Shown one piece after another: positions 1-64,000 of a DNA stretch of 64,000 nt. This stretch comes from Candidatus Stoquefichus sp. SB1. Its GTDB lineage: Bacteria; Bacillota_I; Bacilli_A; Erysipelotrichales; Coprobacillaceae. A program made the translations under genes and the position numbers. Location of the stretch: assembly GCF_001244545.1 (NCBI RefSeq), contig NZ_LN852695.1, forward strand, positions 124,001-188,000. Direction: 5' to 3'. The notes below the pieces were generated by a model that saw nothing but the letters and a program-made list of their open reading frames with translations, was not told the DNA's origin and searched no databases. How positions within the stretch are numbered: the first letter of the stretch is position 1; every line of letters begins with the position of its first letter.

Positions 1-423
1 AGTTTGTAATAGCGTTGCCATCTGATCAATAAATGCCCCTGTTCCTCCAGCACATGTTCCATTCATACGTTGTTCTAATGAACCCTCAAAGTATGTAATC
101 TTAGCATCTTCACCACCAAGTTCAATGGCTACATCTGTTTGAGGTATATAGGTTTCTATTGTTTTTGTACAAGCGATAACCTCTTGAACAAATTTTACAT
201 TTAATGATTCAGAAATTGATAATCCTCCTGAACCCGTAATAACAGGATGAATTCTCATCTGGGGATATTGTTTTTCTATTTCTTCTAATAATGTTAAAAT
301 TGTATTTCTGACATCAGAGTTATGTCTTACATAACGTGAAAACAAACAGATATCATCCTGATCTGTCAGATATGCTTTTACTGTAGTAGAACCGACATCT
401 ATTCCTAAATAATATTGACTCAT
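1..423 (-). CDS. Acyl-CoA dehydratase activase (BadF/BcrA/HgdC-type ATPase), N-terminal part
   Basis: The gene runs off the left edge, so only the first 141 residues are present. It opens with an ASKHA-fold phosphate loop, GIDVGSTTVKAYL at about residues 7-19, and continues with GGEDAKI and NGTCAGGTGAF near residues 108-135. The cysteine in that last motif is the ligand that bridges the [4Fe-4S] cluster in activators of 2-hydroxyacyl-CoA dehydratase and benzoyl-CoA reductase. These ATPases inject an electron into a partner dehydratase. In many Firmicutes the gene is a giant fusion of over 1,000 residues, but the size cannot be judged here. It starts with ATG behind a GGAG-like site and lies downstream of the marR gene in the same direction, so the two may be co-transcribed. 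Family assignment is firm; the substrate is unknown. Confidence 0.88.
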   Translation of the reverse strand, partial: MSQYYLGIDVGSTTVKAYLTDQDDICLFSRYVRHNSDVRNTILTLLEEIEKQYPQMRIHPVITGSGGLSISESLNVKFVQEVIACTKTIETYIPQTDVAIELGGEDAKITYFEGSLEQRMNGTCAGGTGAFIDQMATLLQT

Positions 424-497
424 AACTTTCTCCTTCAACCAAATAATCCAACCATCCACCATTTTATTACAAATTACTCCACAAATATTAACCGAAT

Positions 498-523
498 ATC
501 ACAATTATTTCAATCATTGTGAT
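498..523. promoter_or_regulatory. Inverted repeat between marR and the activase gene
   Basis: ATCACAAT at 498-505 is mirrored exactly by ATTGTGAT at 516-523 with a 10-base spacer. It sits just after the marR stop codon and about 75 bases before the activase start. A perfect 8-base dyad beside a MarR gene is a plausible MarR-family operator. A weak hairpin ending marR transcription is the alternative, but no T-run follows. Confidence 0.35.
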
Positions 524-536
524 TAAAAATCATTCA

Positions 537-968
537 TCACTGACACTCTTTAACAATTTGTGATATTCTCTGCAAAATCCTTATATACTCTTTTGCATCC
601 TTTTCACCAAGTTCTGATAAAACATAACTCATCCTTATAATAATTGCATTTCGACGATTCTCACCAAATTTTCGACCTTTATCTGTTATATAAACTTGAA
701 TCTTTCTTTTATCTAAAGGATCCATAGTTCTTTCAATATAACCTTTTTTAGATAAACTATTTAAAACAGCTGCAACTCTAGATGTATTAACATCAAACCT
801 TTGACTTATTTCATAAGCATTAGCCCCATTATTTTCATCTATCAAATAAAGTAAGACACCAATTTCTCCTTTAGCAATTTCAGAAATATTATTATAAATA
901 ATATTTCCAACCTGTTCATTTCCAATAACACATTCAATCATTTGTTTTGCATAATTTTGATAATCCAT
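537..968 (-). CDS. MarR-family winged-helix transcriptional regulator
   Basis: At 143 residues this is the usual length for MarR proteins. The central part carries the winged helix: GEIGVLLYLIDE, then AYEISQRFDVNTSRVAAVLNSLSKKGYIER (HTH, about residues 51-80) and the wing DPLDKRKIQVYITDKG. The flanking helices form the dimer interface. It is divergent from the AbgA-like amidohydrolase at 1119 and upstream of the activase gene, so either could be its target. An inverted repeat lies just downstream (498-523). The N-terminal C13 and C-terminal C142 could be redox-sensitive, but nothing in the sequence shows this. The ligand is unknown. Confidence 0.88.
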   Translation of the reverse strand: MDYQNYAKQMIECVIGNEQVGNIIYNNISEIAKGEIGVLLYLIDENNGANAYEISQRFDVNTSRVAAVLNSLSKKGYIERTMDPLDKRKIQVYITDKGRKFGENRRNAIIIRMSYVLSELGEKDAKEYIRILQRISQIVKECQ

Positions 969-1118
969 ACTAATTACCTCACACTATGAGCATTTTATAC
1001 AACTTATTCTCTTTTGTCAATCAAATTATTATTTTGTCGAATTTTTAAAAAGCGTTAATAAGAATTGATGAAAAATAATGAACTTGATACAATAGAAGAA
1101 AGAAGGAAGTGAAATAAC

Positions 1119-2438
1119 ATGTATCAAACAATAAAAGAACTTTCCCAACAATATTATTTAGATACAATTGAAACCAGAAGAGATTTGCATAAATATGCAG
1201 AAAGAGGATGGTTAGAAACTAGAACAGCCTGTATCATTGCAACTAAATTAGAAGAATTAGGTTATCAAGTTTTTGTAGGTGAAGATATTATGGATAAAAA
1301 TGCACGAATGGGTCTACCACCTGAAACAGTTCTCCATCTGAATTATCGTCGTGCACAAAAAGAAGGTGCTAACCCTCAATATTTAGAAAAAGTCAAGATG
1401 GGAATGACAGCCGTTGCTGGTGTATTAAAAAATGGTGAAGGTCCTACTATTGCTTTGAGATTTGATATTGATGCTTTAGGTTTAATAGAAGAATCTTCTC
1501 AAAATCATTATCCATTCTCAAAAGGATTTTCTTCTGTTCATATTGGTGCAATGCATGCTTGTGGACATGATGGACATACTGCAATTGGTTTAACAACAGC
1601 ACGTATATTAATGGATATTAAAGAACACATTCATGGTACAATTAAACTTATATTTCAACCTGCTGAAGAAGGTGTAAGAGGTGCTAAATGTATTGCTGAA
1701 AGTGGTTTTTTAGATGATGTTGATTATCTCTTAGCCGCTCATATCATGCCTTCAAGTTCTCATAAATATGATTTATATTTTGGTATGAATGAATCTTTTG
1801 CGACTACAAAATTAGATATTACTTATCATGGTATTTCAACCCATGCTGCTGAATCACCACAGTTTGGTAAAAATGCATTACTTTCAGCCGCTAACTGTAT
1901 CATCAATTTACATTCTATTCCTCGTAATAGTAGTGGTGAAACACGTGTTAATGTTGGAACTGTTCATGCTGGAACAGGGCGAAATGTTGTACCTGAAACT
2001 GCAAAACTCGAAATAGAAGTGCGTGGAACATCAACTGAAGTTAATCGATATATGGAAATTTATTCTCGTGATATTATCAATGCATCTGCATTGATGCATG
2101 ACACAGTTGTTGAAATCGAAGAAATGGGTAAAGCCTATGCCCTGAATTGTAGCGAAGATTTTATGAAAAAGATTCGTTCTATCTGTGAAGAATTTATGCC
2201 TGATTTAAAACTACCAAAAAAGAATTTAAGCCCTTTAGGTGGTAGTGATGATTTTTCATATATGATGGAACGTGTTCAAGCGCATGGTGGACAAGCAACT
2301 TATATGAAACTTCTTACTCCTATAACTTCATCACCACATAATGATTCATTTGATTTTAATGAAAAAGTCCTTGAAAAGGGACCTAGAATATTTGCAAGTA
2401 TTGTTTATGCTTTACAATCACAAGAAATCGCTTGTTAA
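1119..2438 (+). CDS. M20D-family amidohydrolase, AbgA-like (p-aminobenzoyl-glutamate utilization type)
   Basis: This is a zinc-dependent metallopeptidase of 439 residues that cleaves amide bonds of N-acyl amino acids. The metal-site motifs are visible in order: HACGHDGHTAIG (about residues 146-157), QPAEEGVRGAK (about 181-191) and LGGSDDFSYMME near residue 375. An inserted dimerisation domain, starting around THAAESPQFGKNAL, separates the two halves. The long stretch before the catalytic motif (WLETRTACIIATKLEELGY) resembles AbgA more than aminoacylases. It starts behind GAAGGAAGTG and is divergent from the marR gene. The substrate (p-aminobenzoyl-glutamate or another N-acyl compound) is inferred from family only. 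There is no AbgB or AbgT neighbour in the window to support the folate-breakdown role. Confidence 0.82.
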   Translation: MYQTIKELSQQYYLDTIETRRDLHKYAERGWLETRTACIIATKLEELGYQVFVGEDIMDKNARMGLPPETVLHLNYRRAQKEGANPQYLEKVKMGMTAVAGVLKNGEGPTIALRFDIDALGLIEESSQNHYPFSKGFSSVHIGAMHACGHDGHTAIGLTTARILMDIKEHIHGTIKLIFQPAEEGVRGAKCIAESGFLDDVDYLLAAHIMPSSSHKYDLYFGMNESFATTKLDITYHGISTHAAESPQFGKNALLSAANCIINLHSIPRNSSGETRVNVGTVHAGTGRNVVPETAKLEIEVRGTSTEVNRYMEIYSRDIINASALMHDTVVEIEEMGKAYALNCSEDFMKKIRSICEEFMPDLKLPKKNLSPLGGSDDFSYMMERVQAHGGQATYMKLLTPITSSPHNDSFDFNEKVLEKGPRIFASIVYALQSQEIAC

Positions 2439-2474
2439 AGATAATTGCATATCATAACAATCAAACCATTTAAA

Positions 2475-2505
2475 AACACTTACTCAAAAAATGAAGTAAG
2501 CGTTT
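2475..2505. terminator. Bidirectional intrinsic terminator
   Basis: The arms AACACTTACT and AGTAAGCGTT flank a 10-base loop, with a T-run on each strand. It separates the convergent amidohydrolase and helicase genes. On the minus strand the one mismatch becomes a G-U pair. Confidence 0.8.
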
Positions 2506-2511
2506 TTTTAT

Positions 2512-3741
2512 TTATTTTTTCTTTGTGTATCGACGTTGTTGACGTCTATTAGGTTTATGTTGTTGTTTTGATTGTGCACCTTTTTTCACAGGTTCACTTA
2601 AATCTGTCATTGGGTAATAAGGATTATCACAAACACGGATTTCCTGTTTAATAAATTTTTGAACATCTTTTAATTCTGACATTTCTTGATAACAGCATAA
2701 TGTAATTGCATCGCCATTTGCACCTGCTCTGGCAGTTCTTCCAATTCGATGAACATAATTTTCAGGTTGATCTGGTAAATCAAAATTCACAACATGTGTT
2801 AGATTTTCAATATCTATTCCTCTAGCAGCAATATCAGTTGCTACCAAGATTCTTGCTTTATCAGCTTTAAAATGATTTAAAGCACGTACTCTTGCATTTT
2901 GTGATTTCCCACCATGAATAGCCTCTGTTGGTATACCATGCTTATTTAATTTTTTACATAAAGTATCTGCATTACGTTTTGTTCTGACAAAAACAATAGC
3001 ATTATAAATCTGAGGATTTTCTAATAATTTCATCAATAACTTTGCTTTATTTGCCTTATCAACAAAATACAAAGACTGATTAATTTTTTCAACAGTCATA
3101 TTTCCAGAACTCACCATGATTCTTACAGGATCATTTAATATTTCATCAACAAGATGTTCAATTTCTTTAGGTAAAGTTGCTGAGAACATCATTGTTTGAC
3201 GTTTAGCTGGTAAATATTTAATAATCTTACGTACATCTTTAATAAATCCCATATCTAACATACGATCAGCTTCATCTAAAACAAAATACTCAACATGTTT
3301 TAAATCCAAATATCCTTGTTTATATAAATCATCAAATCTACCAGGAGTCGCAATTAAAATATCTATTCCTCTACCAATCTTTGTCACCTGACTAGATTGT
3401 CCAACCCCACCAAAAATAACTGCTGATTTTAAATTAACAAACGGTCTCATGATTTCAAAAGTTTCATTAATCTGAATCGCTAATTCTCTTGTTGGAGCCA
3501 ATATTAATGCTTTTATTGTTCTGGGATATTTTTCTGACTCATCACGTAAATATAACTTTTGTAGTATTGGTAATGCAAATGCAGCTGTTTTACCAGTTCC
3601 AGTTTTCGCACACCCAAATAAATCTCTACCTTCTAATAAAACAGGAATAGCCTTTTCTTGAATAGGTGACGCTTCTTTATAATTTAATTGAGTTACTGCC
3701 TCAATTAATGGTTTGATTAATTCTAATTCACTAAATTTCAT
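2512..3741 (-). CDS. DEAD-box ATP-dependent RNA helicase
   Basis: This cytoplasmic helicase of 409 residues would unwind short RNA duplexes in ribosome assembly, mRNA decay or cold adaptation. All core motifs are present in order: the Q-motif (KEASPIQEKAIP), Walker A AKTGTGKT (about 45-52), PTRELA, DEAD (about 152-155), SAT, then in domain 2 VFVRTKR, ARGID and HRIGRTARAG (about 330-339). The tail after residue 375 is short and very basic (QSKQQHKPNRRQQRRYTKKK) and probably gives nonspecific RNA contact. It resembles the RhlE-like short helicases. It stands alone between two terminators. Which RNA it acts on cannot be told from the sequence. Confidence 0.93.
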   Translation of the reverse strand: MKFSELELIKPLIEAVTQLNYKEASPIQEKAIPVLLEGRDLFGCAKTGTGKTAAFALPILQKLYLRDESEKYPRTIKALILAPTRELAIQINETFEIMRPFVNLKSAVIFGGVGQSSQVTKIGRGIDILIATPGRFDDLYKQGYLDLKHVEYFVLDEADRMLDMGFIKDVRKIIKYLPAKRQTMMFSATLPKEIEHLVDEILNDPVRIMVSSGNMTVEKINQSLYFVDKANKAKLLMKLLENPQIYNAIVFVRTKRNADTLCKKLNKHGIPTEAIHGGKSQNARVRALNHFKADKARILVATDIAARGIDIENLTHVVNFDLPDQPENYVHRIGRTARAGANGDAITLCCYQEMSELKDVQKFIKQEIRVCDNPYYPMTDLSEPVKKGAQSKQQHKPNRRQQRRYTKKK

Positions 3742-3815
3742 TGATTTCCTCTTTTCTTCACATCTGCCCTAGTATAACATATAATCCCCAAAATACGAAA
3801 CTTTTTTACAAAAAC

Positions 3816-3838
3816 AAAAAAACATAGATTATTCCATG
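3816..3838 (-). terminator. Intrinsic terminator of the GGDEF gene
   Basis: On the minus strand a stem CATGGA/TCTATG (one G-U pair) with loop ATAA is followed by seven Ts. The stop codon of the diguanylate cyclase gene forms part of the loop. Confidence 0.75.
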
Positions 3839-5985
3839 TCTTTTCGTATAATATGATAATCATTTTTATTCATATGCTTAACTGCATATAAAGCTTCATC
3901 AGCCAATTTTAATGCTTCTTCAAAAGACAATTCCTCGGCTTTAAAATAAATTGCTCCAACACTTGCTGAAATATGTATTTCAGCTGTCATCTTTTGGCAA
4001 GACATATCATGAATAAAACTCTCTATCTTACTTTCTAACTCTGTATAACTAATATCTCCTAATAAAATACAAAATTCATCTCCACCAAATCTAGAAATAA
4101 AGGCTTTATCACCAAAAATATGTTCTAGTTTTAAAGAAACATTAATTAACAGCCAATCTCCATCCAAATGACCATATGTATCATTCACTAATTTAAAATC
4201 ATCTAAATCAATAAATACCAATCCACATAACTGATTAGGATTATCTAAAAAATAATCCTGACATTTTTCAATAAATGCCATTTTATTCAAAACACCTGTC
4301 AATAAATCCTTATGTGCAAGTTCTTCTAATCTATCTCTTTCAGTTAATAAATGTTTTTGTTTATTTTGTAATACCATTATATTCTTATTTCGCATCTTTA
4401 ATTTATAAATCATAATGCCACCAATCATTGCTAATAAAAGAAAAATAGCAATAAAAATATATCTATATACATAAATTGTATCAGAAAAAGTATATTTATA
4501 AGCTCTATCAACAGTCTTATCAATAATAATCATATCTAATTGATCTTTATCAATTGATTTAATACCCTTATTAATAATTGAAATTAATAAAGGATCATTT
4601 AAATAACTATCATCATATTGAACAGGTGATAAACTATGAGCATCACCAATACCTGCCTTAGCAATAATAGATAAACTTTCATATTTAGGCTTATTTAATA
4701 TTCTCTTTAATGAATATTCATTTTGTAATACCAATTCTACTTCATCATTAATCAGTGCATCTAAACAAGATTCAACATCATCATAACGTACAACATGAAA
4801 ATAAGGATATTTATTTTGAATAACTGTCTCAATTGTACCTGAACCAGAACATATTCCTATATCTATTTTAGCATCTGGATTAAACATATGACCATTCTTA
4901 CTTACAAATAGCTTTTCAGCTTCAATATAGGGTTCTGTTAACTGTAATTCAGGAAGTTGTGCATTAATACTGTTATATTCAACACTTGCAATTAAATCTA
5001 TATTTCTACTCTTTAAATCCTTATAATCAATATTCCCTCTAGGTAATTCAATATATTCAAAAGGAATCCCTATATATTCTGATACAAGATTTAAAATATC
5101 TATACTTATTCCTTTGATTTCATCATTTTCCTTATATAACAATGGATCAGGATAAGGAATACAACCTATTTTTAAAGAATCAATATGTTCAATATAATTT
5201 TTCTCTTTTTTTGTTATGGGATCAACTTTAAAAACAGGAAAATATTTTTCTAATAATTCTTCTAATAAATTAGGATAACGATTTTGTAATTGAATCATTG
5301 CATCATTAAGTTCTCTTAATAAAGTCTTGTCTTCATTATTTAATAAAAAATAATAACTACTCATTCCAAAACGTCCTAATAATTTCATTGAATCATTATC
5401 AAATTTCATAACATTAGCAATAATTCCATCAACTTCATGATTATTTAAAGCATTAACCAATTGTTCATGATTTTCATAAACACGCATATGATCATCAAAA
5501 TGATTCTGTTTCGCATAACTATGAAATAAATCTTTATATTGATAAGTCGTTTCATTCTCAACACCAAAAGTCATATCAGAAAAACGTTCAAAATCTTCAA
5601 AAACAACATCTGATCCCTTGTGAGTCATCACAACAGCACTCACTCTTCCTAAAGCCAAAGCACTAAAATCATATTCAGATAATCTTTCTTCAGTAATCTG
5701 TGCTGGTGATATCATATCAATTTCTTTATTCTTCAGTTTCTTAAGTCCTTCATTCCAGCTTTTCATCTCAACATATTCAATTTTCCAACCCGTTATCTCT
5801 GTTAAAAGATTTAAATATTCAACCTCATATCCTGCTACTTTTCCATCTTTTAAACTATGATAATTTTCTAAAGGATAATATCCTACCTTAATCTTCTTTT
5901 CCACTGCCTTTACAGGCACAATAAAAGATATAAATATCATAATCACTAATAAAAATTGATATGTTTTTCGACAATAAACCTTCAT
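3829..5985 (-). CDS. Membrane diguanylate cyclase with two extracellular solute-binding (SBP_bac_3) domains
   Basis: The protein has a signal peptide, two tandem amino-acid-binding-protein-like domains (about residues 28-250 and 265-495), one membrane helix (about 505-528), a short coiled coil and a GGDEF domain (about 555-718). The active-site motif RFGGDEFCIL is intact near residue 633, so it should make c-di-GMP. The RxxD inhibitory site is replaced (GDKA), so product inhibition is probably lost. Binding of a small solute outside the membrane likely controls the enzyme. The ligand is unknown; by family it could be an amino acid. I start at the ATG at 5985 because the upstream in-frame GTG and ATG lie inside the ribosome site. 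It is transcribed alone and ends in its own terminator. Confidence 0.9.
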   Translation of the reverse strand: MKVYCRKTYQFLLVIMIFISFIVPVKAVEKKIKVGYYPLENYHSLKDGKVAGYEVEYLNLLTEITGWKIEYVEMKSWNEGLKKLKNKEIDMISPAQITEERLSEYDFSALALGRVSAVVMTHKGSDVVFEDFERFSDMTFGVENETTYQYKDLFHSYAKQNHFDDHMRVYENHEQLVNALNNHEVDGIIANVMKFDNDSMKLLGRFGMSSYYFLLNNEDKTLLRELNDAMIQLQNRYPNLLEELLEKYFPVFKVDPITKKEKNYIEHIDSLKIGCIPYPDPLLYKENDEIKGISIDILNLVSEYIGIPFEYIELPRGNIDYKDLKSRNIDLIASVEYNSINAQLPELQLTEPYIEAEKLFVSKNGHMFNPDAKIDIGICSGSGTIETVIQNKYPYFHVVRYDDVESCLDALINDEVELVLQNEYSLKRILNKPKYESLSIIAKAGIGDAHSLSPVQYDDSYLNDPLLISIINKGIKSIDKDQLDMIIIDKTVDRAYKYTFSDTIYVYRYIFIAIFLLLAMIGGIMIYKLKMRNKNIMVLQNKQKHLLTERDRLEELAHKDLLTGVLNKMAFIEKCQDYFLDNPNQLCGLVFIDLDDFKLVNDTYGHLDGDWLLINVSLKLEHIFGDKAFISRFGGDEFCILLGDISYTELESKIESFIHDMSCQKMTAEIHISASVGAIYFKAEELSFEEALKLADEALYAVKHMNKNDYHIIRKDME

Positions 5986-6061
5986 CCCCATCACCTATTT
6001 TTATTTTACTATTATATTTGCATGAAGTATATCTTTTTATCCATCAAAAATAAAATCATTT

Positions 6062-6086
6062 AAAAAGCATAGTTTTTACACTATGC
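6062..6086 (-). terminator. Intrinsic terminator after sepF
   Basis: On the minus strand GCATAGT/ACTATGC with a 6-base loop is followed by TTTTTA. It is 15 bases past the sepF stop. Confidence 0.8.
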
Positions 6087-6100
6087 ATCTCAATATATCA

Positions 6101-6340
6101 TTATTGATCATCATCTATATTTATATCACCAACTGGTAAACATAAATAAGTAAAACTATTAATCTGTTGAATTTGACCTTTTATAATATAAATACCTCCA
6201 CACAAGAAATCAATAACACGTTGTGCTTCCGTTCTTTCAACATTCTCAATATCTAAAATAATCCGATATCCTGCTTGTAATTGATCTAAAACCTCTACAG
6301 ATTCACTATAACTTCTAATCTTATATATGATTTCCTTCAC
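6101..6340 (-). CDS. sepF: SepF-type cell division protein, core domain only
   Basis: SepF polymerises on the membrane side of FtsZ filaments and anchors the Z-ring. These 79 residues match the conserved C-terminal core: a beta strand with RIILDIEN, then the helix RTEAQRVIDFLCGGIYIIKGQIQQI and strand FTYLCLPV. Typical SepF proteins are about 150 residues with an N-terminal amphipathic membrane helix and a linker, and this one has neither. The start is fixed by GGAGGAATAAAAGTG before ATG, so the short form looks genuine and not truncated. It follows yggS by 2 bases, the classic yggS-sepF order of Firmicute division clusters. How it would reach the membrane is an open point. Confidence 0.85.
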   Translation of the reverse strand: MKEIIYKIRSYSESVEVLDQLQAGYRIILDIENVERTEAQRVIDFLCGGIYIIKGQIQQINSFTYLCLPVGDINIDDDQ

Positions 6341-6342
6341 TT

Positions 6343-6990
6343 TTATTCCTCCTCAAATAAAGCTCTTCCAATTCTCACCATCGTTGCTCCTTCTTCTAAA
6401 GCAATCTTATAATCCTGAGACATTCCCATAGATAACTCATTGAGTGGATAATGAGGATAAGCCTCTTTTAAACGCTCTAATAACTCCTTTGTTTTCTTAA
6501 AATAAATACGTGTTTCTTCTACTTCAATATTAGGAGCCATCATCATTAAACCATCTACAATTAAAGAAGAACAGCCATTCACATATGCCATAACATCATT
6601 CATTTCCTCTTCATTAAATCCATGTTTACTTTCTTCCTTAGCAATATTAACTTGAAGTAAAATATGAACCTTCATATTTCTTTTCATTGCCTGTTTCTCT
6701 AATTCATCAATCAAATGATAACTATTTACAGAATGAATCAATTCAACCTTATCAATAATATATTTCACTTTATTCTTTTGTAAAGTTCCTATAAAATGCC
6801 AATGACCTTGACCATGATACTTTTCATATTTATCCAAAAAAGGCTGAACTCTATTTTCACCATAATATAAACAACCACATTTCTCTAATTCTTCAATTGC
6901 TTTTTCATCTACATATTTTGTTGCTGCAATCAGCTTTGCTGGTTTTATTTCTTCTAATATCTCTTCAACTGCTTGTTTATTGACTTTCAT
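6343..6990 (-). CDS. YggS/PROSC-family pyridoxal-phosphate homeostasis protein
   Basis: YggS proteins are single-domain PLP-binding TIM barrels that buffer PLP and affect amino-acid pools, with no known catalytic activity. The sequence has the family pattern AATKYV with the PLP lysine (about residue 25), YGENRVQPFLDKYE, HFIGTLQKNK, and the C-terminal LSMGMSQDYKIALEEGATMVRIGRALF. Length (215 residues) is normal. I place the start at 6990 because GGAAGGTG lies just upstream, inside the longer reading frame that begins at 7005. It overlaps nothing and leads into sepF in one transcript. Confidence 0.93.
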   Translation of the reverse strand: MKVNKQAVEEILEEIKPAKLIAATKYVDEKAIEELEKCGCLYYGENRVQPFLDKYEKYHGQGHWHFIGTLQKNKVKYIIDKVELIHSVNSYHLIDELEKQAMKRNMKVHILLQVNIAKEESKHGFNEEEMNDVMAYVNGCSSLIVDGLMMMAPNIEVEETRIYFKKTKELLERLKEAYPHYPLNELSMGMSQDYKIALEEGATMVRIGRALFEEE

Positions 6991-7114
6991 ATCTTCACCT
7001 TCCATAGCAATATTATATAACTTTTTGATAATTTTTCTATAATTTTATGTCATAATCAAAAAGAGTTCACATATATATGTTATGATATAAACAACAAAAT
7101 GGGGTGATAAAACA

Positions 7115-8071
7115 ATGAATGATTTATTAGAAAGATATTTAGGAGCTGTTTGTTCTTATTTTCTAGGACCTAAAAAACATGTCGTCTATAACGATTTAAA
7201 ATCTCAAATACAAGCATATGCTCATCAATACGATGACTTAGAAGATTTATTAGTCAGTTATGGACATCCCAGGAGTGTAGCCTTAACCTATGGATATAGA
7301 CCCCTTATCCAACATCTCTTTAATCCAAAAATCGTCAGTTTTGTTGAAAGAATTGTCTTTTTTGTTTCAGGATGTTACCTATTTTTTTCAACCCTATATT
7401 ATCTTGAACAATTTAACTGTTTACCATTTCAATCAACACAACATGTCGTATCAACCCTCAATATGTCAACAATACTAACATGGATATTATCTCATCCATT
7501 TCATATCATGGGAGGCATTGCAATCACTTCCATTGTTGTTTTGATAAGTTTAGATCAAAAACACCCCATATCTCAAGAAATAGATCCTGCCTGGTCATTA
7601 CAAAAACTCTATGACTTACCCCATCAATCACATTACCCTAGTCACATAGCAGAAACACTTTTTATGACTATATTTACTCTGTTCTTTACTTGTTATGCTA
7701 TCTTCTTTACAAGAGATATCATTATCCAAATTCAACACGAATCCTATCAAATGATTCATCTCATGACATATTTCTTTCAACCATTCATCATGATTATCTT
7801 CTTTGACTATATCATCGATATGACAAAAAAAATATATACAAAAAAATACTTAAAATATAGTACCCTCATTAATCTCTTTACCCTTACAGCCCTTTCAATA
7901 TTTGTTATTAACTCATCATTTCTACAAGATTACTTACTTCCCCTTAATATTAACTGGAATTATACATTCGTTAATATATTTATCATAGGTGCTCTTGTTA
8001 TGATATACATTATCTCACTTTATAAATTACTACGAAATCTAAAATCATATCGTTCTCTCTTTAGAAAATAG
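7115..8071 (+). CDS. Multi-pass membrane protein with N-terminal HAAS-like domain
   Basis: The first 65 residues (LLERYLGAVCSYFLGPKKHV, then LLVSYGHPRSVALTYGYRP) resemble the HAAS/permease-prefix domain found at the start of many Gram-positive membrane proteins. It ends in the usual glycine-proline turn before the first membrane helix. About six hydrophobic segments follow, near residues 80-100, 118-145, 180-205, 215-235, 250-270 and 285-305. No enzyme motif is visible. HAAS proteins are often encoded with a PadR-type regulator, but none is next to this one. It begins behind GGGGTGAT and is convergent with sipW. The function is unknown. Confidence 0.7.
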   Translation: MNDLLERYLGAVCSYFLGPKKHVVYNDLKSQIQAYAHQYDDLEDLLVSYGHPRSVALTYGYRPLIQHLFNPKIVSFVERIVFFVSGCYLFFSTLYYLEQFNCLPFQSTQHVVSTLNMSTILTWILSHPFHIMGGIAITSIVVLISLDQKHPISQEIDPAWSLQKLYDLPHQSHYPSHIAETLFMTIFTLFFTCYAIFFTRDIIIQIQHESYQMIHLMTYFFQPFIMIIFFDYIIDMTKKIYTKKYLKYSTLINLFTLTALSIFVINSSFLQDYLLPLNINWNYTFVNIFIIGALVMIYIISLYKLLRNLKSYRSLFRK

Positions 8072-8094
8072 GACACGACTATCAAGCCGTGTCC
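8071..8094. terminator. Bidirectional terminator between the HAAS-like gene and sipW
   Basis: GGACACG and CGTGTCC form a 7-base GC-rich stem around a 10-base loop, followed by TTTATC on the plus strand. It overlaps the end of sipW. Confidence 0.7.
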
Positions 8095-8627
8095 TTTATC
8101 AATTCTTTTTTCTCTTCCCATCTTGTCTTAATTATTTTATTAATCAAAAAGATAACTGCTAACTCACCATAATATATAAAACCAAACTCACTCTTTAAAA
8201 ACAAAAATACCTTTCCAATAAAAGGAATATGCATAACATATCTACCTATAATATCACTTCTCTTTGTCTCATAATTATCATAAAAATCCTTACCCTCAGC
8301 TTGTGTTCTATAATAAGTATTCCCATCATTTCCTATCTGTGTCTCTCTAAAATAATGAGTCAACAAAATATTATCACCAAACCTATTCGCCTTAAATGTA
8401 ACAATCGTATCAGGTTCAATAGTCTCCTCAACAGGTATCAATTTTGTTAAAACTAAAGAAAAAGTCGGTATTCTTGGTTCCATACTATCCGTCATAACAG
8501 TATAAAGACGATATCCTGTTAATTGTGTAACCTTATCAGGAAAATACACAATCAATGCAAAACAAAACACCAATTCAACCATCAATATCTTATGAAACAT
8601 TGATAACATTCGTTTAGCACATCTCAC
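8082..8627 (-). CDS. sipW: SipW-type (archaeal/ER-like) signal peptidase I
   Basis: This membrane protease of 181 residues cleaves signal peptides. The serine motif TDSMEP (about residues 46-51) is present, and the general-base position carries histidine in LLTHYFRE, which marks the SipW/ER subclass rather than the Ser-Lys bacterial type. Hydrophobic anchors lie at about residues 10-30 and 148-165. The GTG start is convincing: AGGAGG lies 7 bases upstream and no usable ATG competes. It follows a gene for a TasA/camelysin-like protein after a terminator. In Bacillus, SipW processes TasA and TapA, so the neighbour at 8682-9158 is the obvious substrate by analogy. Confidence 0.9.
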   Translation of the reverse strand: MRCAKRMLSMFHKILMVELVFCFALIVYFPDKVTQLTGYRLYTVMTDSMEPRIPTFSLVLTKLIPVEETIEPDTIVTFKANRFGDNILLTHYFRETQIGNDGNTYYRTQAEGKDFYDNYETKRSDIIGRYVMHIPFIGKVFLFLKSEFGFIYYGELAVIFLINKIIKTRWEEKKELIKDTA

Positions 8628-8652
8628 AATATCGCCTCCTTATCTATTGATT

Positions 8653-8680
8653 AAAAAAACCGTCAAAAGACGGTTTTTTT
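8653..8680 (-). terminator. Intrinsic terminator between the TasA-like gene and sipW
   Basis: A perfect CCGTC/GACGG stem with an AAAA loop is flanked by A-run and T-run, so it works on both strands. It would let the secreted protein be made in excess over its peptidase. Confidence 0.85.
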
Positions 8681-8681
8681 A

Positions 8682-9158
8682 TTATTTAAGTGTAGCTACC
8701 ACAGTTAAATTAGCTCCATTTAACTCATCATATGTTGCTCCAGAATCTGCTTTATTTGTTACAGTAATTGTATATTTTTCTTTTGAAGAAGTTGATGGAT
8801 TAGATACCTTTCCATCAGTTACCAGTTGACTCTCACTATCTTTTATAACAAAATCCACTTTACCACTAATATCGTTACCACTAGAAGTTTTAAGTGTTGG
8901 AACGATTTCTAATGATGTTGCTAAACTATCATCATTATTAATTGCAAAAGTTACTGGTACATCAATTGTTGCCTCTGCATTTAATGTATAATCAGCTTTT
9001 ATAGGATTAGTTATTTCTTCAGTAATTGTTACAGGTTTACGAAAAGTCAAACTAGCAGTACCAGTTGCTTCCGTTTGATCCCATGCTGCAAATGTGAAAG
9101 CTGATGTTGCTACGATAGCACCAGCTGTAGCTAATGAAAGTATTGTACTTTTTTTCAT
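8682..9158 (-). CDS. Secreted TasA/camelysin-like protein with SipW-type signal peptide
   Basis: The 158-residue protein begins with a lysine-containing signal sequence (MKKSTILSLATAGAIVATSA) that runs into AFTFAAWDQTEATGTASLTF. This pattern, a signal followed by a strand that starts right after cleavage, is typical of SipW-dependent proteins. The rest is a beta-sandwich-like stretch rich in Thr, Asp and Val, without the zinc motif expected of an active camelysin protease. It is probably a fibre or surface matrix component. A longer frame exists to 9410, but AGAGGAGG lies just before the ATG at 9158, and the longer form would overlap the LysR gene. No sortase motif is seen. Confidence 0.78.
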   Translation of the reverse strand: MKKSTILSLATAGAIVATSAFTFAAWDQTEATGTASLTFRKPVTITEEITNPIKADYTLNAEATIDVPVTFAINNDDSLATSLEIVPTLKTSSGNDISGKVDFVIKDSESQLVTDGKVSNPSTSSKEKYTITVTNKADSGATYDELNGANLTVVATLK

Positions 9159-9294
9159 AATATTTTTTCCTCCTCTATTATAGTTATGAATATAGTATAT
9201 ATCCGTCTTTTTTATACACTTATATTCTATAGCAAAAATAGAGTTTTGTATAATACTTAGTTTATCATATCTAGTTATGTGTTTTTTGATATAC

Positions 9295-10212
9295 CTACAT
9301 GTTTTCGTAAGTATTTTTAACCATATTAAGAAATGTGACTCCGGCATCAGAGAGAATCTCTCTTTTTCTTTTAATAATAACAAAGTTCTTTTGGATATTA
9401 CATCTTTCAAAAGGTATGCTTTTGATATGAGAATATTTAAGTTCTTCGATTTGCCACTTGTTTCCTAACATGAATGCGTCTGTATGATTGATCATATTAA
9501 TCATTGCATGATAGTTACTCATTGTAATGGTTTTTTGAAATGATGAGAGAGGTGTTTTATCAATTGTGAGTGATAAATTGAGGTTTGAGAAGAAGTCATT
9601 TGGTAAATGGATATATGGATATGGGCATAACTCTGATGCATTGACTAATTCTTTTGATGCAAGTGGATGTTTTTCATTGACATGGACATAGAGTGGTCCT
9701 TCTCCTAATATATATACGGAAACTTCTTTGGTTTCTGCCATTTTCTTAAAGATGTTTAATTGGTAATTATTTAGAATTGTAATTCCTAATTCTGATTTTA
9801 TATTGCTGACGTTGTCTAAGACTTCTTCAGCTGTTGTTTCAATAAGATGGATTTCTGTATCTGCACTATCCATATATTTGTAGAATTCTAGAATAAAATC
9901 ATCTTTTAGAAAAATGGAATCAACTGATACAGATAATTTTCTATGAATGACTTCTTCTGATAAGTTTTTGAGTCTTTCTAAGACTTGAAATTGATTTAAT
10001 ATTGAACGTGCGTAATAATATAGCAATTGTCCTGTTGGTGTTAAACTGACACCTCTATTTGTCCTTATCAGCAATTCTTTGCCCATTTCTTCTTCTAAGG
10101 CATGAATAGAACGACTTAAATTAGGTTGTGATATATATAGTTTTTCTGCTGCTTTATTGATACTCCCACAATCAACAACCTCAATAAAATTTCGTAACTG
10201 CTCTTTTTTCAT
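9295..10212 (-). CDS. LysR-family transcriptional regulator
   Basis: The N-terminal winged helix is clear: LRNFIEVVDCGSINKAAEKLYISQPNLSRSIHALEEEMGKELLIRTNRGVSLTPTG (about residues 5-60). It is followed by a linker helix and a periplasmic-binding-like effector domain to residue 305. I use the ATG at 10212, because the upstream in-frame GTG overlaps the ribosome site (GGGGAAAGGTG). LysR proteins usually control a divergent gene, but no divergent partner is adjacent. The downstream TasA-like gene, 136 bases away in the same direction, may be a target but nothing proves it. The effector is unknown. Confidence 0.9.
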   Translation of the reverse strand: MKKEQLRNFIEVVDCGSINKAAEKLYISQPNLSRSIHALEEEMGKELLIRTNRGVSLTPTGQLLYYYARSILNQFQVLERLKNLSEEVIHRKLSVSVDSIFLKDDFILEFYKYMDSADTEIHLIETTAEEVLDNVSNIKSELGITILNNYQLNIFKKMAETKEVSVYILGEGPLYVHVNEKHPLASKELVNASELCPYPYIHLPNDFFSNLNLSLTIDKTPLSSFQKTITMSNYHAMINMINHTDAFMLGNKWQIEELKYSHIKSIPFERCNIQKNFVIIKRKREILSDAGVTFLNMVKNTYENM

Positions 10213-10242
10213 TGAATTCACCTTTCCCCTGGTTTTATTTTA

Positions 10243-10833
10243 TTACATATATCCTTCATTCAAAGCAGTAAAAAAGTCTTTGGCTTCATCATGAATATTT
10301 GCTTTCTTGGTTGCCTCTATGACATACCATGTAAATTCGTAATCTTGTATTATAATTGGAATTCTTTTCCCTACTCTATTTAAGAAATAATCTTCTTCTA
10401 TCAGTTGTTTTGCAACCTCTGTAACAACTTCTAACAGTTCATAATAACCAACAGGTCCTTTTCCAATATATCGCATGTGTTCATCATAACAATCATGATC
10501 TTCATAACCAATATTTTCAATTCCCTCTTGTTTATACCAGTCAAATAAAATTTCCATTGTTTCTTCATCTAAAATATCATACTCATCCATTTCTAAAAAA
10601 GCATAATTCCATCTATCTTCACTATATAAACCTTCATCTTCTCCAGAATAATTTTCTTTAAAAAACGTTTCATCGTTTTTTGAAATATTAAATTCTGAAA
10701 TATTTGAATAATCTTTATATTCGTTACATTCATTTGAATATATGAAAAAACTGACTGAGTAAGAATCACTCAAATCCCAACTATCTAAAATGTTTTTTAT
10801 TTTTTTATAAAGATATTCTTGTAAATTAATCAT
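10243..10833 (-). CDS. Hypothetical acidic protein
   Basis: I do not recognise this 196-residue protein. It is strongly acidic, with runs such as ENYSGEDEGLYSEDRWNY and EDHDCYDEHMR, has many aromatic residues, and has no signal peptide or membrane segment. The pattern of alternating short strands and an LIEEDYFLN helix near the C-terminus resembles small cytoplasmic immunity or SMI1/DUF-type proteins, though no motif secures this. It begins behind a GGGGGGAC-like site at 10845 and ends 30 bases before the LysR start, so the two may be co-transcribed. No toxin gene is adjacent. Confidence 0.6.
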   Translation of the reverse strand: MINLQEYLYKKIKNILDSWDLSDSYSVSFFIYSNECNEYKDYSNISEFNISKNDETFFKENYSGEDEGLYSEDRWNYAFLEMDEYDILDEETMEILFDWYKQEGIENIGYEDHDCYDEHMRYIGKGPVGYYELLEVVTEVAKQLIEEDYFLNRVGKRIPIIIQDYEFTWYVIEATKKANIHDEAKDFFTALNEGYM

Positions 10834-11042
10834 TTGTCCCCCCCATCGAACTCAACTTGACTGTTTCTTATTAAATTTTATCATAACTTATATGAAACGC
10901 AAACAGAAAAAAGATTTCTGTAGAAAATTATCAAAGTTTGAAAAAAGGCAGGTTTTCATAGATAAGGTAAATGAGATATAGTATAATGAGAGAAAGAAAT
11001 GTAACCGTTATCATAAATATTATTTTGAAAAGAGGAATCATT

Positions 11043-12629
11043 ATGTATCATGCTCAACTTAAAATTCGTTGTTTTCATGATGTTGATTTAAAACAAATTC
11101 TTTTGGGGTATGAGCCTAAAAAGAATTTTTCACATCTTGTTGAAGAATATGATTGTTTTTATCCTGAAATCATAGCAACAAGTGATATATTAATTGTTAA
11201 AATGGAACAATTGAATATATCTGATATACAGTCTTATAAAAAGAAAAATGCTTTATTGATTTTATGTGTAACATATGAACAATGGCAAAATTTATCTTCA
11301 GAAGTTTATGAGGTTATTGATGATATATGGGTTTTACCATGGTCAATTGATTTTTTAAAGTTGAGAATAAAACAAATTTTTCATCAAATTAAAGAAAGAA
11401 AAGATAAAGATTTACATGAACAATACTTGAATACACTTATTGATAGTATGCCAGATATGGTATGGTTTAAAGATAATGATGGGATTCATCTTAAAGTGAA
11501 CAAGGCTTTTTGTCATACTGTTGGAAAGACTAGAGAAGATGTGACAGGTAAGGATCATTGTTATATATGGGATGTTCCTAAAGAGGAATTTGAAAAAGGT
11601 GAGTTTGTTTGTAATGAAACTGAAGATTTAGTAAGAAAGTTAAGAAAGACTTGTCGTTTTGATGAAAAAGTGAAAAGTAAAAAAGGATTGCGTCAATTCC
11701 ATACTTATAAATCACCTATCTTTAATGAAGAGGGTGATGTTATTGGTACAGTGGGAATTGGTCATGATATTACTGATTTACAAAATATGAGTACTGAATT
11801 AGAAATTGTTTTAAGAAGTATGCCTTTTGCTATTTTAGTAAAAAATGATAAGAATGAAATTATTAATATTAATAAGAAGTTTGAAGAATATTTTCATGTT
11901 CATGAAATTGATTTAGTTGGTCATATGTATGATGAATGGAAAGCATCTGCATTAAAAGATATTATTGATTGTGGAGATTATTATCAATGTATTAACAAGT
12001 TAAATAATGAAAATCAGATCTTAGAATATCATATTGAACCTATATTTGATATTTTTGAAACTTTGGTTGGTCAACTTTGTATCTTTAGAGATATTACTGT
12101 TGAAACTAATCTTGAAAAACAGATTATTTGGAATTCTCATACTGACTTTATGACTGGTTTATATAATCGTCGTTATTTATATGAATATATGAATGAGCAA
12201 CACAATCAACAAAGTCTTTGTTTACTTTATGTTGATTTAGATGAGTTTAAAAAGATTAATGATACTTTTGGACATCAAGTTGGTGATACTGCTTTATTAG
12301 AAGCTACTCGTATTTTAAAAGATTGTTTTAAAAATGATTTTAATGCTCGTATAGGTGGAGATGAATTTTTGGTTATTATTAAAAATGATGTAGAAAAAGA
12401 TATTATTGAAAAAAAGGTTCAGACATGTATTAAGGCTTTTCGTGATACTATGATTCCTTCTATTCATCAACAATTACTTTCTGCATGTATTGGTATTACA
12501 ACGCATCATGGACAAAATGCTGATTTAGATGAATTAATCAAACAAGCTGATGCTGCTTTATATAAAGCTAAACAATTAGGTAAAGGTCATTATTGTTTCT
12601 ATGATACACAAATAAACGAGGATAGTTAA
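11043..12629 (+). CDS. Soluble PAS-PAS-GGDEF diguanylate cyclase
   Basis: The 528-residue protein has no membrane segment. Residues 1-120 look like a receiver-like fold without phosphorylation residues. Two PAS domains follow (about 125-245 and 250-360; DSMPDMVWFKDNDGIHLKVN marks the first). The C-terminal GGDEF domain starts near residue 380. RIGGDEFLVI near residue 437 is intact, so it should synthesise c-di-GMP. The RxxD inhibitory site is incomplete (FKND). I start at the ATG at 11043, behind AGAGGA. The longer frame from 10971 would place its start upstream of a TATAAT box at 10982-10987 that probably drives this gene. It is the second of three c-di-GMP proteins in the window. Confidence 0.9.
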   Translation: MYHAQLKIRCFHDVDLKQILLGYEPKKNFSHLVEEYDCFYPEIIATSDILIVKMEQLNISDIQSYKKKNALLILCVTYEQWQNLSSEVYEVIDDIWVLPWSIDFLKLRIKQIFHQIKERKDKDLHEQYLNTLIDSMPDMVWFKDNDGIHLKVNKAFCHTVGKTREDVTGKDHCYIWDVPKEEFEKGEFVCNETEDLVRKLRKTCRFDEKVKSKKGLRQFHTYKSPIFNEEGDVIGTVGIGHDITDLQNMSTELEIVLRSMPFAILVKNDKNEIININKKFEEYFHVHEIDLVGHMYDEWKASALKDIIDCGDYYQCINKLNNENQILEYHIEPIFDIFETLVGQLCIFRDITVETNLEKQIIWNSHTDFMTGLYNRRYLYEYMNEQHNQQSLCLLYVDLDEFKKINDTFGHQVGDTALLEATRILKDCFKNDFNARIGGDEFLVIIKNDVEKDIIEKKVQTCIKAFRDTMIPSIHQQLLSACIGITTHHGQNADLDELIKQADAALYKAKQLGKGHYCFYDTQINEDS

Positions 12630-12638
12630 TCCTCGTTT
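12614..12638. terminator. Bidirectional terminator between the GGDEF gene and the PTS regulator
   Basis: AAACGAGGAT and ATCCTCGTTT form a 10-base stem whose loop contains the stop codon of the diguanylate cyclase. A T-run follows on the plus strand. Confidence 0.85.
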
Positions 12639-12640
12639 TC

Positions 12641-14380
12641 TTATATCAATTTTATAAATTGGTCATATGTTGAAATATCTTGTAATGTTTCTCTGTTTTC
12701 ATTTAGATAATTATATAGAAACTTAAATAGATAAACATTTTTTTGAACTAATGGATTTAAGACTGTTACTAAGACATGTTGGATATGACGTTCATCGACA
12801 ACAATATCTTTATCTAAATGAATATAGACACAGATGCAAAAGTTTTCTTTTTTACTAATGCAATGAGGAATAATGTAATTATTGATAATGAGAGCATTAC
12901 CATGATTTTCTCTATTTAATATTGCTGTTTTTTCTTCATTGTTAATTGTATTTGTTTCTTGTAATTTTAAACAAACATTATTAAGAATTTGTTCCCATGT
13001 ATCATCTTCTTTAACATGATATTCATAACTGAGACTTTTTGGAAATATAGAATATTTATTTTTATGAATACTAACATTATCTAAAATTGTCTCTATAGAA
13101 ATCATTTCTTCTTCATTAAGAATATGATCCATATAAATCACTTCAATATCATTTAATTTTAAATCTCCAATACTATCAATAATTAATGAAGCCCCTTGTA
13201 ATATCTCTTTATCTAATGTCTTTGTTAAAAAGACTTCAATATTATTCATATAATCCATTAATAATTGTTTATTTAAATATGCGATAGCATTTTTAGAAGA
13301 ATAAATAATAATTTTATGTTTCTTTTCTTTTATTTTTTCTAAACATACTGCAAAATAAAGTCCAATAAAATCAGTATTTGGTATTTCATAATGATATAAT
13401 TGTTTTAAATATTGAATAAATTTAAAACTTAAATCAAAAGAAAATGGATATAATGCTTTAAAATCAGAAATATTATAGATTTCTTTCATCTTTAAATAAT
13501 GTGGAAAACATAAAACCCTTTTTAAATGATCATATAATTGATATACCAATTCATCTTCTTCATCTAAATCTATCATCATTTCATTTTTCATTAATCCTAA
13601 TATACGATATATATGTTGTTTAGATAAAGATAAATGAATATCAATACAATGCAAAGAAATTGTCTGTAAAATCATATCTGCCTTTTTATTAGCATGTATA
13701 TTTGCTTTTTGATAATAATCTAAAAACTCTGGTTCATGTATATCCTGATTATCATAATCTCCTTGATATATTGTTGCAGCAATAAAGAGAATAGCAATTT
13801 GATGTGTACTGCAGTTAGGAAAATCTTCTTTTATTTGCTGATTATGTGATATTAATTCTTCTAAACATAGATAATTTTCATAGGAAATCTGAAATAAATT
13901 AAGATAATATTTTAGATTGTTTTCAATTAAATTACATAACAGCATACATTTTTTTATAATTGTTTCATTTAAACGATGACCTTTTCTACTGACTTCAATA
14001 TTTAAATAATGAGCATAGTTGGTTTTAACAGTATTCATTTTTTCAGAAGCTGTCATTTTAGAAACATATAAACATTGAGATAAATCATCTATTGTTAAAT
14101 ATTCTCTTTGAACAAGTTCATAGAGAATAACTTCTTCATCATTAATATATTGATTCATTAAATCTTTATATTTTTCAACTTCAGTAATATTAATCTTATA
14201 ACCACTTGTATTATTAATCAGTTCCCCTATATTTTCTGCTTCTAAATACATTTTAATTGTTGATAAATCTCTTAAAATTGTCCGTTTTGATTTTTGAACT
14301 TGAGATACAATAGAATCAATAGAAACAGGTGATGATGCATGAATTAAAAATTCAAGAATAAATTGTTGTCTTTCATTCAT
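12641..14380 (-). CDS. PRD-type PTS transcriptional regulator (MtlR/LicR-like)
   Basis: The 579-residue protein has the layout of PTS-controlled activators. An HTH_11 domain lies at residues 1-60 (SIVSQVQKSKRTILRDLSTI) and a second Mga-like HTH at about 85-125 (TIDDLSQCLYVSKMTASEKM). PRD-like helical domains cover about 160-380, an EIIB-like region about 385-455, and an EIIA-like domain about 460-579. The EIIA-like part keeps NYIIPHCISKKEN, where the histidine matches the phosphorylated residue of EIIA. It overlaps the lyase gene by 4 bases (ATGA) and closes the PTS operon, so it very likely senses the phosphorylation state of that transporter. The sugar is unknown. Confidence 0.85.
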   Translation of the reverse strand: MNERQQFILEFLIHASSPVSIDSIVSQVQKSKRTILRDLSTIKMYLEAENIGELINNTSGYKINITEVEKYKDLMNQYINDEEVILYELVQREYLTIDDLSQCLYVSKMTASEKMNTVKTNYAHYLNIEVSRKGHRLNETIIKKCMLLCNLIENNLKYYLNLFQISYENYLCLEELISHNQQIKEDFPNCSTHQIAILFIAATIYQGDYDNQDIHEPEFLDYYQKANIHANKKADMILQTISLHCIDIHLSLSKQHIYRILGLMKNEMMIDLDEEDELVYQLYDHLKRVLCFPHYLKMKEIYNISDFKALYPFSFDLSFKFIQYLKQLYHYEIPNTDFIGLYFAVCLEKIKEKKHKIIIYSSKNAIAYLNKQLLMDYMNNIEVFLTKTLDKEILQGASLIIDSIGDLKLNDIEVIYMDHILNEEEMISIETILDNVSIHKNKYSIFPKSLSYEYHVKEDDTWEQILNNVCLKLQETNTINNEEKTAILNRENHGNALIINNYIIPHCISKKENFCICVYIHLDKDIVVDERHIQHVLVTVLNPLVQKNVYLFKFLYNYLNENRETLQDISTYDQFIKLI

Positions 14381-15567
14381 AACTTTTTCTCCTGCTCAAT
14401 AGCATCCATCGCTTTTTTCATCCTTTTTAATCCTTCTTCTAATTTACTTCTTGGACAACCACAATTCATACGCAAAAATCCTTGTCCATTTTCACCATAA
14501 ACTTGACCATCCATCACAGCAATACCACCTATATCAATAAACGCTTTTTGAATTTGATTCATTGAAAAAGGAACCTTTCTTACATCAATCCATGCAAGAT
14601 ATGTCGCTTCTGGCATCTGAAATGAAAAATCAGGAAGATTTTCTTTTAGAAAATGTTCTACATATTGCATATTCCCCTTAATATAATCAATTAACTGGTC
14701 TATGTAATCATCACATTTTTGATAACCCACCATGCACGCATACATTCCCATAATATTGGCTGAGTTTACAAAATCTTTTTCTTTTGTTTGAATTAAGAAT
14801 TGTTCTCTGATTTGAGTATTGGGAATAATAGCATAAGAACCACCAAGACCAGGTGTATTCATTGTTTTACTTGAAGAAGAAACTAAATACATATCTTCAT
14901 ATTGTGTTAAATATTTAAGAATGGGCTGATGTTTTCGATTAGTAAGTATAATATCCATATGTATTTCATCTGATATAATTTTGATTTGATACTTTTTACA
15001 TATATCAATAATTTTATGAAGTTCTTCTTGACTCCATACTCTTCCAGTTGGATTATGAGGTGAACATAATAATAAAATCTGACAATTTTTAGCTTTCTTT
15101 TCAAAATCTTCAAAATCAATTTGAAAAGAATGATTTTGAGATTGAAGATGACAAGATATTAATTTTCTATTATTCTTTTGTACAACATTAAAAAACGCAT
15201 CATACATTGGATTAAAACAAATAACTGAATCATTTTCTTGACTAAGTAGTCTTAATAAAACAGAAACACTATAAATGACACTTGGACTATATACAATCCA
15301 ATCCTTAACAATTTCACAATCAAATCTTCTTTTAAAGAATTGTTGGATTGCTGTTTTAAAATCATCATGATTCCATCTTGTATAACCAAATATCTGATGT
15401 TGTAACACTTTTTCTAGTTGTTGTGTAATTGGTACAGGTATTTTGAAATCAGTATCAGAAATAGAAAAAGGTAATAAATCACTTTTTCCAAAACGATCTT
15501 CAATATAGTCCCACTGTGTACAATATGTTCCTTTCCGATCATTGATTTCATCAAAATTTATCTTCAT
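14377..15567 (-). CDS. MalY/PatB-family PLP-dependent C-S lyase / aminotransferase
   Basis: This is a fold-type I PLP enzyme of 396 residues. Visible features are the N-terminal TYCTQWDYIEDRFGKSDLLP with the PFSISDTDFKIP turn, CSPHNPTGRVW (about 172-182), ISDEIHMDI and the PLP lysine in SSSSKTMNTPGLGGSY. The WD and SDTDF signatures are typical of cystathionine beta-lyases such as MalY and PatB, which release thiols and pyruvate from S-substituted cysteines. The start at 15567 has AAAGGAGGT upstream, which rules out the longer frame. Lying between EIIBC and the PRD regulator, it suggests that the imported compound or a derivative carries an amino or thio group. That link is inferred. Confidence 0.85.
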   Translation of the reverse strand: MKINFDEINDRKGTYCTQWDYIEDRFGKSDLLPFSISDTDFKIPVPITQQLEKVLQHQIFGYTRWNHDDFKTAIQQFFKRRFDCEIVKDWIVYSPSVIYSVSVLLRLLSQENDSVICFNPMYDAFFNVVQKNNRKLISCHLQSQNHSFQIDFEDFEKKAKNCQILLLCSPHNPTGRVWSQEELHKIIDICKKYQIKIISDEIHMDIILTNRKHQPILKYLTQYEDMYLVSSSSKTMNTPGLGGSYAIIPNTQIREQFLIQTKEKDFVNSANIMGMYACMVGYQKCDDYIDQLIDYIKGNMQYVEHFLKENLPDFSFQMPEATYLAWIDVRKVPFSMNQIQKAFIDIGGIAVMDGQVYGENGQGFLRMNCGCPRSKLEEGLKRMKKAMDAIEQEKKL

Positions 15568-15589
15568 AAAATACCTCCTTTTTATGCAC

Positions 15590-15623
15590 ATGAATTAGAG
15601 TACTCAAAAGCACTCTAATTCAT
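15590..15623 (-). promoter_or_regulatory. Intergenic hairpin between EIIBC and the lyase gene
   Basis: ATGAATTAGAGT and ACTCTAATTCAT form a perfect 12-base stem with a 10-base loop in the 61-base gap of the PTS operon. On the minus (coding) strand no T-run follows, so it is more likely an mRNA end-protection or processing element than a full terminator. On the plus strand it is followed by CTTTTTT. Confidence 0.55.
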
Positions 15624-15628
15624 CTTTT

Positions 15629-17053
15629 TTATGCGTCCTTTTTTTTAAATATCTTTTTAAATAACAGAATTAATACAATATTTAATACAACACCAAATGC
15701 ATAGGCTACATAGAATGCCCATCCTGGTGTCATTAATCCAAGTAGAGGATCAAATACACCAATTCCAGGAGCTAAACGTTCAATTCCTAATAGAATAGTA
15801 ACAACACCTGTTATTCCTCCTGCTAATGTATTCGCAGTAATCATTGGAATTGGATCTGATAAAGCAAATGGAATAGCTGGTTCTGTTGCAACTGTTGCCC
15901 CAACAATAATAGCCGAAGCTGCTGTATCATGTAATTCTTCTGGAAATAATTTTGGTTTAATGTAGGCAAGAATCCCTGCCGCAACTGGTGGAACTTGTGC
16001 AACAACACCAACGATTGCATACCAAGTATATACTTTTTCTGCAACTAATGCAAAACAGAATGTCCATGCTATTTTATTAATTGGTCCTCCCATATCAAAT
16101 GCAAGCATTGCTCCGATAACAAATGCAAGAGGAATCTGATATTGTGCAGGAACATTGTTTAAGAAATTTAAGATTGTAGACATTAATGTTCCTAAGAATG
16201 GACCTACTAAATAATAAGCAATTAAACCAAAGATAAAAATTGTTAATGCTGGAATAATTGTTAAATTCATTAATGATTTTACTGATTTTGAATATTTAAA
16301 TGATTTAATCCATTTTACAAAATACCCAATTGTAACCCCAAAGAAAATAGCTCCTAAGAAACCTGCTCCAGATTCAGTTCCTAACATAGCACTATCATTA
16401 GCAAAATATGTAATAATAAATGCAGGTCCTAAAGCTGGTTTATCTCCAATACTATTGGCAATATATGCACCCATAATTGGAATCATAAACTTAAATCCTA
16501 AATATCCAATAGATTCAATAATCCATGTGAAAGTTGGTACCATACCATCTTCAAAACCATTATATGGTAATCCAAATCTCATCAAAATATTAGCAACAGC
16601 AACCAAAACTCCGCCCCCAATAACAAATGGTAACGCAGCTGAAATACCTGCCATAATATGTGACATCATACTTCCACTTTGTGATTTTTGACTACCTAAC
16701 TTAATACTTGATTGTTCTGCAATAAACACTTCACTTCTTTGTTCTAATTCATCAAAAACAACATTCACTTCTTTTAAAGCATCACTAATTTTAATGTTAA
16801 CAATTTTCTTACCACTAAATCTTGCTTTATCAGAATCAGTAATTCCCCTTCCTACTGCTAAAATAACATAATCAGCTTCAGCAATCTGTTGATCAGTCAA
16901 TGCATTCTCAACCCCACTTGCACCTTGTGTTTCCACATGAATTTCATGTCCAAGTTCTCTTGCTTTTTTCTCAAAAGCTTCAGCTACCATGTATGTATGT
17001 GCTATCCCAGCAGGACAATTCGTCACTGCAACAATTTTTAACTTCTGACTCAT
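15629..17053 (-). CDS. PTS fructose-family EIIBC component
   Basis: This 474-residue permease imports and phosphorylates a sugar. The N-terminal IIB domain (about 1-100) has the phosphocysteine motif VTNCPAGIAHTYMVAEA, with Cys near residue 13. A linker (about 105-125) joins it to the IIC domain, which has about ten membrane helices and starts at MSHIMAGISAALPFVIGGG. DMGGPINKIAW is the conserved substrate-site region of fructose-family IIC proteins. The domain order B-C without A fits the separate EIIA gene 11 bases upstream. Fructose itself is not assured: no 1-phosphofructokinase is present, and the neighbouring lyase argues for another substrate. Confidence 0.92.
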   Translation of the reverse strand: MSQKLKIVAVTNCPAGIAHTYMVAEAFEKKARELGHEIHVETQGASGVENALTDQQIAEADYVILAVGRGITDSDKARFSGKKIVNIKISDALKEVNVVFDELEQRSEVFIAEQSSIKLGSQKSQSGSMMSHIMAGISAALPFVIGGGVLVAVANILMRFGLPYNGFEDGMVPTFTWIIESIGYLGFKFMIPIMGAYIANSIGDKPALGPAFIITYFANDSAMLGTESGAGFLGAIFFGVTIGYFVKWIKSFKYSKSVKSLMNLTIIPALTIFIFGLIAYYLVGPFLGTLMSTILNFLNNVPAQYQIPLAFVIGAMLAFDMGGPINKIAWTFCFALVAEKVYTWYAIVGVVAQVPPVAAGILAYIKPKLFPEELHDTAASAIIVGATVATEPAIPFALSDPIPMITANTLAGGITGVVTILLGIERLAPGIGVFDPLLGLMTPGWAFYVAYAFGVVLNIVLILLFKKIFKKKDA

Positions 17054-17064
17054 TTTTTCCCCTC

Positions 17065-17511
17065 CTAATTTTCTAAAACACGATTCACTTCTGTTAATAA
17101 TGTTTCAATATCACCATTTTTTAACATATCAACAAAATCTTCATAAATTAATTTTCTTGCTAGTTTTGATAACATTGCCAAATGAAAATCATTCTTATCA
17201 TCTGGAGCAATTAAACAAATACAAGTTTTTACAGGTTGACCATCTAAGGCATTCCATTCTATTCCATTTTGACATCTCGCAATAATAATTCCTGCTTGTT
17301 TTACACATTTATGTCTAGCATGTGGAATTGCTATTCCATTACCAAACCCTGTTGTTGTTTCTTTTTCTCTTAAACATAATTGTTCAAAAAAAGTTTCTGC
17401 ATTATCAACACGATTTAATTCATAAGCTTTTAAAGCAAGATTATGCAATATTTCTTTTTGTGTTGTCCCTTCTAATTCTAAAACAACATCTTCCTTATTC
17501 ACTAAACTCAT
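17065..17511 (-). CDS. PTS fructose/mannitol-family EIIA component
   Basis: At 148 residues this is a stand-alone EIIA of normal size. It carries the phosphohistidine in GIAIPHARHK (His near residue 64), and the helix ALKAYELNR plus LREKETTTGFGNG are standard for the fold. It takes phosphate from HPr and passes it to the IIB domain of the next gene. It is the first gene of the operon, with GGAGGGAAAAAG upstream. The 200 bases before it contain two TTGTCA/TGACAA dyads that probably control it. Confidence 0.93.
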   Translation of the reverse strand: MSLVNKEDVVLELEGTTQKEILHNLALKAYELNRVDNAETFFEQLCLREKETTTGFGNGIAIPHARHKCVKQAGIIIARCQNGIEWNALDGQPVKTCICLIAPDDKNDFHLAMLSKLARKLIYEDFVDMLKNGDIETLLTEVNRVLEN

Positions 17512-17569
17512 TTCTTTTTCCCTCCTTATCTATATCATATAAAAAAATACAAATATGAAAAAGTCAAAA

Positions 17570-17632
17570 ATTGTCCTCTATTTATGACAATATATTGAAA
17601 TATCAAGCTTTTGTCATCATTAAATGACAAAA
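17570..17632. promoter_or_regulatory. Two dyads upstream of the PTS operon, candidate operator
   Basis: ATTGTC (17570-17575) faces GACAAT (17586-17591), and TTTTGTCAT (17609-17617) faces ATGACAAAA (17624-17632). Both share the half-site TTGTCA/TGACAA. Two related palindromes 60-120 bases before the EIIA start fit binding sites for the PRD regulator that closes the operon. Confidence 0.5.
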
Positions 17633-17644
17633 AGTTGATAAAAC

Positions 17645-17670
17645 AAAAAAACGCTCAGTGAGCATTTTTT
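17645..17670. terminator. Bidirectional intrinsic terminator
   Basis: GCTCA and TGAGC form a tight hairpin with A-run and T-run on its sides. It lies downstream of the Rpn fragment gene and upstream of the PTS control region. Confidence 0.75.
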
Positions 17671-17717
17671 CGAATTTAGAAATTGTATTGATTTATTTAC
17701 TGATTATAGCCTCTTTC

Positions 17718-18071
17718 TTATTGACTATTTTTTGAATTATTTAAAACTTGAGTCTTGAATTCTTCATAACTGATATCTTGAAAAATAAGTTCAAATACTT
17801 TATCTAATTGTTCCATTGTACATGTGTTTAACCACTCTAATGAAGAATCCGGATATTTTCCTTTGATGATTTTTAGACAGTCTTTTCGTTTTTCTTCAGC
17901 AATTCCAATTTTCTTTCCTTCTTCAATAGCTTTTTTCTTGGCTTGAAACCTTTTCGATTCAATCACTTCTCGATCCCTTTTAAGATTACAATAAGCTAAA
18001 TAATTATCTGCATTTAAATACTTATCCATAAATTCTAAAATTTCTTTACCTGATTTTTCTTCATCCATCAT
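17718..18071 (-). pseudogene. C-terminal fragment of an Rpn/PD-(D/E)XK family protein
   Basis: These 117 residues match the C-terminal third of the 316-residue neighbour at 18161. The shared part is CLKIIKGKYPxxSLEWLxTCTMEQLDKVFEL followed by DISYEEFK. The nuclease half is missing. The surviving reading frame keeps a good ribosome site (AGAGGAGC), so a short protein could still be made. In this family free C-terminal pieces are sometimes produced and can modulate the full-length protein, but here a decayed duplicate is equally likely. Confidence 0.6.
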
Positions 18072-18160
18072 TTCAATTGCTCCTCTATTTTATATAAGTC
18101 AGTTTGATAAGCCTAGGGTTTCCTAAGCTTACCAATATGAATCATACTTGTGATGATATT

Positions 18161-19111
18161 TTACTGACCTAAGACTTCCTTCTTAAATTCTTCATAACTG
18201 ATATCCAGATAAATAAGTTCAAAAACTTTATCCAACTGTTCCATTGTACATGTCTTTAACCACTCTAATGAACAGTTCGGATATTTTCCTTTGATGATTT
18301 TTAGACAGTTTTCTCGTTTTTCTTCGGCTTTTCCTTCAGCAAATCCAATCTCCTTTCCTTTGGCAATTCCAATCTCTTTTCCTTTGGCAATCCCACTTTT
18401 CTCAGATTGCATCATTCTTGATTTAATAATAAGCCTATCTCTTTCAATATTACAATAAGTGAGAAATTCATCTGAGTTCTGATAACTTTCATATAACCCA
18501 ACCACTTCTTTCCCTAATTTCGTTTTAGGTTTTTTCTTATGATTCTCCTCATCTGCAAACATCCAAAATACCTCTCTGATACCTTCACTTTTTAATTCCA
18601 TATTATCTGCCTCCATTCTTTGTGTCTGTAAGATATGAAACTCCAATAATCCTTTTTCCATCATTATCTGATACTGGTCATCGTATAATCGTGCGATATG
18701 ATAGTCATGATCATAATTTTTAACAGGTGAACCTGTATAAATAATCAGTTGTATCACTTTTTCAAGTTCTCCGTAGTTTTTGCCATCCTGTAGCTGTCGT
18801 TCTACCAGTCTCATTGCATAAAGCTGAAATCTTCCCAGTTCATCCTCACCAATATATCCATTCTGCATTTCAAAATTATAGTATCTGCCAAAATCATCCT
18901 TAACCACAACATCCAGAACCATCTTAGAACTTTCTTTGTTCAAACCATATGTATCACAATAGACAACTTCAACTATACTCATATCATCATAGCCAGAAAC
19001 ACAACTGCAAAGTTCCCTTCGAAAGTTTTCGCTATGATGCATCAGGTAATGAAAAAAATAATCCGAACAGAATAATGAAACTCCTTTTTTTCCTTGTTTG
19101 TTTTGACTCAT
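18161..19111 (-). CDS. Rpn family recombination-promoting nuclease / PD-(D/E)XK transposase-like protein
   Basis: The 316-residue protein has the Rpn/PDDEXK layout. The motif LDVVVKDDFGRYYNFEMQNGY (about residues 65-85) supplies the Asp and Glu-x-Gln of the catalytic core, followed by VIQLIIYTGSP. The C-terminal region contains a degenerate hexapeptide-like repeat, AKGKEIGI / AKGKEIGF / AEGKAEEK (about 238-262), a length-variable element common in this family. Such proteins cut DNA and have been linked to horizontal recombination and phage defence. The gene is solitary apart from its truncated copy downstream. No terminal inverted repeats or target duplication were seen, so it is not annotated as a mobile element. 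Confidence 0.82.
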   Translation of the reverse strand: MSQNKQGKKGVSLFCSDYFFHYLMHHSENFRRELCSCVSGYDDMSIVEVVYCDTYGLNKESSKMVLDVVVKDDFGRYYNFEMQNGYIGEDELGRFQLYAMRLVERQLQDGKNYGELEKVIQLIIYTGSPVKNYDHDYHIARLYDDQYQIMMEKGLLEFHILQTQRMEADNMELKSEGIREVFWMFADEENHKKKPKTKLGKEVVGLYESYQNSDEFLTYCNIERDRLIIKSRMMQSEKSGIAKGKEIGIAKGKEIGFAEGKAEEKRENCLKIIKGKYPNCSLEWLKTCTMEQLDKVFELIYLDISYEEFKKEVLGQ

Positions 19112-19284
19112 TTTATTTGTATATCCTTTCTTGAAAGTAGCCCCTACTTATATATACAAATAAAATCTTCATTTTTCTTTTTTTATGAGAAACTTTTTTA
19201 ATTTTCTACATATATTATATATTTTCACACAAAAATATGCAATAAGCAATTTTATATTTTGTTTAATCTGTATAATTTATTGTA

Positions 19285-19314
19285 GAAAAAAGGAGAAACA
19301 AATATATTTCTCCT
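19285..19314 (-). terminator. Intrinsic terminator after metG
   Basis: On the minus strand AGGAGAAA pairs with TTTCTCCT across an 8-base loop and is followed by TTTTTT. It ends metG, 9 bases past the stop. Confidence 0.85.
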
Positions 19315-19322
19315 ATAACATC

Positions 19323-21245
19323 TTATCTAATTTTTGTACCATTTGGTAATGATTCAACAGTCGCAAGTTCTAATACTTTTTTCTTAGAACCAGCAAGAAT
19401 CATACCTTGTGATTCTACTCCTCTTAACTTCGCTGGTTTAAGATTAGCAACAACAATAACTTTCTTTCCTATCATTTCCTCAGGTGTATAAAAATCTGCA
19501 ATTCCTGAAACAATTTGTCTTGTTTCTTTTCCTATATTGATTTGAGAAACTAATAATTTATCAGCATCAGGATGTTTTTCACATTTTTCTACTGTTCCAA
19601 CAATTAATTCTATTTTTGCAAAATCATCTATAGTTATTTGATTTTCATCTTCTTTTGGTTCTGCTTTTTTTGGTTGTAATGCTTCTACTTTCTTTTCTAC
19701 TTCTTTTGGATCTAATCTAGCAAACAATTGTTGTGGTTTATCTGTTACTTTTGTATCTTCTTTATATAAACCAAAAGTTGTGAGATCTTTCATTTCTCTT
19801 TGATCAGTATGAATTTGATCTAAGATTTTTGTAGAAGTTGAAGGCATATATGGTTCTAATGCAATTGCAGCAAAACGAATAGCTTCTATTAAATTATAGA
19901 GAACTGTTGCTAAACGATCTTTTTTATCTTCTTCCTTAGCAAGTGCCCAAGGCATTGTATCATCTATATATTTATTTGTTCTTCTTAATAAGACAAAGAT
20001 TTCATCTAATGCTTTAGAAGCTTTATATTCATCCATTAATGTTTGTACTTTTTGTGGCATAGCTAAAGCAATTTCTTTTAATTCATCATCTACTGGTTCA
20101 TTTACTTTTGGATTTGTGACAATTCCATCAAAATATTTATTTGTCATAGCAATTGTTCTATTCACTAAGTTTCCTAAAATATTTGCTAAATCTGAATTAA
20201 TACGTTCTACTAATAAATCCCAAGTAATACTTCCATCATTATCATAAGGAATTTCATGTAAAACATAATATCTAACAGCATCTACTCCAAAGATATTAAC
20301 TAAATCATCAGCATAAATAACATTTCCTTTTGATTTAGACATTTTACTTTCACCTTGTAATAACCAAGGATGTCCAAAGACTTGTTTAGGTAAAGGAATA
20401 TCTAATGCCATTAACATAATTGGCCAATAAATTGTATGGAATCTCACAATATCCTTACCAATCAAATGTAAATCTGCTGGCCAATATCTCTTATATAATT
20501 CTCCATGATTTCCATCAACATCATAACCAAGACCAGTAATATAATTTGTTAAAGCATCAATCCATACATAAACAACATGCTTAGGATCAAAATCAACTGG
20601 AATAGACCAAGTAAATGAAGTACGTGATACACATAAATCTTGTAATCCTGGTTTTAAGAAGTTATTCATCATTTCATTTTTTCTTGAAACTGGCTGAATG
20701 AATTCAGGATGATCTTCAATATGTTGAATCAAACGATCTGCATATTTAGATAATTTAAAGAAATAGGCTTCTTCTTTGGCATCATGAACTTCTCCACCAC
20801 AATCAGGACATTTTCCATCAACTAATTGAGATTCTGTAAAAAATGATTCACAAGCAGTACAATACTTTCCTTCATAATGTCCTAAATAAATATCACCTTG
20901 ATCATATAATTTCTTAAATATCTTTTGAACTTGTTGAATATGATATTCATCTGTTGTTCTCATAAAACGATCATAAGTTGTATCCATTAAATCCCATATT
21001 TCTTTAACAACTGCTGCTTTTTCATCAACAAATTGTTGAGGTGGAACACCTGCTTCATTCGCTTTAATTTCAATTTTTTGTCCATGTTCATCTGTTCCTG
21101 TTTGAAAATAAACATTGTATCCTTCTTGTCTTTTACTTCTTGCGATTGCATCTGCTAAAATAATTTCATATGTATTTCCAATATGAGGCTTACCAGAAGT
21201 ATAAGTAATTGCTGTTGTTAAGTAATAATCTTTTTCGTTTTTCAT
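19323..21245 (-). CDS. metG: Methionyl-tRNA synthetase
   Basis: This 640-residue class I synthetase charges tRNA-Met. KPHIGNTYE (about residue 15) is the HIGH-type motif and KMSKSKGN near residue 297 is the KMSKS loop. A zinc knuckle with CTACESFF and CPDCGGE is at about 122-145. After the anticodon-binding helices, a C-terminal EMAP/Arc1-like tRNA-binding domain (about 540-640; KIELIVGTVEKCEKHPDADK) promotes dimerisation. The start at 21245 is preceded by AAAGGAGAA, which lies inside the longer frame and so excludes it. Transcription is governed by a T-box leader directly upstream. Confidence 0.96.
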   Translation of the reverse strand: MKNEKDYYLTTAITYTSGKPHIGNTYEIILADAIARSKRQEGYNVYFQTGTDEHGQKIEIKANEAGVPPQQFVDEKAAVVKEIWDLMDTTYDRFMRTTDEYHIQQVQKIFKKLYDQGDIYLGHYEGKYCTACESFFTESQLVDGKCPDCGGEVHDAKEEAYFFKLSKYADRLIQHIEDHPEFIQPVSRKNEMMNNFLKPGLQDLCVSRTSFTWSIPVDFDPKHVVYVWIDALTNYITGLGYDVDGNHGELYKRYWPADLHLIGKDIVRFHTIYWPIMLMALDIPLPKQVFGHPWLLQGESKMSKSKGNVIYADDLVNIFGVDAVRYYVLHEIPYDNDGSITWDLLVERINSDLANILGNLVNRTIAMTNKYFDGIVTNPKVNEPVDDELKEIALAMPQKVQTLMDEYKASKALDEIFVLLRRTNKYIDDTMPWALAKEEDKKDRLATVLYNLIEAIRFAAIALEPYMPSTSTKILDQIHTDQREMKDLTTFGLYKEDTKVTDKPQQLFARLDPKEVEKKVEALQPKKAEPKEDENQITIDDFAKIELIVGTVEKCEKHPDADKLLVSQINIGKETRQIVSGIADFYTPEEMIGKKVIVVANLKPAKLRGVESQGMILAGSKKKVLELATVESLPNGTKIR

Positions 21246-21257
21246 ATGTTCTCCTTT

Positions 21258-21480
21258 CAAAATAAAAAACGTCCTTATATAAAGGACGAAATCATCGCGG
21301 TACCACCTTTTTTACACTCTTGTGTCACTCATGACTTTAACGCAGTTAACGTTTATCCCTAACTATTTGAGATAACAGCTCCCAGACCATCTTCATAAAA
21401 GTTATGTCCTGATTTGCACCAACCATCAGTTCTCTATAACGCCCTTTTAATCTCTTCTGTTCTTCGCCTTTATTACCTTT
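21258..21480 (-). promoter_or_regulatory. T-box riboswitch leader of metG
   Basis: Reading the minus strand, an AGAGA element precedes GGTTGGTGCAAATC and a long stem I. The conserved antiterminator sequence AAGGTGGTACCGCG follows (complement at 21296-21310). A terminator hairpin CGTCCTTT/AAGGACG (21264-21288) with TTTTTT comes last. Two ATG triplets near 21388-21396 fall in the specifier region, which fits methionine. Uncharged tRNA-Met would stabilise the antiterminator and allow metG transcription. Of the two ATGs I cannot say which is the specifier. Confidence 0.9.
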
Positions 21481-21482
21481 TA

Positions 21483-21511
21483 ACCTTAACAAATATCACT
21501 TTTAAAGTCAA
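21483..21511 (-). promoter_or_regulatory. Likely metG promoter
   Basis: On the minus strand TTGACT (complement 21506-21511) is followed after 17 bases by TAAGGT (21483-21488), just before the T-box leader. The -10 is weak, so the position is approximate. Confidence 0.4.
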
Positions 21512-21556
21512 TAATATCTCATCCTTTTTTCAATAAATTCACTTTTTGATTATCAT

Positions 21557-22516
21557 TTAAACTAATTCATTAAACAATTGATACATCTTCTCCTGAATCT
21601 TATTCACATCATTTAATGCTTCATCAATCTTTCTAGCAATAATATGATTATCTTTCTTACAAACACAATAACCACTTTGATGTTCAATTAATAACTCTAC
21701 AGCATATTGTCCCATTTGAGAAGCCAAAATACGATCCTGTGGAACAGGACTTCCACCTCTTTGAATATGTCCTAAAACAATCGAACGTCCTGAAAAATGT
21801 GTTTCCTTAGAAATTCTTTCAGCCAGCTTCTCGACATCTATCATATTTTCACTAGCAATAATAATCGCATGTTTTTTGCCTTGTTCTTTCTCATAAAAAT
21901 CCATCATTTTCACAATATAATCTTCATCATATCCCGTATTTTTTGTAATAATAAATTCACTGCCACAAGCAATACCAGAATAAAGTGCTAAACTATCACG
22001 ATTGTTCCCCATCACTTCAATTACAAAACAACGATGATGTGAACTTGATGTATCTCTTAATTTATTAACCGCATCAACAATATTATACAAAGCTGTATGA
22101 AAACCGATTGTTTCATCAGTTCCATTAATATCATTATCAATCGTTCCAGGAACCCCAATACAACAAATTCCTTTCTGACTTAATTCTAATGCTCCTCTAT
22201 AAGAACCATCACCACCAATGACAATCAATCCTTCAATACCTCTTTTTTGTAATTGATGAACAGCTTGTAATTGAACAGTTTCTTCAACAAATTCTGGCAA
22301 ACGTGAAGAACCAAGAATCGTTCCTCCACGACTTAATACTTCTGATACATCACTATTTTTAAGACGTTTGATTTGACCTTGAACAAGTCCTGCATAACCA
22401 TCTTGTACACCATAAACTTCAATCTGTTTTTTACTTGCAACTCTTGTAATGGCTCTAATGGCAGCATTCATCCCAGGAGCATCCCCACCAGATGTTAAAA
22501 TCGCTATTTTATTCAT
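21557..22516 (-). CDS. pfkA: ATP-dependent 6-phosphofructokinase
   Basis: The 319-residue enzyme phosphorylates fructose 6-phosphate in glycolysis. The ATP-site glycines LTSGGDAPGMNAAIR (about 7-21), GGDGSYRGA (about 101-109) and the catalytic GTIDNDINGTDETIGF (about 124-139) are all intact. MGNNRDSLAL near 168 and GHIQRGGSPVPQDR near 245 are the usual substrate-site motifs. The length is that of the bacterial allosteric PfkA. It follows divIB by 18 bases and is probably co-transcribed with it. Confidence 0.96.
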   Translation of the reverse strand: MNKIAILTSGGDAPGMNAAIRAITRVASKKQIEVYGVQDGYAGLVQGQIKRLKNSDVSEVLSRGGTILGSSRLPEFVEETVQLQAVHQLQKRGIEGLIVIGGDGSYRGALELSQKGICCIGVPGTIDNDINGTDETIGFHTALYNIVDAVNKLRDTSSSHHRCFVIEVMGNNRDSLALYSGIACGSEFIITKNTGYDEDYIVKMMDFYEKEQGKKHAIIIASENMIDVEKLAERISKETHFSGRSIVLGHIQRGGSPVPQDRILASQMGQYAVELLIEHQSGYCVCKKDNHIIARKIDEALNDVNKIQEKMYQLFNELV

Positions 22517-22534
22517 GAGATCATTCCTTCTTTC

Positions 22535-23296
22535 TTATTCACACGGTTCCATATAGACATAATTTCCTTCAATACTAAATGTACATTTATCTTGTGATGC
22601 TGCTTTAAAAGCTTCATAGTTAAATTGACTATCATCTAAACGTGTCGCTAAATCTTCTATTCTTACATAAATCTTCTTTTCTTCTTTCATTAAACATTTT
22701 AATCTTGTAGGATCCGCATTTTGTGGTTCTAATATAATATCACTGATTTCATTTTGTATCAGGCTTGGAACCTTATAAAATCCCTCAGCAAATTGTTTTA
22801 ATAAATCAATGGAATGAAAATTTTGTACAAAAGGTAATCCTCTTAATGTTTCTACTTCTTTTTGTTTAACAGTTACTACTTTCCCTATATCATTAATTTC
22901 ATAATAAGTTTGATTTATTTGTGCATAAGCAATAGGTATCGCTTCTTCTATATTAATCTTTAAATCACCTTTCCAATTCATTTGTACTGTTGCATTTTGA
23001 ATATGATCTAAGGCCTTAAGTTCTTCTACAATCCTTGCCTTATTAACTAAAAAATAAACAGAAGATTGATTGACTGAAACATGTTCAAGGATTTGTTCAT
23101 CAGTCATTTTCTCACTTCCAACAATTTGGATAGATTGAATACGAGAATAGGAACTACATAAGAAACCAATAATCATTAACAAAACAATCACAAAACCAAT
23201 AATTTTAACCTTTTTCTTTAATTTTCTTTTCTTTCTTTGTTTATATGTACGAAAAACTGGATTTTCATCATATTCATTATAAACATATTTCCCCAT
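22535..23296 (-). CDS. ftsQ: Cell division protein DivIB/FtsQ
   Basis: DivIB/FtsQ is a bitopic component of the divisome that, with FtsL and FtsB, controls septal peptidoglycan synthesis. The 253-residue protein has a basic cytoplasmic tail (KQRKKRKLKKKVK, about 20-32) and one membrane helix (about 33-52). A POTRA domain follows (RIQSIQIVGSEKMTDEQILEHV, about 54-75) and then a beta domain ending in the acidic C-terminus. No dcw genes flank it; its downstream neighbour is pfkA. The identification rests on topology and POTRA pattern. Confidence 0.85.
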   Translation of the reverse strand: MGKYVYNEYDENPVFRTYKQRKKRKLKKKVKIIGFVIVLLMIIGFLCSSYSRIQSIQIVGSEKMTDEQILEHVSVNQSSVYFLVNKARIVEELKALDHIQNATVQMNWKGDLKINIEEAIPIAYAQINQTYYEINDIGKVVTVKQKEVETLRGLPFVQNFHSIDLLKQFAEGFYKVPSLIQNEISDIILEPQNADPTRLKCLMKEEKKIYVRIEDLATRLDDSQFNYEAFKAASQDKCTFSIEGNYVYMEPCE

Positions 23297-23460
23297 AACA
23301 TCACCTTTGATTTATTCATTTTATCATAAATGATTATCGAAAACTATCAAATTCCCTTATTTATTAAACAGGAGAGTTCATTCGTTTGGCTTGTTTTTTC
23401 TAATATTTAGGTGTATATTGTAAAAAAGTACTTAAAATATTAAAAGTAATTGGAGGGCCT

Positions 23461-23922
23461 ATGAAAAACTTTATTATTTGGCTTGTTATGCAATTTTTGT
23501 ATCGTGGAATGAAAGTTCTATATCATGATGATTATCGTATAAAAAATGAACTAGATGGGTGGCATAAGGATAAATCTATTCAGCTAAAGGTTCTCAATGG
23601 ACCAACACTGACGATTCAATATACTTATCAAAAAGGATTAAGTAAAACAAATCAAGGATATGCTGATATTGTGATTTGTTTTAAAAGTATTCAATCAGCG
23701 TTTCTTGTTTTTACAGGAATGATGAGTGTTAAACAAGCCTATTTAGAACATCGCTTTTCTCTTAGAGGTGATGTTAATGAAAGTATGCGATTTGTTAGAT
23801 GTGTTGATCTTGTAGAAATCTATTTATTTCCACGTTTTATGACAAAACGCATCTTAAATCATCAGGAAAAGAAATATAAATCAACTTTATCTATTTATTT
23901 AAAAGCAATCTTTACACTTTAG
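23461..23922 (+). CDS. SCP2-like (sterol carrier-type) lipid-binding domain protein
   Basis: The 153-residue protein fits the SCP2 pattern: a long beta sheet (SIQLKVLNGPTLTIQYTYQ), the stretch ADIVICFKSIQSAFLVFTG, then AYLEHRFSLRGDVNESMRFVR, where basic residues and the RGDxxxSM turn are typical. SCP2 domains form a hydrophobic tunnel that carries acyl chains. It lacks a signal peptide, though the first 20 residues are hydrophobic. It heads a three-gene run with an Fe-alcohol dehydrogenase (12 bases downstream) and a class-3 aldehyde dehydrogenase. A role in handling long-chain aldehydes or alcohols is inferred from that. Confidence 0.65.
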   Translation: MKNFIIWLVMQFLYRGMKVLYHDDYRIKNELDGWHKDKSIQLKVLNGPTLTIQYTYQKGLSKTNQGYADIVICFKSIQSAFLVFTGMMSVKQAYLEHRFSLRGDVNESMRFVRCVDLVEIYLFPRFMTKRILNHQEKKYKSTLSIYLKAIFTL

Positions 23923-23934
23923 GAGGATATATCT

Positions 23935-25104
23935 ATGTATTTTGAATTTATGAATAAAACAAAAATTTATGCTGGTAAAAATGCTTTAAGTCAACTTAAT
24001 TATGAATGTCAACAATATCATATGAAACATCCTCTTATTATTACTGATGATGTTTTGTATCAATTAAATTATGTTCGTATATTACAAAAACATTTATCCA
24101 TTCCTTATAGTCTATTTACTCATGTCCCTGTAGACTCTTCTACTGAAGTTGTCGAAGAAATCAAAACCTTTTATATTCAGGAAAAATGTGATGGTATTAT
24201 TGCTCTTGGTGGTGGTAGTGTTTTAGACACAGCAAAAGGTGTTTATTTAATGATATCTCAACAATGTGATCGTATTCAAGATATCATGGGGTTTGAAGAT
24301 TTAAAAGTTGGTTTACAAGTGCCATTTTTTGCGATTCCAACAACAAGTGGAACAGGTAGTGAAGCCACTTGTGTGGCAGTTGTCAACGATCCTCACAAAC
24401 ATGTCAAATTAGAAATTATTTCTCAACATATTCAAAGTGATGTCGCCTTTTTAGATCCTGTCTTTACCATCCATTTACCATTAAAAACCACTGCTTCAAC
24501 ATCTATAGATGCCTTAGTTCATGCGATTGAAGCCTATTCTTGTGCTGGTAAAAACCCAATTAGTGATATTTATGCTATAAGTGCTATTTCTCTTATTTCT
24601 ACTCACTTGCCTAAAATAATTCAAGATCCTAAAGATGAAGATTTACGTTCTCAGCTTGCCTTAGCTTCTTATTTAGCAGGTGTTGCTTTCTCTAATTCTA
24701 TGGTAGGGATTGTTCATGCGATTGGTCATGCATTAGGGGCTGTCTGTCATATCCCTCATGGTGAAGCAATGAGCATGTTATTGATTCCTTGCATGCGATT
24801 TAATCTTTCTGTAAATCATGAGTTATATGGTGATTTATTACTTTATTTAGGTCAGAAAGAAGTCTATGCAAAAACACCAAATGAAAAACGTGGTGAACAA
24901 ACGATTGTCATGATTGAGGAATTATTAAAACAATTGCATGTTTCTGTTGGATTACCGATTTCGTTAAAGTCTATTGAGACACTTCATGAACATATTGAAG
25001 AAATTGCTGAAAAAGCATTGAATGATGGTGCTTTATTAGTGAATAATCGTTATACTTATAAAGAAGATATTATTTCTATTTTGGAGGGACAATATGGATA
25101 TTAA
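23935..25104 (+). CDS. Iron-containing alcohol dehydrogenase
   Basis: The 389-residue enzyme reversibly oxidises an alcohol to an aldehyde with NAD(P). The nucleotide site is GGGSVLDTAKG (about 94-104), and the second signature is TTSGTGSEAT (about 138-147). The metal ligands lie in DALVHAIEAYS (Asp and His, about 194-205) and in HAIGHALGAVCHIPHGEA (His, about 260-277). It follows the SCP2-like gene with AGGAGGATAT and overlaps the aldehyde dehydrogenase by 11 bases, which points to translational coupling and a two-step conversion. Confidence 0.93.
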   Translation: MYFEFMNKTKIYAGKNALSQLNYECQQYHMKHPLIITDDVLYQLNYVRILQKHLSIPYSLFTHVPVDSSTEVVEEIKTFYIQEKCDGIIALGGGSVLDTAKGVYLMISQQCDRIQDIMGFEDLKVGLQVPFFAIPTTSGTGSEATCVAVVNDPHKHVKLEIISQHIQSDVAFLDPVFTIHLPLKTTASTSIDALVHAIEAYSCAGKNPISDIYAISAISLISTHLPKIIQDPKDEDLRSQLALASYLAGVAFSNSMVGIVHAIGHALGAVCHIPHGEAMSMLLIPCMRFNLSVNHELYGDLLLYLGQKEVYAKTPNEKRGEQTIVMIEELLKQLHVSVGLPISLKSIETLHEHIEEIAEKALNDGALLVNNRYTYKEDIISILEGQYGY

Positions 25105-26464
25105 AACACTTGTTGAAACACAAAGAAAATATTTTTTAACATTAGAGACGAAAAATATTCAAAATCGTATAAAGACAATTCAAGCTATCAAACAATGGAT
25201 GATAAAACATCAAGATGAAATTATGGAAGCTTTAAAAAAGGATTTAAATAAACATGAAACAGAATCATATATGGCTGAAATTGGTTTAGTTCTAAGTGAA
25301 ATGAATTATCAGTTAAAACATATAAAGAAATGGTCAAAAAACAAATCTGTCTGGACTCCACTCGCACAATTTTATGGTGATAGTTATGAAACATATGAAC
25401 CTTACGGCGTTACACTTGTGATGAGTCCATGGAATTATCCTTTCATGTTATCAATTGAACCTGCTATTGGTGCTATTGCTGCTGGAAATACAGTTATTAT
25501 CAAACCGAGTGCTTATGCTCCGCATGTGTCATCTGTTATTAAAAAAATGATTGATGAAAGTTGTGATCAAAAGTATGTTGCTGTGGTAGAAGGTGGCCGC
25601 ACTGAAAATACGCAACTGCTAGAACAACGTTTTGATTATATTTTCTTTACAGGTAGTGTTAATGTAGGTAAATTGGTTATGGAAAAAGCGAGTCGTCATT
25701 TAACTCCTATCACTTTAGAATTAGGTGGTAAAAGTCCATGTATTGTTGATGACCAACATAGTTTAAAATTAGCTGCAAAGCGTATTGCTTTTGGAAAGTT
25801 CTTAAATGCTGGACAAACATGTGTAGCACCTGATTATCTTTTCATTAGAGCAGAATTAAAAGATCAGTTTCTTGTTTATATGAAAGAAGTTATTCAAGAA
25901 TTTTTTGGTGATCATCCTATTGAGCATTTACAATTAGTCAAAATCATTAATCAAAAACATTTTCAAAGACTTTGTCATTTATTAGAAAATCAAGAAATTG
26001 TTATTGGGGGAAATTATGATGAAACAACATTAAAGATTGCTCCTACTGTTGTTGACCATGTTGATGGAGATAATGCTTTAATGCAAGAAGAAATTTTTGG
26101 ACCTATTTTACCTATTATGACTTATCATGATTTAAATGAAGTTATTCAATTTATTAATCAAAGAGAAAAGCCTCTTGCTTTCTATATCTTTTCTCATTCA
26201 AAAGCTATTCAACAAAAACTGTTAAAGAGCTGTAGTTTTGGTGGTGGATGTATCAATGATACGATTATTCATCTGGCTACAAGTGAACTTGGATTTGGTG
26301 GAGTTGGTCATAGCGGTATGGGATCATATCATGGTAAAAAGAGTTTTGAAACTTTTTCTCATACAAGAAGTATTGTTAAAAAAGCAACTTGGATAGATTT
26401 ACCTTTTAGATATTATCCTTATAATTCTTTTAAAGAAAAAATGATTCGTTTCTTTGAAAAATGA
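25094..26464 (+). CDS. Aldehyde dehydrogenase, class-3-like (fatty aldehyde type)
   Basis: At 456 residues it is shorter than class 1/2 enzymes and matches class 3 (YwdH/ALDH3-like). The catalytic site is complete: MSPWNYPFML, FTGSVNVGKLVM, the general-base Glu in LELGGKSPC (about 210) and the nucleophile in NAGQTCVAPDYL (about 243). The C-terminal RYYPYNSFKEKMIRFFEK is the class-3 tail, which in this group carries hydrophobic or basic membrane contact. With the upstream alcohol dehydrogenase and SCP2-like protein it could interconvert long-chain alcohol, aldehyde and acid, for example from plasmalogens. Confidence 0.92.
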   Translation: MDIKTLVETQRKYFLTLETKNIQNRIKTIQAIKQWMIKHQDEIMEALKKDLNKHETESYMAEIGLVLSEMNYQLKHIKKWSKNKSVWTPLAQFYGDSYETYEPYGVTLVMSPWNYPFMLSIEPAIGAIAAGNTVIIKPSAYAPHVSSVIKKMIDESCDQKYVAVVEGGRTENTQLLEQRFDYIFFTGSVNVGKLVMEKASRHLTPITLELGGKSPCIVDDQHSLKLAAKRIAFGKFLNAGQTCVAPDYLFIRAELKDQFLVYMKEVIQEFFGDHPIEHLQLVKIINQKHFQRLCHLLENQEIVIGGNYDETTLKIAPTVVDHVDGDNALMQEEIFGPILPIMTYHDLNEVIQFINQREKPLAFYIFSHSKAIQQKLLKSCSFGGGCINDTIIHLATSELGFGGVGHSGMGSYHGKKSFETFSHTRSIVKKATWIDLPFRYYPYNSFKEKMIRFFEK

Positions 26465-26534
26465 TTTCATATTTTGAAAAAGACTGTTTATTTCTATCTT
26501 TAAGATATAAAATAACCAACGGGAGGATTTATAT

Positions 26535-26837
26535 ATGATTAAAATTATGTTATGTTGTGCATCTGGTATGTCAACAAGTTTATTAGTTGAAAAAATGAAA
26601 AAGGCTGCTGCTGAACAAAATATTGAAACAGAAATTTGGGCAGTTGGTGCTAATGAAGTCAAAGCGAATGCAGGAAAGGCTGATATTATTTTATTAGGCC
26701 CTCAAGTGCGTTATGCTCAAAAAACAATTGAAGCAGAAGCTGGCGGTGTTCCAGTTGCTAATATTGAAATGCGTGATTATGGAACAATGAACGGAACTGC
26801 TGTATTAAAACAAGTTTTAGATATCGTTCAAAAATAG
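26535..26837 (+). CDS. PTS lactose/cellobiose-family EIIB component (orphan)
   Basis: The 100-residue protein is a stand-alone IIB. The phosphocysteine is Cys8 in LCCASGMSTSLLVEKM, and the rest (ADIILLGPQVRYAQKTIE) follows the CelA-like fold. There is no EIIC or EIIA gene beside it. The upstream gene is an aldehyde dehydrogenase 70 bases away and the downstream gene is on the opposite strand. It must work with a permease encoded elsewhere or act as a regulator. It has its own ribosome site (GGGAGGA) and is closed by a terminator. Confidence 0.92.
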   Translation: MIKIMLCCASGMSTSLLVEKMKKAAAEQNIETEIWAVGANEVKANAGKADIILLGPQVRYAQKTIEAEAGGVPVANIEMRDYGTMNGTAVLKQVLDIVQK

Positions 26838-26868
26838 AACTGGAAGACAATATCTCTTCCAGTTTTTT
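26838..26868 (+). terminator. Intrinsic terminator after EIIB
   Basis: AACTGGAAGA and TCTTCCAGTT form a 10-base stem followed by TTTTTTA. Confidence 0.88.
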
Positions 26869-26887
26869 TATTTTCATCATAATTAAT

Positions 26888-29110
26888 CTATAGATAATCC
26901 AAAACCCATATTAAAAACTCATCAACAGGTAACGGTTTAGAAAAAATATATCCCTGTACACTATAACAATGAATAGATTCTAAAAATGCTAATTGTTCTT
27001 TTGTTTCAATCCCTTCAGCAACAAGTGAAATATTTAATTGATTTGCCAATTGTACAAAACTAGCAATAATATCTTTACTTTTTTGACTCCTTATATCATC
27101 AAAGAACTTCTTATCCATTTTGATACCATCTACATCAAAATCCTTTAATAATCCTAATGCTGAAAAACCAGTTCCAAAATCATCTAATGAACAAAGAAAA
27201 CCATATTGATGAATCTGATCAATAATTTTCTTTGTTTTTTCAATTTGTTGATTATCAAAAAACATAGATTCAGTTAATTCTAATTCAATCAAGTCATCAG
27301 GAATACAATAATGCTCTTTCACCTTATAAAAGTCATTTAAAAAATGACTATCATTAAAATGTCGCCTAGATACATTAACAGATATAGGAAACGCTTCATA
27401 ATGCTGATTCAACCATTCTCTTATAAAAAGACAAGTTTTTTCAAAAATGTATAAATCTAACTTTATAATATTATCATTTCTTTCAAAAACAGGAATAAAT
27501 TCTGATGGATAAATATATCCCAATTGTGGATGTATCCAACGAATAAGCGCCTCTGCTCCACAAATTTTATGATTAGCTAAATCAACTTTAGGCTGTAAAT
27601 ACATATGAAAATATTGATTTTCGATAGAATCTTCAAACATATAATTGAGTTCTTGTTCTTTTTTCATCGTTTCCATAATTTCTTTATCATAATAATGACA
27701 TTGTGATTGTTCACCATGAATACGACAAGCCAATCGTGCACAGTCTTGTATCATATTAATCTCATCATGATTATTTTCAATGAAACATGCCCCCTGGACA
27801 ATTCTTAAATGGGCAGCATTTTGTTGATCAAGAGAATGAATCTCATCAATCATATTATCAAGTCTTTTTTGGATCTCTTGTTTTTGTGATTCATGTAAGC
27901 ATAAAAAGAAATGATCATTTTCACTTCGTGCGACTATCTCATTTGAATGTATATGACATTCAAGAACATGATAAATACTTTTTAAAATACGATTTCCCAC
28001 TTCAAAACCATCATTTTTATTAATTAATTTAAATTGTTTAATATCAATAAAAACGATGACATAACTGTGTGGTGATACATCTTTTATCAATCGTTTACAT
28101 GCAATTTGAAATCCTATATTATTAAGTCCTTTTGTTAATGGATCACGATATGCAATATCTTCAAGATAGCTTTTTTGTTTACGATAAAATGAAATGAGTA
28201 ATGCAAATAAAATAATAAAAGCCAAAATAATACAAGCAACTAATATAAAATTATAAAAAATAAATTGATAAGCTTCACTAGAAATCAGTTCTGCTGGTAC
28301 TAATGTTAATAAACTCCAATCGTTTAAACCAAGATATTGATAAGAGAGAATCAATGATTTATCATCAGAAGATGTAAAACTAAAAACATCTGATGCTCCT
28401 TGACTGATATCCTTTCTCATTTTATTAATATTATTCATTGTATTTTTGTCACTATCTTCTTTAAAAATACTATCTAATTGCATAAATGGTTTTAAATCAG
28501 TAGGAGAAATAATCACTTGTCCATTTTTATCAACAATACATGATAATCCATTTCCTTGAAAACTTTTTGGTTGAATAAGATCCTGAATATTTCTCTTATC
28601 ACAAATACCAATAAGTACTTTTGTTATTTCTTTATTATCCTTTAAAGGTATTGAAAAGAGAAGACTTTGATCTGCAAGTTGAATAATCTTATTTTTACCT
28701 TGAAATACATCTTGAATAAGAGTTAAATCAGTCTTTTTATTTTGATTTGGAAAGGTATTCCCTTGCTGATCAATCATATAAAGATTTGTCATATTTAAAG
28801 TTTTCATTTTCTTATCAAGAATATTCTCAATATCTTGATAATCAGATGAATTATCAATTGAATCAACAAATAATTCTAATGAAGTTTCTACAGAATGAAT
28901 TCGTGTTGAAATATCATTGGCTAATTGAACTGAAACATCCGTTACATAAGTATGAGTCACTAACTCTAATGTTGAACTCAAATAACAAGTATTTATAATT
29001 AATAAAATAATGATAATCAATAAAATGATATAAATATAGATAAATCCACCTTTATACTGAATTGAAGGTATTATCAATTGATTATATTTTTTCACTATAT
29101 GTTCCTCCAA
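26888..29110 (-). CDS. Membrane GGDEF-EAL protein, probable c-di-GMP phosphodiesterase
   Basis: The 740-residue protein has a membrane helix at about 24-45, an extracellular dCache-like sensor region (about 50-280), a second helix (about 285-308), a GGDEF domain and an EAL domain. The GGDEF active site is lost (SENDH in place of GGDEF, near residue 395). The EAL domain keeps its catalytic signatures: EALIRW near 520, NVSRRHF, ELTESMFF, DDFGTGFSALGLL, and KMDKKFF with AEGIETKEQ. So it should hydrolyse c-di-GMP, with the dead GGDEF as a possible GTP-binding regulator. A sensor ligand is not evident. It starts behind TTGGAGGAACAT. Confidence 0.92.
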   Translation of the reverse strand: MEEHIVKKYNQLIIPSIQYKGGFIYIYIILLIIIILLIINTCYLSSTLELVTHTYVTDVSVQLANDISTRIHSVETSLELFVDSIDNSSDYQDIENILDKKMKTLNMTNLYMIDQQGNTFPNQNKKTDLTLIQDVFQGKNKIIQLADQSLLFSIPLKDNKEITKVLIGICDKRNIQDLIQPKSFQGNGLSCIVDKNGQVIISPTDLKPFMQLDSIFKEDSDKNTMNNINKMRKDISQGASDVFSFTSSDDKSLILSYQYLGLNDWSLLTLVPAELISSEAYQFIFYNFILVACIILAFIILFALLISFYRKQKSYLEDIAYRDPLTKGLNNIGFQIACKRLIKDVSPHSYVIVFIDIKQFKLINKNDGFEVGNRILKSIYHVLECHIHSNEIVARSENDHFFLCLHESQKQEIQKRLDNMIDEIHSLDQQNAAHLRIVQGACFIENNHDEINMIQDCARLACRIHGEQSQCHYYDKEIMETMKKEQELNYMFEDSIENQYFHMYLQPKVDLANHKICGAEALIRWIHPQLGYIYPSEFIPVFERNDNIIKLDLYIFEKTCLFIREWLNQHYEAFPISVNVSRRHFNDSHFLNDFYKVKEHYCIPDDLIELELTESMFFDNQQIEKTKKIIDQIHQYGFLCSLDDFGTGFSALGLLKDFDVDGIKMDKKFFDDIRSQKSKDIIASFVQLANQLNISLVAEGIETKEQLAFLESIHCYSVQGYIFSKPLPVDEFLIWVLDYL

Positions 29111-29243
29111 TGATAAAATAATTTCAATATTATTTTATCATTATCATTCCAATAAGCAATTGAATAATTGGGTACATTAGCATATAGTATAATCAATTTT
29201 TTTATGATAAAATAATGATATCTAAAAAATAGGGGTGATTGAC

Positions 29244-30695
29244 TTGAATAAAAAACCAACTTTATTTAATTATTTATATGACAGTCTTCGTGATTTAATC
29301 ATTACTGGTCGTTTACCATATGGTTCAAAGATGCCTTCAATCTCTGAAATATGTTTGCTGTATAATATTGGTATTAGAACCGTTAAAGATGTTCTTAAAA
29401 AATTAAAAGAAGATGGATATATAGAGACCCATGAAAGAAAAGCATCTATTGTTATTTATCAACCTGATCAACTCAATAATCAACGTCAAGGTATCTATTT
29501 TTTACAACATCGTAATGAAATGATTGAAGTTTATAAAACTATAAATATTGTGTTGCCTTTATTTATTTCTTTTGCAGTTGAGGTGCTAAAAGATGATGAT
29601 TTATATAAATGGATAAATTTATTAAAGCAATCACAAAATAAAAATATTTTGATTCGTGAAAAAATCTTTTCTCATATGTTATATGATATTTTAGAGAAGT
29701 CTTATAATCCTTTGCTTAGAAGTATATTTTCTAGTTTAGAAATTTATGCACAGCCAATTTACTTTCTTAATTATGAAGCAAATATCCAATATATTCAGTT
29801 AGAAAAGAAATTTAAGAATATTGATTGGGTAGTAGAGTCTTTCATCACAAAAGATAAAATAGAAATTGATTATCGTTTTCATTTAATGTTTGAAACAGTC
29901 ATTCAAGGTATTGATAAAGTACTCAATTCATTGACTTCTCAGTATCCTGATATTTTAGAATCAAAACCTCAATTTCATTGGTTTGCACAATTAGGTAGAA
30001 ATCATTATTATACAAGTATTGCCCGTGATATCATTGATAAAATTTGTTTAGGTATCTATCCAGAAGAAAGTTTTCTTCCTGCTGAAGCCAAATTAGCACA
30101 ATCATATTGTGTAAGTGTTTCGACAATAAGAAAGAGTTTACGAATGATTAATGAACTTGGATTCGGACAAACAATGAATGTGAAAGGAACAAAAGTTTTT
30201 ATTCAAAACAATCATGATGCAATCAAATGTTTAAAAAATAAACAATATCGTCAAGACACATTATTATATTTAAATGCTATGCAAGTCATGATTATATTGA
30301 TTGAAAAAGCAGCATTATTAGCTTTTCCATATATTGATAATCAAGATATTCAACAATTACAAAATGAAATGACAAATCCAAACAAGTTTTTTTTAGAAAG
30401 TCTGTTAGATTGTATACTTGCTCATTTACCTTTATTACCTCTTCAACAGATCATTCAAGAGATCAATCAAATTATCTATTGGGGATATTATTTTTCTTTT
30501 TATCCAACTGAAAAAAGAAATATAAATATAGTGACGATTAAAAGTCACAATGCTTTTGATTATTTATGTGATCACAATGCTATTTTATTTGCCAAAGAAA
30601 TCTCTTCTAGTTATAAACATGCATTGAATGTTGTAAGAGATTATCTCATTGATTTTGGTTTAACAGAAGCAAAACACATCATTACACCAAATTAA
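29244..30695 (+). CDS. GntR-family regulator with two complete GntR DNA-binding halves
   Basis: The 483-residue protein contains two winged-helix GntR domains. The first covers about residues 1-75 (LIITGRLPYGSKMPSISEIC, then RTVKDVLKKLKEDGYIE). The second covers about 254-320 (ICLGIYPEESFLPAEAKLAQ, then SVSTIRKSLRMINELGF). Each is followed by a helical region, about 85-245 and 325-483. Ordinary GntR proteins have one such half and are 230-250 residues, so this looks like an internal duplication or fusion. I place the start at the TTG at 29244, because AGGGGTGAT lies upstream and the in-frame GTG at 29235 is part of that site. It is divergent from the EAL gene. Confidence 0.8.
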   Translation: MNKKPTLFNYLYDSLRDLIITGRLPYGSKMPSISEICLLYNIGIRTVKDVLKKLKEDGYIETHERKASIVIYQPDQLNNQRQGIYFLQHRNEMIEVYKTINIVLPLFISFAVEVLKDDDLYKWINLLKQSQNKNILIREKIFSHMLYDILEKSYNPLLRSIFSSLEIYAQPIYFLNYEANIQYIQLEKKFKNIDWVVESFITKDKIEIDYRFHLMFETVIQGIDKVLNSLTSQYPDILESKPQFHWFAQLGRNHYYTSIARDIIDKICLGIYPEESFLPAEAKLAQSYCVSVSTIRKSLRMINELGFGQTMNVKGTKVFIQNNHDAIKCLKNKQYRQDTLLYLNAMQVMIILIEKAALLAFPYIDNQDIQQLQNEMTNPNKFFLESLLDCILAHLPLLPLQQIIQEINQIIYWGYYFSFYPTEKRNINIVTIKSHNAFDYLCDHNAILFAKEISSSYKHALNVVRDYLIDFGLTEAKHIITPN

Positions 30696-30718
30696 AACCA
30701 CTACAAATGTAGTGGTTT
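30695..30718. terminator. Bidirectional terminator
   Basis: AAACCACTAC and GTAGTGGTTT pair around an AAAT loop between the convergent GntR and deacetylase genes. Confidence 0.75.
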
Positions 30719-32132
30719 AGTTATTAACATGCTGATGTGGTGTAAATGTATTATCATCAATAGCCTTAAATTGATATCCTAAAGCCTGATAATGTTCAAT
30801 GATCTTTGGTAAGGCTTCTACTGTTGTTGATTTTGCTGCTGTATCATGAGCAAGAATCATAATATTATTAGCTTTACTTGCTGTTCCTTCTTTAATCAAT
30901 TTACTTACAGCCACATTATTCCCTGAAGCATCGCCGGTACTTGCATTCCAATCATAATACTGATATCCTCGTGCCTGAACTTCTTTCGTCAGTGTACTCA
31001 TAATACCTTTGCAATATTTTCTAGAAACAGTATTAGATGCCCCTCCAGGGAAACGAATATACTTTGGAACAAAGCCAATCTGCCCTTTAACCATTTGTCC
31101 TATTTTATCCAAATCATCAAAATAAGCATTAACTGAAGCATATACTTTAGAATAAGAATGTGTATATGTATGTAATCCAATTGTATGTCCTTTATTATGT
31201 GCTTCTTTAATCAAATAATTATATTTCTGTCCATTTCCAGTAACAAAGAAAGTTGCTTTTGCATTATATTGATCTAAAACTTTTAAAATTTTTGCTGTAT
31301 TTGATGATGGACCATCATCAAAAGTTAAGTAAACAACCTTATTCCCATTTTGACCAATTGAACTTGTAGGCTTATTCTCAACAACTGCTACTGTCTTTGT
31401 ATAAGAATTTTTATTCCCTGAACGGTCTGTAACAGTATATTTCACTTCATAGGTTCCAACTTTAGCTGTATTCACCTGTTGAGAATCAACAGTCACTTTA
31501 GGTTCTGGATCTCGATTATCTTTAGCTTTAATGCCAGATAAATAATCAATTTTTCCATTTTTCGAAACTGTGAAATCATGTAATCCTGTTAATACTGGTT
31601 TCTCTTCATCCTTTACAATTTTAACAATGGCTTCTTTTTCTGTCTGATTACCAGCTTCATCCTCAACAACAACCGTAACATTTGTCTCGCCTGCTTTTTC
31701 AAAAGAATAATCCTCTTTAAATCGTACAGTTGTGTTTGTTTGATCTTTAATATTCTTAACTAAATCCTCAGCTTTCACATTCATTCCTAAATCAATATCT
31801 AAATTCTCAATATCAAATGTTGGGGCTTGTGTATCAACAACCTCTAACTGAAGTTCATATTCTTTATCATTAATTTTATATTTAATAACATATGTTCCTA
31901 GTTTTTCAATATTAACAGCAGAATCATCAATTTCAATATCCGCTATATCATGTCCATGAACATCCTTAATATAATCAACTGCATTATAATTTCCCTTAAT
32001 CTCTACTTTTTCAGCACTGTTCTTAAATTCAATTGCTGGTCGATTTAATATTTTTATCCCTACAATAACGACTATAGCAACAACCACAACTCCTCCAAGA
32101 ACACTTAATACTATTTTCGTATTCTTTTTCAT
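30717..32132 (-). CDS. Membrane-anchored polysaccharide deacetylase with Ig-like repeats
   Basis: The 471-residue protein has an N-terminal membrane anchor (about 8-28), three DUF5011-type bacterial Ig-like domains (about 30-105, 106-175 and 176-255, each near the pattern D-x-x-A/K-P-x-F/L), and a NodB deacetylase domain. In the NodB domain, TFDDGPSS supplies the Asp pair near residue 272. HTYTHS is the zinc H-x3-H near 320, RFPGGASN follows, and ILAHD closes the site near 440. All catalytic motifs are present, so it should remove acetyl groups from peptidoglycan or a surface glycan. It is followed upstream by an amidase gene that also acts on the wall. Confidence 0.9.
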   Translation of the reverse strand: MKKNTKIVLSVLGGVVVVAIVVIVGIKILNRPAIEFKNSAEKVEIKGNYNAVDYIKDVHGHDIADIEIDDSAVNIEKLGTYVIKYKINDKEYELQLEVVDTQAPTFDIENLDIDLGMNVKAEDLVKNIKDQTNTTVRFKEDYSFEKAGETNVTVVVEDEAGNQTEKEAIVKIVKDEEKPVLTGLHDFTVSKNGKIDYLSGIKAKDNRDPEPKVTVDSQQVNTAKVGTYEVKYTVTDRSGNKNSYTKTVAVVENKPTSSIGQNGNKVVYLTFDDGPSSNTAKILKVLDQYNAKATFFVTGNGQKYNYLIKEAHNKGHTIGLHTYTHSYSKVYASVNAYFDDLDKIGQMVKGQIGFVPKYIRFPGGASNTVSRKYCKGIMSTLTKEVQARGYQYYDWNASTGDASGNNVAVSKLIKEGTASKANNIMILAHDTAAKSTTVEALPKIIEHYQALGYQFKAIDDNTFTPHQHVNN

Positions 32133-32283
32133 TTTATCCCAACTTTCTATCTTATCCCTTATAGTATACCTTTATTATATACTAACTTTACTGAGTATAA
32201 AAGATATTAACCCTTTTTTCGACAAGAAAAAAGAGCCTCATTTATTTATGATTCTTACTTAATATTGGGTAAATAAAAATAAA

Positions 32284-32326
32284 GAAGTCTTAAAATCATT
32301 GAATTCATCAATGAAATTAATGCTTC
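32284..32326 (-). terminator. Long imperfect hairpin after the amidase gene
   Basis: GAAG-TTAA-TCATTGA and its mirror TCAATGA-TTAA-CTTC form 19-base arms with four mismatches around a 5-base loop. T-rich sequence follows on the minus strand. The rest of the 228-base gap shows no gene. Confidence 0.55.
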
Positions 32327-32360
32327 CTTTTTTATTTATACCCTAAAGCAAGAAAGAACC

Positions 32361-33089
32361 TTATTCATCAATCAGCTCTATAATTCCTTGACTAATGGCA
32401 ATCCCCATTTGCTTTAATTTTTGATTGTCATTTAAATACTGATAATCAGGACCATGAATATAACCTAATTCAACTAATACAGATGGAACAGTATTATTCT
32501 TTAAAACAGCTAATGAACTTCCATCTTGTAATCCTCTGTCTTTTGAATAATTAAGTTTTGTAATCTGTTGACTAATCGCTTTTGCCAGATTTTCACTTTC
32601 TTTATTTCTTGTATAAACTTCAAATCCCGTCACATCATTTGATTTATCATAATCATTGACATGAATAGATACAAAATATTTAGCATGATGCGTTTGACTC
32701 ATTTGTGCACGCATATTTAAGTCTGTTACTTTATCTTCATGTAATGCTTCATCGCTCGTACGCGTATAAACAGCTTTTATATTTTCTTTTTCAAGTGCTT
32801 CACCTATTGCTTTTGCTGTAGTAAGTGAAATATTTTTCTCATGAAGCTTACCTGCATTAGCCCCTGCATCAATTCCGCCATGACCTGGATCTAGAACAAC
32901 CGTAGCACGATAATTCTTTTCTACCTTAGCTTCCACTGTTGGCTGTGAATATGAGAGGAAGAGTGAGACAATATGTTCTCCAATAAAAGAAGCACCTTTA
33001 TATATTCCAAATAATAGAGCAATCCCAATAATTGCTACAAAAGCAACACGATCAACTCTTAGTTTCTTTTTTTTCTTCTTTTTTGCCAT
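32361..33089 (-). CDS. N-acetylmuramoyl-L-alanine amidase (Amidase_3, CwlD-like)
   Basis: The 242-residue protein starts with a lysine-rich cytoplasmic stub (AKKKKKKKLRVDR) and one membrane anchor (about 15-37). The Amidase_3 domain follows from about residue 62 (VVLDPGHGGIDAGAN). The zinc residues are visible: His in DPGHGG, Glu in HEKNISL, His in SIHVNDYD, and the catalytic Glu in VLVELGYI near 215. It cuts the bond between MurNAc and the peptide stem. The start at 33089 has AAAGGAGTG upstream. It may act on spore cortex or general wall; no CwlD partner gene is seen to decide. Confidence 0.92.
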   Translation of the reverse strand: MAKKKKKKKLRVDRVAFVAIIGIALLFGIYKGASFIGEHIVSLFLSYSQPTVEAKVEKNYRATVVLDPGHGGIDAGANAGKLHEKNISLTTAKAIGEALEKENIKAVYTRTSDEALHEDKVTDLNMRAQMSQTHHAKYFVSIHVNDYDKSNDVTGFEVYTRNKESENLAKAISQQITKLNYSKDRGLQDGSSLAVLKNNTVPSVLVELGYIHGPDYQYLNDNQKLKQMGIAISQGIIELIDE

Positions 33090-33163
33090 TATTTCACTCC
33101 TTTTCTGTTTTATTCTATCATTTTTAAAAAGGAGTTCAACCATATTATGACATATTTTCTATT

Positions 33164-33176
33164 ATTTTTTTAACTG
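33164..33176 (+). repeat. 13-bp direct repeat at the left side of the tandem insertion
   Basis: ATTTTTTTAACTG here recurs exactly at 36496-36508, on the far side of the two insertion elements. It is the presumed target-site duplication. Confidence 0.8.
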
Positions 33177-33309
33177 CCTCAAATTTTTTTGAAAAGTCCG
33201 TTTTAAGTATTTCTTTTTATTAAAGTTCCGTTTTTTTGTTATTTCATCTTTTTTTACTATAATGTATGTATAGGTATGGATTACTTCTGTATGAAAGGAG
33301 TCATTAACG

Positions 33310-34611
33310 ATGGTTAAAAGTAATTCAATTCATCATTTAACTTATAAACAAAGGCAACACATTGAAACTCTTTTAAATGAATCCGTTAAGCTTTGCAATA
33401 TTGCTTCAGAACTTCATAAGGATCCAAGAGGCATCAAAAAAGAAATTGTCAACCACAGGCAACTCTCCGTTAGACAGAATGCAAAAAACAAATGTGGTTT
33501 GCAGATTGTCTGTAAAAAATCAAGACTCTGTAATAACTGTGAATCTGGTTTATGCAAATACTGCAGCTATGCTAAATGTTCTACTCTCTGCTGTGATTTC
33601 CAGGAACTTCCTGAATGCAAAACAATGAAACGTTTCCCATATGTATGCAATGGCTGTGATAAAATCAAGGAATGCCCTTTACCAAAGGTATTCTATAAGG
33701 CTTCTACTGCTCAAACTGAATATGAATTTAATGTTTCAGAACACAAAAAAGGTCCTCAATTAAATGCAGTTCAAATGAAGCAGCTTGATAAGATTATCAG
33801 TGATGGTGTGAAACGAGGAATAGCCATTGAAGTCATCATAGAAACAAATCATCTTCATATTGCTCCCAGTACTGTCTATCATTACATTGATCTTAACTTA
33901 TTGGAAGTCAAGAACATCGATCTGAAACGTAAAGTCAGATATCACCAAAGGTATACAATAAAGCCAAAAGCGAAGCCATTAAACTATGATTATTTAAATA
34001 ATAGACGATTTGATGACTTTACTCAATATCTACTTGAAAATCCTGGAGTAAATATTTGGCAAATGGATACTTTAATAGGTAAAAAGGGAGAAGGCGAAAA
34101 TACAGTCTTATCTCTTCTCTATACAAAAACAAATCTTCAGTTGTTTTTCAAACTAAGATCAAACTGTGCAGATGAAGTGAATAGAGTTTTTGAAAGAATC
34201 AAAAAGCATCTGGGAAGTGATCTCTTCAAGGAAATATTTGAATGTCTGCTTACAGATAACGGAAAGGAATTTTCAGATCCGTTATCAATTGAAGCAGATT
34301 CTCAGACTGGCGAAACACTTACACATGTTTTTTACTGCAATCCAGGAAGAAGTGACCAGAAAGGAAAATGTGAAAAGAATCATGAACACTTTAGAGAATG
34401 CATTCCTCAGGGTATAAGTTTTAATCCATATATGCATTCAGATATCATAAAGATATCAAATCAGGTAAACAATTATCCCAGAAAAATGTTAGGCTTTCAT
34501 TCACCATATGAAAGTACAATGTCATTACTCAATAAAAAAGTATTTGAGCTAAATCAGCTTCATGAGATACCCGCTCATAAAGTTACACTCAAATACCCTA
34601 GAAAAGTTTAA
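33310..34611 (+). CDS. IS30-family transposase, copy 1
   Basis: The 433-residue protein has an N-terminal HTH (LTYKQRQHIETLLNESVKL), a cysteine-rich region (about residues 60-125, at least ten Cys) that probably binds zinc, and an rve catalytic domain. The DDE residues are in WQMDTLIG (about 256), LTDNGKEFS (about 320) and KCEKNHEHFRE (about 357). A TATAAT box and AAAGGAG precede the ATG. The cysteine cluster is larger than in the founding IS30 protein and points to a distinct subgroup. It is complete and identical to copy 2, which suggests recent activity. Confidence 0.93.
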   Translation: MVKSNSIHHLTYKQRQHIETLLNESVKLCNIASELHKDPRGIKKEIVNHRQLSVRQNAKNKCGLQIVCKKSRLCNNCESGLCKYCSYAKCSTLCCDFQELPECKTMKRFPYVCNGCDKIKECPLPKVFYKASTAQTEYEFNVSEHKKGPQLNAVQMKQLDKIISDGVKRGIAIEVIIETNHLHIAPSTVYHYIDLNLLEVKNIDLKRKVRYHQRYTIKPKAKPLNYDYLNNRRFDDFTQYLLENPGVNIWQMDTLIGKKGEGENTVLSLLYTKTNLQLFFKLRSNCADEVNRVFERIKKHLGSDLFKEIFECLLTDNGKEFSDPLSIEADSQTGETLTHVFYCNPGRSDQKGKCEKNHEHFRECIPQGISFNPYMHSDIIKISNQVNNYPRKMLGFHSPYESTMSLLNKKVFELNQLHEIPAHKVTLKYPRKV

Positions 34612-34644
34612 AATCAAGATAAATCCATACCTTATCCAAGAATG

Positions 34645-34682
34645 AAAAACGGACTTTTCAGAACAAATTAAAAAAATTTGAG
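34645..34682 (+). repeat. Internal imitation of the IS end
   Basis: AAAAACGGACTTTTC and AAAAAAATTTGAG are both blocks of the left terminal repeat in inverted form, split by ten extra bases. The match is closer than that of the true right end at 34805-34829. The same sequence occurs at 36311-36348 in copy 2. Confidence 0.6.
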
Positions 34683-34829
34683 CTGAAACAGAGTTTTTGT
34701 GTACTCATTTTCTTGATTTCACACCCTTATTTTATCACACTTTCAAAATATTTCATCTTCTTTTAATCATTAAAAAGCAGGAAAAAACGGAAGTTTCGAA
34801 CTCATCGGACTTTCCGTTCAAATTTGAGC

Positions 34830-34842
34830 TTTTTTTATTTAA
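34830..34842 (+). repeat. 13-bp spacer between the two IS copies
   Basis: TTTTTTTATTTAA separates the right end of copy 1 from the left end of copy 2. It has the same length as the flanking 13-bp repeats and a seven-T run, but a different sequence. Confidence 0.7.
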
Positions 34843-36495
34843 CCTCAAATTTTTTTGAAAAGTCCGTTTTAAGTATTTCTTTTTATTAAAGTTCCGTTTT
34901 TTTGTTATTTCATCTTTTTTTACTATAATGTATGTATAGGTATGGATTACTTCTGTATGAAAGGAGTCATTAACGATGGTTAAAAGTAATTCAATTCATC
35001 ATTTAACTTATAAACAAAGGCAACACATTGAAACTCTTTTAAATGAATCCGTTAAGCTTTGCAATATTGCTTCAGAACTTCATAAGGATCCAAGAGGCAT
35101 CAAAAAAGAAATTGTCAACCACAGGCAACTCTCCGTTAGACAGAATGCAAAAAACAAATGTGGTTTGCAGATTGTCTGTAAAAAATCAAGACTCTGTAAT
35201 AACTGTGAATCTGGTTTATGCAAATACTGCAGCTATGCTAAATGTTCTACTCTCTGCTGTGATTTCCAGGAACTTCCTGAATGCAAAACAATGAAACGTT
35301 TCCCATATGTATGCAATGGCTGTGATAAAATCAAGGAATGCCCTTTACCAAAGGTATTCTATAAGGCTTCTACTGCTCAAACTGAATATGAATTTAATGT
35401 TTCAGAACACAAAAAAGGTCCTCAATTAAATGCAGTTCAAATGAAGCAGCTTGATAAGATTATCAGTGATGGTGTGAAACGAGGAATAGCCATTGAAGTC
35501 ATCATAGAAACAAATCATCTTCATATTGCTCCCAGTACTGTCTATCATTACATTGATCTTAACTTATTGGAAGTCAAGAACATCGATCTGAAACGTAAAG
35601 TCAGATATCACCAAAGGTATACAATAAAGCCAAAAGCGAAGCCATTAAACTATGATTATTTAAATAATAGACGATTTGATGACTTTACTCAATATCTACT
35701 TGAAAATCCTGGAGTAAATATTTGGCAAATGGATACTTTAATAGGTAAAAAGGGAGAAGGCGAAAATACAGTCTTATCTCTTCTCTATACAAAAACAAAT
35801 CTTCAGTTGTTTTTCAAACTAAGATCAAACTGTGCAGATGAAGTGAATAGAGTTTTTGAAAGAATCAAAAAGCATCTGGGAAGTGATCTCTTCAAGGAAA
35901 TATTTGAATGTCTGCTTACAGATAACGGAAAGGAATTTTCAGATCCGTTATCAATTGAAGCAGATTCTCAGACTGGCGAAACACTTACACATGTTTTTTA
36001 CTGCAATCCAGGAAGAAGTGACCAGAAAGGAAAATGTGAAAAGAATCATGAACACTTTAGAGAATGCATTCCTCAGGGTATAAGTTTTAATCCATATATG
36101 CATTCAGATATCATAAAGATATCAAATCAGGTAAACAATTATCCCAGAAAAATGTTAGGCTTTCATTCACCATATGAAAGTACAATGTCATTACTCAATA
36201 AAAAAGTATTTGAGCTAAATCAGCTTCATGAGATACCCGCTCATAAAGTTACACTCAAATACCCTAGAAAAGTTTAAAATCAAGATAAATCCATACCTTA
36301 TCCAAGAATGAAAAACGGACTTTTCAGAACAAATTAAAAAAATTTGAGCTGAAACAGAGTTTTTGTGTACTCATTTTCTTGATTTCACACCCTTATTTTA
36401 TCACACTTTCAAAATATTTCATCTTCTTTTAATCATTAAAAAGCAGGAAAAAACGGAAGTTTCGAACTCATCGGACTTTCCGTTCAAATTTGAGC
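34843..36495 (+). mobile_element. IS30-family insertion sequence, copy 2
   Basis: It is a second copy of the same element in the same orientation, offset by exactly 1,666 bases. The encoded transposases are identical, and I saw no difference in the non-coding ends. It lies immediately next to the terminator of the ATP synthase operon. Confidence 0.88.
34976..36277 (+). CDS. IS30-family transposase, copy 2
   Basis: The protein is identical to the copy-1 transposase over all 433 residues, with the same promoter, ribosome site and DDE motifs. It adds a second potential source of enzyme. In IS30-type elements a tandem head-to-tail pair is a highly active transposition intermediate, so the arrangement itself may be unstable. 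Confidence 0.93.
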   Translation: MVKSNSIHHLTYKQRQHIETLLNESVKLCNIASELHKDPRGIKKEIVNHRQLSVRQNAKNKCGLQIVCKKSRLCNNCESGLCKYCSYAKCSTLCCDFQELPECKTMKRFPYVCNGCDKIKECPLPKVFYKASTAQTEYEFNVSEHKKGPQLNAVQMKQLDKIISDGVKRGIAIEVIIETNHLHIAPSTVYHYIDLNLLEVKNIDLKRKVRYHQRYTIKPKAKPLNYDYLNNRRFDDFTQYLLENPGVNIWQMDTLIGKKGEGENTVLSLLYTKTNLQLFFKLRSNCADEVNRVFERIKKHLGSDLFKEIFECLLTDNGKEFSDPLSIEADSQTGETLTHVFYCNPGRSDQKGKCEKNHEHFRECIPQGISFNPYMHSDIIKISNQVNNYPRKMLGFHSPYESTMSLLNKKVFELNQLHEIPAHKVTLKYPRKV

Positions 36496-36508
36496 ATTTT
36501 TTTAACTG
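36496..36508 (+). repeat. 13-bp direct repeat at the right side of the tandem insertion
   Basis: ATTTTTTTAACTG matches 33164-33176 exactly. It forms one half of a palindrome with GTTAAAAAAAT, adjacent to the atp operon terminator. Confidence 0.8.
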
Positions 36509-36511
36509 GTT

Positions 36512-36526
36512 AAAAAAATGAACAGA

Positions 36527-36538
<12 letters not shown>
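36512..36538 (-). terminator. Terminator of the ATP synthase operon
   Basis: On the minus strand GAGCAGA pairs with TCTGTTC (one G-U) around ATTAA, followed by ATTTTTTTAAC. The atpC stop codon lies in the loop, so the last codons of atpC form half of the stem. Confidence 0.8.
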
Positions 36539-40721
<4,183 letters not shown>

Positions 40722-41252
40722 CTACTTTCTTAATAACTCTTTTCTCAGTGATTCTAATTTATAAGAAAGTGAATCATCATAAATATGATTATCAATTTCA
40801 ACTTTTATTCCACCAATCATATTCTCATCAACAATCATACGTAATTTAACTTTCTTTCCAACTTTCACACTTACCGATCTCTCAATATGTTCTATTTCTT
40901 TTTCAGTTAGTGTAAAAGCACTATAGACCTTCCCAACCTTTATACCAAAATAGTCATTACAAAGAGATTGAAATTCTTGGCAAATTCCAACAATATATCT
41001 CATTCTTCTTTTCTTTATTAACAACAATAGAAAATTATAAACATAGTGTGTAACCTGTTTATAAAAACTCTTCTTTAAAATATCAATCTTAATATCATCC
41101 GCTAAAGCAACATGACTAAAGAAACGTACAAAAGACTCATCTTGAAAAACATCAGCAATTTTCTGCATATCCTTTTGATAAACATCAATAGCATGTTCTT
41201 CTTTTGCTAATTCAAATAACGATTCAGCATAACGTCTTGATATAGCATCCAT
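40722..41252 (-). CDS. atpH: ATP synthase F1 delta subunit
   Basis: The 176-residue protein is the OSCP-type link between the F1 head and the peripheral stalk. It begins SRRYAESLFELAKEE and ends with the conserved MIGGIKVEIDNHIYDDSLSYKLESL. It shares one base with atpF (TAATG). Confidence 0.95.
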   Translation of the reverse strand: MDAISRRYAESLFELAKEEHAIDVYQKDMQKIADVFQDESFVRFFSHVALADDIKIDILKKSFYKQVTHYVYNFLLLLIKKRRMRYIVGICQEFQSLCNDYFGIKVGKVYSAFTLTEKEIEHIERSVSVKVGKKVKLRMIVDENMIGGIKVEIDNHIYDDSLSYKLESLRKELLRK

Positions 41253-41755
41253 TATTTGATTACCTCTTCAACAAATTCATTGACTAATTTCTCATTTTCT
41301 TTTGTATTCATTTCTTTTTTCATAATTTTTGTTGCAACATCCATTGCAATATCAACAATTTCTTCTTTCATATCAGCTCTTGCCTGAACCTTTTCAGCAG
41401 CAATTTCTTTTTCTGCCTGTTCAATTTTACTCGCTGCTTCTTTTCTTGCTTCAACAATAATATCATCACGTACTTTCAAAGCGTCAGACTTTGCCCGTTC
41501 CACAATATCACGATATTCTCGTGCTGAATCACGTGCCTGTTTCTCACTTTCAACAACGAATGTTTTTGCTTTTTCATTCATCTCTTTGGCTTCATCAATT
41601 TGATTTTCAATAAAATCTGCTCTCTTTTCAAAATAAGCTTGTACTGGAGACCAAAGATATCTTTTAAAAACAAATAACATCACACCTGTCGATAATAACT
41701 GAACAATAAGTGTTGTTATATTGGGGAATAATTTACCAGCAATATCTATATCCAC
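41252..41755 (-). CDS. atpF: ATP synthase F0 b subunit
   Basis: The 167-residue peripheral stalk has one N-terminal membrane helix (about 10-30) and a long charged coiled coil (from about 40; ANxQ-like spacing, many Ala/Glu/Lys). The start is GTG at 41755, with AGGAGG 8 bases upstream. It follows atpE. Confidence 0.94.
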   Translation of the reverse strand: MDIDIAGKLFPNITTLIVQLLSTGVMLFVFKRYLWSPVQAYFEKRADFIENQIDEAKEMNEKAKTFVVESEKQARDSAREYRDIVERAKSDALKVRDDIIVEARKEAASKIEQAEKEIAAEKVQARADMKEEIVDIAMDVATKIMKKEMNTKENEKLVNEFVEEVIK

Positions 41756-41792
41756 GTCTTATTCCTCCTTCATCATTTGTATTCTGCAATAT

Positions 41793-42035
41793 TTATCCAA
41801 TAAACATTGGGAAAACGAACATTAATAAGAAAGAAATTAATAACCCATAAATAGCAACTGTTTCTGATAAAGCGATACCTAAAATCATCATTGTACGAAT
41901 TTTACCTTCTGCTTCAGGATTTCTCCCAACTGCTTCTACTGCCTTACTCGCTGCAATACCTTCACCAATACCTGTTCCTAACCCTGCACATACAGCAATA
42001 CCAGCTGCAATTGCAATTAAACCATAATCTGTCAT
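41793..42035 (-). CDS. atpE: ATP synthase F0 c subunit (rotor ring)
   Basis: The 80-residue hairpin has two membrane helices joined by the polar loop GRNPEAEGK. The ion-binding carboxylate is Glu58 in ALSETVAIY. A second carboxylate, Glu25, is in helix 1 (TGIGEGIAA), aligned with Gln32 of sodium-binding c-rings. Thr59 and Tyr63 occupy positions that coordinate Na+ in such rings. Two carboxylates occur in the Fusobacterium nucleatum Na+ ring, but also in some proton rings, so ion choice is not settled. Confidence 0.95.
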   Translation of the reverse strand: MTDYGLIAIAAGIAVCAGLGTGIGEGIAASKAVEAVGRNPEAEGKIRTMMILGIALSETVAIYGLLISFLLMFVFPMFIG

Positions 42036-42081
42036 TTTCTATACCTCCAAATTTAATTTTTGTTTTTTAATTCTTTACATG

Positions 42082-42765
42082 TTATTCTGCTTCAATAGAA
42101 ATCAGAATACTAGATAAAGTCACGAAGACTAATGTTTGAATACATCCAGCAAACACATCAAAATAGGCATGTAAAACTGGAGCTAAAATAGGTCCTAAAA
42201 TGTTAAATGGCAGAATAAATCCAGATAACCAACCTGTAAATTGATAAACCAGTGACATTAATATTGTTCCACTCAATATATTACCAAATAAACGCATTGA
42301 TAATGATATTAATGGTGATACTGCACTGAGAATATTTGTTGGCGGCCACACCAATTCTTTGATATATGTTAGTCCACCTTTTTTCTTTAATGCATTATAT
42401 TGTATTAATATAAATGTAACTAAAGTCATAGCTAATGTTATTGAATAATTAGATGTTGGGGCATTAAAACCAATCAACCCACTTAAATTAGCAACAATTA
42501 AATAAACAAATAACATCGCAAAATAAGGATAATAATTTTTTTCAAACTGCGATGGCATAATTGATTTTAAATAATCATAAACCACCTGAATTCCTGTTTC
42601 GCATACTAACACAATACCCTTAGGTTTTTGTAGAGGATCTGCTGCCATCACTTTTTTTCCTGCATAAATAAAGAATAAACACAGGGCGGCAATAATAATC
42701 AAAGAGAATACCAGTTCCACTTGTAACTCTATGTGTATTGTCGATAGTATTGCTGTATTAACCAT
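42082..42765 (-). CDS. atpB: ATP synthase F0 a subunit
   Basis: The 227-residue stator has about five membrane helices and the conserved SLSMRLFGNILSG (about 160-172) with the essential arginine. The C-terminal helix PILAPVLHAYFDVFAGCIQ follows. The start at 42765 has AAAGGAGGTGAAG upstream; the in-frame GTG before it lies in that site. It overlaps the atpI-like gene by 8 bases. Confidence 0.95.
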   Translation of the reverse strand: MVNTAILSTIHIELQVELVFSLIIIAALCLFFIYAGKKVMAADPLQKPKGIVLVCETGIQVVYDYLKSIMPSQFEKNYYPYFAMLFVYLIVANLSGLIGFNAPTSNYSITLAMTLVTFILIQYNALKKKGGLTYIKELVWPPTNILSAVSPLISLSMRLFGNILSGTILMSLVYQFTGWLSGFILPFNILGPILAPVLHAYFDVFAGCIQTLVFVTLSSILISIEAE

Positions 42766-43126
42766 CCACTTCACCTCCTTTATGAATATATCCTTCTAAA
42801 TATATTGATATTTTTGTACACATGTAGCCTAAGAAAACACCTAACAAATGGAACCATGGTGTTTTCACTGCCACATAAAAACCAAAAGCATATAATGCTA
42901 ATTTGACAATAAACATGAATGCTATAATTGCAGTACTCATTGAAAATTTCAGAATACCTTCACTCATCTTAATAATCAATAAAAAGACAATGACATTAAT
43001 AATATACCCTAAAACAAACCCAAATATATAAGATATGTCATGAAATATAACACCAACTATTGCCAAAATAAGACATCCGATTAAAAACACATAAATCGAT
43101 TTCTTTAAAACTGTTATTTCATTCAT
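42758..43126 (-). CDS. atpI: ATP synthase subunit I (AtpI-like)
   Basis: The 122-residue protein has four hydrophobic helices and the position of atpI in Firmicute operons. AtpI helps assemble the c-ring and has been linked to Mg2+ or Ca2+ transport. Sequence conservation in this family is low, so identification relies on size, topology and context. Confidence 0.75.
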   Translation of the reverse strand: MNEITVLKKSIYVFLIGCLILAIVGVIFHDISYIFGFVLGYIINVIVFLLIIKMSEGILKFSMSTAIIAFMFIVKLALYAFGFYVAVKTPWFHLLGVFLGYMCTKISIYLEGYIHKGGEVDG

Positions 43127-43307
43127 GACGTCCCACTCCTAACAGCAATTTGATAACATAAATAAATGCCAACAATAAGCAAATTAATAAAATAATAGGT
43201 TGGCATCCAAAATATGCATCTAATTTAACACCCAAAAATGTACATAAAATGAACGTCCCTATAACTTTTATTCCTAATTCTAAAGCAAATAAAAGATCTT
43301 TTAACAT
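43119..43307 (-). CDS. Small AtpZ/AtpI-like membrane protein
   Basis: The 62-residue protein has two membrane helices (about 8-28 and 36-56) with GVKLDAYFG between them, a pattern seen in AtpZ-type proteins encoded just before atpI. It overlaps the next gene by 8 bases and follows upp by 3 bases. It has only a weak ribosome site, so it probably depends on upp translation. Confidence 0.7.
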   Translation of the reverse strand: MLKDLLFALELGIKVIGTFILCTFLGVKLDAYFGCQPIILLICLLLAFIYVIKLLLGVGRHE

Positions 43308-43310
43308 TGA

Positions 43311-43937
43311 TTAATTATCTGTTCCAAACAGACGATCACCAGCATCACCTAAACCTGGAACAATATAACCTTTATCATTTAATTTCTCATCTAAAGCAGC
43401 AACAATTAAATCAACATCAGGATGAGCTTGTTCAATCATTGCAATACCTTCAGGAGCTGCCACAAGACAAGCTAACTTAATATATTGGGCACCTCGTTTT
43501 TTAATATTTGTAATCGCTGCACAGGCACTTCCTCCAGTTGCTAACATTGGATCAACAACAATCACATCAGCACTATCTAAACAAGATGGAAATTTTGCAT
43601 AATATTCTTCAGGCTGAAGTGTCTCTTCATTACGGGCCATTCCAATATGACCTACTTTGGCATTAGGAATAATGTTTTTAAACCCATCAACCAATCCCAA
43701 TCCAGCTCTTAAAATAGGAACCAGTACAACTGGTCTCACTAATGTTTTACCAGTCATTGGACAAATAGGTGTCACTATTTCAACATTCTTTAATGGTAAC
43801 CCTTTTGTCACTTCATATGCCATTAACATTGCAATTTCATCTAAATTTTGTCTAAATTCTTTTGTTCCTGTATCCTTATTTCTCATAATTGTTAACTTAT
43901 GATCAATTAAAGGATGATTTAAAATTGTCGTTGCCAT
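43311..43937 (-). CDS. upp: Uracil phosphoribosyltransferase
   Basis: The 208-residue enzyme converts uracil and PRPP to UMP. The PRPP loop is [16 protein letters not shown] (about 128-143), and the substrate region is [13 protein letters not shown] (about 73-85), with [17 protein letters not shown] near the C-terminus. It precedes the atp genes as in many Firmicutes. Confidence 0.96.
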
Positions 43938-43951
43938 GATTATCCTTCTTT

Positions 43952-45193
43952 CTATTTTATATAAGTTTTTCCATTATACATTGTCACTTTATCAGTTAAA
44001 GTCTTCACTCTTGCAATACATTCAGCTTTCACTTCATCAGTTTCATCATTTTTTAAACGATATGCAATAATTTTTCCTACTTCTCTAAAATCCTCTTCAT
44101 TAAATCCTTTTGTTGTCATAGCAGGTGTTCCGACACGAATACCACTTGCTTTAAAAGGTTTTTCAGTATCAAAAGGAATGGCATTCTTATTAGCAGTAAT
44201 ATTAATTTCATCAAGTAATCTTTCTGCCTTTTTACCACTAATACCACAACTTGCTTTCACATCAATTAATAAAAGATGATTATCTGTTCCTCCAGCAACA
44301 AGTCTAAATCCTTCTTCTTTTAAAGATTCTTCTAAAGCCTTCGCATTTTTAATAATCTGTGAAGCATATTCTTTAAATTCAGGTTGTAATGCTTCATGGA
44401 AACAAGCTGCTTTTGCAGCAATAATATGCATTAAAGGTCCACCTTGCATACCAGGGAAAACTGCTCTATCAATGTCAGCTGCAAATTCCTCTTTACACAT
44501 AATAACTCCACCACGAGGTCCTCTTAATGTCTTATGCGTTGTCGTTGTCACAATATCTGCATGTGGGAATGGTGATGGATGTAATCCCGCAGCTACTAAT
44601 CCAGCAATATGTGCCATATCAACCATAAATAATGCGCCATTATCATGAGCCACACGAGCCATAAATTCAAAATCAATAATTCTTGAATAGGCACTTGCTC
44701 CGGCAACAACTAATTTAGGCTTAATTTCTTCAACCTTTTTTTGATAATCTTCATAATCAATTGTTTCACTCTCTTGACTTACACCATAACTATAAAAATC
44801 ATAATTAATACCAGAATAATTTAATGGATGACCATGTGTTAAATGCCCTCCATCAGCAAGTGACATCCCTAAAACTTTATCACCATGTTGCAATAAAGCT
44901 AAATAAACAGCTGTATTTGCTTGCGCACCACTATGAGGCTGTACATTCGCATGTTCACAGCCAAATAATGCTTTTAAACGATCTCTGGCAATATTCTCTA
45001 CTTCATCAACAAAACCACAACCACCATAATATCTTTTTCCTGGATATCCTTCAGCATATTTATTTGTTAAAACTGATCCAGCTAATTCTAGAATTTGTTC
45101 AGAAACAAAATTCTCTGAAGCAATTAATTCAATATTATTTCTTTGTCTATTTAATTCTCTTTCAACACTTTCAAATATTTCTGTATCCCTCAT
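43952..45193 (-). CDS. glyA: Serine hydroxymethyltransferase
   Basis: The 413-residue PLP enzyme interconverts serine and glycine with tetrahydrofolate. Signatures include [37 protein letters not shown] and the PLP lysine in [14 protein letters not shown] (about residue 226). It follows rpiB by 3 bases with GAGGAGGAATAAATC. Confidence 0.97.
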
Positions 45194-45196
45194 GAT

Positions 45197-45637
45197 TTAT
45201 TCCTCCTCTAAAGCCATCATTTTTTGAATTCTCTGATCATGACGTCCACCTTCATAATCAGTATTTAACCAAGCATTTAAAATTTCAACTGCTAAACCTT
45301 CACCAATAACTCTTTGACCCATAGCAATCATATTTGTATCATTATGAGCTCTTGTTGCTTTTGCACTAAAAACGTCATGAACCAAAGCACAACGTATTCC
45401 TTTGACTTTATTAGCTGTAATTGAAACACCAATCCCTGTTCCACATACAACAACACCTTTGTCACATTCCCCCGAAGCAACAGCCTTAGCAGCTTTTGAT
45501 GCATAATCTGGATAATCACAGCTTTCTTCATTGTAAGTTCCAAAATCAACGACTTCATACCCCTGTTTACTCATTTCTTCCATTAATACATTCTTTAAAC
45601 GCAACCCACCATGATCACATGCTACTGCAATTTTCAT
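45197..45637 (-). CDS. rpiB: Ribose-5-phosphate isomerase B
   Basis: The 146-residue RpiB/LacA-family protein has ACDHGGLRLK at the start, VVCGTGIGVSITANKVKGI with the active cysteine (about 66), and the HNDTNMIAMGQRV motif. It overlaps tsaC by 4 bases. RpiB rather than galactose-6-phosphate isomerase is chosen from the operon context. Confidence 0.93.
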   Translation of the reverse strand: MKIAVACDHGGLRLKNVLMEEMSKQGYEVVDFGTYNEESCDYPDYASKAAKAVASGECDKGVVVCGTGIGVSITANKVKGIRCALVHDVFSAKATRAHNDTNMIAMGQRVIGEGLAVEILNAWLNTDYEGGRHDQRIQKMMALEEE

Positions 45638-46236
45638 TTCAAGACCTCCTCAATGTCCTCTTTTGTTATTTTACCCTCACGTAATATTTTTATTTCATCT
45701 CCACTGACATCTACAACAGTACTTGCTATAGAATCAGTTGTCTTCCCATCAACAATCAAATCAATACGACCATCTAACTGATCTAGCACTTCTTTTGTTG
45801 ATGTGGTATTGGGATGATTTGACAAATTTGCACTGGTCACTAACATCGGACCAACATTTCGTAATAATGCTAAAACATAATCATTATCAGGAATACGAAT
45901 ACCAATTGTTTCTTTACCATTGGTCATGATTGGATCAACACCTTCTCTTTTTTTAAAGATTAATGTGATCATCCCAGGCATAAAGGCAGATATTAATTTC
46001 CATGCCCAATCACTAACATAAGCATACTTTTCAATATCTTCTTTATAAGCAACCATCAGTGTAATAGCCTTAGAATAATCTCTATTCTTCGCTTCCATTA
46101 GTCTATCCAACGCTTCTCTCGAGCCAAATTTAACGCCAACTCCATAAACCGTTTCTGTTGGAAAAGCAACAACTTTTCCTTCATTGATTACATCACATAC
46201 AATATCTATATCTTTTGCTGATACTACCTTTGTCAT
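45634..46236 (-). CDS. tsaC: L-threonylcarbamoyladenylate synthase (TsaC/YrdC type)
   Basis: The enzyme makes threonylcarbamoyl-AMP for the t6A modification of tRNA. The 200-residue form is a YrdC domain only, with VVAFPTETVYGVGVKFGS (about 20-37), KNRDYSKAITLMV, and SANLSNHPNTTS near 137. The Sua5 C-terminal domain of longer relatives is absent. It is the first gene of the operon leading to atp and starts behind AGAGGGTGATG. Confidence 0.93.
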   Translation of the reverse strand: MTKVVSAKDIDIVCDVINEGKVVAFPTETVYGVGVKFGSREALDRLMEAKNRDYSKAITLMVAYKEDIEKYAYVSDWAWKLISAFMPGMITLIFKKREGVDPIMTNGKETIGIRIPDNDYVLALLRNVGPMLVTSANLSNHPNTTSTKEVLDQLDGRIDLIVDGKTTDSIASTVVDVSGDEIKILREGKITKEDIEEVLK

Positions 46237-46324
46237 TTACATCACCCTCTGTGGGATATTTTACCATAAAATATTGAGAATTTATAGAAATATAGGCATA
46301 ATTAAGTTTTTTTTAAATAATGAA

Positions 46325-46354
46325 AAGATTCCTTCATCTTTATCAAGGAATCTT
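46325..46354 (-). terminator. Hairpin after exporter module 1
   Basis: AAGATTCCTT and AAGGAATCTT form a perfect 10-base stem with a 10-base loop. On the minus strand TTTTCATT follows, so it may end the module 1 transcript just before tsaC. Confidence 0.6.
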
Positions 46355-46373
46355 ATGAAACTATGAACTATTA

Positions 46374-47009
46374 TTAACTCTTTTGTAAAACCAAATGTTT
46401 ATCTGAAATTGCCTTAAAACTATCATCATGTGTCACAACAATAATTGTTTTACCTTGTTCTTTTAATTTAACTAATAATTCTAATATTTTATCTTTATTC
46501 TCTTGATCTAATGAACCTGTTGGTTCATCAGCCAATATAATCTGACTATCATGAACAATCAACCTAGCTAAAGCTATTCTTTGCTTTTCACCACCTGAAC
46601 ATTCACAAACCAACTTATTTTCATAACCATCTAATCCAACCATCTTTAATGCATCAATCATCTTATTTCTATTTTTCTTTCTTAATTTTATTGTTGGAAA
46701 AACAATCTGCAAATTATATAATACTGTTTTTTCTTCTAATAAAGCAAAATTTTGAAAAATAAAACCTATCATTTCACTATGCATCTTCCTTTTATCTTTC
46801 TTTTGAACTTCTTGATGATTCAATAAAATTTTCCCACTATCAATATCCTCTATTAAACCAATTATATTTAATAATGTCGTTTTTCCAACACCAGACTTTC
46901 CCATAATCACCATAATCTCATTTTCTTCAATTTCTAATGAGTAATCTTTAAAAATAACATGATCTCCATATGATTTATTGATTCTTTCTAATTTAATAAT
47001 TGCAGACAT
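46374..47009 (-). CDS. ABC ATPase, exporter module 1 (lactococcin-972 group)
   Basis: The 211-residue ATPase has Walker A GKSGVGKTTLLN (about 36-47), the FQNFALLEEKTV stretch after the Q-loop, the signature CSGGEKQRIALARL in place of LSGGQ, and Walker B ILADEPTGSLD (about 160). The phrase FQNFALLEEKTVLYNL and the cysteine-starting signature are shared with modules 2 and 3. They match the family of ABC proteins linked to lactococcin-972-type bacteriocins. It is 2 bases after its membrane partner. Confidence 0.9.
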   Translation of the reverse strand: MSAIIKLERINKSYGDHVIFKDYSLEIEENEIMVIMGKSGVGKTTLLNIIGLIEDIDSGKILLNHQEVQKKDKRKMHSEMIGFIFQNFALLEEKTVLYNLQIVFPTIKLRKKNRNKMIDALKMVGLDGYENKLVCECSGGEKQRIALARLIVHDSQIILADEPTGSLDQENKDKILELLVKLKEQGKTIIVVTHDDSFKAISDKHLVLQKS

Positions 47010-47011
47010 TT

Positions 47012-49003
47012 TTACACCTCCTTCAATAATTCAATTTTATATATTAAGCGACATGTTTTATAAAAAATATAAAAACCATCAATAACAATCATCATACTTA
47101 AATAATATAACAAATCTTGTAATACCCCTATTTTAACTGCTATTATTATTGGAATCATAAAAGTCATCATATCCAATAAATATAATTCTTTATATAAATG
47201 GATATACTTATATCCATAAATCATTTTTAATGAAATTTCTTTATCATTATTTTTAATATATATATTAACCAATAATTCCAATATCAAAAAATAAGTAAAC
47301 AAATACAATCCTAAAAACAAAACATTGTCAAAAACAACTGGTAAAGCATTTTCTCTTAAAATCCATTGAATATAGATTCCATTATCTTGAATATTTATTT
47401 GATCTCTATCTATTTTATCAGTTAATAATGTTTTATAATAATCAATACTTTTTTCTTTCTTTAAATATAAACTATGATACATATAAGGATAGTCTTCATT
47501 CATAATTAAAATGATAGGATTTTTAATAGAAGTAAGAATAGAAAGTGATGGATCATAAAATTCATATTTTTCTTTTATATATTCTACTTTTGTATTAAGT
47601 GTATATTGATATTGTTTAACATCAATATTTTTATATTCTTGAGGAATCAATAATGTTGGACCTTGAACATTTTTATGGATATTGTATAGTGATAGAAATT
47701 CTTGATTAACAATAATATAAGGAATATATTGATTATTATTTTGACTATTTCTTAAAATATCTGTAAAATCACAAGCTATTGCTCCATTTTGACATAATAT
47801 CTTAGAATAATCTTTTGAATTCTGAATATTTTTTATATCATAAACATTATTAATAATATCTTTTTGCTTATAATAGCTATACAGCATCTGATAATATGGA
47901 TAAGTTGGTAATACACTATATATAATAAAAAATGTAAATATAATCATAAAAATGACTTTACTTATCAGTTGAATAAGAACTAAAGAATGGAAGGATTTTT
48001 TTCGGACGATATTTATATAACTTTTTGTTTTGTATAAATAAAGCATAAAAATAATAACTAATATTACAAATAAGCCTATTGATATAAATATAAATAATAT
48101 AATATCTTTTATAAATGATATAGTATGGCTATTCACTCTTGAAACAAATACTATATAGTATAATAACATTGAAGAAAGTAAGACAATGAAAGATAAACAA
48201 CTTTCCTTTAAAAAATAATTATAGAATATATTGATTTGTTTATATCCCATTAAATTCACAATGGCTATTTCTCTGTACTTTTTAAATAAGTCATATAATA
48301 AACATATTAAAAATGATATAGAAAAGAAAACAAGAACAACATAACTATTATGTGATATCAATTCATTATGTTCTGAAAGTTGTTCTGATATATCATATTG
48401 ACTATCATCAAAATGAATCTTAATAAGTTCTTCAATTTCTCTTTTATCATCATTATTATTTATAAATACATAATAGTTAACATTATTATTAACACTTTTA
48501 TAATCTTTAACAAATTCCCCCATACATCTTTGTTCGTAAATTATATGATTTGTTTTTAAATAATTCTTATTAAATAATTCTATCATTCCACTAGCATTAG
48601 AATCTTTACGAGTTGTCACATACCCTTGACTTATCATATTTCCATAATCAATATTCTGTCCTTGATATTCAAATTGATCTTTCAAAAATGTAAAATATAA
48701 ATTATCTGGATCATAAATATAATTTCTTATAACTTTATCTCCATTATCTAAATATTGATCATATCCCGTTTTAATAGTCATTTTATCTCTGATTGCTAAA
48801 TCTAATAACTGTTTATGAAAAACATCTATTGTTTCTCTATTTGCATTAAATACTGAAAACTCATACCGTTGTTTATGTGATATATTGGTTAATACATTTT
48901 CAACATTTAGTGCTTCAATATCTTCCTTAGATCTATTTTGAAATAAAATACTAAAAAAAAGGGAACTTATTAATAATATAATAAAATATAATTTCTTATT
49001 CAT
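47012..49003 (-). CDS. Large membrane component of exporter module 1 (DUF1430-like, bacteriocin-associated)
   Basis: The 663-residue protein has an N-terminal membrane helix (about 4-22) and an extracellular region of about 200 residues. Four helices follow near 225-245, 265-290, 297-325 and 350-375. After a second extracellular region of about 185 residues come two or three C-terminal helices. This is the layout of the bacteriocin-associated integral membrane family that pairs with lactococcin-972-group ATPases. It is flanked by the secreted peptide gene (18 bases upstream) and the ATPase (2 bases downstream). Whether it exports the peptide, gives immunity, or both is not shown by the sequence. 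Confidence 0.8.
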   Translation of the reverse strand: MNKKLYFIILLISSLFFSILFQNRSKEDIEALNVENVLTNISHKQRYEFSVFNANRETIDVFHKQLLDLAIRDKMTIKTGYDQYLDNGDKVIRNYIYDPDNLYFTFLKDQFEYQGQNIDYGNMISQGYVTTRKDSNASGMIELFNKNYLKTNHIIYEQRCMGEFVKDYKSVNNNVNYYVFINNNDDKREIEELIKIHFDDSQYDISEQLSEHNELISHNSYVVLVFFSISFLICLLYDLFKKYREIAIVNLMGYKQINIFYNYFLKESCLSFIVLLSSMLLYYIVFVSRVNSHTISFIKDIILFIFISIGLFVILVIIFMLYLYKTKSYINIVRKKSFHSLVLIQLISKVIFMIIFTFFIIYSVLPTYPYYQMLYSYYKQKDIINNVYDIKNIQNSKDYSKILCQNGAIACDFTDILRNSQNNNQYIPYIIVNQEFLSLYNIHKNVQGPTLLIPQEYKNIDVKQYQYTLNTKVEYIKEKYEFYDPSLSILTSIKNPIILIMNEDYPYMYHSLYLKKEKSIDYYKTLLTDKIDRDQINIQDNGIYIQWILRENALPVVFDNVLFLGLYLFTYFLILELLVNIYIKNNDKEISLKMIYGYKYIHLYKELYLLDMMTFMIPIIIAVKIGVLQDLLYYLSMMIVIDGFYIFYKTCRLIYKIELLKEV

Positions 49004-49021
49004 AAGTTCCTCTCTCCTTTT

Positions 49022-49357
49022 CTAACCATAGAAACCTTTAAATGAATGTGAATGACTATCGTAACAATCCATTAAGGCTGTAACAGATCTTAATTTATCT
49101 GTTGTTTCAGCAGTAACTGCTTCATTGCCACATTTTACTCTTGCAATTGCTTCAGCTAGGCTATTACCACATGAAACACTTGTTCCTTTAGTAACCCATC
49201 TATCATCAATAGCTCTTGCTGTAACTTGTCTTGTACTTCCACTTCCATTACATGGTATGGTTTGCCAATCAGCCGCTTTAATATTGAACATACCTGAAAA
49301 AAGTAGAGTGCCAAATATTATAAATGAAACAAATATTTTTTTATATTTCATATACAT
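49022..49357 (-). CDS. Secreted four-cysteine peptide 1, candidate bacteriocin
   Basis: The 111-residue protein has a signal peptide of about 28 residues ending in NIKA. The mature part is about 83 residues with four cysteines, at 8, 35, 48 and 70. It ends in HSHSFKGFYG. I do not recognise the mature peptide, and it does not show the glycine/tyrosine pattern of lactococcin 972. It shares four Cys and an H-x-H...G-x-Y ending with peptide 2. Its gene has AAAGGAGG 4 bases before ATG and heads the module 1 operon. A 21-bp-spaced direct repeat lies about 65 bases upstream. Confidence 0.7.
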   Translation of the reverse strand: MYMKYKKIFVSFIIFGTLLFSGMFNIKAADWQTIPCNGSGSTRQVTARAIDDRWVTKGTSVSCGNSLAEAIARVKCGNEAVTAETTDKLRSVTALMDCYDSHSHSFKGFYG

Positions 49358-49419
49358 CTCACCTCCTTTCTTTATTAACTACATTATATCTTATTGCTAA
49401 AATAATTAATGAATTATTA

Positions 49420-49450
49420 GAAATCCGAGTCATTTCACATGAAATCCGTC
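49420..49450. promoter_or_regulatory. Direct repeat between peptide 1 and the response regulator
   Basis: AAATCCG at 49421-49427 recurs at 49442-49448, a spacing of exactly 21 bases. It lies between divergent genes. On the minus side it is about 35 bases from a TATAAT box at 49383-49388; on the plus side it ends some 30 bases before TATAAT at 49481-49486. Two-turn spacing is that of LytTR regulators such as AgrA. Confidence 0.6.
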
Positions 49451-49521
49451 ATTTTTATTTATTTGTATATCAGCTTTTGGTATAATAATTACAAAAACAA
49501 TAAGAAAGGTTGGAATAAACT

Positions 49522-50223
49522 ATGTACAAATTTGCTATTATAGATAATCATCAGTCTGATATTGATAAAATGGTAGAAAAAATCCATCAAGTCTATTTCA
49601 GTAAACATCATATGAATTATGATTGTGATACATATTTGGGATGTCAAACCTTTCCATTTGATAAATATTATGATGCTATTTTCTTAGATATAGAAATGCC
49701 TGAAATGGATGGATTTGCTTTTGCAAAAGAAATTAACCAAAAATATAATCCTAAAATTATTTTTATGACCAATCATGATAATTTAGTTATGTCCGTTTTT
49801 GATTACAAACCTTTTCATTTTATACAAAAAAATAAGTTTGATGAAAGTTCAACACATGTACTTGAACTTCTTTGTGACAATTTATTAAATAAAGTTATAA
49901 AAGTAACAAATACGAACAATGAAATAGATTTTGTAAATCAAAGTCAGATTACTTATATTAATATTTATGAGGGTATAGTTACTCTACATACATTTAACAA
50001 TGAAATATATACAACATGGAAATCATTAACATCTATTTATAAAGAACTCAATCAGCAACTATTTACATATATTAACCAATCAACAATTGTTAATATGAAA
50101 TATATAAAAGAAATTGATCCTCAGTTTACGCATCTTATCTTAAAAGATCGTACTGTATTCAAAATTTCTACTAGAAACAAGTCAACATTTAAGAAAACCT
50201 ATATAAAATTCAGGTTACAATAA
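49522..50223 (+). CDS. LytTR-family response regulator (AgrA-like)
   Basis: The 233-residue protein has a receiver domain (about 1-120) with the phosphoacceptor Asp in AIFLDIEMPEMDG (about residue 56). MTNHDN and FIQKNKFDE supply the Thr/Lys region. A LytTR DNA-binding domain follows (about 130-233; ITYINIYEGIVTLHTFNNEIYTTW, then INQSTIVNMKYIKEID). It lies 1 base before the sensor gene and is divergent from peptide 1. TATAAT at 49481-49486 and AAGAAAGG precede it. It most likely binds the 21-bp-spaced repeats upstream of both peptide genes. Confidence 0.88.
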   Translation: MYKFAIIDNHQSDIDKMVEKIHQVYFSKHHMNYDCDTYLGCQTFPFDKYYDAIFLDIEMPEMDGFAFAKEINQKYNPKIIFMTNHDNLVMSVFDYKPFHFIQKNKFDESSTHVLELLCDNLLNKVIKVTNTNNEIDFVNQSQITYINIYEGIVTLHTFNNEIYTTWKSLTSIYKELNQQLFTYINQSTIVNMKYIKEIDPQFTHLILKDRTVFKISTRNKSTFKKTYIKFRLQ

Positions 50224-50224
50224 T

Positions 50225-51454
50225 ATGTCTGTATTTGATTTATTAATTAATTTTATTGAATCTCTTGGGTTCATTGGTTTCATATATTTCATATTTCATA
50301 AAAGAAAGGGGTTTATCTTATTTTTTATTTTTGTAATAATAAATATGTTAAATGTAACTCTTCATAACTACTATTTACTACCCGAAATTTCGTTAACTAT
50401 CTCGTTGCAATTTATTATATTTTTATATGCATATCTTCTAAACAGAAAGAACATTATTCAAGATATATTTTTAACACTACTCATCTTTAATATAAGTAAT
50501 TTTTCAAATACAACAAGTATGATTATTACCAACATCTTTTACTCATTTCCTTTTTATCGAGGTAATAGTTATTATTTTTTAGCAGTATTTACAAGAATAG
50601 TTTTCTTTTTAATCACTTACATGATTTATCTAATATTGAATAAATCAACTATTACATTTGCTAAAACAAATAAAATTATTTCTATTTTGATAATTCTTTT
50701 CATACTTGAACTACTTTATTCTTCTTGTATAGAAATTGTCTTTTATAATAATATTTTTGATATCAATATGATTTTGACTTTATTGTTTATTAATGTTCTC
50801 GTTATTATTTTATGCTATACTTTTTTTGAATCTCAAAAAGAACAGCTCCATTTACTAAAGTTACAGGAAATAAACTTAAAAAATGAACATCAAATTAAAA
50901 TCAATCATATTAATGATGAAAGTATAAAACATCTTTCTTTATGGAAACATGATATAAATTATGTTTTTACATATATTGAGAATCATATTAAAAATCAAAG
51001 ATATGATAATGCTTTAAAAACTATTTCTATTTATCATGATGTTATCAATAATTATAATTTATTTACCAATACAAATAATGATACATTAAATTCTATTTTA
51101 ATTGAACATATTGATGAACTTATCAAAAACGACATACACATTTATATAAGCACAGATAAAAAGGAAGTTCCATTATCTACTGAACACTACCAACAAATAT
51201 TACATTTATTTTTTAATCACATTATAAAAAATTGTCAATCTGACTATCAAAAAGAAATATGGATCACATATTATACACAATCTCCTTATTTTACATTATC
51301 CTTAGAATATACTTGTCTTGAAGCTACGCTTTATACTTTACACGAGAGTTTTGAAAAAATTGTTAATCAATATGTTGGATTTATAAAAATATCTCACGAA
51401 GATCAAAAAGATATAACTAAAATTATTATTCCTTTAACAGAAAACAATGAATAA
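50225..51454 (+). CDS. AgrC-like sensor kinase with an atypical ATPase domain
   Basis: The 409-residue protein has six or seven N-terminal membrane helices (to about 205) typical of AgrC peptide sensors. A dimerisation helix with the likely phospho-histidine follows in SLWKHDINYVFTYIENHI (about 240). The GHKL ATP-binding part is poorly conserved: an N-box-like HLFFNHIIKNCQ is present near 330, but no G-box (GxGL) is visible before the end at residue 409. It might be a reduced kinase or lack kinase activity. It follows the response regulator by 1 base. Its last codons form half of a terminator with the AgrD end. Confidence 0.78.
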   Translation: MSVFDLLINFIESLGFIGFIYFIFHKRKGFILFFIFVIINMLNVTLHNYYLLPEISLTISLQFIIFLYAYLLNRKNIIQDIFLTLLIFNISNFSNTTSMIITNIFYSFPFYRGNSYYFLAVFTRIVFFLITYMIYLILNKSTITFAKTNKIISILIILFILELLYSSCIEIVFYNNIFDINMILTLLFINVLVIILCYTFFESQKEQLHLLKLQEINLKNEHQIKINHINDESIKHLSLWKHDINYVFTYIENHIKNQRYDNALKTISIYHDVINNYNLFTNTNNDTLNSILIEHIDELIKNDIHIYISTDKKEVPLSTEHYQQILHLFFNHIIKNCQSDYQKEIWITYYTQSPYFTLSLEYTCLEATLYTLHESFEKIVNQYVGFIKISHEDQKDITKIIIPLTENNE

Positions 51455-51474
51455 AGTCAATTATTCATTGTTTT
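51441..51474. terminator. Bidirectional terminator between sensor and agrD
   Basis: AAAACAATGAATAA and TTATTCATTGTTTT are a perfect 14-base inverted repeat with a 6-base loop, with T-runs on both strands. It ends the sensor gene from one side and the exporter 2-agr operon from the other. Confidence 0.85.
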
Positions 51475-51487
51475 TAGTTAAGTATTA

Positions 51488-51628
51488 CTACTTTTCATAC
51501 TTTTTTAAACTGTTTGGTTCTTTATCTTGATATTGATGATTACATGACACTAAATTTACTGCTTGAATAGCAACAAGAAATAATCCTGATGATATAATCA
51601 TTAATAATTTATTTTTTATTTTTTTCAT
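51488..51628 (-). CDS. agrD: AgrD-type cyclic peptide precursor
   Basis: The 46-residue peptide is too short for ordinary gene finders. It has a basic amphipathic leader (MKKIKNKLLMIISSG), a hydrophobic stretch to NLVS, then CNHQY and the acidic/lysine tail QDKEPNSLKKYEK. The pattern Cys, four residues with an aromatic end, then a KEP...SLKK tail is that of clostridial AgrD peptides. The predicted signal is a ring formed by Cys29 and Tyr33. The gene overlaps the 3' end of agrB by 20 bases. Confidence 0.85.
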   Translation of the reverse strand: MKKIKNKLLMIISSGLFLVAIQAVNLVSCNHQYQDKEPNSLKKYEK

Positions 51629-52181
51629 AATCTATTTTTCCTCCTATGGTTAGCATATTTATAATAACAAGCATACTTATTAAAACATTCAAATATGAAG
51701 AGCCTATAAAAAACAAATAAACAACTGCAAATAAATATATACAAATATATATTAATGAGTAGATTTTAAAATTTTTTTTCTTTTTAGATGAGATAAGCTT
51801 ATTGATATTTTGAATTGGACACATTATTAATGTTATAAGGAGTGTTATTATACTTATAATAAACACTTCTACTATATTAAAAGAATGTACTTCTATCATC
51901 ATAATATTAATCACAAACAATCCAACATACGTACATATACACTTTGTATAACTTTTACAATGATATCCCCCTAGTATACTTCGTGAACTTGACATAATTA
52001 ATTCATACATTACTGCCTCAATAAAGTGATCCATTAATAATCCAAATACCAATAACAACACTGTTCCCATTACTGATGATACAGCTAGTTTAGCACCATA
52101 AAGATAAATTTCACGCTCCTCTTTGAGTACATTATTCTCTTCTAAATATAAAATAAGTTTATCTGATAAAGTATAAATCAT
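51609..52181 (-). CDS. agrB: AgrB peptide-processing membrane protease
   Basis: The 190-residue protein has five or six membrane helices and the AgrB catalytic signature SRSILGGYHCKSYTKC. Here His74 and Cys81 match the His and Cys that cleave AgrD in the Staphylococcus enzyme. I start at the ATG at 52181, because the upstream ATG at 52190 is part of the ribosome site AAAAGGATG. It follows ATPase 2 by a few bases and overlaps agrD, so it is the penultimate gene of a run that starts with peptide 2. Confidence 0.93.
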   Translation of the reverse strand: MIYTLSDKLILYLEENNVLKEEREIYLYGAKLAVSSVMGTVLLLVFGLLMDHFIEAVMYELIMSSSRSILGGYHCKSYTKCICTYVGLFVINIMMIEVHSFNIVEVFIISIITLLITLIMCPIQNINKLISSKKKKNFKIYSLIYICIYLFAVVYLFFIGSSYLNVLISMLVIINMLTIGGKIDYEKNKK

Positions 52182-52194
52182 TATTAACATCCTT

Positions 52195-52821
52195 TTATAA
52201 TTTTATAACTTGAGTTGCATACTCTTTTAATGATTCATCATGAGTGACTATAATAATTGTTTTCCCATCTTTTTGCATTTGTTTTAATAACTGACAAACC
52301 TTTTCTTTATTGTGTGCATCTAATGAGCCAGTCGGTTCATCAGCTAAAATGAGTTCGCATGGTTTCAATAATAATCGTGCTAATGCAATTCTTTGTTGTT
52401 CTCCACCAGAACATTTATAGATTTTTTTCTTCTCATATCCCTCTAATCCCACCGTTTTCAATGCTTCCTTAATTTTTTCTTTCTTATTTCTGCTTACATT
52501 ATCTAATGCTAAAGTAAGATTGTATTCTACTGTTTCATTGTCTACTAATGCAAAGTTTTGAAATAAGTATCCTATTTTTTCTCTAAGCATAATCTCTGCC
52601 TTTCTTGAAAAAGGCTTAATATTTTTTTGATCAAATAAGATAATGTCTCCACTATCAGGTTTATCTAATAATCCTATCATATTTAATAAAGTTGATTTCC
52701 CTGAACCTGACTGACCCATAATAACAACAAATTCACTATTATTAACTTCAAAAGACAAATTATTAAATACATGTTTTTCTTGAAAAGATTTTGAAATGTT
52801 TTTTACACTTACAACTTTCAT
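52195..52821 (-). CDS. ABC ATPase, exporter module 2 (lactococcin-972 group)
   Basis: The 208-residue ATPase has Walker A GQSGSGKSTLLNMIGLLDKP (about 35-54), FQNFALVDNETVEYNL, signature CSGGEQQRIALARLLLKP and Walker B ILADEPTGSLD. FALVDNETVE is the most recognisable phrase of the lactococcin-972-group exporters. It lies 18 bases after membrane component 2 and directly before agrB. Confidence 0.92.
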   Translation of the reverse strand: MKVVSVKNISKSFQEKHVFNNLSFEVNNSEFVVIMGQSGSGKSTLLNMIGLLDKPDSGDIILFDQKNIKPFSRKAEIMLREKIGYLFQNFALVDNETVEYNLTLALDNVSRNKKEKIKEALKTVGLEGYEKKKIYKCSGGEQQRIALARLLLKPCELILADEPTGSLDAHNKEKVCQLLKQMQKDGKTIIIVTHDESLKEYATQVIKL

Positions 52822-52839
52822 TTACATCTTCCTTTCCTC

Positions 52840-54900
52840 TTAAATGACTCCACCTTTTAGATAAGAAATGATTCCTTTTTTCTCGAAACGATAAATCATA
52901 ACAACTATAATGAGTACTTCAATACAAATAATAAGAAAAATAAAGTTAATTAATTCCAATAATTGAACTGTATACATTAACCAACTCACTGTAGAGGCAA
53001 TAATTGTTGAAGATAAAATAAATATGAATAACATCCCATACCTTTTCTTTTTATCTCTTCCTAGCATATATTGAATTGCTATTTCTTTTCCAAATTCCTC
53101 TAAATACATTCTTGTTGTAATATAAGCATTGCATATAATAATTAGTAAAAATATACTCATAATCAATAGAAATTCTGGAATATATTCTTGACATCTATCT
53201 ATATAAAATTCATATGAGTTCATACATGATGTCAAACTTGCTGTCTCCAAGTTTTGCCCTTCTAATGCTTCTAATTCAGCAATATATTCATTATAGCTTT
53301 TATGCCTTTTATCAAATAATAATCCTTGTATATCCACATCTACACTATAGTTTTTAACAACACATATAACTGGATTTGTCATTACATATACATATCTAAC
53401 TTTTGGATTAAAAAATTGACCTGTATCTTTAACATAGATTACTTTGTAATTTTGAGGATTATATATTTCCATATCTAATTTTTCTTTTAATTGTTGTGGA
53501 ATAAGAAGTATATTTTCATTATAATCAGAAAGATTTATTTTGTCTCCATCTGTATTATAAAACTGACAGTCTTGTAAATAATATTGATTGCCTTCTAAAT
53601 ATTCATATTGATAATACGTTGCATATTCATCCTCTGAATCATAGAAAGGACTCTCTTTTGAACGCATATAATATTTTTCCATGTCACAAAAAATCTCTTT
53701 ATCAATATAATGATTAAATATAGTTTCGTTATGTATAAATGAACCTCCGATTTGATAATAATTTTCTATATTATCTTTTTGGTTTTGTATGCTGTTATAA
53801 TTCTTTACATAAGGTAAAGAATCCGAAAAAGTTGATATAACAGGCATCACTAATAATACAATCACTACTGCCTTACTAATCCACTGAACAATAACTAGAT
53901 GTCCATATGCCTGATTTGATTTTAAATATTTGATATTTATTGTATATTTTATAACTAAATATATAGCAATATTAACAAATAAAATAATAATTATATAATA
54001 TATATTAACAATTTGATAAGTGTAAAAGTACTCTCTTGTTAATGTATTTATTTCACCTACTTTAATATAACAACCAATAACATTACTCAATACAAAGACA
54101 ATAATTGATATTACGAAAAAAAGCAGAAAATTTTTAATAACAAGTTTTAATACAGAATGACCTAGCATTCTTGATATTAAATATTTCTTATGCTCTTTAA
54201 CAATAATACAAATAAGAATAGATATTAATAAAATAATACATAGTCCTAAATAAGTTGTACTGTAATTATTTATAATTGAGCCATCGTTTGGATAACTCAT
54301 TTCATCAGATTGTGTATCAAAAATCTGTTTAATAGGATAATGCTTTGTAAGAAATTCTTTAAAGTCCTTTACTTCACTTTCTTGATTTGTAAAAATTGAT
54401 ATTCCAAATTTATTAGTTAAATAATTTAATTCATTTATATCTGATAATTGATAAATACGAATAATATCTTGGGTATTTTTAAAAAACTGATTATTTATAA
54501 TTTTGATATACCCTTTACTCTGATTATCACTTAAATCTGTTGTATAGTATTTATTCTTATTATTGTGAGTTTCTATATTTATATAATTTGATAATTGATT
54601 TATATTTGTTAGATAATAATTTACATAAGTATTAATTCCTGCCTCATCCTCATATGATATAATAGTAGAGAGCTTTGTTTGATGAGCATCTGCATAAGAT
54701 AGAATATCATTCATTATATCTTGATAATTATTATTATCTATCTCGATCATTAAATAGTTTTCTGATATTCCCATTTCTTCCTCTAATGTTTGATTAAGAT
54801 TATATATTTTTGTGGCTTCTATTTGATTTTTCTCATAATAAGTACGATTAACGAGAAATATAGATAATACTATTAAAATGAGTATATATATTTTTTTCAT
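52840..54900 (-). CDS. Large membrane component of exporter module 2
   Basis: The 686-residue protein has the same layout as modules 1 and 3. An N-terminal helix (about 3-19) is followed by an extracellular region and a cluster of helices at about 215-235, 250-275, 295-315 and 335-360. A long extracellular part (about 365-560) and three C-terminal helices end the protein. It ends in KGGVI 18 bases before the ATPase. The gene is separated from peptide 2 by a terminator-like hairpin, so it is probably made in lower amounts than the peptide. Confidence 0.8.
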   Translation of the reverse strand: MKKIYILILIVLSIFLVNRTYYEKNQIEATKIYNLNQTLEEEMGISENYLMIEIDNNNYQDIMNDILSYADAHQTKLSTIISYEDEAGINTYVNYYLTNINQLSNYINIETHNNKNKYYTTDLSDNQSKGYIKIINNQFFKNTQDIIRIYQLSDINELNYLTNKFGISIFTNQESEVKDFKEFLTKHYPIKQIFDTQSDEMSYPNDGSIINNYSTTYLGLCIILLISILICIIVKEHKKYLISRMLGHSVLKLVIKNFLLFFVISIIVFVLSNVIGCYIKVGEINTLTREYFYTYQIVNIYYIIIILFVNIAIYLVIKYTINIKYLKSNQAYGHLVIVQWISKAVVIVLLVMPVISTFSDSLPYVKNYNSIQNQKDNIENYYQIGGSFIHNETIFNHYIDKEIFCDMEKYYMRSKESPFYDSEDEYATYYQYEYLEGNQYYLQDCQFYNTDGDKINLSDYNENILLIPQQLKEKLDMEIYNPQNYKVIYVKDTGQFFNPKVRYVYVMTNPVICVVKNYSVDVDIQGLLFDKRHKSYNEYIAELEALEGQNLETASLTSCMNSYEFYIDRCQEYIPEFLLIMSIFLLIIICNAYITTRMYLEEFGKEIAIQYMLGRDKKKRYGMLFIFILSSTIIASTVSWLMYTVQLLELINFIFLIICIEVLIIVVMIYRFEKKGIISYLKGGVI

Positions 54901-54967
54901 ATTATTCTATTTCTCCTCTCTTTATTGATATCAAACCAAAACAAGTTTAGTTTATTGTTCTATTAAA

Positions 54968-55003
54968 AGCAAAGAGGGAATCATCCCTCATTCTTACTTT
55001 GCT
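54968..55003 (-). terminator. Hairpin between peptide 2 and membrane component 2
   Basis: GAGGGA/TCCCTC with outer arms AGCAAAG/CTTTGCT forms a two-part stem, followed on the minus strand by TTTGCTTTTAA. It overlaps the final codons of peptide 2 and probably gives partial termination. Confidence 0.65.
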
Positions 55004-55352
55004 AATTTTGATAAATACCATAATAATGTCTATGCCCTACTTTATAATATTGACTTTGAACATTAATATGACAATCACTCGATTTTTTACCATAGTAAGC
55101 AGCACAAGACACTTCCTCATTTGTATTATTATTTTTCAAATAATTAATATAAGTATATCGTTCACTTTCTCCTCTAAAAGATGCAGCACCATGTAATGTG
55201 TAAAGTGCACAATCAGCTTTAAGTGTTGCTTCATTTTTAAGTGTTGTTTGTGATTGACATGATAAATCAGTATATGCCGCACTAACAAAAGTTAAACTTA
55301 ACGCCATTAATAAAGAAAATAAAGTAAACCCTTTTATCCATTTAAACTTCAT
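55002..55352 (-). CDS. Secreted four-cysteine peptide 2, candidate bacteriocin
   Basis: The 116-residue protein has a signal peptide of about 25 residues ending FVSA. The mature form is about 91 residues, with cysteines at 7, 23, 58 and 69, and ends in GHRHYYGIYQN. The first and last Cys are 62 residues apart, as in peptide 1, although the inner pair differs. I do not recognise it. AAAAGGAGAAGAG precedes the ATG. Its leader contains a hairpin with an exposed AGGAGG and an upstream 21-bp direct repeat. It is the first gene of the exporter 2-agrBD operon. Confidence 0.7.
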   Translation of the reverse strand: MKFKWIKGFTLFSLLMALSLTFVSAAYTDLSCQSQTTLKNEATLKADCALYTLHGAASFRGESERYTYINYLKNNNTNEEVSCAAYYGKKSSDCHINVQSQYYKVGHRHYYGIYQN

Positions 55353-55386
55353 AAATCTCTTCTCCTTTTCTTGATATATTTCGATT

Positions 55387-55435
55387 AATTAGTGTTTTAT
55401 TTAATCCTCCTTTCTTGAAATAAAATACACTAATT
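55387..55435 (-). promoter_or_regulatory. Leader hairpin with an orphan AGGAGG in its loop
   Basis: In the peptide 2 leader, AATTAGTGT...TTTATTT and its complement form a stem of about 16 base pairs. The 15-base loop carries AAAGGAGG. No start codon follows that site; the gene starts about 55 bases later with its own ribosome site. The design resembles the STAB-SD elements that stabilise Bacillus mRNA. Confidence 0.5.
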
Positions 55436-55486
55436 TTTCTATCTTTATTGTATAAAAATTATAATATAAATGAATAATTATTAAAT

Positions 55487-55515
55487 ATCCGTTAGATTTT
55501 ATTTAAAATCCGTTA
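55487..55515. promoter_or_regulatory. Direct repeat upstream of peptide 2
   Basis: ATCCGTTA at 55487-55494 recurs exactly at 55508-55515, 21 bases apart. TCCGTTAAT fits the published LytTR-site consensus. The proximal copy is next to where a -35 would lie for TATAAT at 55458-55463 (minus strand). The distal copy falls inside the 3' end of ATPase 3. Confidence 0.65.
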
Positions 55516-56149
55516 ATTTTTTAAGTTTTATAACTTTTGTTGCATAGGTTATCAATGATTCATCATGAGTCACTAAAATAATTGTTTTTTCCTGATGGTG
55601 AAATTCCTCCAATAGTGTCATTATTTTTATTTTATTCTCTTGATCTAATGATCCCGTTGGTTCATCAGCGAGTATAAGTTCACATGGCTTTAATAATAGT
55701 CTTGCTATTGCAATTCTTTGTTGTTCTCCACCAGAACATTGATATATTTTTTTATGTTCAAAATAATCTAACCCAACTTTATGAAGAGCACTTTTTATTT
55801 TATCGTTTTGGTGGTGAGAATCTCTAATTACAAAACTTAAATTATTGTATACTGTTTCAGTATCAATTAAAGCATAGTTCTGAAAGAGATACCCTATTTT
55901 TATTTTTAATAATTTTTCAGCTCTTTTAGAAAATGGCTTAACATCAGTTTGATCAAATAATGTGATATGTCCTTGATCAGGTCTATCTAACAACCCTATA
56001 ATATTCAAAAGAGTTGATTTCCCACATCCAGACTGTCCTGTTATTATGATAAACTCTCCTTGACTCACTTCCATACAAAATTGATCTAATACTACTTTTT
56101 CTTGATATCTTTTTGAAATATGATCAATTTTTAAAATCGTTTCACTCAT
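55499..56149 (-). CDS. ABC ATPase, exporter module 3 (lactococcin-972 group)
   Basis: The 216-residue ATPase has Walker A GQSGCGKSTLLNIIGLLDRP, FQNYALIDTETVYNNL, signature CSGGEQQRIAIARLLLKP and Walker B ILADEPTGSLD. It overlaps membrane component 3 by 4 bases (ATGA). Its last codons contain one half of the peptide 2 regulatory repeat. Confidence 0.92.
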   Translation of the reverse strand: MSETILKIDHISKRYQEKVVLDQFCMEVSQGEFIIITGQSGCGKSTLLNIIGLLDRPDQGHITLFDQTDVKPFSKRAEKLLKIKIGYLFQNYALIDTETVYNNLSFVIRDSHHQNDKIKSALHKVGLDYFEHKKIYQCSGGEQQRIAIARLLLKPCELILADEPTGSLDQENKIKIMTLLEEFHHQEKTIILVTHDESLITYATKVIKLKKLTDFK

Positions 56150-58257
56150 AATCTTGATTCTACTTTCAATATATTAGCAATATTTGAATTTTCAAACTTT
56201 TTAATAAATCCATATAAAACAATGAATTCAAATCCTAAAGCACAAATATTGAACATAATCACTTCCAAAAAATATACTCTTATAATAGCAATTCCAATTA
56301 TCAATATGGATACATATGTTATAAAAGTATACATATAGAGTTCTCGATATCTTTCTCGAGAACTATACCCATTCATATAACTTAATGCTATTTGTATTTG
56401 ATTTTCTGAAACATAGAAATAAGTTATTTGATAAATAAGAATTGATATAAGTGCAACATAAAGTACAATTGTGAAAAGAGTTTCTTGTAGGGTTCTTTGG
56501 ATAATAGCCAAATTAACAGAAGATATCTTTTCATTCGAATACATTTCTATTGTTTCATTTGTCATTCTTTTGACTTCATTCTGGTAATCTTGAATACTTT
56601 TCTCTTGTGTCAAAAGATTCATATAATATAATCTTGTAGCATCACTTTTATGTGTTACTAAATGGACCATAGGATTTGATAAATAATATGGTTGACTTAA
56701 TTTTATATTAAAGCAATTTCCTGTTTTTTTAACATAAACAACTTTATACTGTTTTTCTCCCATTACTTTCTTCAGATTTTTATTTTTATATTCTTGTGGA
56801 ACCAATAAAACGTCTTCATTAAACTGAGATAAATCTAAAACATGTCCATTTTCATCTTCAATAATTTGATTATCAAAGTAATTAGCATTAGCTAAAACAA
56901 ATGGATAATCAATAACCATATCATCAATCTCTTCATAATCTTCTTCTGGTATGACTTCTAATAAATATTCTTTTGTATGATTTTGATAATAATCAAAATC
57001 TATATAGAAACCACCATTATGAAGATAATAATTAAATACTTCCTCAGTATTTTCTGATGTATTCATATCACTATCAAAATAAGCACTTTGATCAATTAAT
57101 ACCCTATTTTCTACAATTCCTTTATACTGAATTATAGAATCAATAGATGTTTGTATCATTTCAATAAATGGAATCATTAATAAAGAAACAACAATAACCT
57201 TTATTAAAACATTTATTTGGGCAAAATATTTAATTTGATATTCCTGTTTAAGATACTTTAAATGCATATTAAAATATATAAATATATATATGATAATGCC
57301 TAACAGAATCAATAATATCAAAAATATACTCACATATTTTATAAACAATTGATAGTATGCATAATTATAAGCTGCTATTTCTCCTGCATTGATATACATT
57401 GTGATTATCAAAGATATCATAAAAACAAACATTTCAACAATCACAAAATACCCTAGTTTCATTCTCATTATTTTGAATATAGAAAGACCATTTAATCGCA
57501 TAATCATAATTTCTCGTTTGAGTTTCATTAAATAAACAACCAATAATAAACCAATAACAACAATCAATACAACCATAACTTTTAACATATTCATTTGATT
57601 ATCTTGATGAATATTATCAAGTTGAGCAGGTGAATAACCATCAGTTAAATCTTGATAACTTATATGTCCTTTTAAAAAGACATTATTCATATCAGTTAGT
57701 AAATCTTCACGATGATTGCTATATAAAAACAAAGAAATATGGTTATTGTTATTTTTTATAACCTCATCTATTTGATAAAAATTATGAATACGATATTGAT
57801 CATGAAAATCATGAAAGAATTCTTTATTCACCGTTACCATAACTCCACTATTATTTGGATCATTTTGATACGTAGTATAATATTGATGCCTATCATATTG
57901 ACGAAAATCTATTGTTTGATTTTTATCAGAATAACTTATCCCATTGAGTATATCTGATTGATCAGTATATAAATAATAATTACTAAAATGAACTCCACCT
58001 TGATTATCTCCAGTCACCATCAACATAGTTAAATGATGTTCTTGACAATAATCAATTAATGACATAACACCTTCTTTTTGATGTTCATTTTGAAATTGAC
58101 TCCAAAGCATTATGGTTTCTTTTTGAATTTGACTAGATACATAGTCCTGAATAGCACCTAACTGATAATATTGCACATTTTCCATATTCACAAAACTCAA
58201 ATATCCGATTATCACAGAAATGAAAATTGTTATTAGCCAAATTCCCCTCTTAATCAT
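56146..58257 (-). CDS. Large membrane component of exporter module 3
   Basis: The 703-residue protein shares the two-extracellular-domain layout of modules 1 and 2. An N-terminal helix (about 5-23) is followed by helices at about 225-245, 270-290, 305-330 and 345-370, and three near the C-terminus from about 595. GAAGGAGTGATAAT precedes the ATG. Unlike modules 1 and 2, no secreted peptide gene lies before it. A strong terminator sits just 23 bases upstream of the start codon. Confidence 0.8.
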   Translation of the reverse strand: MIKRGIWLITIFISVIIGYLSFVNMENVQYYQLGAIQDYVSSQIQKETIMLWSQFQNEHQKEGVMSLIDYCQEHHLTMLMVTGDNQGGVHFSNYYLYTDQSDILNGISYSDKNQTIDFRQYDRHQYYTTYQNDPNNSGVMVTVNKEFFHDFHDQYRIHNFYQIDEVIKNNNNHISLFLYSNHREDLLTDMNNVFLKGHISYQDLTDGYSPAQLDNIHQDNQMNMLKVMVVLIVVIGLLLVVYLMKLKREIMIMRLNGLSIFKIMRMKLGYFVIVEMFVFMISLIITMYINAGEIAAYNYAYYQLFIKYVSIFLILLILLGIIIYIFIYFNMHLKYLKQEYQIKYFAQINVLIKVIVVSLLMIPFIEMIQTSIDSIIQYKGIVENRVLIDQSAYFDSDMNTSENTEEVFNYYLHNGGFYIDFDYYQNHTKEYLLEVIPEEDYEEIDDMVIDYPFVLANANYFDNQIIEDENGHVLDLSQFNEDVLLVPQEYKNKNLKKVMGEKQYKVVYVKKTGNCFNIKLSQPYYLSNPMVHLVTHKSDATRLYYMNLLTQEKSIQDYQNEVKRMTNETIEMYSNEKISSVNLAIIQRTLQETLFTIVLYVALISILIYQITYFYVSENQIQIALSYMNGYSSRERYRELYMYTFITYVSILIIGIAIIRVYFLEVIMFNICALGFEFIVLYGFIKKFENSNIANILKVESRL

Positions 58258-58279
58258 ATTATCACTCCTTCATATAGAC

Positions 58280-58302
58280 AAAAAAGGGGAATCCCCCTTT
58301 TT
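58280..58302 (-). terminator. Strong terminator immediately before exporter module 3
   Basis: On the minus strand AAAAAGGGG pairs with CCCCTTTTTTT around GATT. It would stop transcripts coming from the small membrane protein gene, or act as an attenuator for module 3. The rest of 58303-58500 has no convincing gene. Confidence 0.8.
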
Positions 58303-58500
58303 GGTTAATTACATTCTCATTCATTATCAAATTCAAACCAGTTATTTAAAACATATATGAAATATTTCTTTTAAAAATATCAATTTCACTTTTTCCAACC
58401 ATTACAATAAAACAATAATTAACCTTCTTTTGGAATCATTTATTATCACATAACTAAGTTTTTTTACTTGAAGTAAAGATGCTGTGTAGTTATATTTTAT

Positions 58501-58713
58501 TTATCTATGTGAAATGAAATCTTGATACATATGATAAACTTTCATAATGCTTTTATAAACAAACAATATCTCTCCGACAATAAGAACAAGTATTCCACTC
58601 CATGAAAAAACACTAGAAATACTCGATACACTTGTTCCTGACAACATTGAACTAACGCCAATCATCAAAACACCCAATATAAAATACTCAATAACTCTTT
58701 TCATAAGACTCAT
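58501..58713 (-). CDS. Small two-helix membrane protein
   Basis: I do not recognise this protein of about 70 residues. It has two hydrophobic segments (about 8-25 and 38-56) rich in Gly, Ser and Val, and a C-terminal YHMYQDFISHR. It starts at the ATG at 58713 (or 58704); the upstream ATG at 58728 lies in the ribosome site AGAGGAGGT. Position ahead of module 3 suggests an immunity or accessory peptide, but no motif supports that. Confidence 0.55.
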   Translation of the reverse strand: MSLMKRVIEYFILGVLMIGVSSMLSGTSVSSISSVFSWSGILVLIVGEILFVYKSIMKVYHMYQDFISHR

Positions 58714-58994
58714 AACCTCCTCTTTCATTATTTTATTATAAATATAAAAGACATTACAAAAAGAAGATATTTATCAATAAATACTAACTCCCTAAATGAA
58801 ATGTCTTTTATAAATTATATATGTTTGTCCCCTCAGCATATATCCTTATACTTATATTATATACCATAAATATGGAATTTTTGTGAATATATTCACTTAT
58901 TTGTTTCTGAAAGTTTTTAGAAAAGTTCTGAAAAATATCACAATCATTATTCATTTGTGATATGATAAGAACATATGAAAGGAATGTGATAGAA

Positions 58995-59909
58995 ATGAAA
59001 AAGAAAACTTTAGCAACGGCAGCAATCTTAACTGGTGCAATGGTTGGTTTTGCGAGTGTCACTGCTATTGATTTAGCATGTAAGAAAAGAGCTCCAAAAA
59101 AGAAAAAAGATGATTCTGTTGATCCACATATCGAAAAGAATTTGCCTTGGTTAAAACAACAGCATTTTGAGGACTTGGAAATCACTTCTCATGATGGTTT
59201 GAAATTAAAAGCAAAACTTTTAAAATCAGATCTTGATACTGATAAAGTTCTTATTGCAGTTCATGGATATCGTTCTTATAATTTAAAGGAATATGCTTAT
59301 TATATTAAATTTTATCATGATTTAGGTTTCCATATTCTCATGCCTGATAATCGTGCTCACGGAGAAAGTGAAGGAACATATATTGGTTTTGGATGGTTAG
59401 ATAGATTGGATTGTATTCAATGGATTCATAAGATGAAAGAATATTTTGATAAAGATTTACAAATTGTTTTACATGGTATATCTATGGGAAGTGCAACTGT
59501 CTTGATGGCTAGTGGTGAAGAATTGCCAAGTGATGTCAAATGTATTATTTCTGATTGTGGATTTACAAGTGTTTTAGATGAATTTGAACATGAATTAAAA
59601 CAAGCTCATATTCCACCTGCACTTATTTTGCCAACAGCGACACTTTTAAGTAAAAAACGTGTTGGTTATAGTTTTAAAGAAGCTTCAACAATTAATCAAG
59701 TTAAGAAATCAAAAACACCAACATTATTCATTCATGGTGATCAAGATGATTTTGTTCCAACTTATATGGTTTATGATCTTTATAATGCCTGTGCTGCTGA
59801 TAAAGATTTACTGATTGTTGAAGGTGCAAAACATGCTCAAAGTTATCTTGTGAATCAAGAGTTATGTGAAAAAACAATTATAGAATTTATGAGTCAATAT
59901 GTTCATTAA
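58995..59909 (+). CDS. Alpha/beta hydrolase with N-terminal membrane anchor
   Basis: The 304-residue protein begins with a hydrophobic signal-anchor (about 3-25) followed by a basic stretch KKRAPKKKK. The catalytic triad is visible: Ser in LHGISMGSATV (about 178), Asp in HGDQDDFVP (about 258), His in GAKHAQSY (about 287), with HGYRSYN as the oxyanion region near 90. It belongs to the BAAT/DUF-type serine hydrolases often called YqkD-like. The start at 58995 is chosen because the longer frame runs through GGAATGTG. The substrate is unknown. Confidence 0.85.
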   Translation: MKKKTLATAAILTGAMVGFASVTAIDLACKKRAPKKKKDDSVDPHIEKNLPWLKQQHFEDLEITSHDGLKLKAKLLKSDLDTDKVLIAVHGYRSYNLKEYAYYIKFYHDLGFHILMPDNRAHGESEGTYIGFGWLDRLDCIQWIHKMKEYFDKDLQIVLHGISMGSATVLMASGEELPSDVKCIISDCGFTSVLDEFEHELKQAHIPPALILPTATLLSKKRVGYSFKEASTINQVKKSKTPTLFIHGDQDDFVPTYMVYDLYNACAADKDLLIVEGAKHAQSYLVNQELCEKTIIEFMSQYVH

Positions 59910-59913
59910 CAAC

Positions 59914-59940
59914 AAAGGAGATTGAATTCAATCTCCTTTT
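59914..59940. terminator. Bidirectional terminator between hydrolase and aminopeptidase
   Basis: AAAGGAGATTGAA and TTCAATCTCCTTT form a 13-base palindrome directly between convergent stop codons. Confidence 0.8.
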
Positions 59941-61328
59941 AACATATTCACTATACTTCTTATCATTGTTCCAGTTGCTCCAGTGCCATTATTATCTGCA
60001 GTTCCAGCAATATCCAAGTGAATCCACTCTACATCTTTTTCAATAAATGCTTCAAGGAAATTCGCAGCGACACTTGCTCCAGCTCCTGGTTTTCCAACTG
60101 AATTTTTAAAATCAGCACTAGATGATTTTAATTTTGCAAAATATTCTTCATCCATTGGTAAACGCCAACCTTTTTCATCAGAATCATTCATAGCCTTAGA
60201 AAATTGGTAATAAAATGCATCATTATTTGCAAAAACACCTGTATAAACATCGCCTAAAGCACTAACACAGGCTCCTGTTAAAGTTGCTAAATCAATAATT
60301 CGTTTAACACCTAATTGTTGGGCATAAGTTAATGCATCACATAATATTAATCTTCCCTCAGCATCAGTACTTACAATTTCAACCGTTTTACCTGACAATG
60401 TTGTAATAACATCTTGAGGTTTATATGCTCTATCACTTACTAAATTTTCAGTTGTTGGAATAATCCCGTAAACATTCACATTAGCATTTGTTTCAGCAAG
60501 AATTTTCATAATTCCTAGTACATCTGCTGCTCCACACATATCATACTTCATTCCATAACTATTACCTTTTAAGTTATATCCACCCGAATCAAAAGTAATG
60601 CCTTTTCCGACAATTGCTGTATATGGTTCATCTGTTTTTGAATATTTTAAACATATTAAATATGCTGGAATATGACTCCCCTGATTAACTGATAATATTC
60701 CTCCTGCTTTCATTTCTTCTAATGTATCTTTATCTAATATTGTACATTCCATACCATATTGACTTGCTAAAGTTTTTGCTTCTTTTACAAGATCACAAGG
60801 ATTCATATAATTAGCTGGTTTATCAGCTAATTGTCTAGCATAATTAATTCCTGTTCCATATGCAATCCCTTCATGAATATCATCTTCAATATTATCATCC
60901 ATAGACATAATATCAACATCCATGATTTCTTTTGAATCATGTCCAATCTTAGCTTCTTGATACTTAGAAAGCATATAACTTTCTACAAATAATCTTGTTA
61001 TTTGATGGATATCAATAGTTTCTGTAACTGCATGCATAGCATCAAAATAAATACATTCTTCTACTTCTCTAGAAATTTTACTAAAAGCTTTTCTTAATTT
61101 AAAAGTATTAATATATTGAGATGCTCCTAACCCAATAAAATAAATACTATCAAATGAATAATGCCCTAATGTATGTATCTTCGTTACCTGACCTAATTCT
61201 TTATTAACAATTTGATTTAAATCATACCCTAATCTTTCACATACATGCGAACAAATCTCCTGATCCTTAAAAATAGGATAAATAATATTTTGTTGACTAT
61301 CTTCTATTTGATATTTAACTTGTTTCAT
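59928..61328 (-). CDS. M17 leucyl aminopeptidase family protein
   Basis: The 466-residue zinc aminopeptidase releases N-terminal residues from peptides. The active-site signatures are VGKGITFDSGGYNLK (about 222-236), STDAEGRLILCDALTYA (about 315-331, the NTDAEGR motif) and DLATLTGACVSALG. The N-terminal domain is present but diverged, as usual. It starts with AAGGAGGGATAC before ATG. It forms a single-gene unit. Confidence 0.93.
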   Translation of the reverse strand: MKQVKYQIEDSQQNIIYPIFKDQEICSHVCERLGYDLNQIVNKELGQVTKIHTLGHYSFDSIYFIGLGASQYINTFKLRKAFSKISREVEECIYFDAMHAVTETIDIHQITRLFVESYMLSKYQEAKIGHDSKEIMDVDIMSMDDNIEDDIHEGIAYGTGINYARQLADKPANYMNPCDLVKEAKTLASQYGMECTILDKDTLEEMKAGGILSVNQGSHIPAYLICLKYSKTDEPYTAIVGKGITFDSGGYNLKGNSYGMKYDMCGAADVLGIMKILAETNANVNVYGIIPTTENLVSDRAYKPQDVITTLSGKTVEIVSTDAEGRLILCDALTYAQQLGVKRIIDLATLTGACVSALGDVYTGVFANNDAFYYQFSKAMNDSDEKGWRLPMDEEYFAKLKSSSADFKNSVGKPGAGASVAANFLEAFIEKDVEWIHLDIAGTADNNGTGATGTMIRSIVNMLKGD

Positions 61329-61451
61329 TGTATCCCTCCTTAATATCTATCCTACCACTTTTAACAAAACAAACAAATGAAAATATGATTTTCCACATCT
61401 ATCAACCACAAAGAATTTATTCTATTTCCTTATTAATAATGAATGTATCCA

Positions 61452-61485
61452 AAAACTGTAGAAATTATTTCATTTCTACAGTTTT
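61452..61485. terminator. Perfect hairpin in the aminopeptidase-ABC gap
   Basis: AAAACTGTAGAAAT and ATTTCTACAGTTTT form a 14-base stem with a 6-base loop. It lies about 100 bases past the stop of the ABC gene on the minus strand. The surrounding 261-base gap has no other feature. Confidence 0.5.
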
Positions 61486-61589
61486 ATATATGTCAATAAA
61501 GAAACATTTTTTATTCTTGAATATTGATGTTATATACTACACCTCATTATCACAAAACAAATAAAATTCCCGTATTGCTTTTAGGAATA

Positions 61590-63443
61590 TTATTCATTTC
61601 TTAAAACGTCCTCAATAGACAGATTTCTTATCTGTATACCATTTATAATAAAAATACAAATCATTAATAAACTTATTTCTACAATAAGCCAAATGATATT
61701 TTGATAAATCATATTTTTGTCTATTGAAAAAAGACAGATAATAATTATTGATACAATAATAAATAAGAAAATTGCAATAAGAATTTGATAAAAGGTTTCA
61801 ATAATAACTATTTTCATTATATCTTTATTACTTAATCCATTAATCAATGATAAAACAAATTCTTTTTGACGTGACTGAAAATGACGCAAAGACATCATAA
61901 CGGTTATATATATCGTTCCTATAATAATGATAGGAATAAATAGTTGTTTCATTTTTTCTGTATGAGCATTTATCTCATTAAGGACAGTTGTATTTTGAAA
62001 ATCATCATTAATAGATAATTGATCCATTTGATTCAATTTTTCTACTAACTTGAGATGAGTTTCAAGATTTTTTGAAAATAGTGTATAACCAATAAACTTA
62101 TTATCATTGGTTTGTTCTTGATAAATCCTCATTAATATCTCATAGGGAACATATATACAATATTTATTTGTTGTATAATGATTGATTTCACCCTCATTTA
62201 AAACACCTTTTATATTTTGATTCATTGTTTTTGTTATCCAATAAGGATTATTTTCATTTTCTATTCGAATATCTATTTCACCATCAAAATAGTTGGTTGA
62301 AAGATAATTTCTTTTCATTAATTGATAAACATCATAACTTAATATAATGGCTTCTTTATCTAACAAATGATATTGATATTCTAATTTGTCTGTTATTTTA
62401 TTTTCTTCAAAATAAGGTAAAACATCTATTGTCTGATTCCATAAAGTCATTTTTGAATAAATATATGGATAAACTTTATCAGCAGAAATAGAATCTAAAA
62501 TTTGATTATCCATAATTTGATTTGTTGCTTGAATATGCTGACCATTACTTTGACTGGTTATATATACTTGATTATCAGATAATGCTAACAAATGATTGGT
62601 GCTTGTTTTCTGATAATAATGAATACCTGTTATAACAGAAAATATCATGATAAAAGATGTTGCCATTATCAAAATCATATTTCTTTGTTTTTTCTTAAAA
62701 ACATGAAAATATCTTTTGACATAACTGTTTAGAAATTTTAAATCTGATTGAGATTTATGCAGAATCAATTGCTTATGATCCTGATTTAAAGAATGATGAA
62801 CACAATTTAAATGTAAATTTTGAATTTGATAAATACTATCAGCATATTCTTTTGCTTTAAGACTATGACTTGCTAAAATAATGCATTTCTTCTGTTCTTT
62901 TGCCAACTGCCTGATTAACATAAGAATTTTCTCTTCATTTTGTGAATCCAAATAACTTGTTGGTTCATCTAATATAATCACTTCACTATCTTTGGCTAAT
63001 GCACAAGCTATTGCTAATCGTTGTCTTTCACCACCAGATAAAGTATCAATTGATTGATCTAATGGAACATTTAAATGTACTTGATGAAATAAGTTTTGAA
63101 TATCTCGATCACTAAATTGTTTTTGTACCATTTGAGCATAATGATTAATATTCTCTTTCACATTATAGTAATCAATTAACATAGAATCTTGTAAAACATA
63201 AGAAATGTGATATCTTCTTAAATGAGCCTTTAATTGCTGATTTGATAATGAAATCAAATGATTATCTAAACTATACTGATAATCTTTTTGTTTAACCAAT
63301 AAAGCCAATCTATACAATAATGCTGTCTTTCCAGAACCACTTTCTCCACAAATAAGTGTTACTTCTCCACACTTGGCAACAAATTCTACATTTTCTAATA
63401 TTTTTCTTTGATACGATATATTCAAGTTTTGTATTTTCAGCAT
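61590..63443 (-). CDS. MacB-like ABC transporter: ATPase fused to FtsX-type permease
   Basis: The 617-residue protein has an N-terminal ATPase (about 1-210): Walker A GESGSGKTALLYRLALL (about 33-49), signature LSGGERQRLAIACALA, and Walker B IILDEPTSYLD. A membrane helix (about 255-275), an extracellular region (about 280-490) and three C-terminal helices complete it. This is the reverse-MacB order of ABC-2 and FtsX permeases in Firmicutes, commonly linked to peptide export or antimicrobial resistance. It shares one base with the upstream permease gene (TAATG) and so forms a two-protein transporter with it. It differs from modules 1-3, which keep ATPase and membrane parts separate. Confidence 0.88.
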   Translation of the reverse strand: MLKIQNLNISYQRKILENVEFVAKCGEVTLICGESGSGKTALLYRLALLVKQKDYQYSLDNHLISLSNQQLKAHLRRYHISYVLQDSMLIDYYNVKENINHYAQMVQKQFSDRDIQNLFHQVHLNVPLDQSIDTLSGGERQRLAIACALAKDSEVIILDEPTSYLDSQNEEKILMLIRQLAKEQKKCIILASHSLKAKEYADSIYQIQNLHLNCVHHSLNQDHKQLILHKSQSDLKFLNSYVKRYFHVFKKKQRNMILIMATSFIMIFSVITGIHYYQKTSTNHLLALSDNQVYITSQSNGQHIQATNQIMDNQILDSISADKVYPYIYSKMTLWNQTIDVLPYFEENKITDKLEYQYHLLDKEAIILSYDVYQLMKRNYLSTNYFDGEIDIRIENENNPYWITKTMNQNIKGVLNEGEINHYTTNKYCIYVPYEILMRIYQEQTNDNKFIGYTLFSKNLETHLKLVEKLNQMDQLSINDDFQNTTVLNEINAHTEKMKQLFIPIIIIGTIYITVMMSLRHFQSRQKEFVLSLINGLSNKDIMKIVIIETFYQILIAIFLFIIVSIIIICLFSIDKNMIYQNIIWLIVEISLLMICIFIINGIQIRNLSIEDVLRNE

Positions 63444-64000
63444 TATTTATCCCTTCTTTTCACTATAAGTGGATAGACCAGTTCTATAATCAAAACAATA
63501 AATATAATCATGAAAAATGAAATAAATGTTAATTGAGTTTTACCATACATTAATTGATTAAGTACGATTGTTTCAATAATCATTCCTATGATACAAATGA
63601 TGCTATATAATAGTGTATACAAAAGATACTTATTCATAAAAATTCTTCTGATATTCTGCTCAGTCAATCCCATATTTCTTAAATATGTTCTCATTTCATT
63701 TTCTTCTGATAACTTCTGTTTCTTATGATGATACTGTGTAATAAGTAACAAAGCTAATAAGCATCCTCCAACAAGTTGAATAATCCTTTGCATACTTTGG
63801 ACTGATTCTTGTAAAGATTTTGAATTAAGATAAATATGTTTAGCATTTAAACCTATCTCATTAACAGCATTCATAACATCACTTAAATAAGTAAGATCAT
63901 CTATTTCCAATACATAACAATTTGGTTTCCATGATGTATATTTTATTTTTTGTGTGACATATTGTTTTTTTTCTTCAGGAACTTCGTTAATAAATGTCTC
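63443..64000 (-). CDS. ABC transporter permease, FtsX-like, C-terminal part
   Basis: The frame stays open to the window edge, so the 5' end is missing. The 185 residues seen contain an extracellular tail, then membrane helices near residues 72-92, 120-140 and 150-172 (counted from the edge), joined by MRTYLRNMGLTEQNIRRIFMNKY. This is the coupling-helix region of FtsX permeases. It precedes the fused ATPase-permease. A TTG at 63910 could be taken for a start, but upstream codons are open without a stop. Confidence 0.75.
   Translation of the reverse strand, partial: ETFINEVPEEKKQYVTQKIKYTSWKPNCYVLEIDDLTYLSDVMNAVNEIGLNAKHIYLNSKSLQESVQSMQRIIQLVGGCLLALLLITQYHHKKQKLSEENEMRTYLRNMGLTEQNIRRIFMNKYLLYTLLYSIICIIGMIIETIVLNQLMYGKTQLTFISFFMIIFIVLIIELVYPLIVKRRDK

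Follow-up and report, generated by a model that had tools for sequence, protein, structure and literature searches.

Among the closest described counterparts of the locus analyzed here is streptococcin B (scbABC) of Streptococcus pneumoniae, in which a secreted lactococcin 972 (Lcn972)-like peptide is followed by predicted immunity and transporter proteins, and whose promoter carries a site for the pheromone-driven, LytTR-family regulator ComE, which links the system to quorum sensing (PMC11796350). Antibacterial activity was demonstrated for streptococcin B itself, and the roles of the membrane protein and ATPase of Lcn972-like modules are called experimentally unverified (PMC11796350). Mediterrocin, from the gut Bacillota member Mediterraneibacter gnavus, is Sec-signalled with an 89-residue mature form, modelled as Lcn972-like at 18% identity; its cluster encodes a DUF1430 protein and an ABC protein together with mobile elements and another regulator (PMC12345188). 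A single mature peptide was characterized there, and the word agr is absent from the paper (PMC12345188). By published accounts, neither mediterrocin nor streptococcin B relies on a transporter of its own (PMC12345188, PMC11796350).

Lcn972-like modules occur widely across Bacillota. The present locus, situated in a 64,000-nt window of the gut-type bacterium Candidatus Stoquefichus sp. SB1 (contig NZ_LN852695.1; all coordinates are window positions), joins such modules to a self-contained signal. Whereas the pheromone of streptococcin B is CSP, encoded elsewhere, a cyclic agr pheromone locus lies here in the same gene run, and the streptococcin B sequence is unrelated to the two local peptides, PEP1 and PEP2, which bear an HxH motif. 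Each ingredient resembles something known, and the combination appears undescribed. An initial, sequence-only reading had seen no established link among exporters of this group, agr signalling and such peptides. For agr this holds, as the literature yielded no paper linking it to Lcn972-like bacteriocins, but a link between quorum sensing and an Lcn972-like peptide had been published for streptococcin B (PMC11796350).

We read the locus, with a probability of roughly 0.7 for the reading as a whole, as a quorum-controlled bacteriocin and self-immunity island. The reading is built on genes, linkage, operators, predicted folds and recurrence obtained by computation, from which we infer antibacterial activity, immunity, pheromone structure, regulator binding and feedback as follows. 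PEP1 and PEP2 would leave the cell via Sec and act extracellularly as small bacteriocins, probably by attacking close competitors at the cell-wall surface, with PEP2 at least adopting a lactococcin-972-type beta-sandwich fold. Each membrane protein–ATPase (MEM–ABC) pair would be an ATP-driven machine of the MacB/BceAB type that frees the producer's target from the peptide, without exporting the peptide. AgrB would trim and cyclize AgrD into a thiolactone pheromone, the AgrC-like receptor would sense it, and the LytTR regulator would bind the repeat pairs that precede PEP1 and PEP2. Since agrB and agrD end the single run PEP2-MEM2-ABC2-agrB-agrD, activation would raise pheromone output too, implying positive feedback. 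Peptide production and immunity driven by cell density, as proposed at the outset, is thereby supported by gene linkage, the Lcn972-like PEP2 model, LytTR-type operators and agr recurrence.

Locus layout and the three MEM–ABC pairs

Table 1. Features of the locus, in window coordinates.
Feature	Position	Strand	Evidence
ABC1, module 1 ATPase	46374..47009	-	TIGR03608 best NCBIfam match, 234.6 bits; CSGGE
MEM1, module 1 membrane protein	47012..49003	-	FtsX PF02687 E 0.01, sub-threshold
PEP1, secreted peptide, C-terminal HSHSF	49022..49357	-	signal-like N-terminus
Putative -10 TATAAT of PEP1	49383..49388	-	31 nt past second repeat; by reading the sequence
Putative PEP1 operator, TGACGGATTT + CTCGGATTT, 21 bp apart	49421..49451	-	shuffle p 0.0075
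LytTR response regulator (AgrA-like)	49522..50223	+	PF04397 E 1.2e-13, PF00072 E 1.3e-10
AgrC-like sensor	50225..51454	+	H-box kept; N-box Asn and G-box/ATP lid lost
agrD, pheromone precursor	51488..51628	-	TIGR04223 28.3 bits, cut-off 19
agrB, pheromone-processing protease	51609..52190	-	PF04647 E 1.8e-30
ABC2, module 2 ATPase	52195..52821	-	TIGR03608 269.2 bits, above cut-off
MEM2, module 2 membrane protein	52840..54900	-	TIGR01654 E 4.4e-11, sub-threshold; AF2 model
Terminator-like hairpin between PEP2 and MEM2, possible attenuator	54974..54989	-	
PEP2, secreted peptide, C-terminal HRHYY	55002..55352	-	signal-like N-terminus; Lcn972-like beta-sandwich model
Putative PEP2 -10 elements (TATAAT 55458-55463, TACAAT 55447-55452)	55447..55463	-	by reading the sequence
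Putative PEP2 operator, TAACGGATTT + TAACGGATAT, 21 bp apart	55485..55515	-	shuffle p 0.0025
ABC3, module 3 ATPase	55499..56149	-	TIGR03608 243.4 bits, below cut-off
MEM3, module 3 membrane protein	56146..58257	-	TIGR01654 E 1.1e-11, sub-threshold
Small membrane ORF, 75 aa	58501..58728	-	59% identical to L013:9590-9814 (sister species)

The sequence-only reading had described three closely spaced MEM–ABC pairs, two of them headed by a secreted four-Cys peptide, with an agr set in the same run. All of these are present as open frames within 46374-58257 (Table 1), the CSGGE signature recurs in 3/3 ATPases, and AgrB, AgrD and the LytTR regulator have family matches, the AgrC-like kinase being without a detectable ATPase domain. 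The order of peptide, large membrane protein and TIGR03608-type ABC protein is that of Lcn972 family operons. By score, only ABC2 passes the TIGR03608 (L_ocin_972_ABC) cut-off of 254.85 bits, ABC1 and ABC3 falling just under. The DUF1430 likeness ascribed to the membrane proteins is weak, judged by family models, and lies below cut-off throughout: PF07242 (DUF1430; cut-off 28.2) gave 23.4 for MEM2 and no match for MEM3 or MEM1, and TIGR01654 (cut-off 189.35 bits) gave 42.0 for MEM2 and 43.9 for MEM3. MEM1 has neither match and no NCBIfam family in the Pfam and NCBIfam searches. MEM1 directly matches MEM3 (E 1.8e-7) and MEM2 (E 1.5e-4) of its own genome.

The AF2 model of MEM2 (pLDDT 83.4) comprises two FtsX/MacB-like halves and an extracellular domain. 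Its best structural matches are YbbP (Foldseek E 1.2e-10; VIA Z 14.7), BceB (VIA Z 12.4) and LolC/E, a resemblance to MacB/BceAB/YbbAP-type permeases that concerns fold alone, not function. This class likewise combines a two-half permease fold, predicted in the case of MEM2, with a separate ATPase, at ~10% sequence identity to MEM2 when aligned by structure; the number and place of extracellular domains are different in BceB and MacB. Members of the MacB/BceAB/YbbAP/LolCDE class handle substrates located on the outer side of the membrane.

These observations bear on the name "exporter modules" first given to the pairs, which is probably wrong. That the pairs are dedicated peptide exporters could be argued from the very name of the TIGR03608 family, "putative bacteriocin export," and from the fact that peptide, MEM and ABC are strictly adjacent. 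Yet both peptides carry Sec-type signal sequences, the fold is that of a class working at the outer face, and several pairs (module 3, two at L017, and those of L053 and L061) have no peptide nearby; moreover, mediterrocin is reported to be Sec-dependent (PMC12345188) and streptococcin B to need no dedicated transporter (PMC11796350). We consider dedicated export unlikely. Because of the Sec-type signals and the resemblance of the MEM2 model to YbbP, BceB, MacB and LolC/E, the pairs are better read as conferring immunity by protecting the target.

Module 3 is a candidate case of immunity alone, since it has no peptide in this genome: no peptide gene lies ahead of MEM3, and 58258-58500 is non-coding. 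A peptide remnant was sought there, and no convincing match to the peptide region of the sister species (L013) was obtained. The sister species has a peptide at the module 3 position (L013:10294-10635), and MEM3 shares 72% identity with an L013 MEM preceded by a peptide.

The secreted peptides PEP1 and PEP2

Each peptide has a signal-peptide-like (Sec-type) N-terminus and four Cys in its predicted mature part. The four Cys, pointed out initially, are ruled out as a family signature, as the first Cys alone is largely kept in homologues. An HxH near the C-terminus is instead invariant among the aligned PEP1 and PEP2 homologues, so that, going by these alignments, HxH and not the four Cys is what marks the family. 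A survey of gene order in related genera found homologues directly ahead of the same MEM–ABC pair, of PEP1 type at L012 and L058, and of PEP2 type at L013 (two), L015, L016, L050 and L057. Present bacteriocin models miss both of the peptide groups thus added, with their strict HxH signature: neither PEP1 nor PEP2 matches any Pfam or NCBIfam model up to E 1, including the Lcn972 models PF09683 and TIGR01653, which do match the L062 and L232 peptides. A profile comparison of PEP1 with PEP2 aligned just the signal region and first Cys (probability 20%), and we therefore group the two by context and HxH only.

The evidence for an Lcn972-like fold comes from the PEP2 model (pLDDT 82.6). Compared with lactococcin 972 (2lgn), it aligns over 66/66 residues at an rmsd of 2.0 A and Z 6.9, a value under 8 and thus in the range where common folds score too, with other beta-sandwiches close by. 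Its top structural match is "Formosin D" (9hkj; Z 7.1). Foldseek returned nothing significant for the model, and searching solved structures by sequence with relatives of PEP2 yielded nothing convincing. Lactococcin 972 is alike in operon make-up but has 66 residues against ~90 in the mature peptides here (by inspection), which carry HxH and do not match its sequence models. Lipid II binding and inhibition of the septum are further marks of the Lcn972 family. TMcin (PMC12328743) was also considered and is unrelated.

Given the BceB-like structural matches and the regulator genes near several loci, the secreted peptides might, instead of being antibacterial, serve as signals or as ligands at the surface, which the MEM–ABC pairs would sense in the manner of a BceAB-style sensory module. 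This we regard as quite unlikely: the PEP2 model has a likeness to lactococcin 972, similarly composed operons yield experimentally active Lcn972-like bacteriocins (PMC11796350, PMC12345188), and the operators sit ahead of the peptide genes themselves.

The agr set and the peptide promoters

On the bacteriocin reading, control would come from the agr set. It resembles the staphylococcal AgrBDCA system in its AgrB with the catalytic His and Cys (H77, C84), its AgrD, its LytTR regulator and the ~21 bp repeat spacing. By inspection, AgrD contains SCNHQYQDKEP, with a predicted ring CNHQY followed by the charged tail QDKEP; the response regulator has LDIEMP with the receiver Asp kept. In contrast to staphylococcal agr, receptor and regulator are encoded on the strand opposite agrBD, the set is predicted to be dedicated to bacteriocin modules, and the receptor lacks ATP-binding motifs. 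The profile of the sensor set matches the AgrC structures 6e52 and 4bxi. In the alignment, the N-box Asn is replaced and the G2/lid stretch is absent, and the search for an ATP-binding domain gave no HATPase_c_5 match. The sister-species orthologue shows the same pattern, His kept and ATP-binding motifs lost, as does, probably, a paralogue adjacent to the window. Such a receptor departs from the textbook agr mechanism: without ATP-binding residues, ordinary phosphotransfer is doubtful, and if the receptor is a pseudokinase, the pheromone signal must reach the LytTR regulator without classical autophosphorylation. That the whole constitutes a pseudokinase-receptor agr circuit serving exclusively a new family of HxH-bearing, Lcn972-fold bacteriocins is a tentative proposal, to which we give less than even credence.

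Both peptide promoters contain direct repeats of the ACGGATTT type, 21 bp apart, the best among spacings of 14-39 tested; each peptide gene has a defined putative operator. Most LytTR repeats have 12 bp between them and a minority 11 or 13 (PMC6193735), and the 21-bp spacing, as read from the two promoters, is that of LytTR-regulator operators. Exact matches in the 3.6-Mb genome number two, at the PEP1 and PEP2 promoters and nowhere else; since these same two sites supplied the pattern, only their uniqueness counts as independent. Besides the peptide genes of the window, those of L012, L015, L016, L058 and L060 and one window-adjacent ABC gene are preceded by repeats at 20-21 bp; across nine regions, shuffling gave a combined p of 7e-12. 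For the Lcn972-type peptides of L062, L079 and L232, the shuffle test gave no significant repeats at this spacing.

A last alternative is that the agr set is an independent neighbour and not the regulator of the modules. In the family, agr is missing from the vicinity of most MEM modules, and in the sister species the pheromone Cys is lost and agrB contains a run of N, so that agr may be dispensable there. Against this, agrB begins 4 bp past ABC2 in the same run, and the sister species keeps the order PEP2-MEM2-ABC2-agrB-agrD and the HK/RR, and three of its peptide genes have one promoter block in common. The exact operator matches, moreover, are confined to PEP1 and PEP2. Elsewhere, agr sets neighbour such modules in a second genus of the family (L060), in a Bacillus sp. 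(L079) and in a genome of another family (G098, L232). By rough arithmetic, ~0.2 agr neighbours would be expected by chance among ~20 family modules, and 3 were observed, in 2 lineages. A search of genome and viral contigs with the ATPase alignment gives examples, not rates, as many unrelated ABC loci are among the matches listed. We assign mere proximity a low probability and retain agr as the likely regulator.

Several smaller features accompany the locus. The 3′ end of ABC3 overlaps the PEP2 operator. Evidence for the PEP2-MEM2 hairpin is weak, because terminator-like hairpin sites in the region number 3 against 1.3 in shuffles. The small ORF beyond module 3 belongs to no NCBIfam family. 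PADLOC matched flanking ABC-permeases only, chiefly their ATPase parts.

Gene order and promoters of the locus

The locus is a real system with an ordered layout, and it is best read, as the most likely case, as a quorum-controlled bacteriocin and immunity island. The window spans C5:124001-188000 in a host genome of 3.59 Mb. Read from right to left on the minus strand, the membrane protein and ATPase of module 3 (MEM3-ABC3), which lack a peptide, are followed by PEP2-MEM2-ABC2-agrB-agrD, PEP2 being a small secreted peptide. Left of agrD lie a response regulator and a receptor on the plus strand, and then PEP1-MEM1-ABC1 on the minus strand. The agr parts are identifiable: AgrB with H77 and C84, an AgrD that passes the TIGR04223 cut-off, and a LytTR regulator. 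TIGR03608 is the top NCBIfam match of ABC1, ABC2 and ABC3, with one of the three exceeding the cut-off, while MEM1-3 show at most weak matches to DUF1430/TIGR01654 and do match one another.

Upstream of both PEP1 and PEP2 are direct repeats spaced by exactly 21 bp, with a -10-like element 31 nt beyond. These repeats agree with LytTR sites, in which the gap between repeats is mostly 12 bp and the repeats are located just upstream of the -35 region (PMC6193735). Over a range of 14-39, the best spacing was 20 or 21 in 11 of the 13 promoters of peptide or ABC genes that were tested, against none among nine comparison regions; the spacing test combining nine regions, some of them related and with upstream regions chosen by hand, gave a shuffle p of 7e-12. 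Genome-wide, exact operator matches occur at the two peptide promoters only, where uniqueness alone is informative since the pattern was derived from those sites. At the right edge of the window, a 704-aa ABC-permease gene is oriented divergently to a related second receptor/regulator pair and carries 21-bp repeats of its own, CGAATTCTAG and CGAATTCCAG. Elsewhere in the window lie two identical, tandem transposase-like ORFs of 433 aa, and a T-box leader upstream of a methionyl-tRNA synthetase-like gene.

Coordinates of features in the window and at compared loci
Feature	Location	Setting
AgrC-like receptor, altered ATP site	50225-51454	window
AgrC-like receptor, altered ATP site	L014:1320-2555	sister species
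AgrC-like receptor, altered ATP site	L067:3449-4675	right of window
AgrD	L014:1010-1159	sister species
Peptide at PEP1 position	L014:3515-3895	sister species
LytTR regulator with Glu	L016:866-1558	
Permease and second receptor/regulator pair	63443-64000 / L067:444-4675	window right edge
Transposase-like ORFs	33310-34611; 34976-36277	window
T-box leader	21279-21473	window
Tandem MEM-ABC pairs	L017:4361-10040	window's genome, C5 ~760-766 kb
Classical Lcn972 locus	L062:6328-11271	window's genome, C5 ~704-709 kb

Peptides and the membrane proteins beside them

PEP1 and PEP2 begin with a signal-like stretch, and neither matched any family in Pfam, NCBIfam or PADLOC. Among 60 related genomes searched, the PEP1 type has relatives in one further genome and the PEP2 type in three. 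These relatives, and others at L050, L057 and L058 that were found beside membrane genes, directly precede a membrane gene. Across the aligned peptides a C-terminal HxH is invariant and one Cys is mostly shared; a less similar HxH peptide occurs at L060, a locus in another genus of the family that also carries agrB. PEP2 is modelled with confidence as an all-beta domain (pLDDT ~90 or above from residue 31 onward). Lactococcin 972 aligns to this model along its full length with an rmsd of 2.0 and a Z of 6.9, although unrelated sandwiches score almost as high. Since a Foldseek search with the model also returned no significant match, the likeness is suggestive of a shared fold, not proof of one. 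Among published systems, the Lcn972-like bacteriocin streptococcin B is active and has a ComE site in its promoter, and its authors note that the functions of the B and C genes are unverified in any Lcn972 locus (PMC11796350). A further active example, mediterrocin, comes from the gut, and its cluster includes a DUF1430 protein (PMC12345188).

The MEM2 model (pLDDT 83.4) comprises two halves, as read from its element list, each running from a transmembrane helix through an extracellular domain to three further helices. Its nearest solved folds are YbbP, BceB, LolC/E and MacB. ABC permeases of this class work on substrates at the outer face, and BceAB releases lipid II-cycle targets from antibiotics. 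Because the peptides bear Sec-type signals and the permease class acts at the outer face, a putative immunity role for the MEM-ABC pairs is more likely than export, the role assigned in the sequence-only reading. Consistent with immunity, pairs without a peptide nearby occur at module 3, twice at L017, and at L053 and L061. The two L017 pairs stand in tandem in the window's own genome, with no recognisable peptide nearby.

Receptor, regulator and the sister species

We aligned the window receptor, the orthologous receptor of the sister species and the paralogue right of the window against AgrC and the receptors of L079, L062 and L059; the set's profile matches AgrC structures. All three retain the H-box with its phosphorylatable His. 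The N-box Asn is replaced by His in the window and sister-species receptors and by Gln in the paralogue, and the ATP-lid/G2 (G-box) stretch is missing from all three. A Pfam ATPase domain was not detected in the first two and was sub-threshold in the paralogue. With the His kept and the ATP-site elements lost, these receptors look like pseudokinases. In LytTR regulators adjoining modules at L016, L050, L057 and L058, the phospho-acceptor Asp is changed to Glu.

Module 2, agrBD and the receptor pair are conserved in unchanged order in the sister species. Where the window has the PEP1 module, this species carries a different secreted peptide and two ABC-permease genes with the same promoter block; one such block, of equal spacing, is common to three peptide genes. 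This difference may reflect cargo exchange at an agr-controlled site. Its AgrD reads SRGHQY versus SCNHQY in the window; the ring Cys is missing, so no thiolactone ring is expected. A run of N lies within its agrB sequence.

Recurrence of agr beside modules

A search limited to open-access papers turned up none that links agr with a cluster of this kind. Among 43 family genomes, a membrane-protein match was obtained in 21 and an AgrB in 26; the two stand side by side in the window, in the sister species and at L060. A Bacillus sp. locus from outside the family (L079) has peptide-MEM-ABC-agrB-agrD-receptor-regulator in a row, with the agrB frame interrupted. In G098, which belongs to another family (L232), a regulator, a receptor gene split by a transposase, agrD and agrB precede an Lcn972 peptide with MEM and ABC. 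In two further genomes (L233, L234), agr and module are separated by 4-9 kb that contain other genes or insertion sequences. The window's own genome also holds a separate classical Lcn972 peptide (L062; PF09683, E 3.6e-06), accompanied by a receptor, a LytTR regulator, MEM and ABC.
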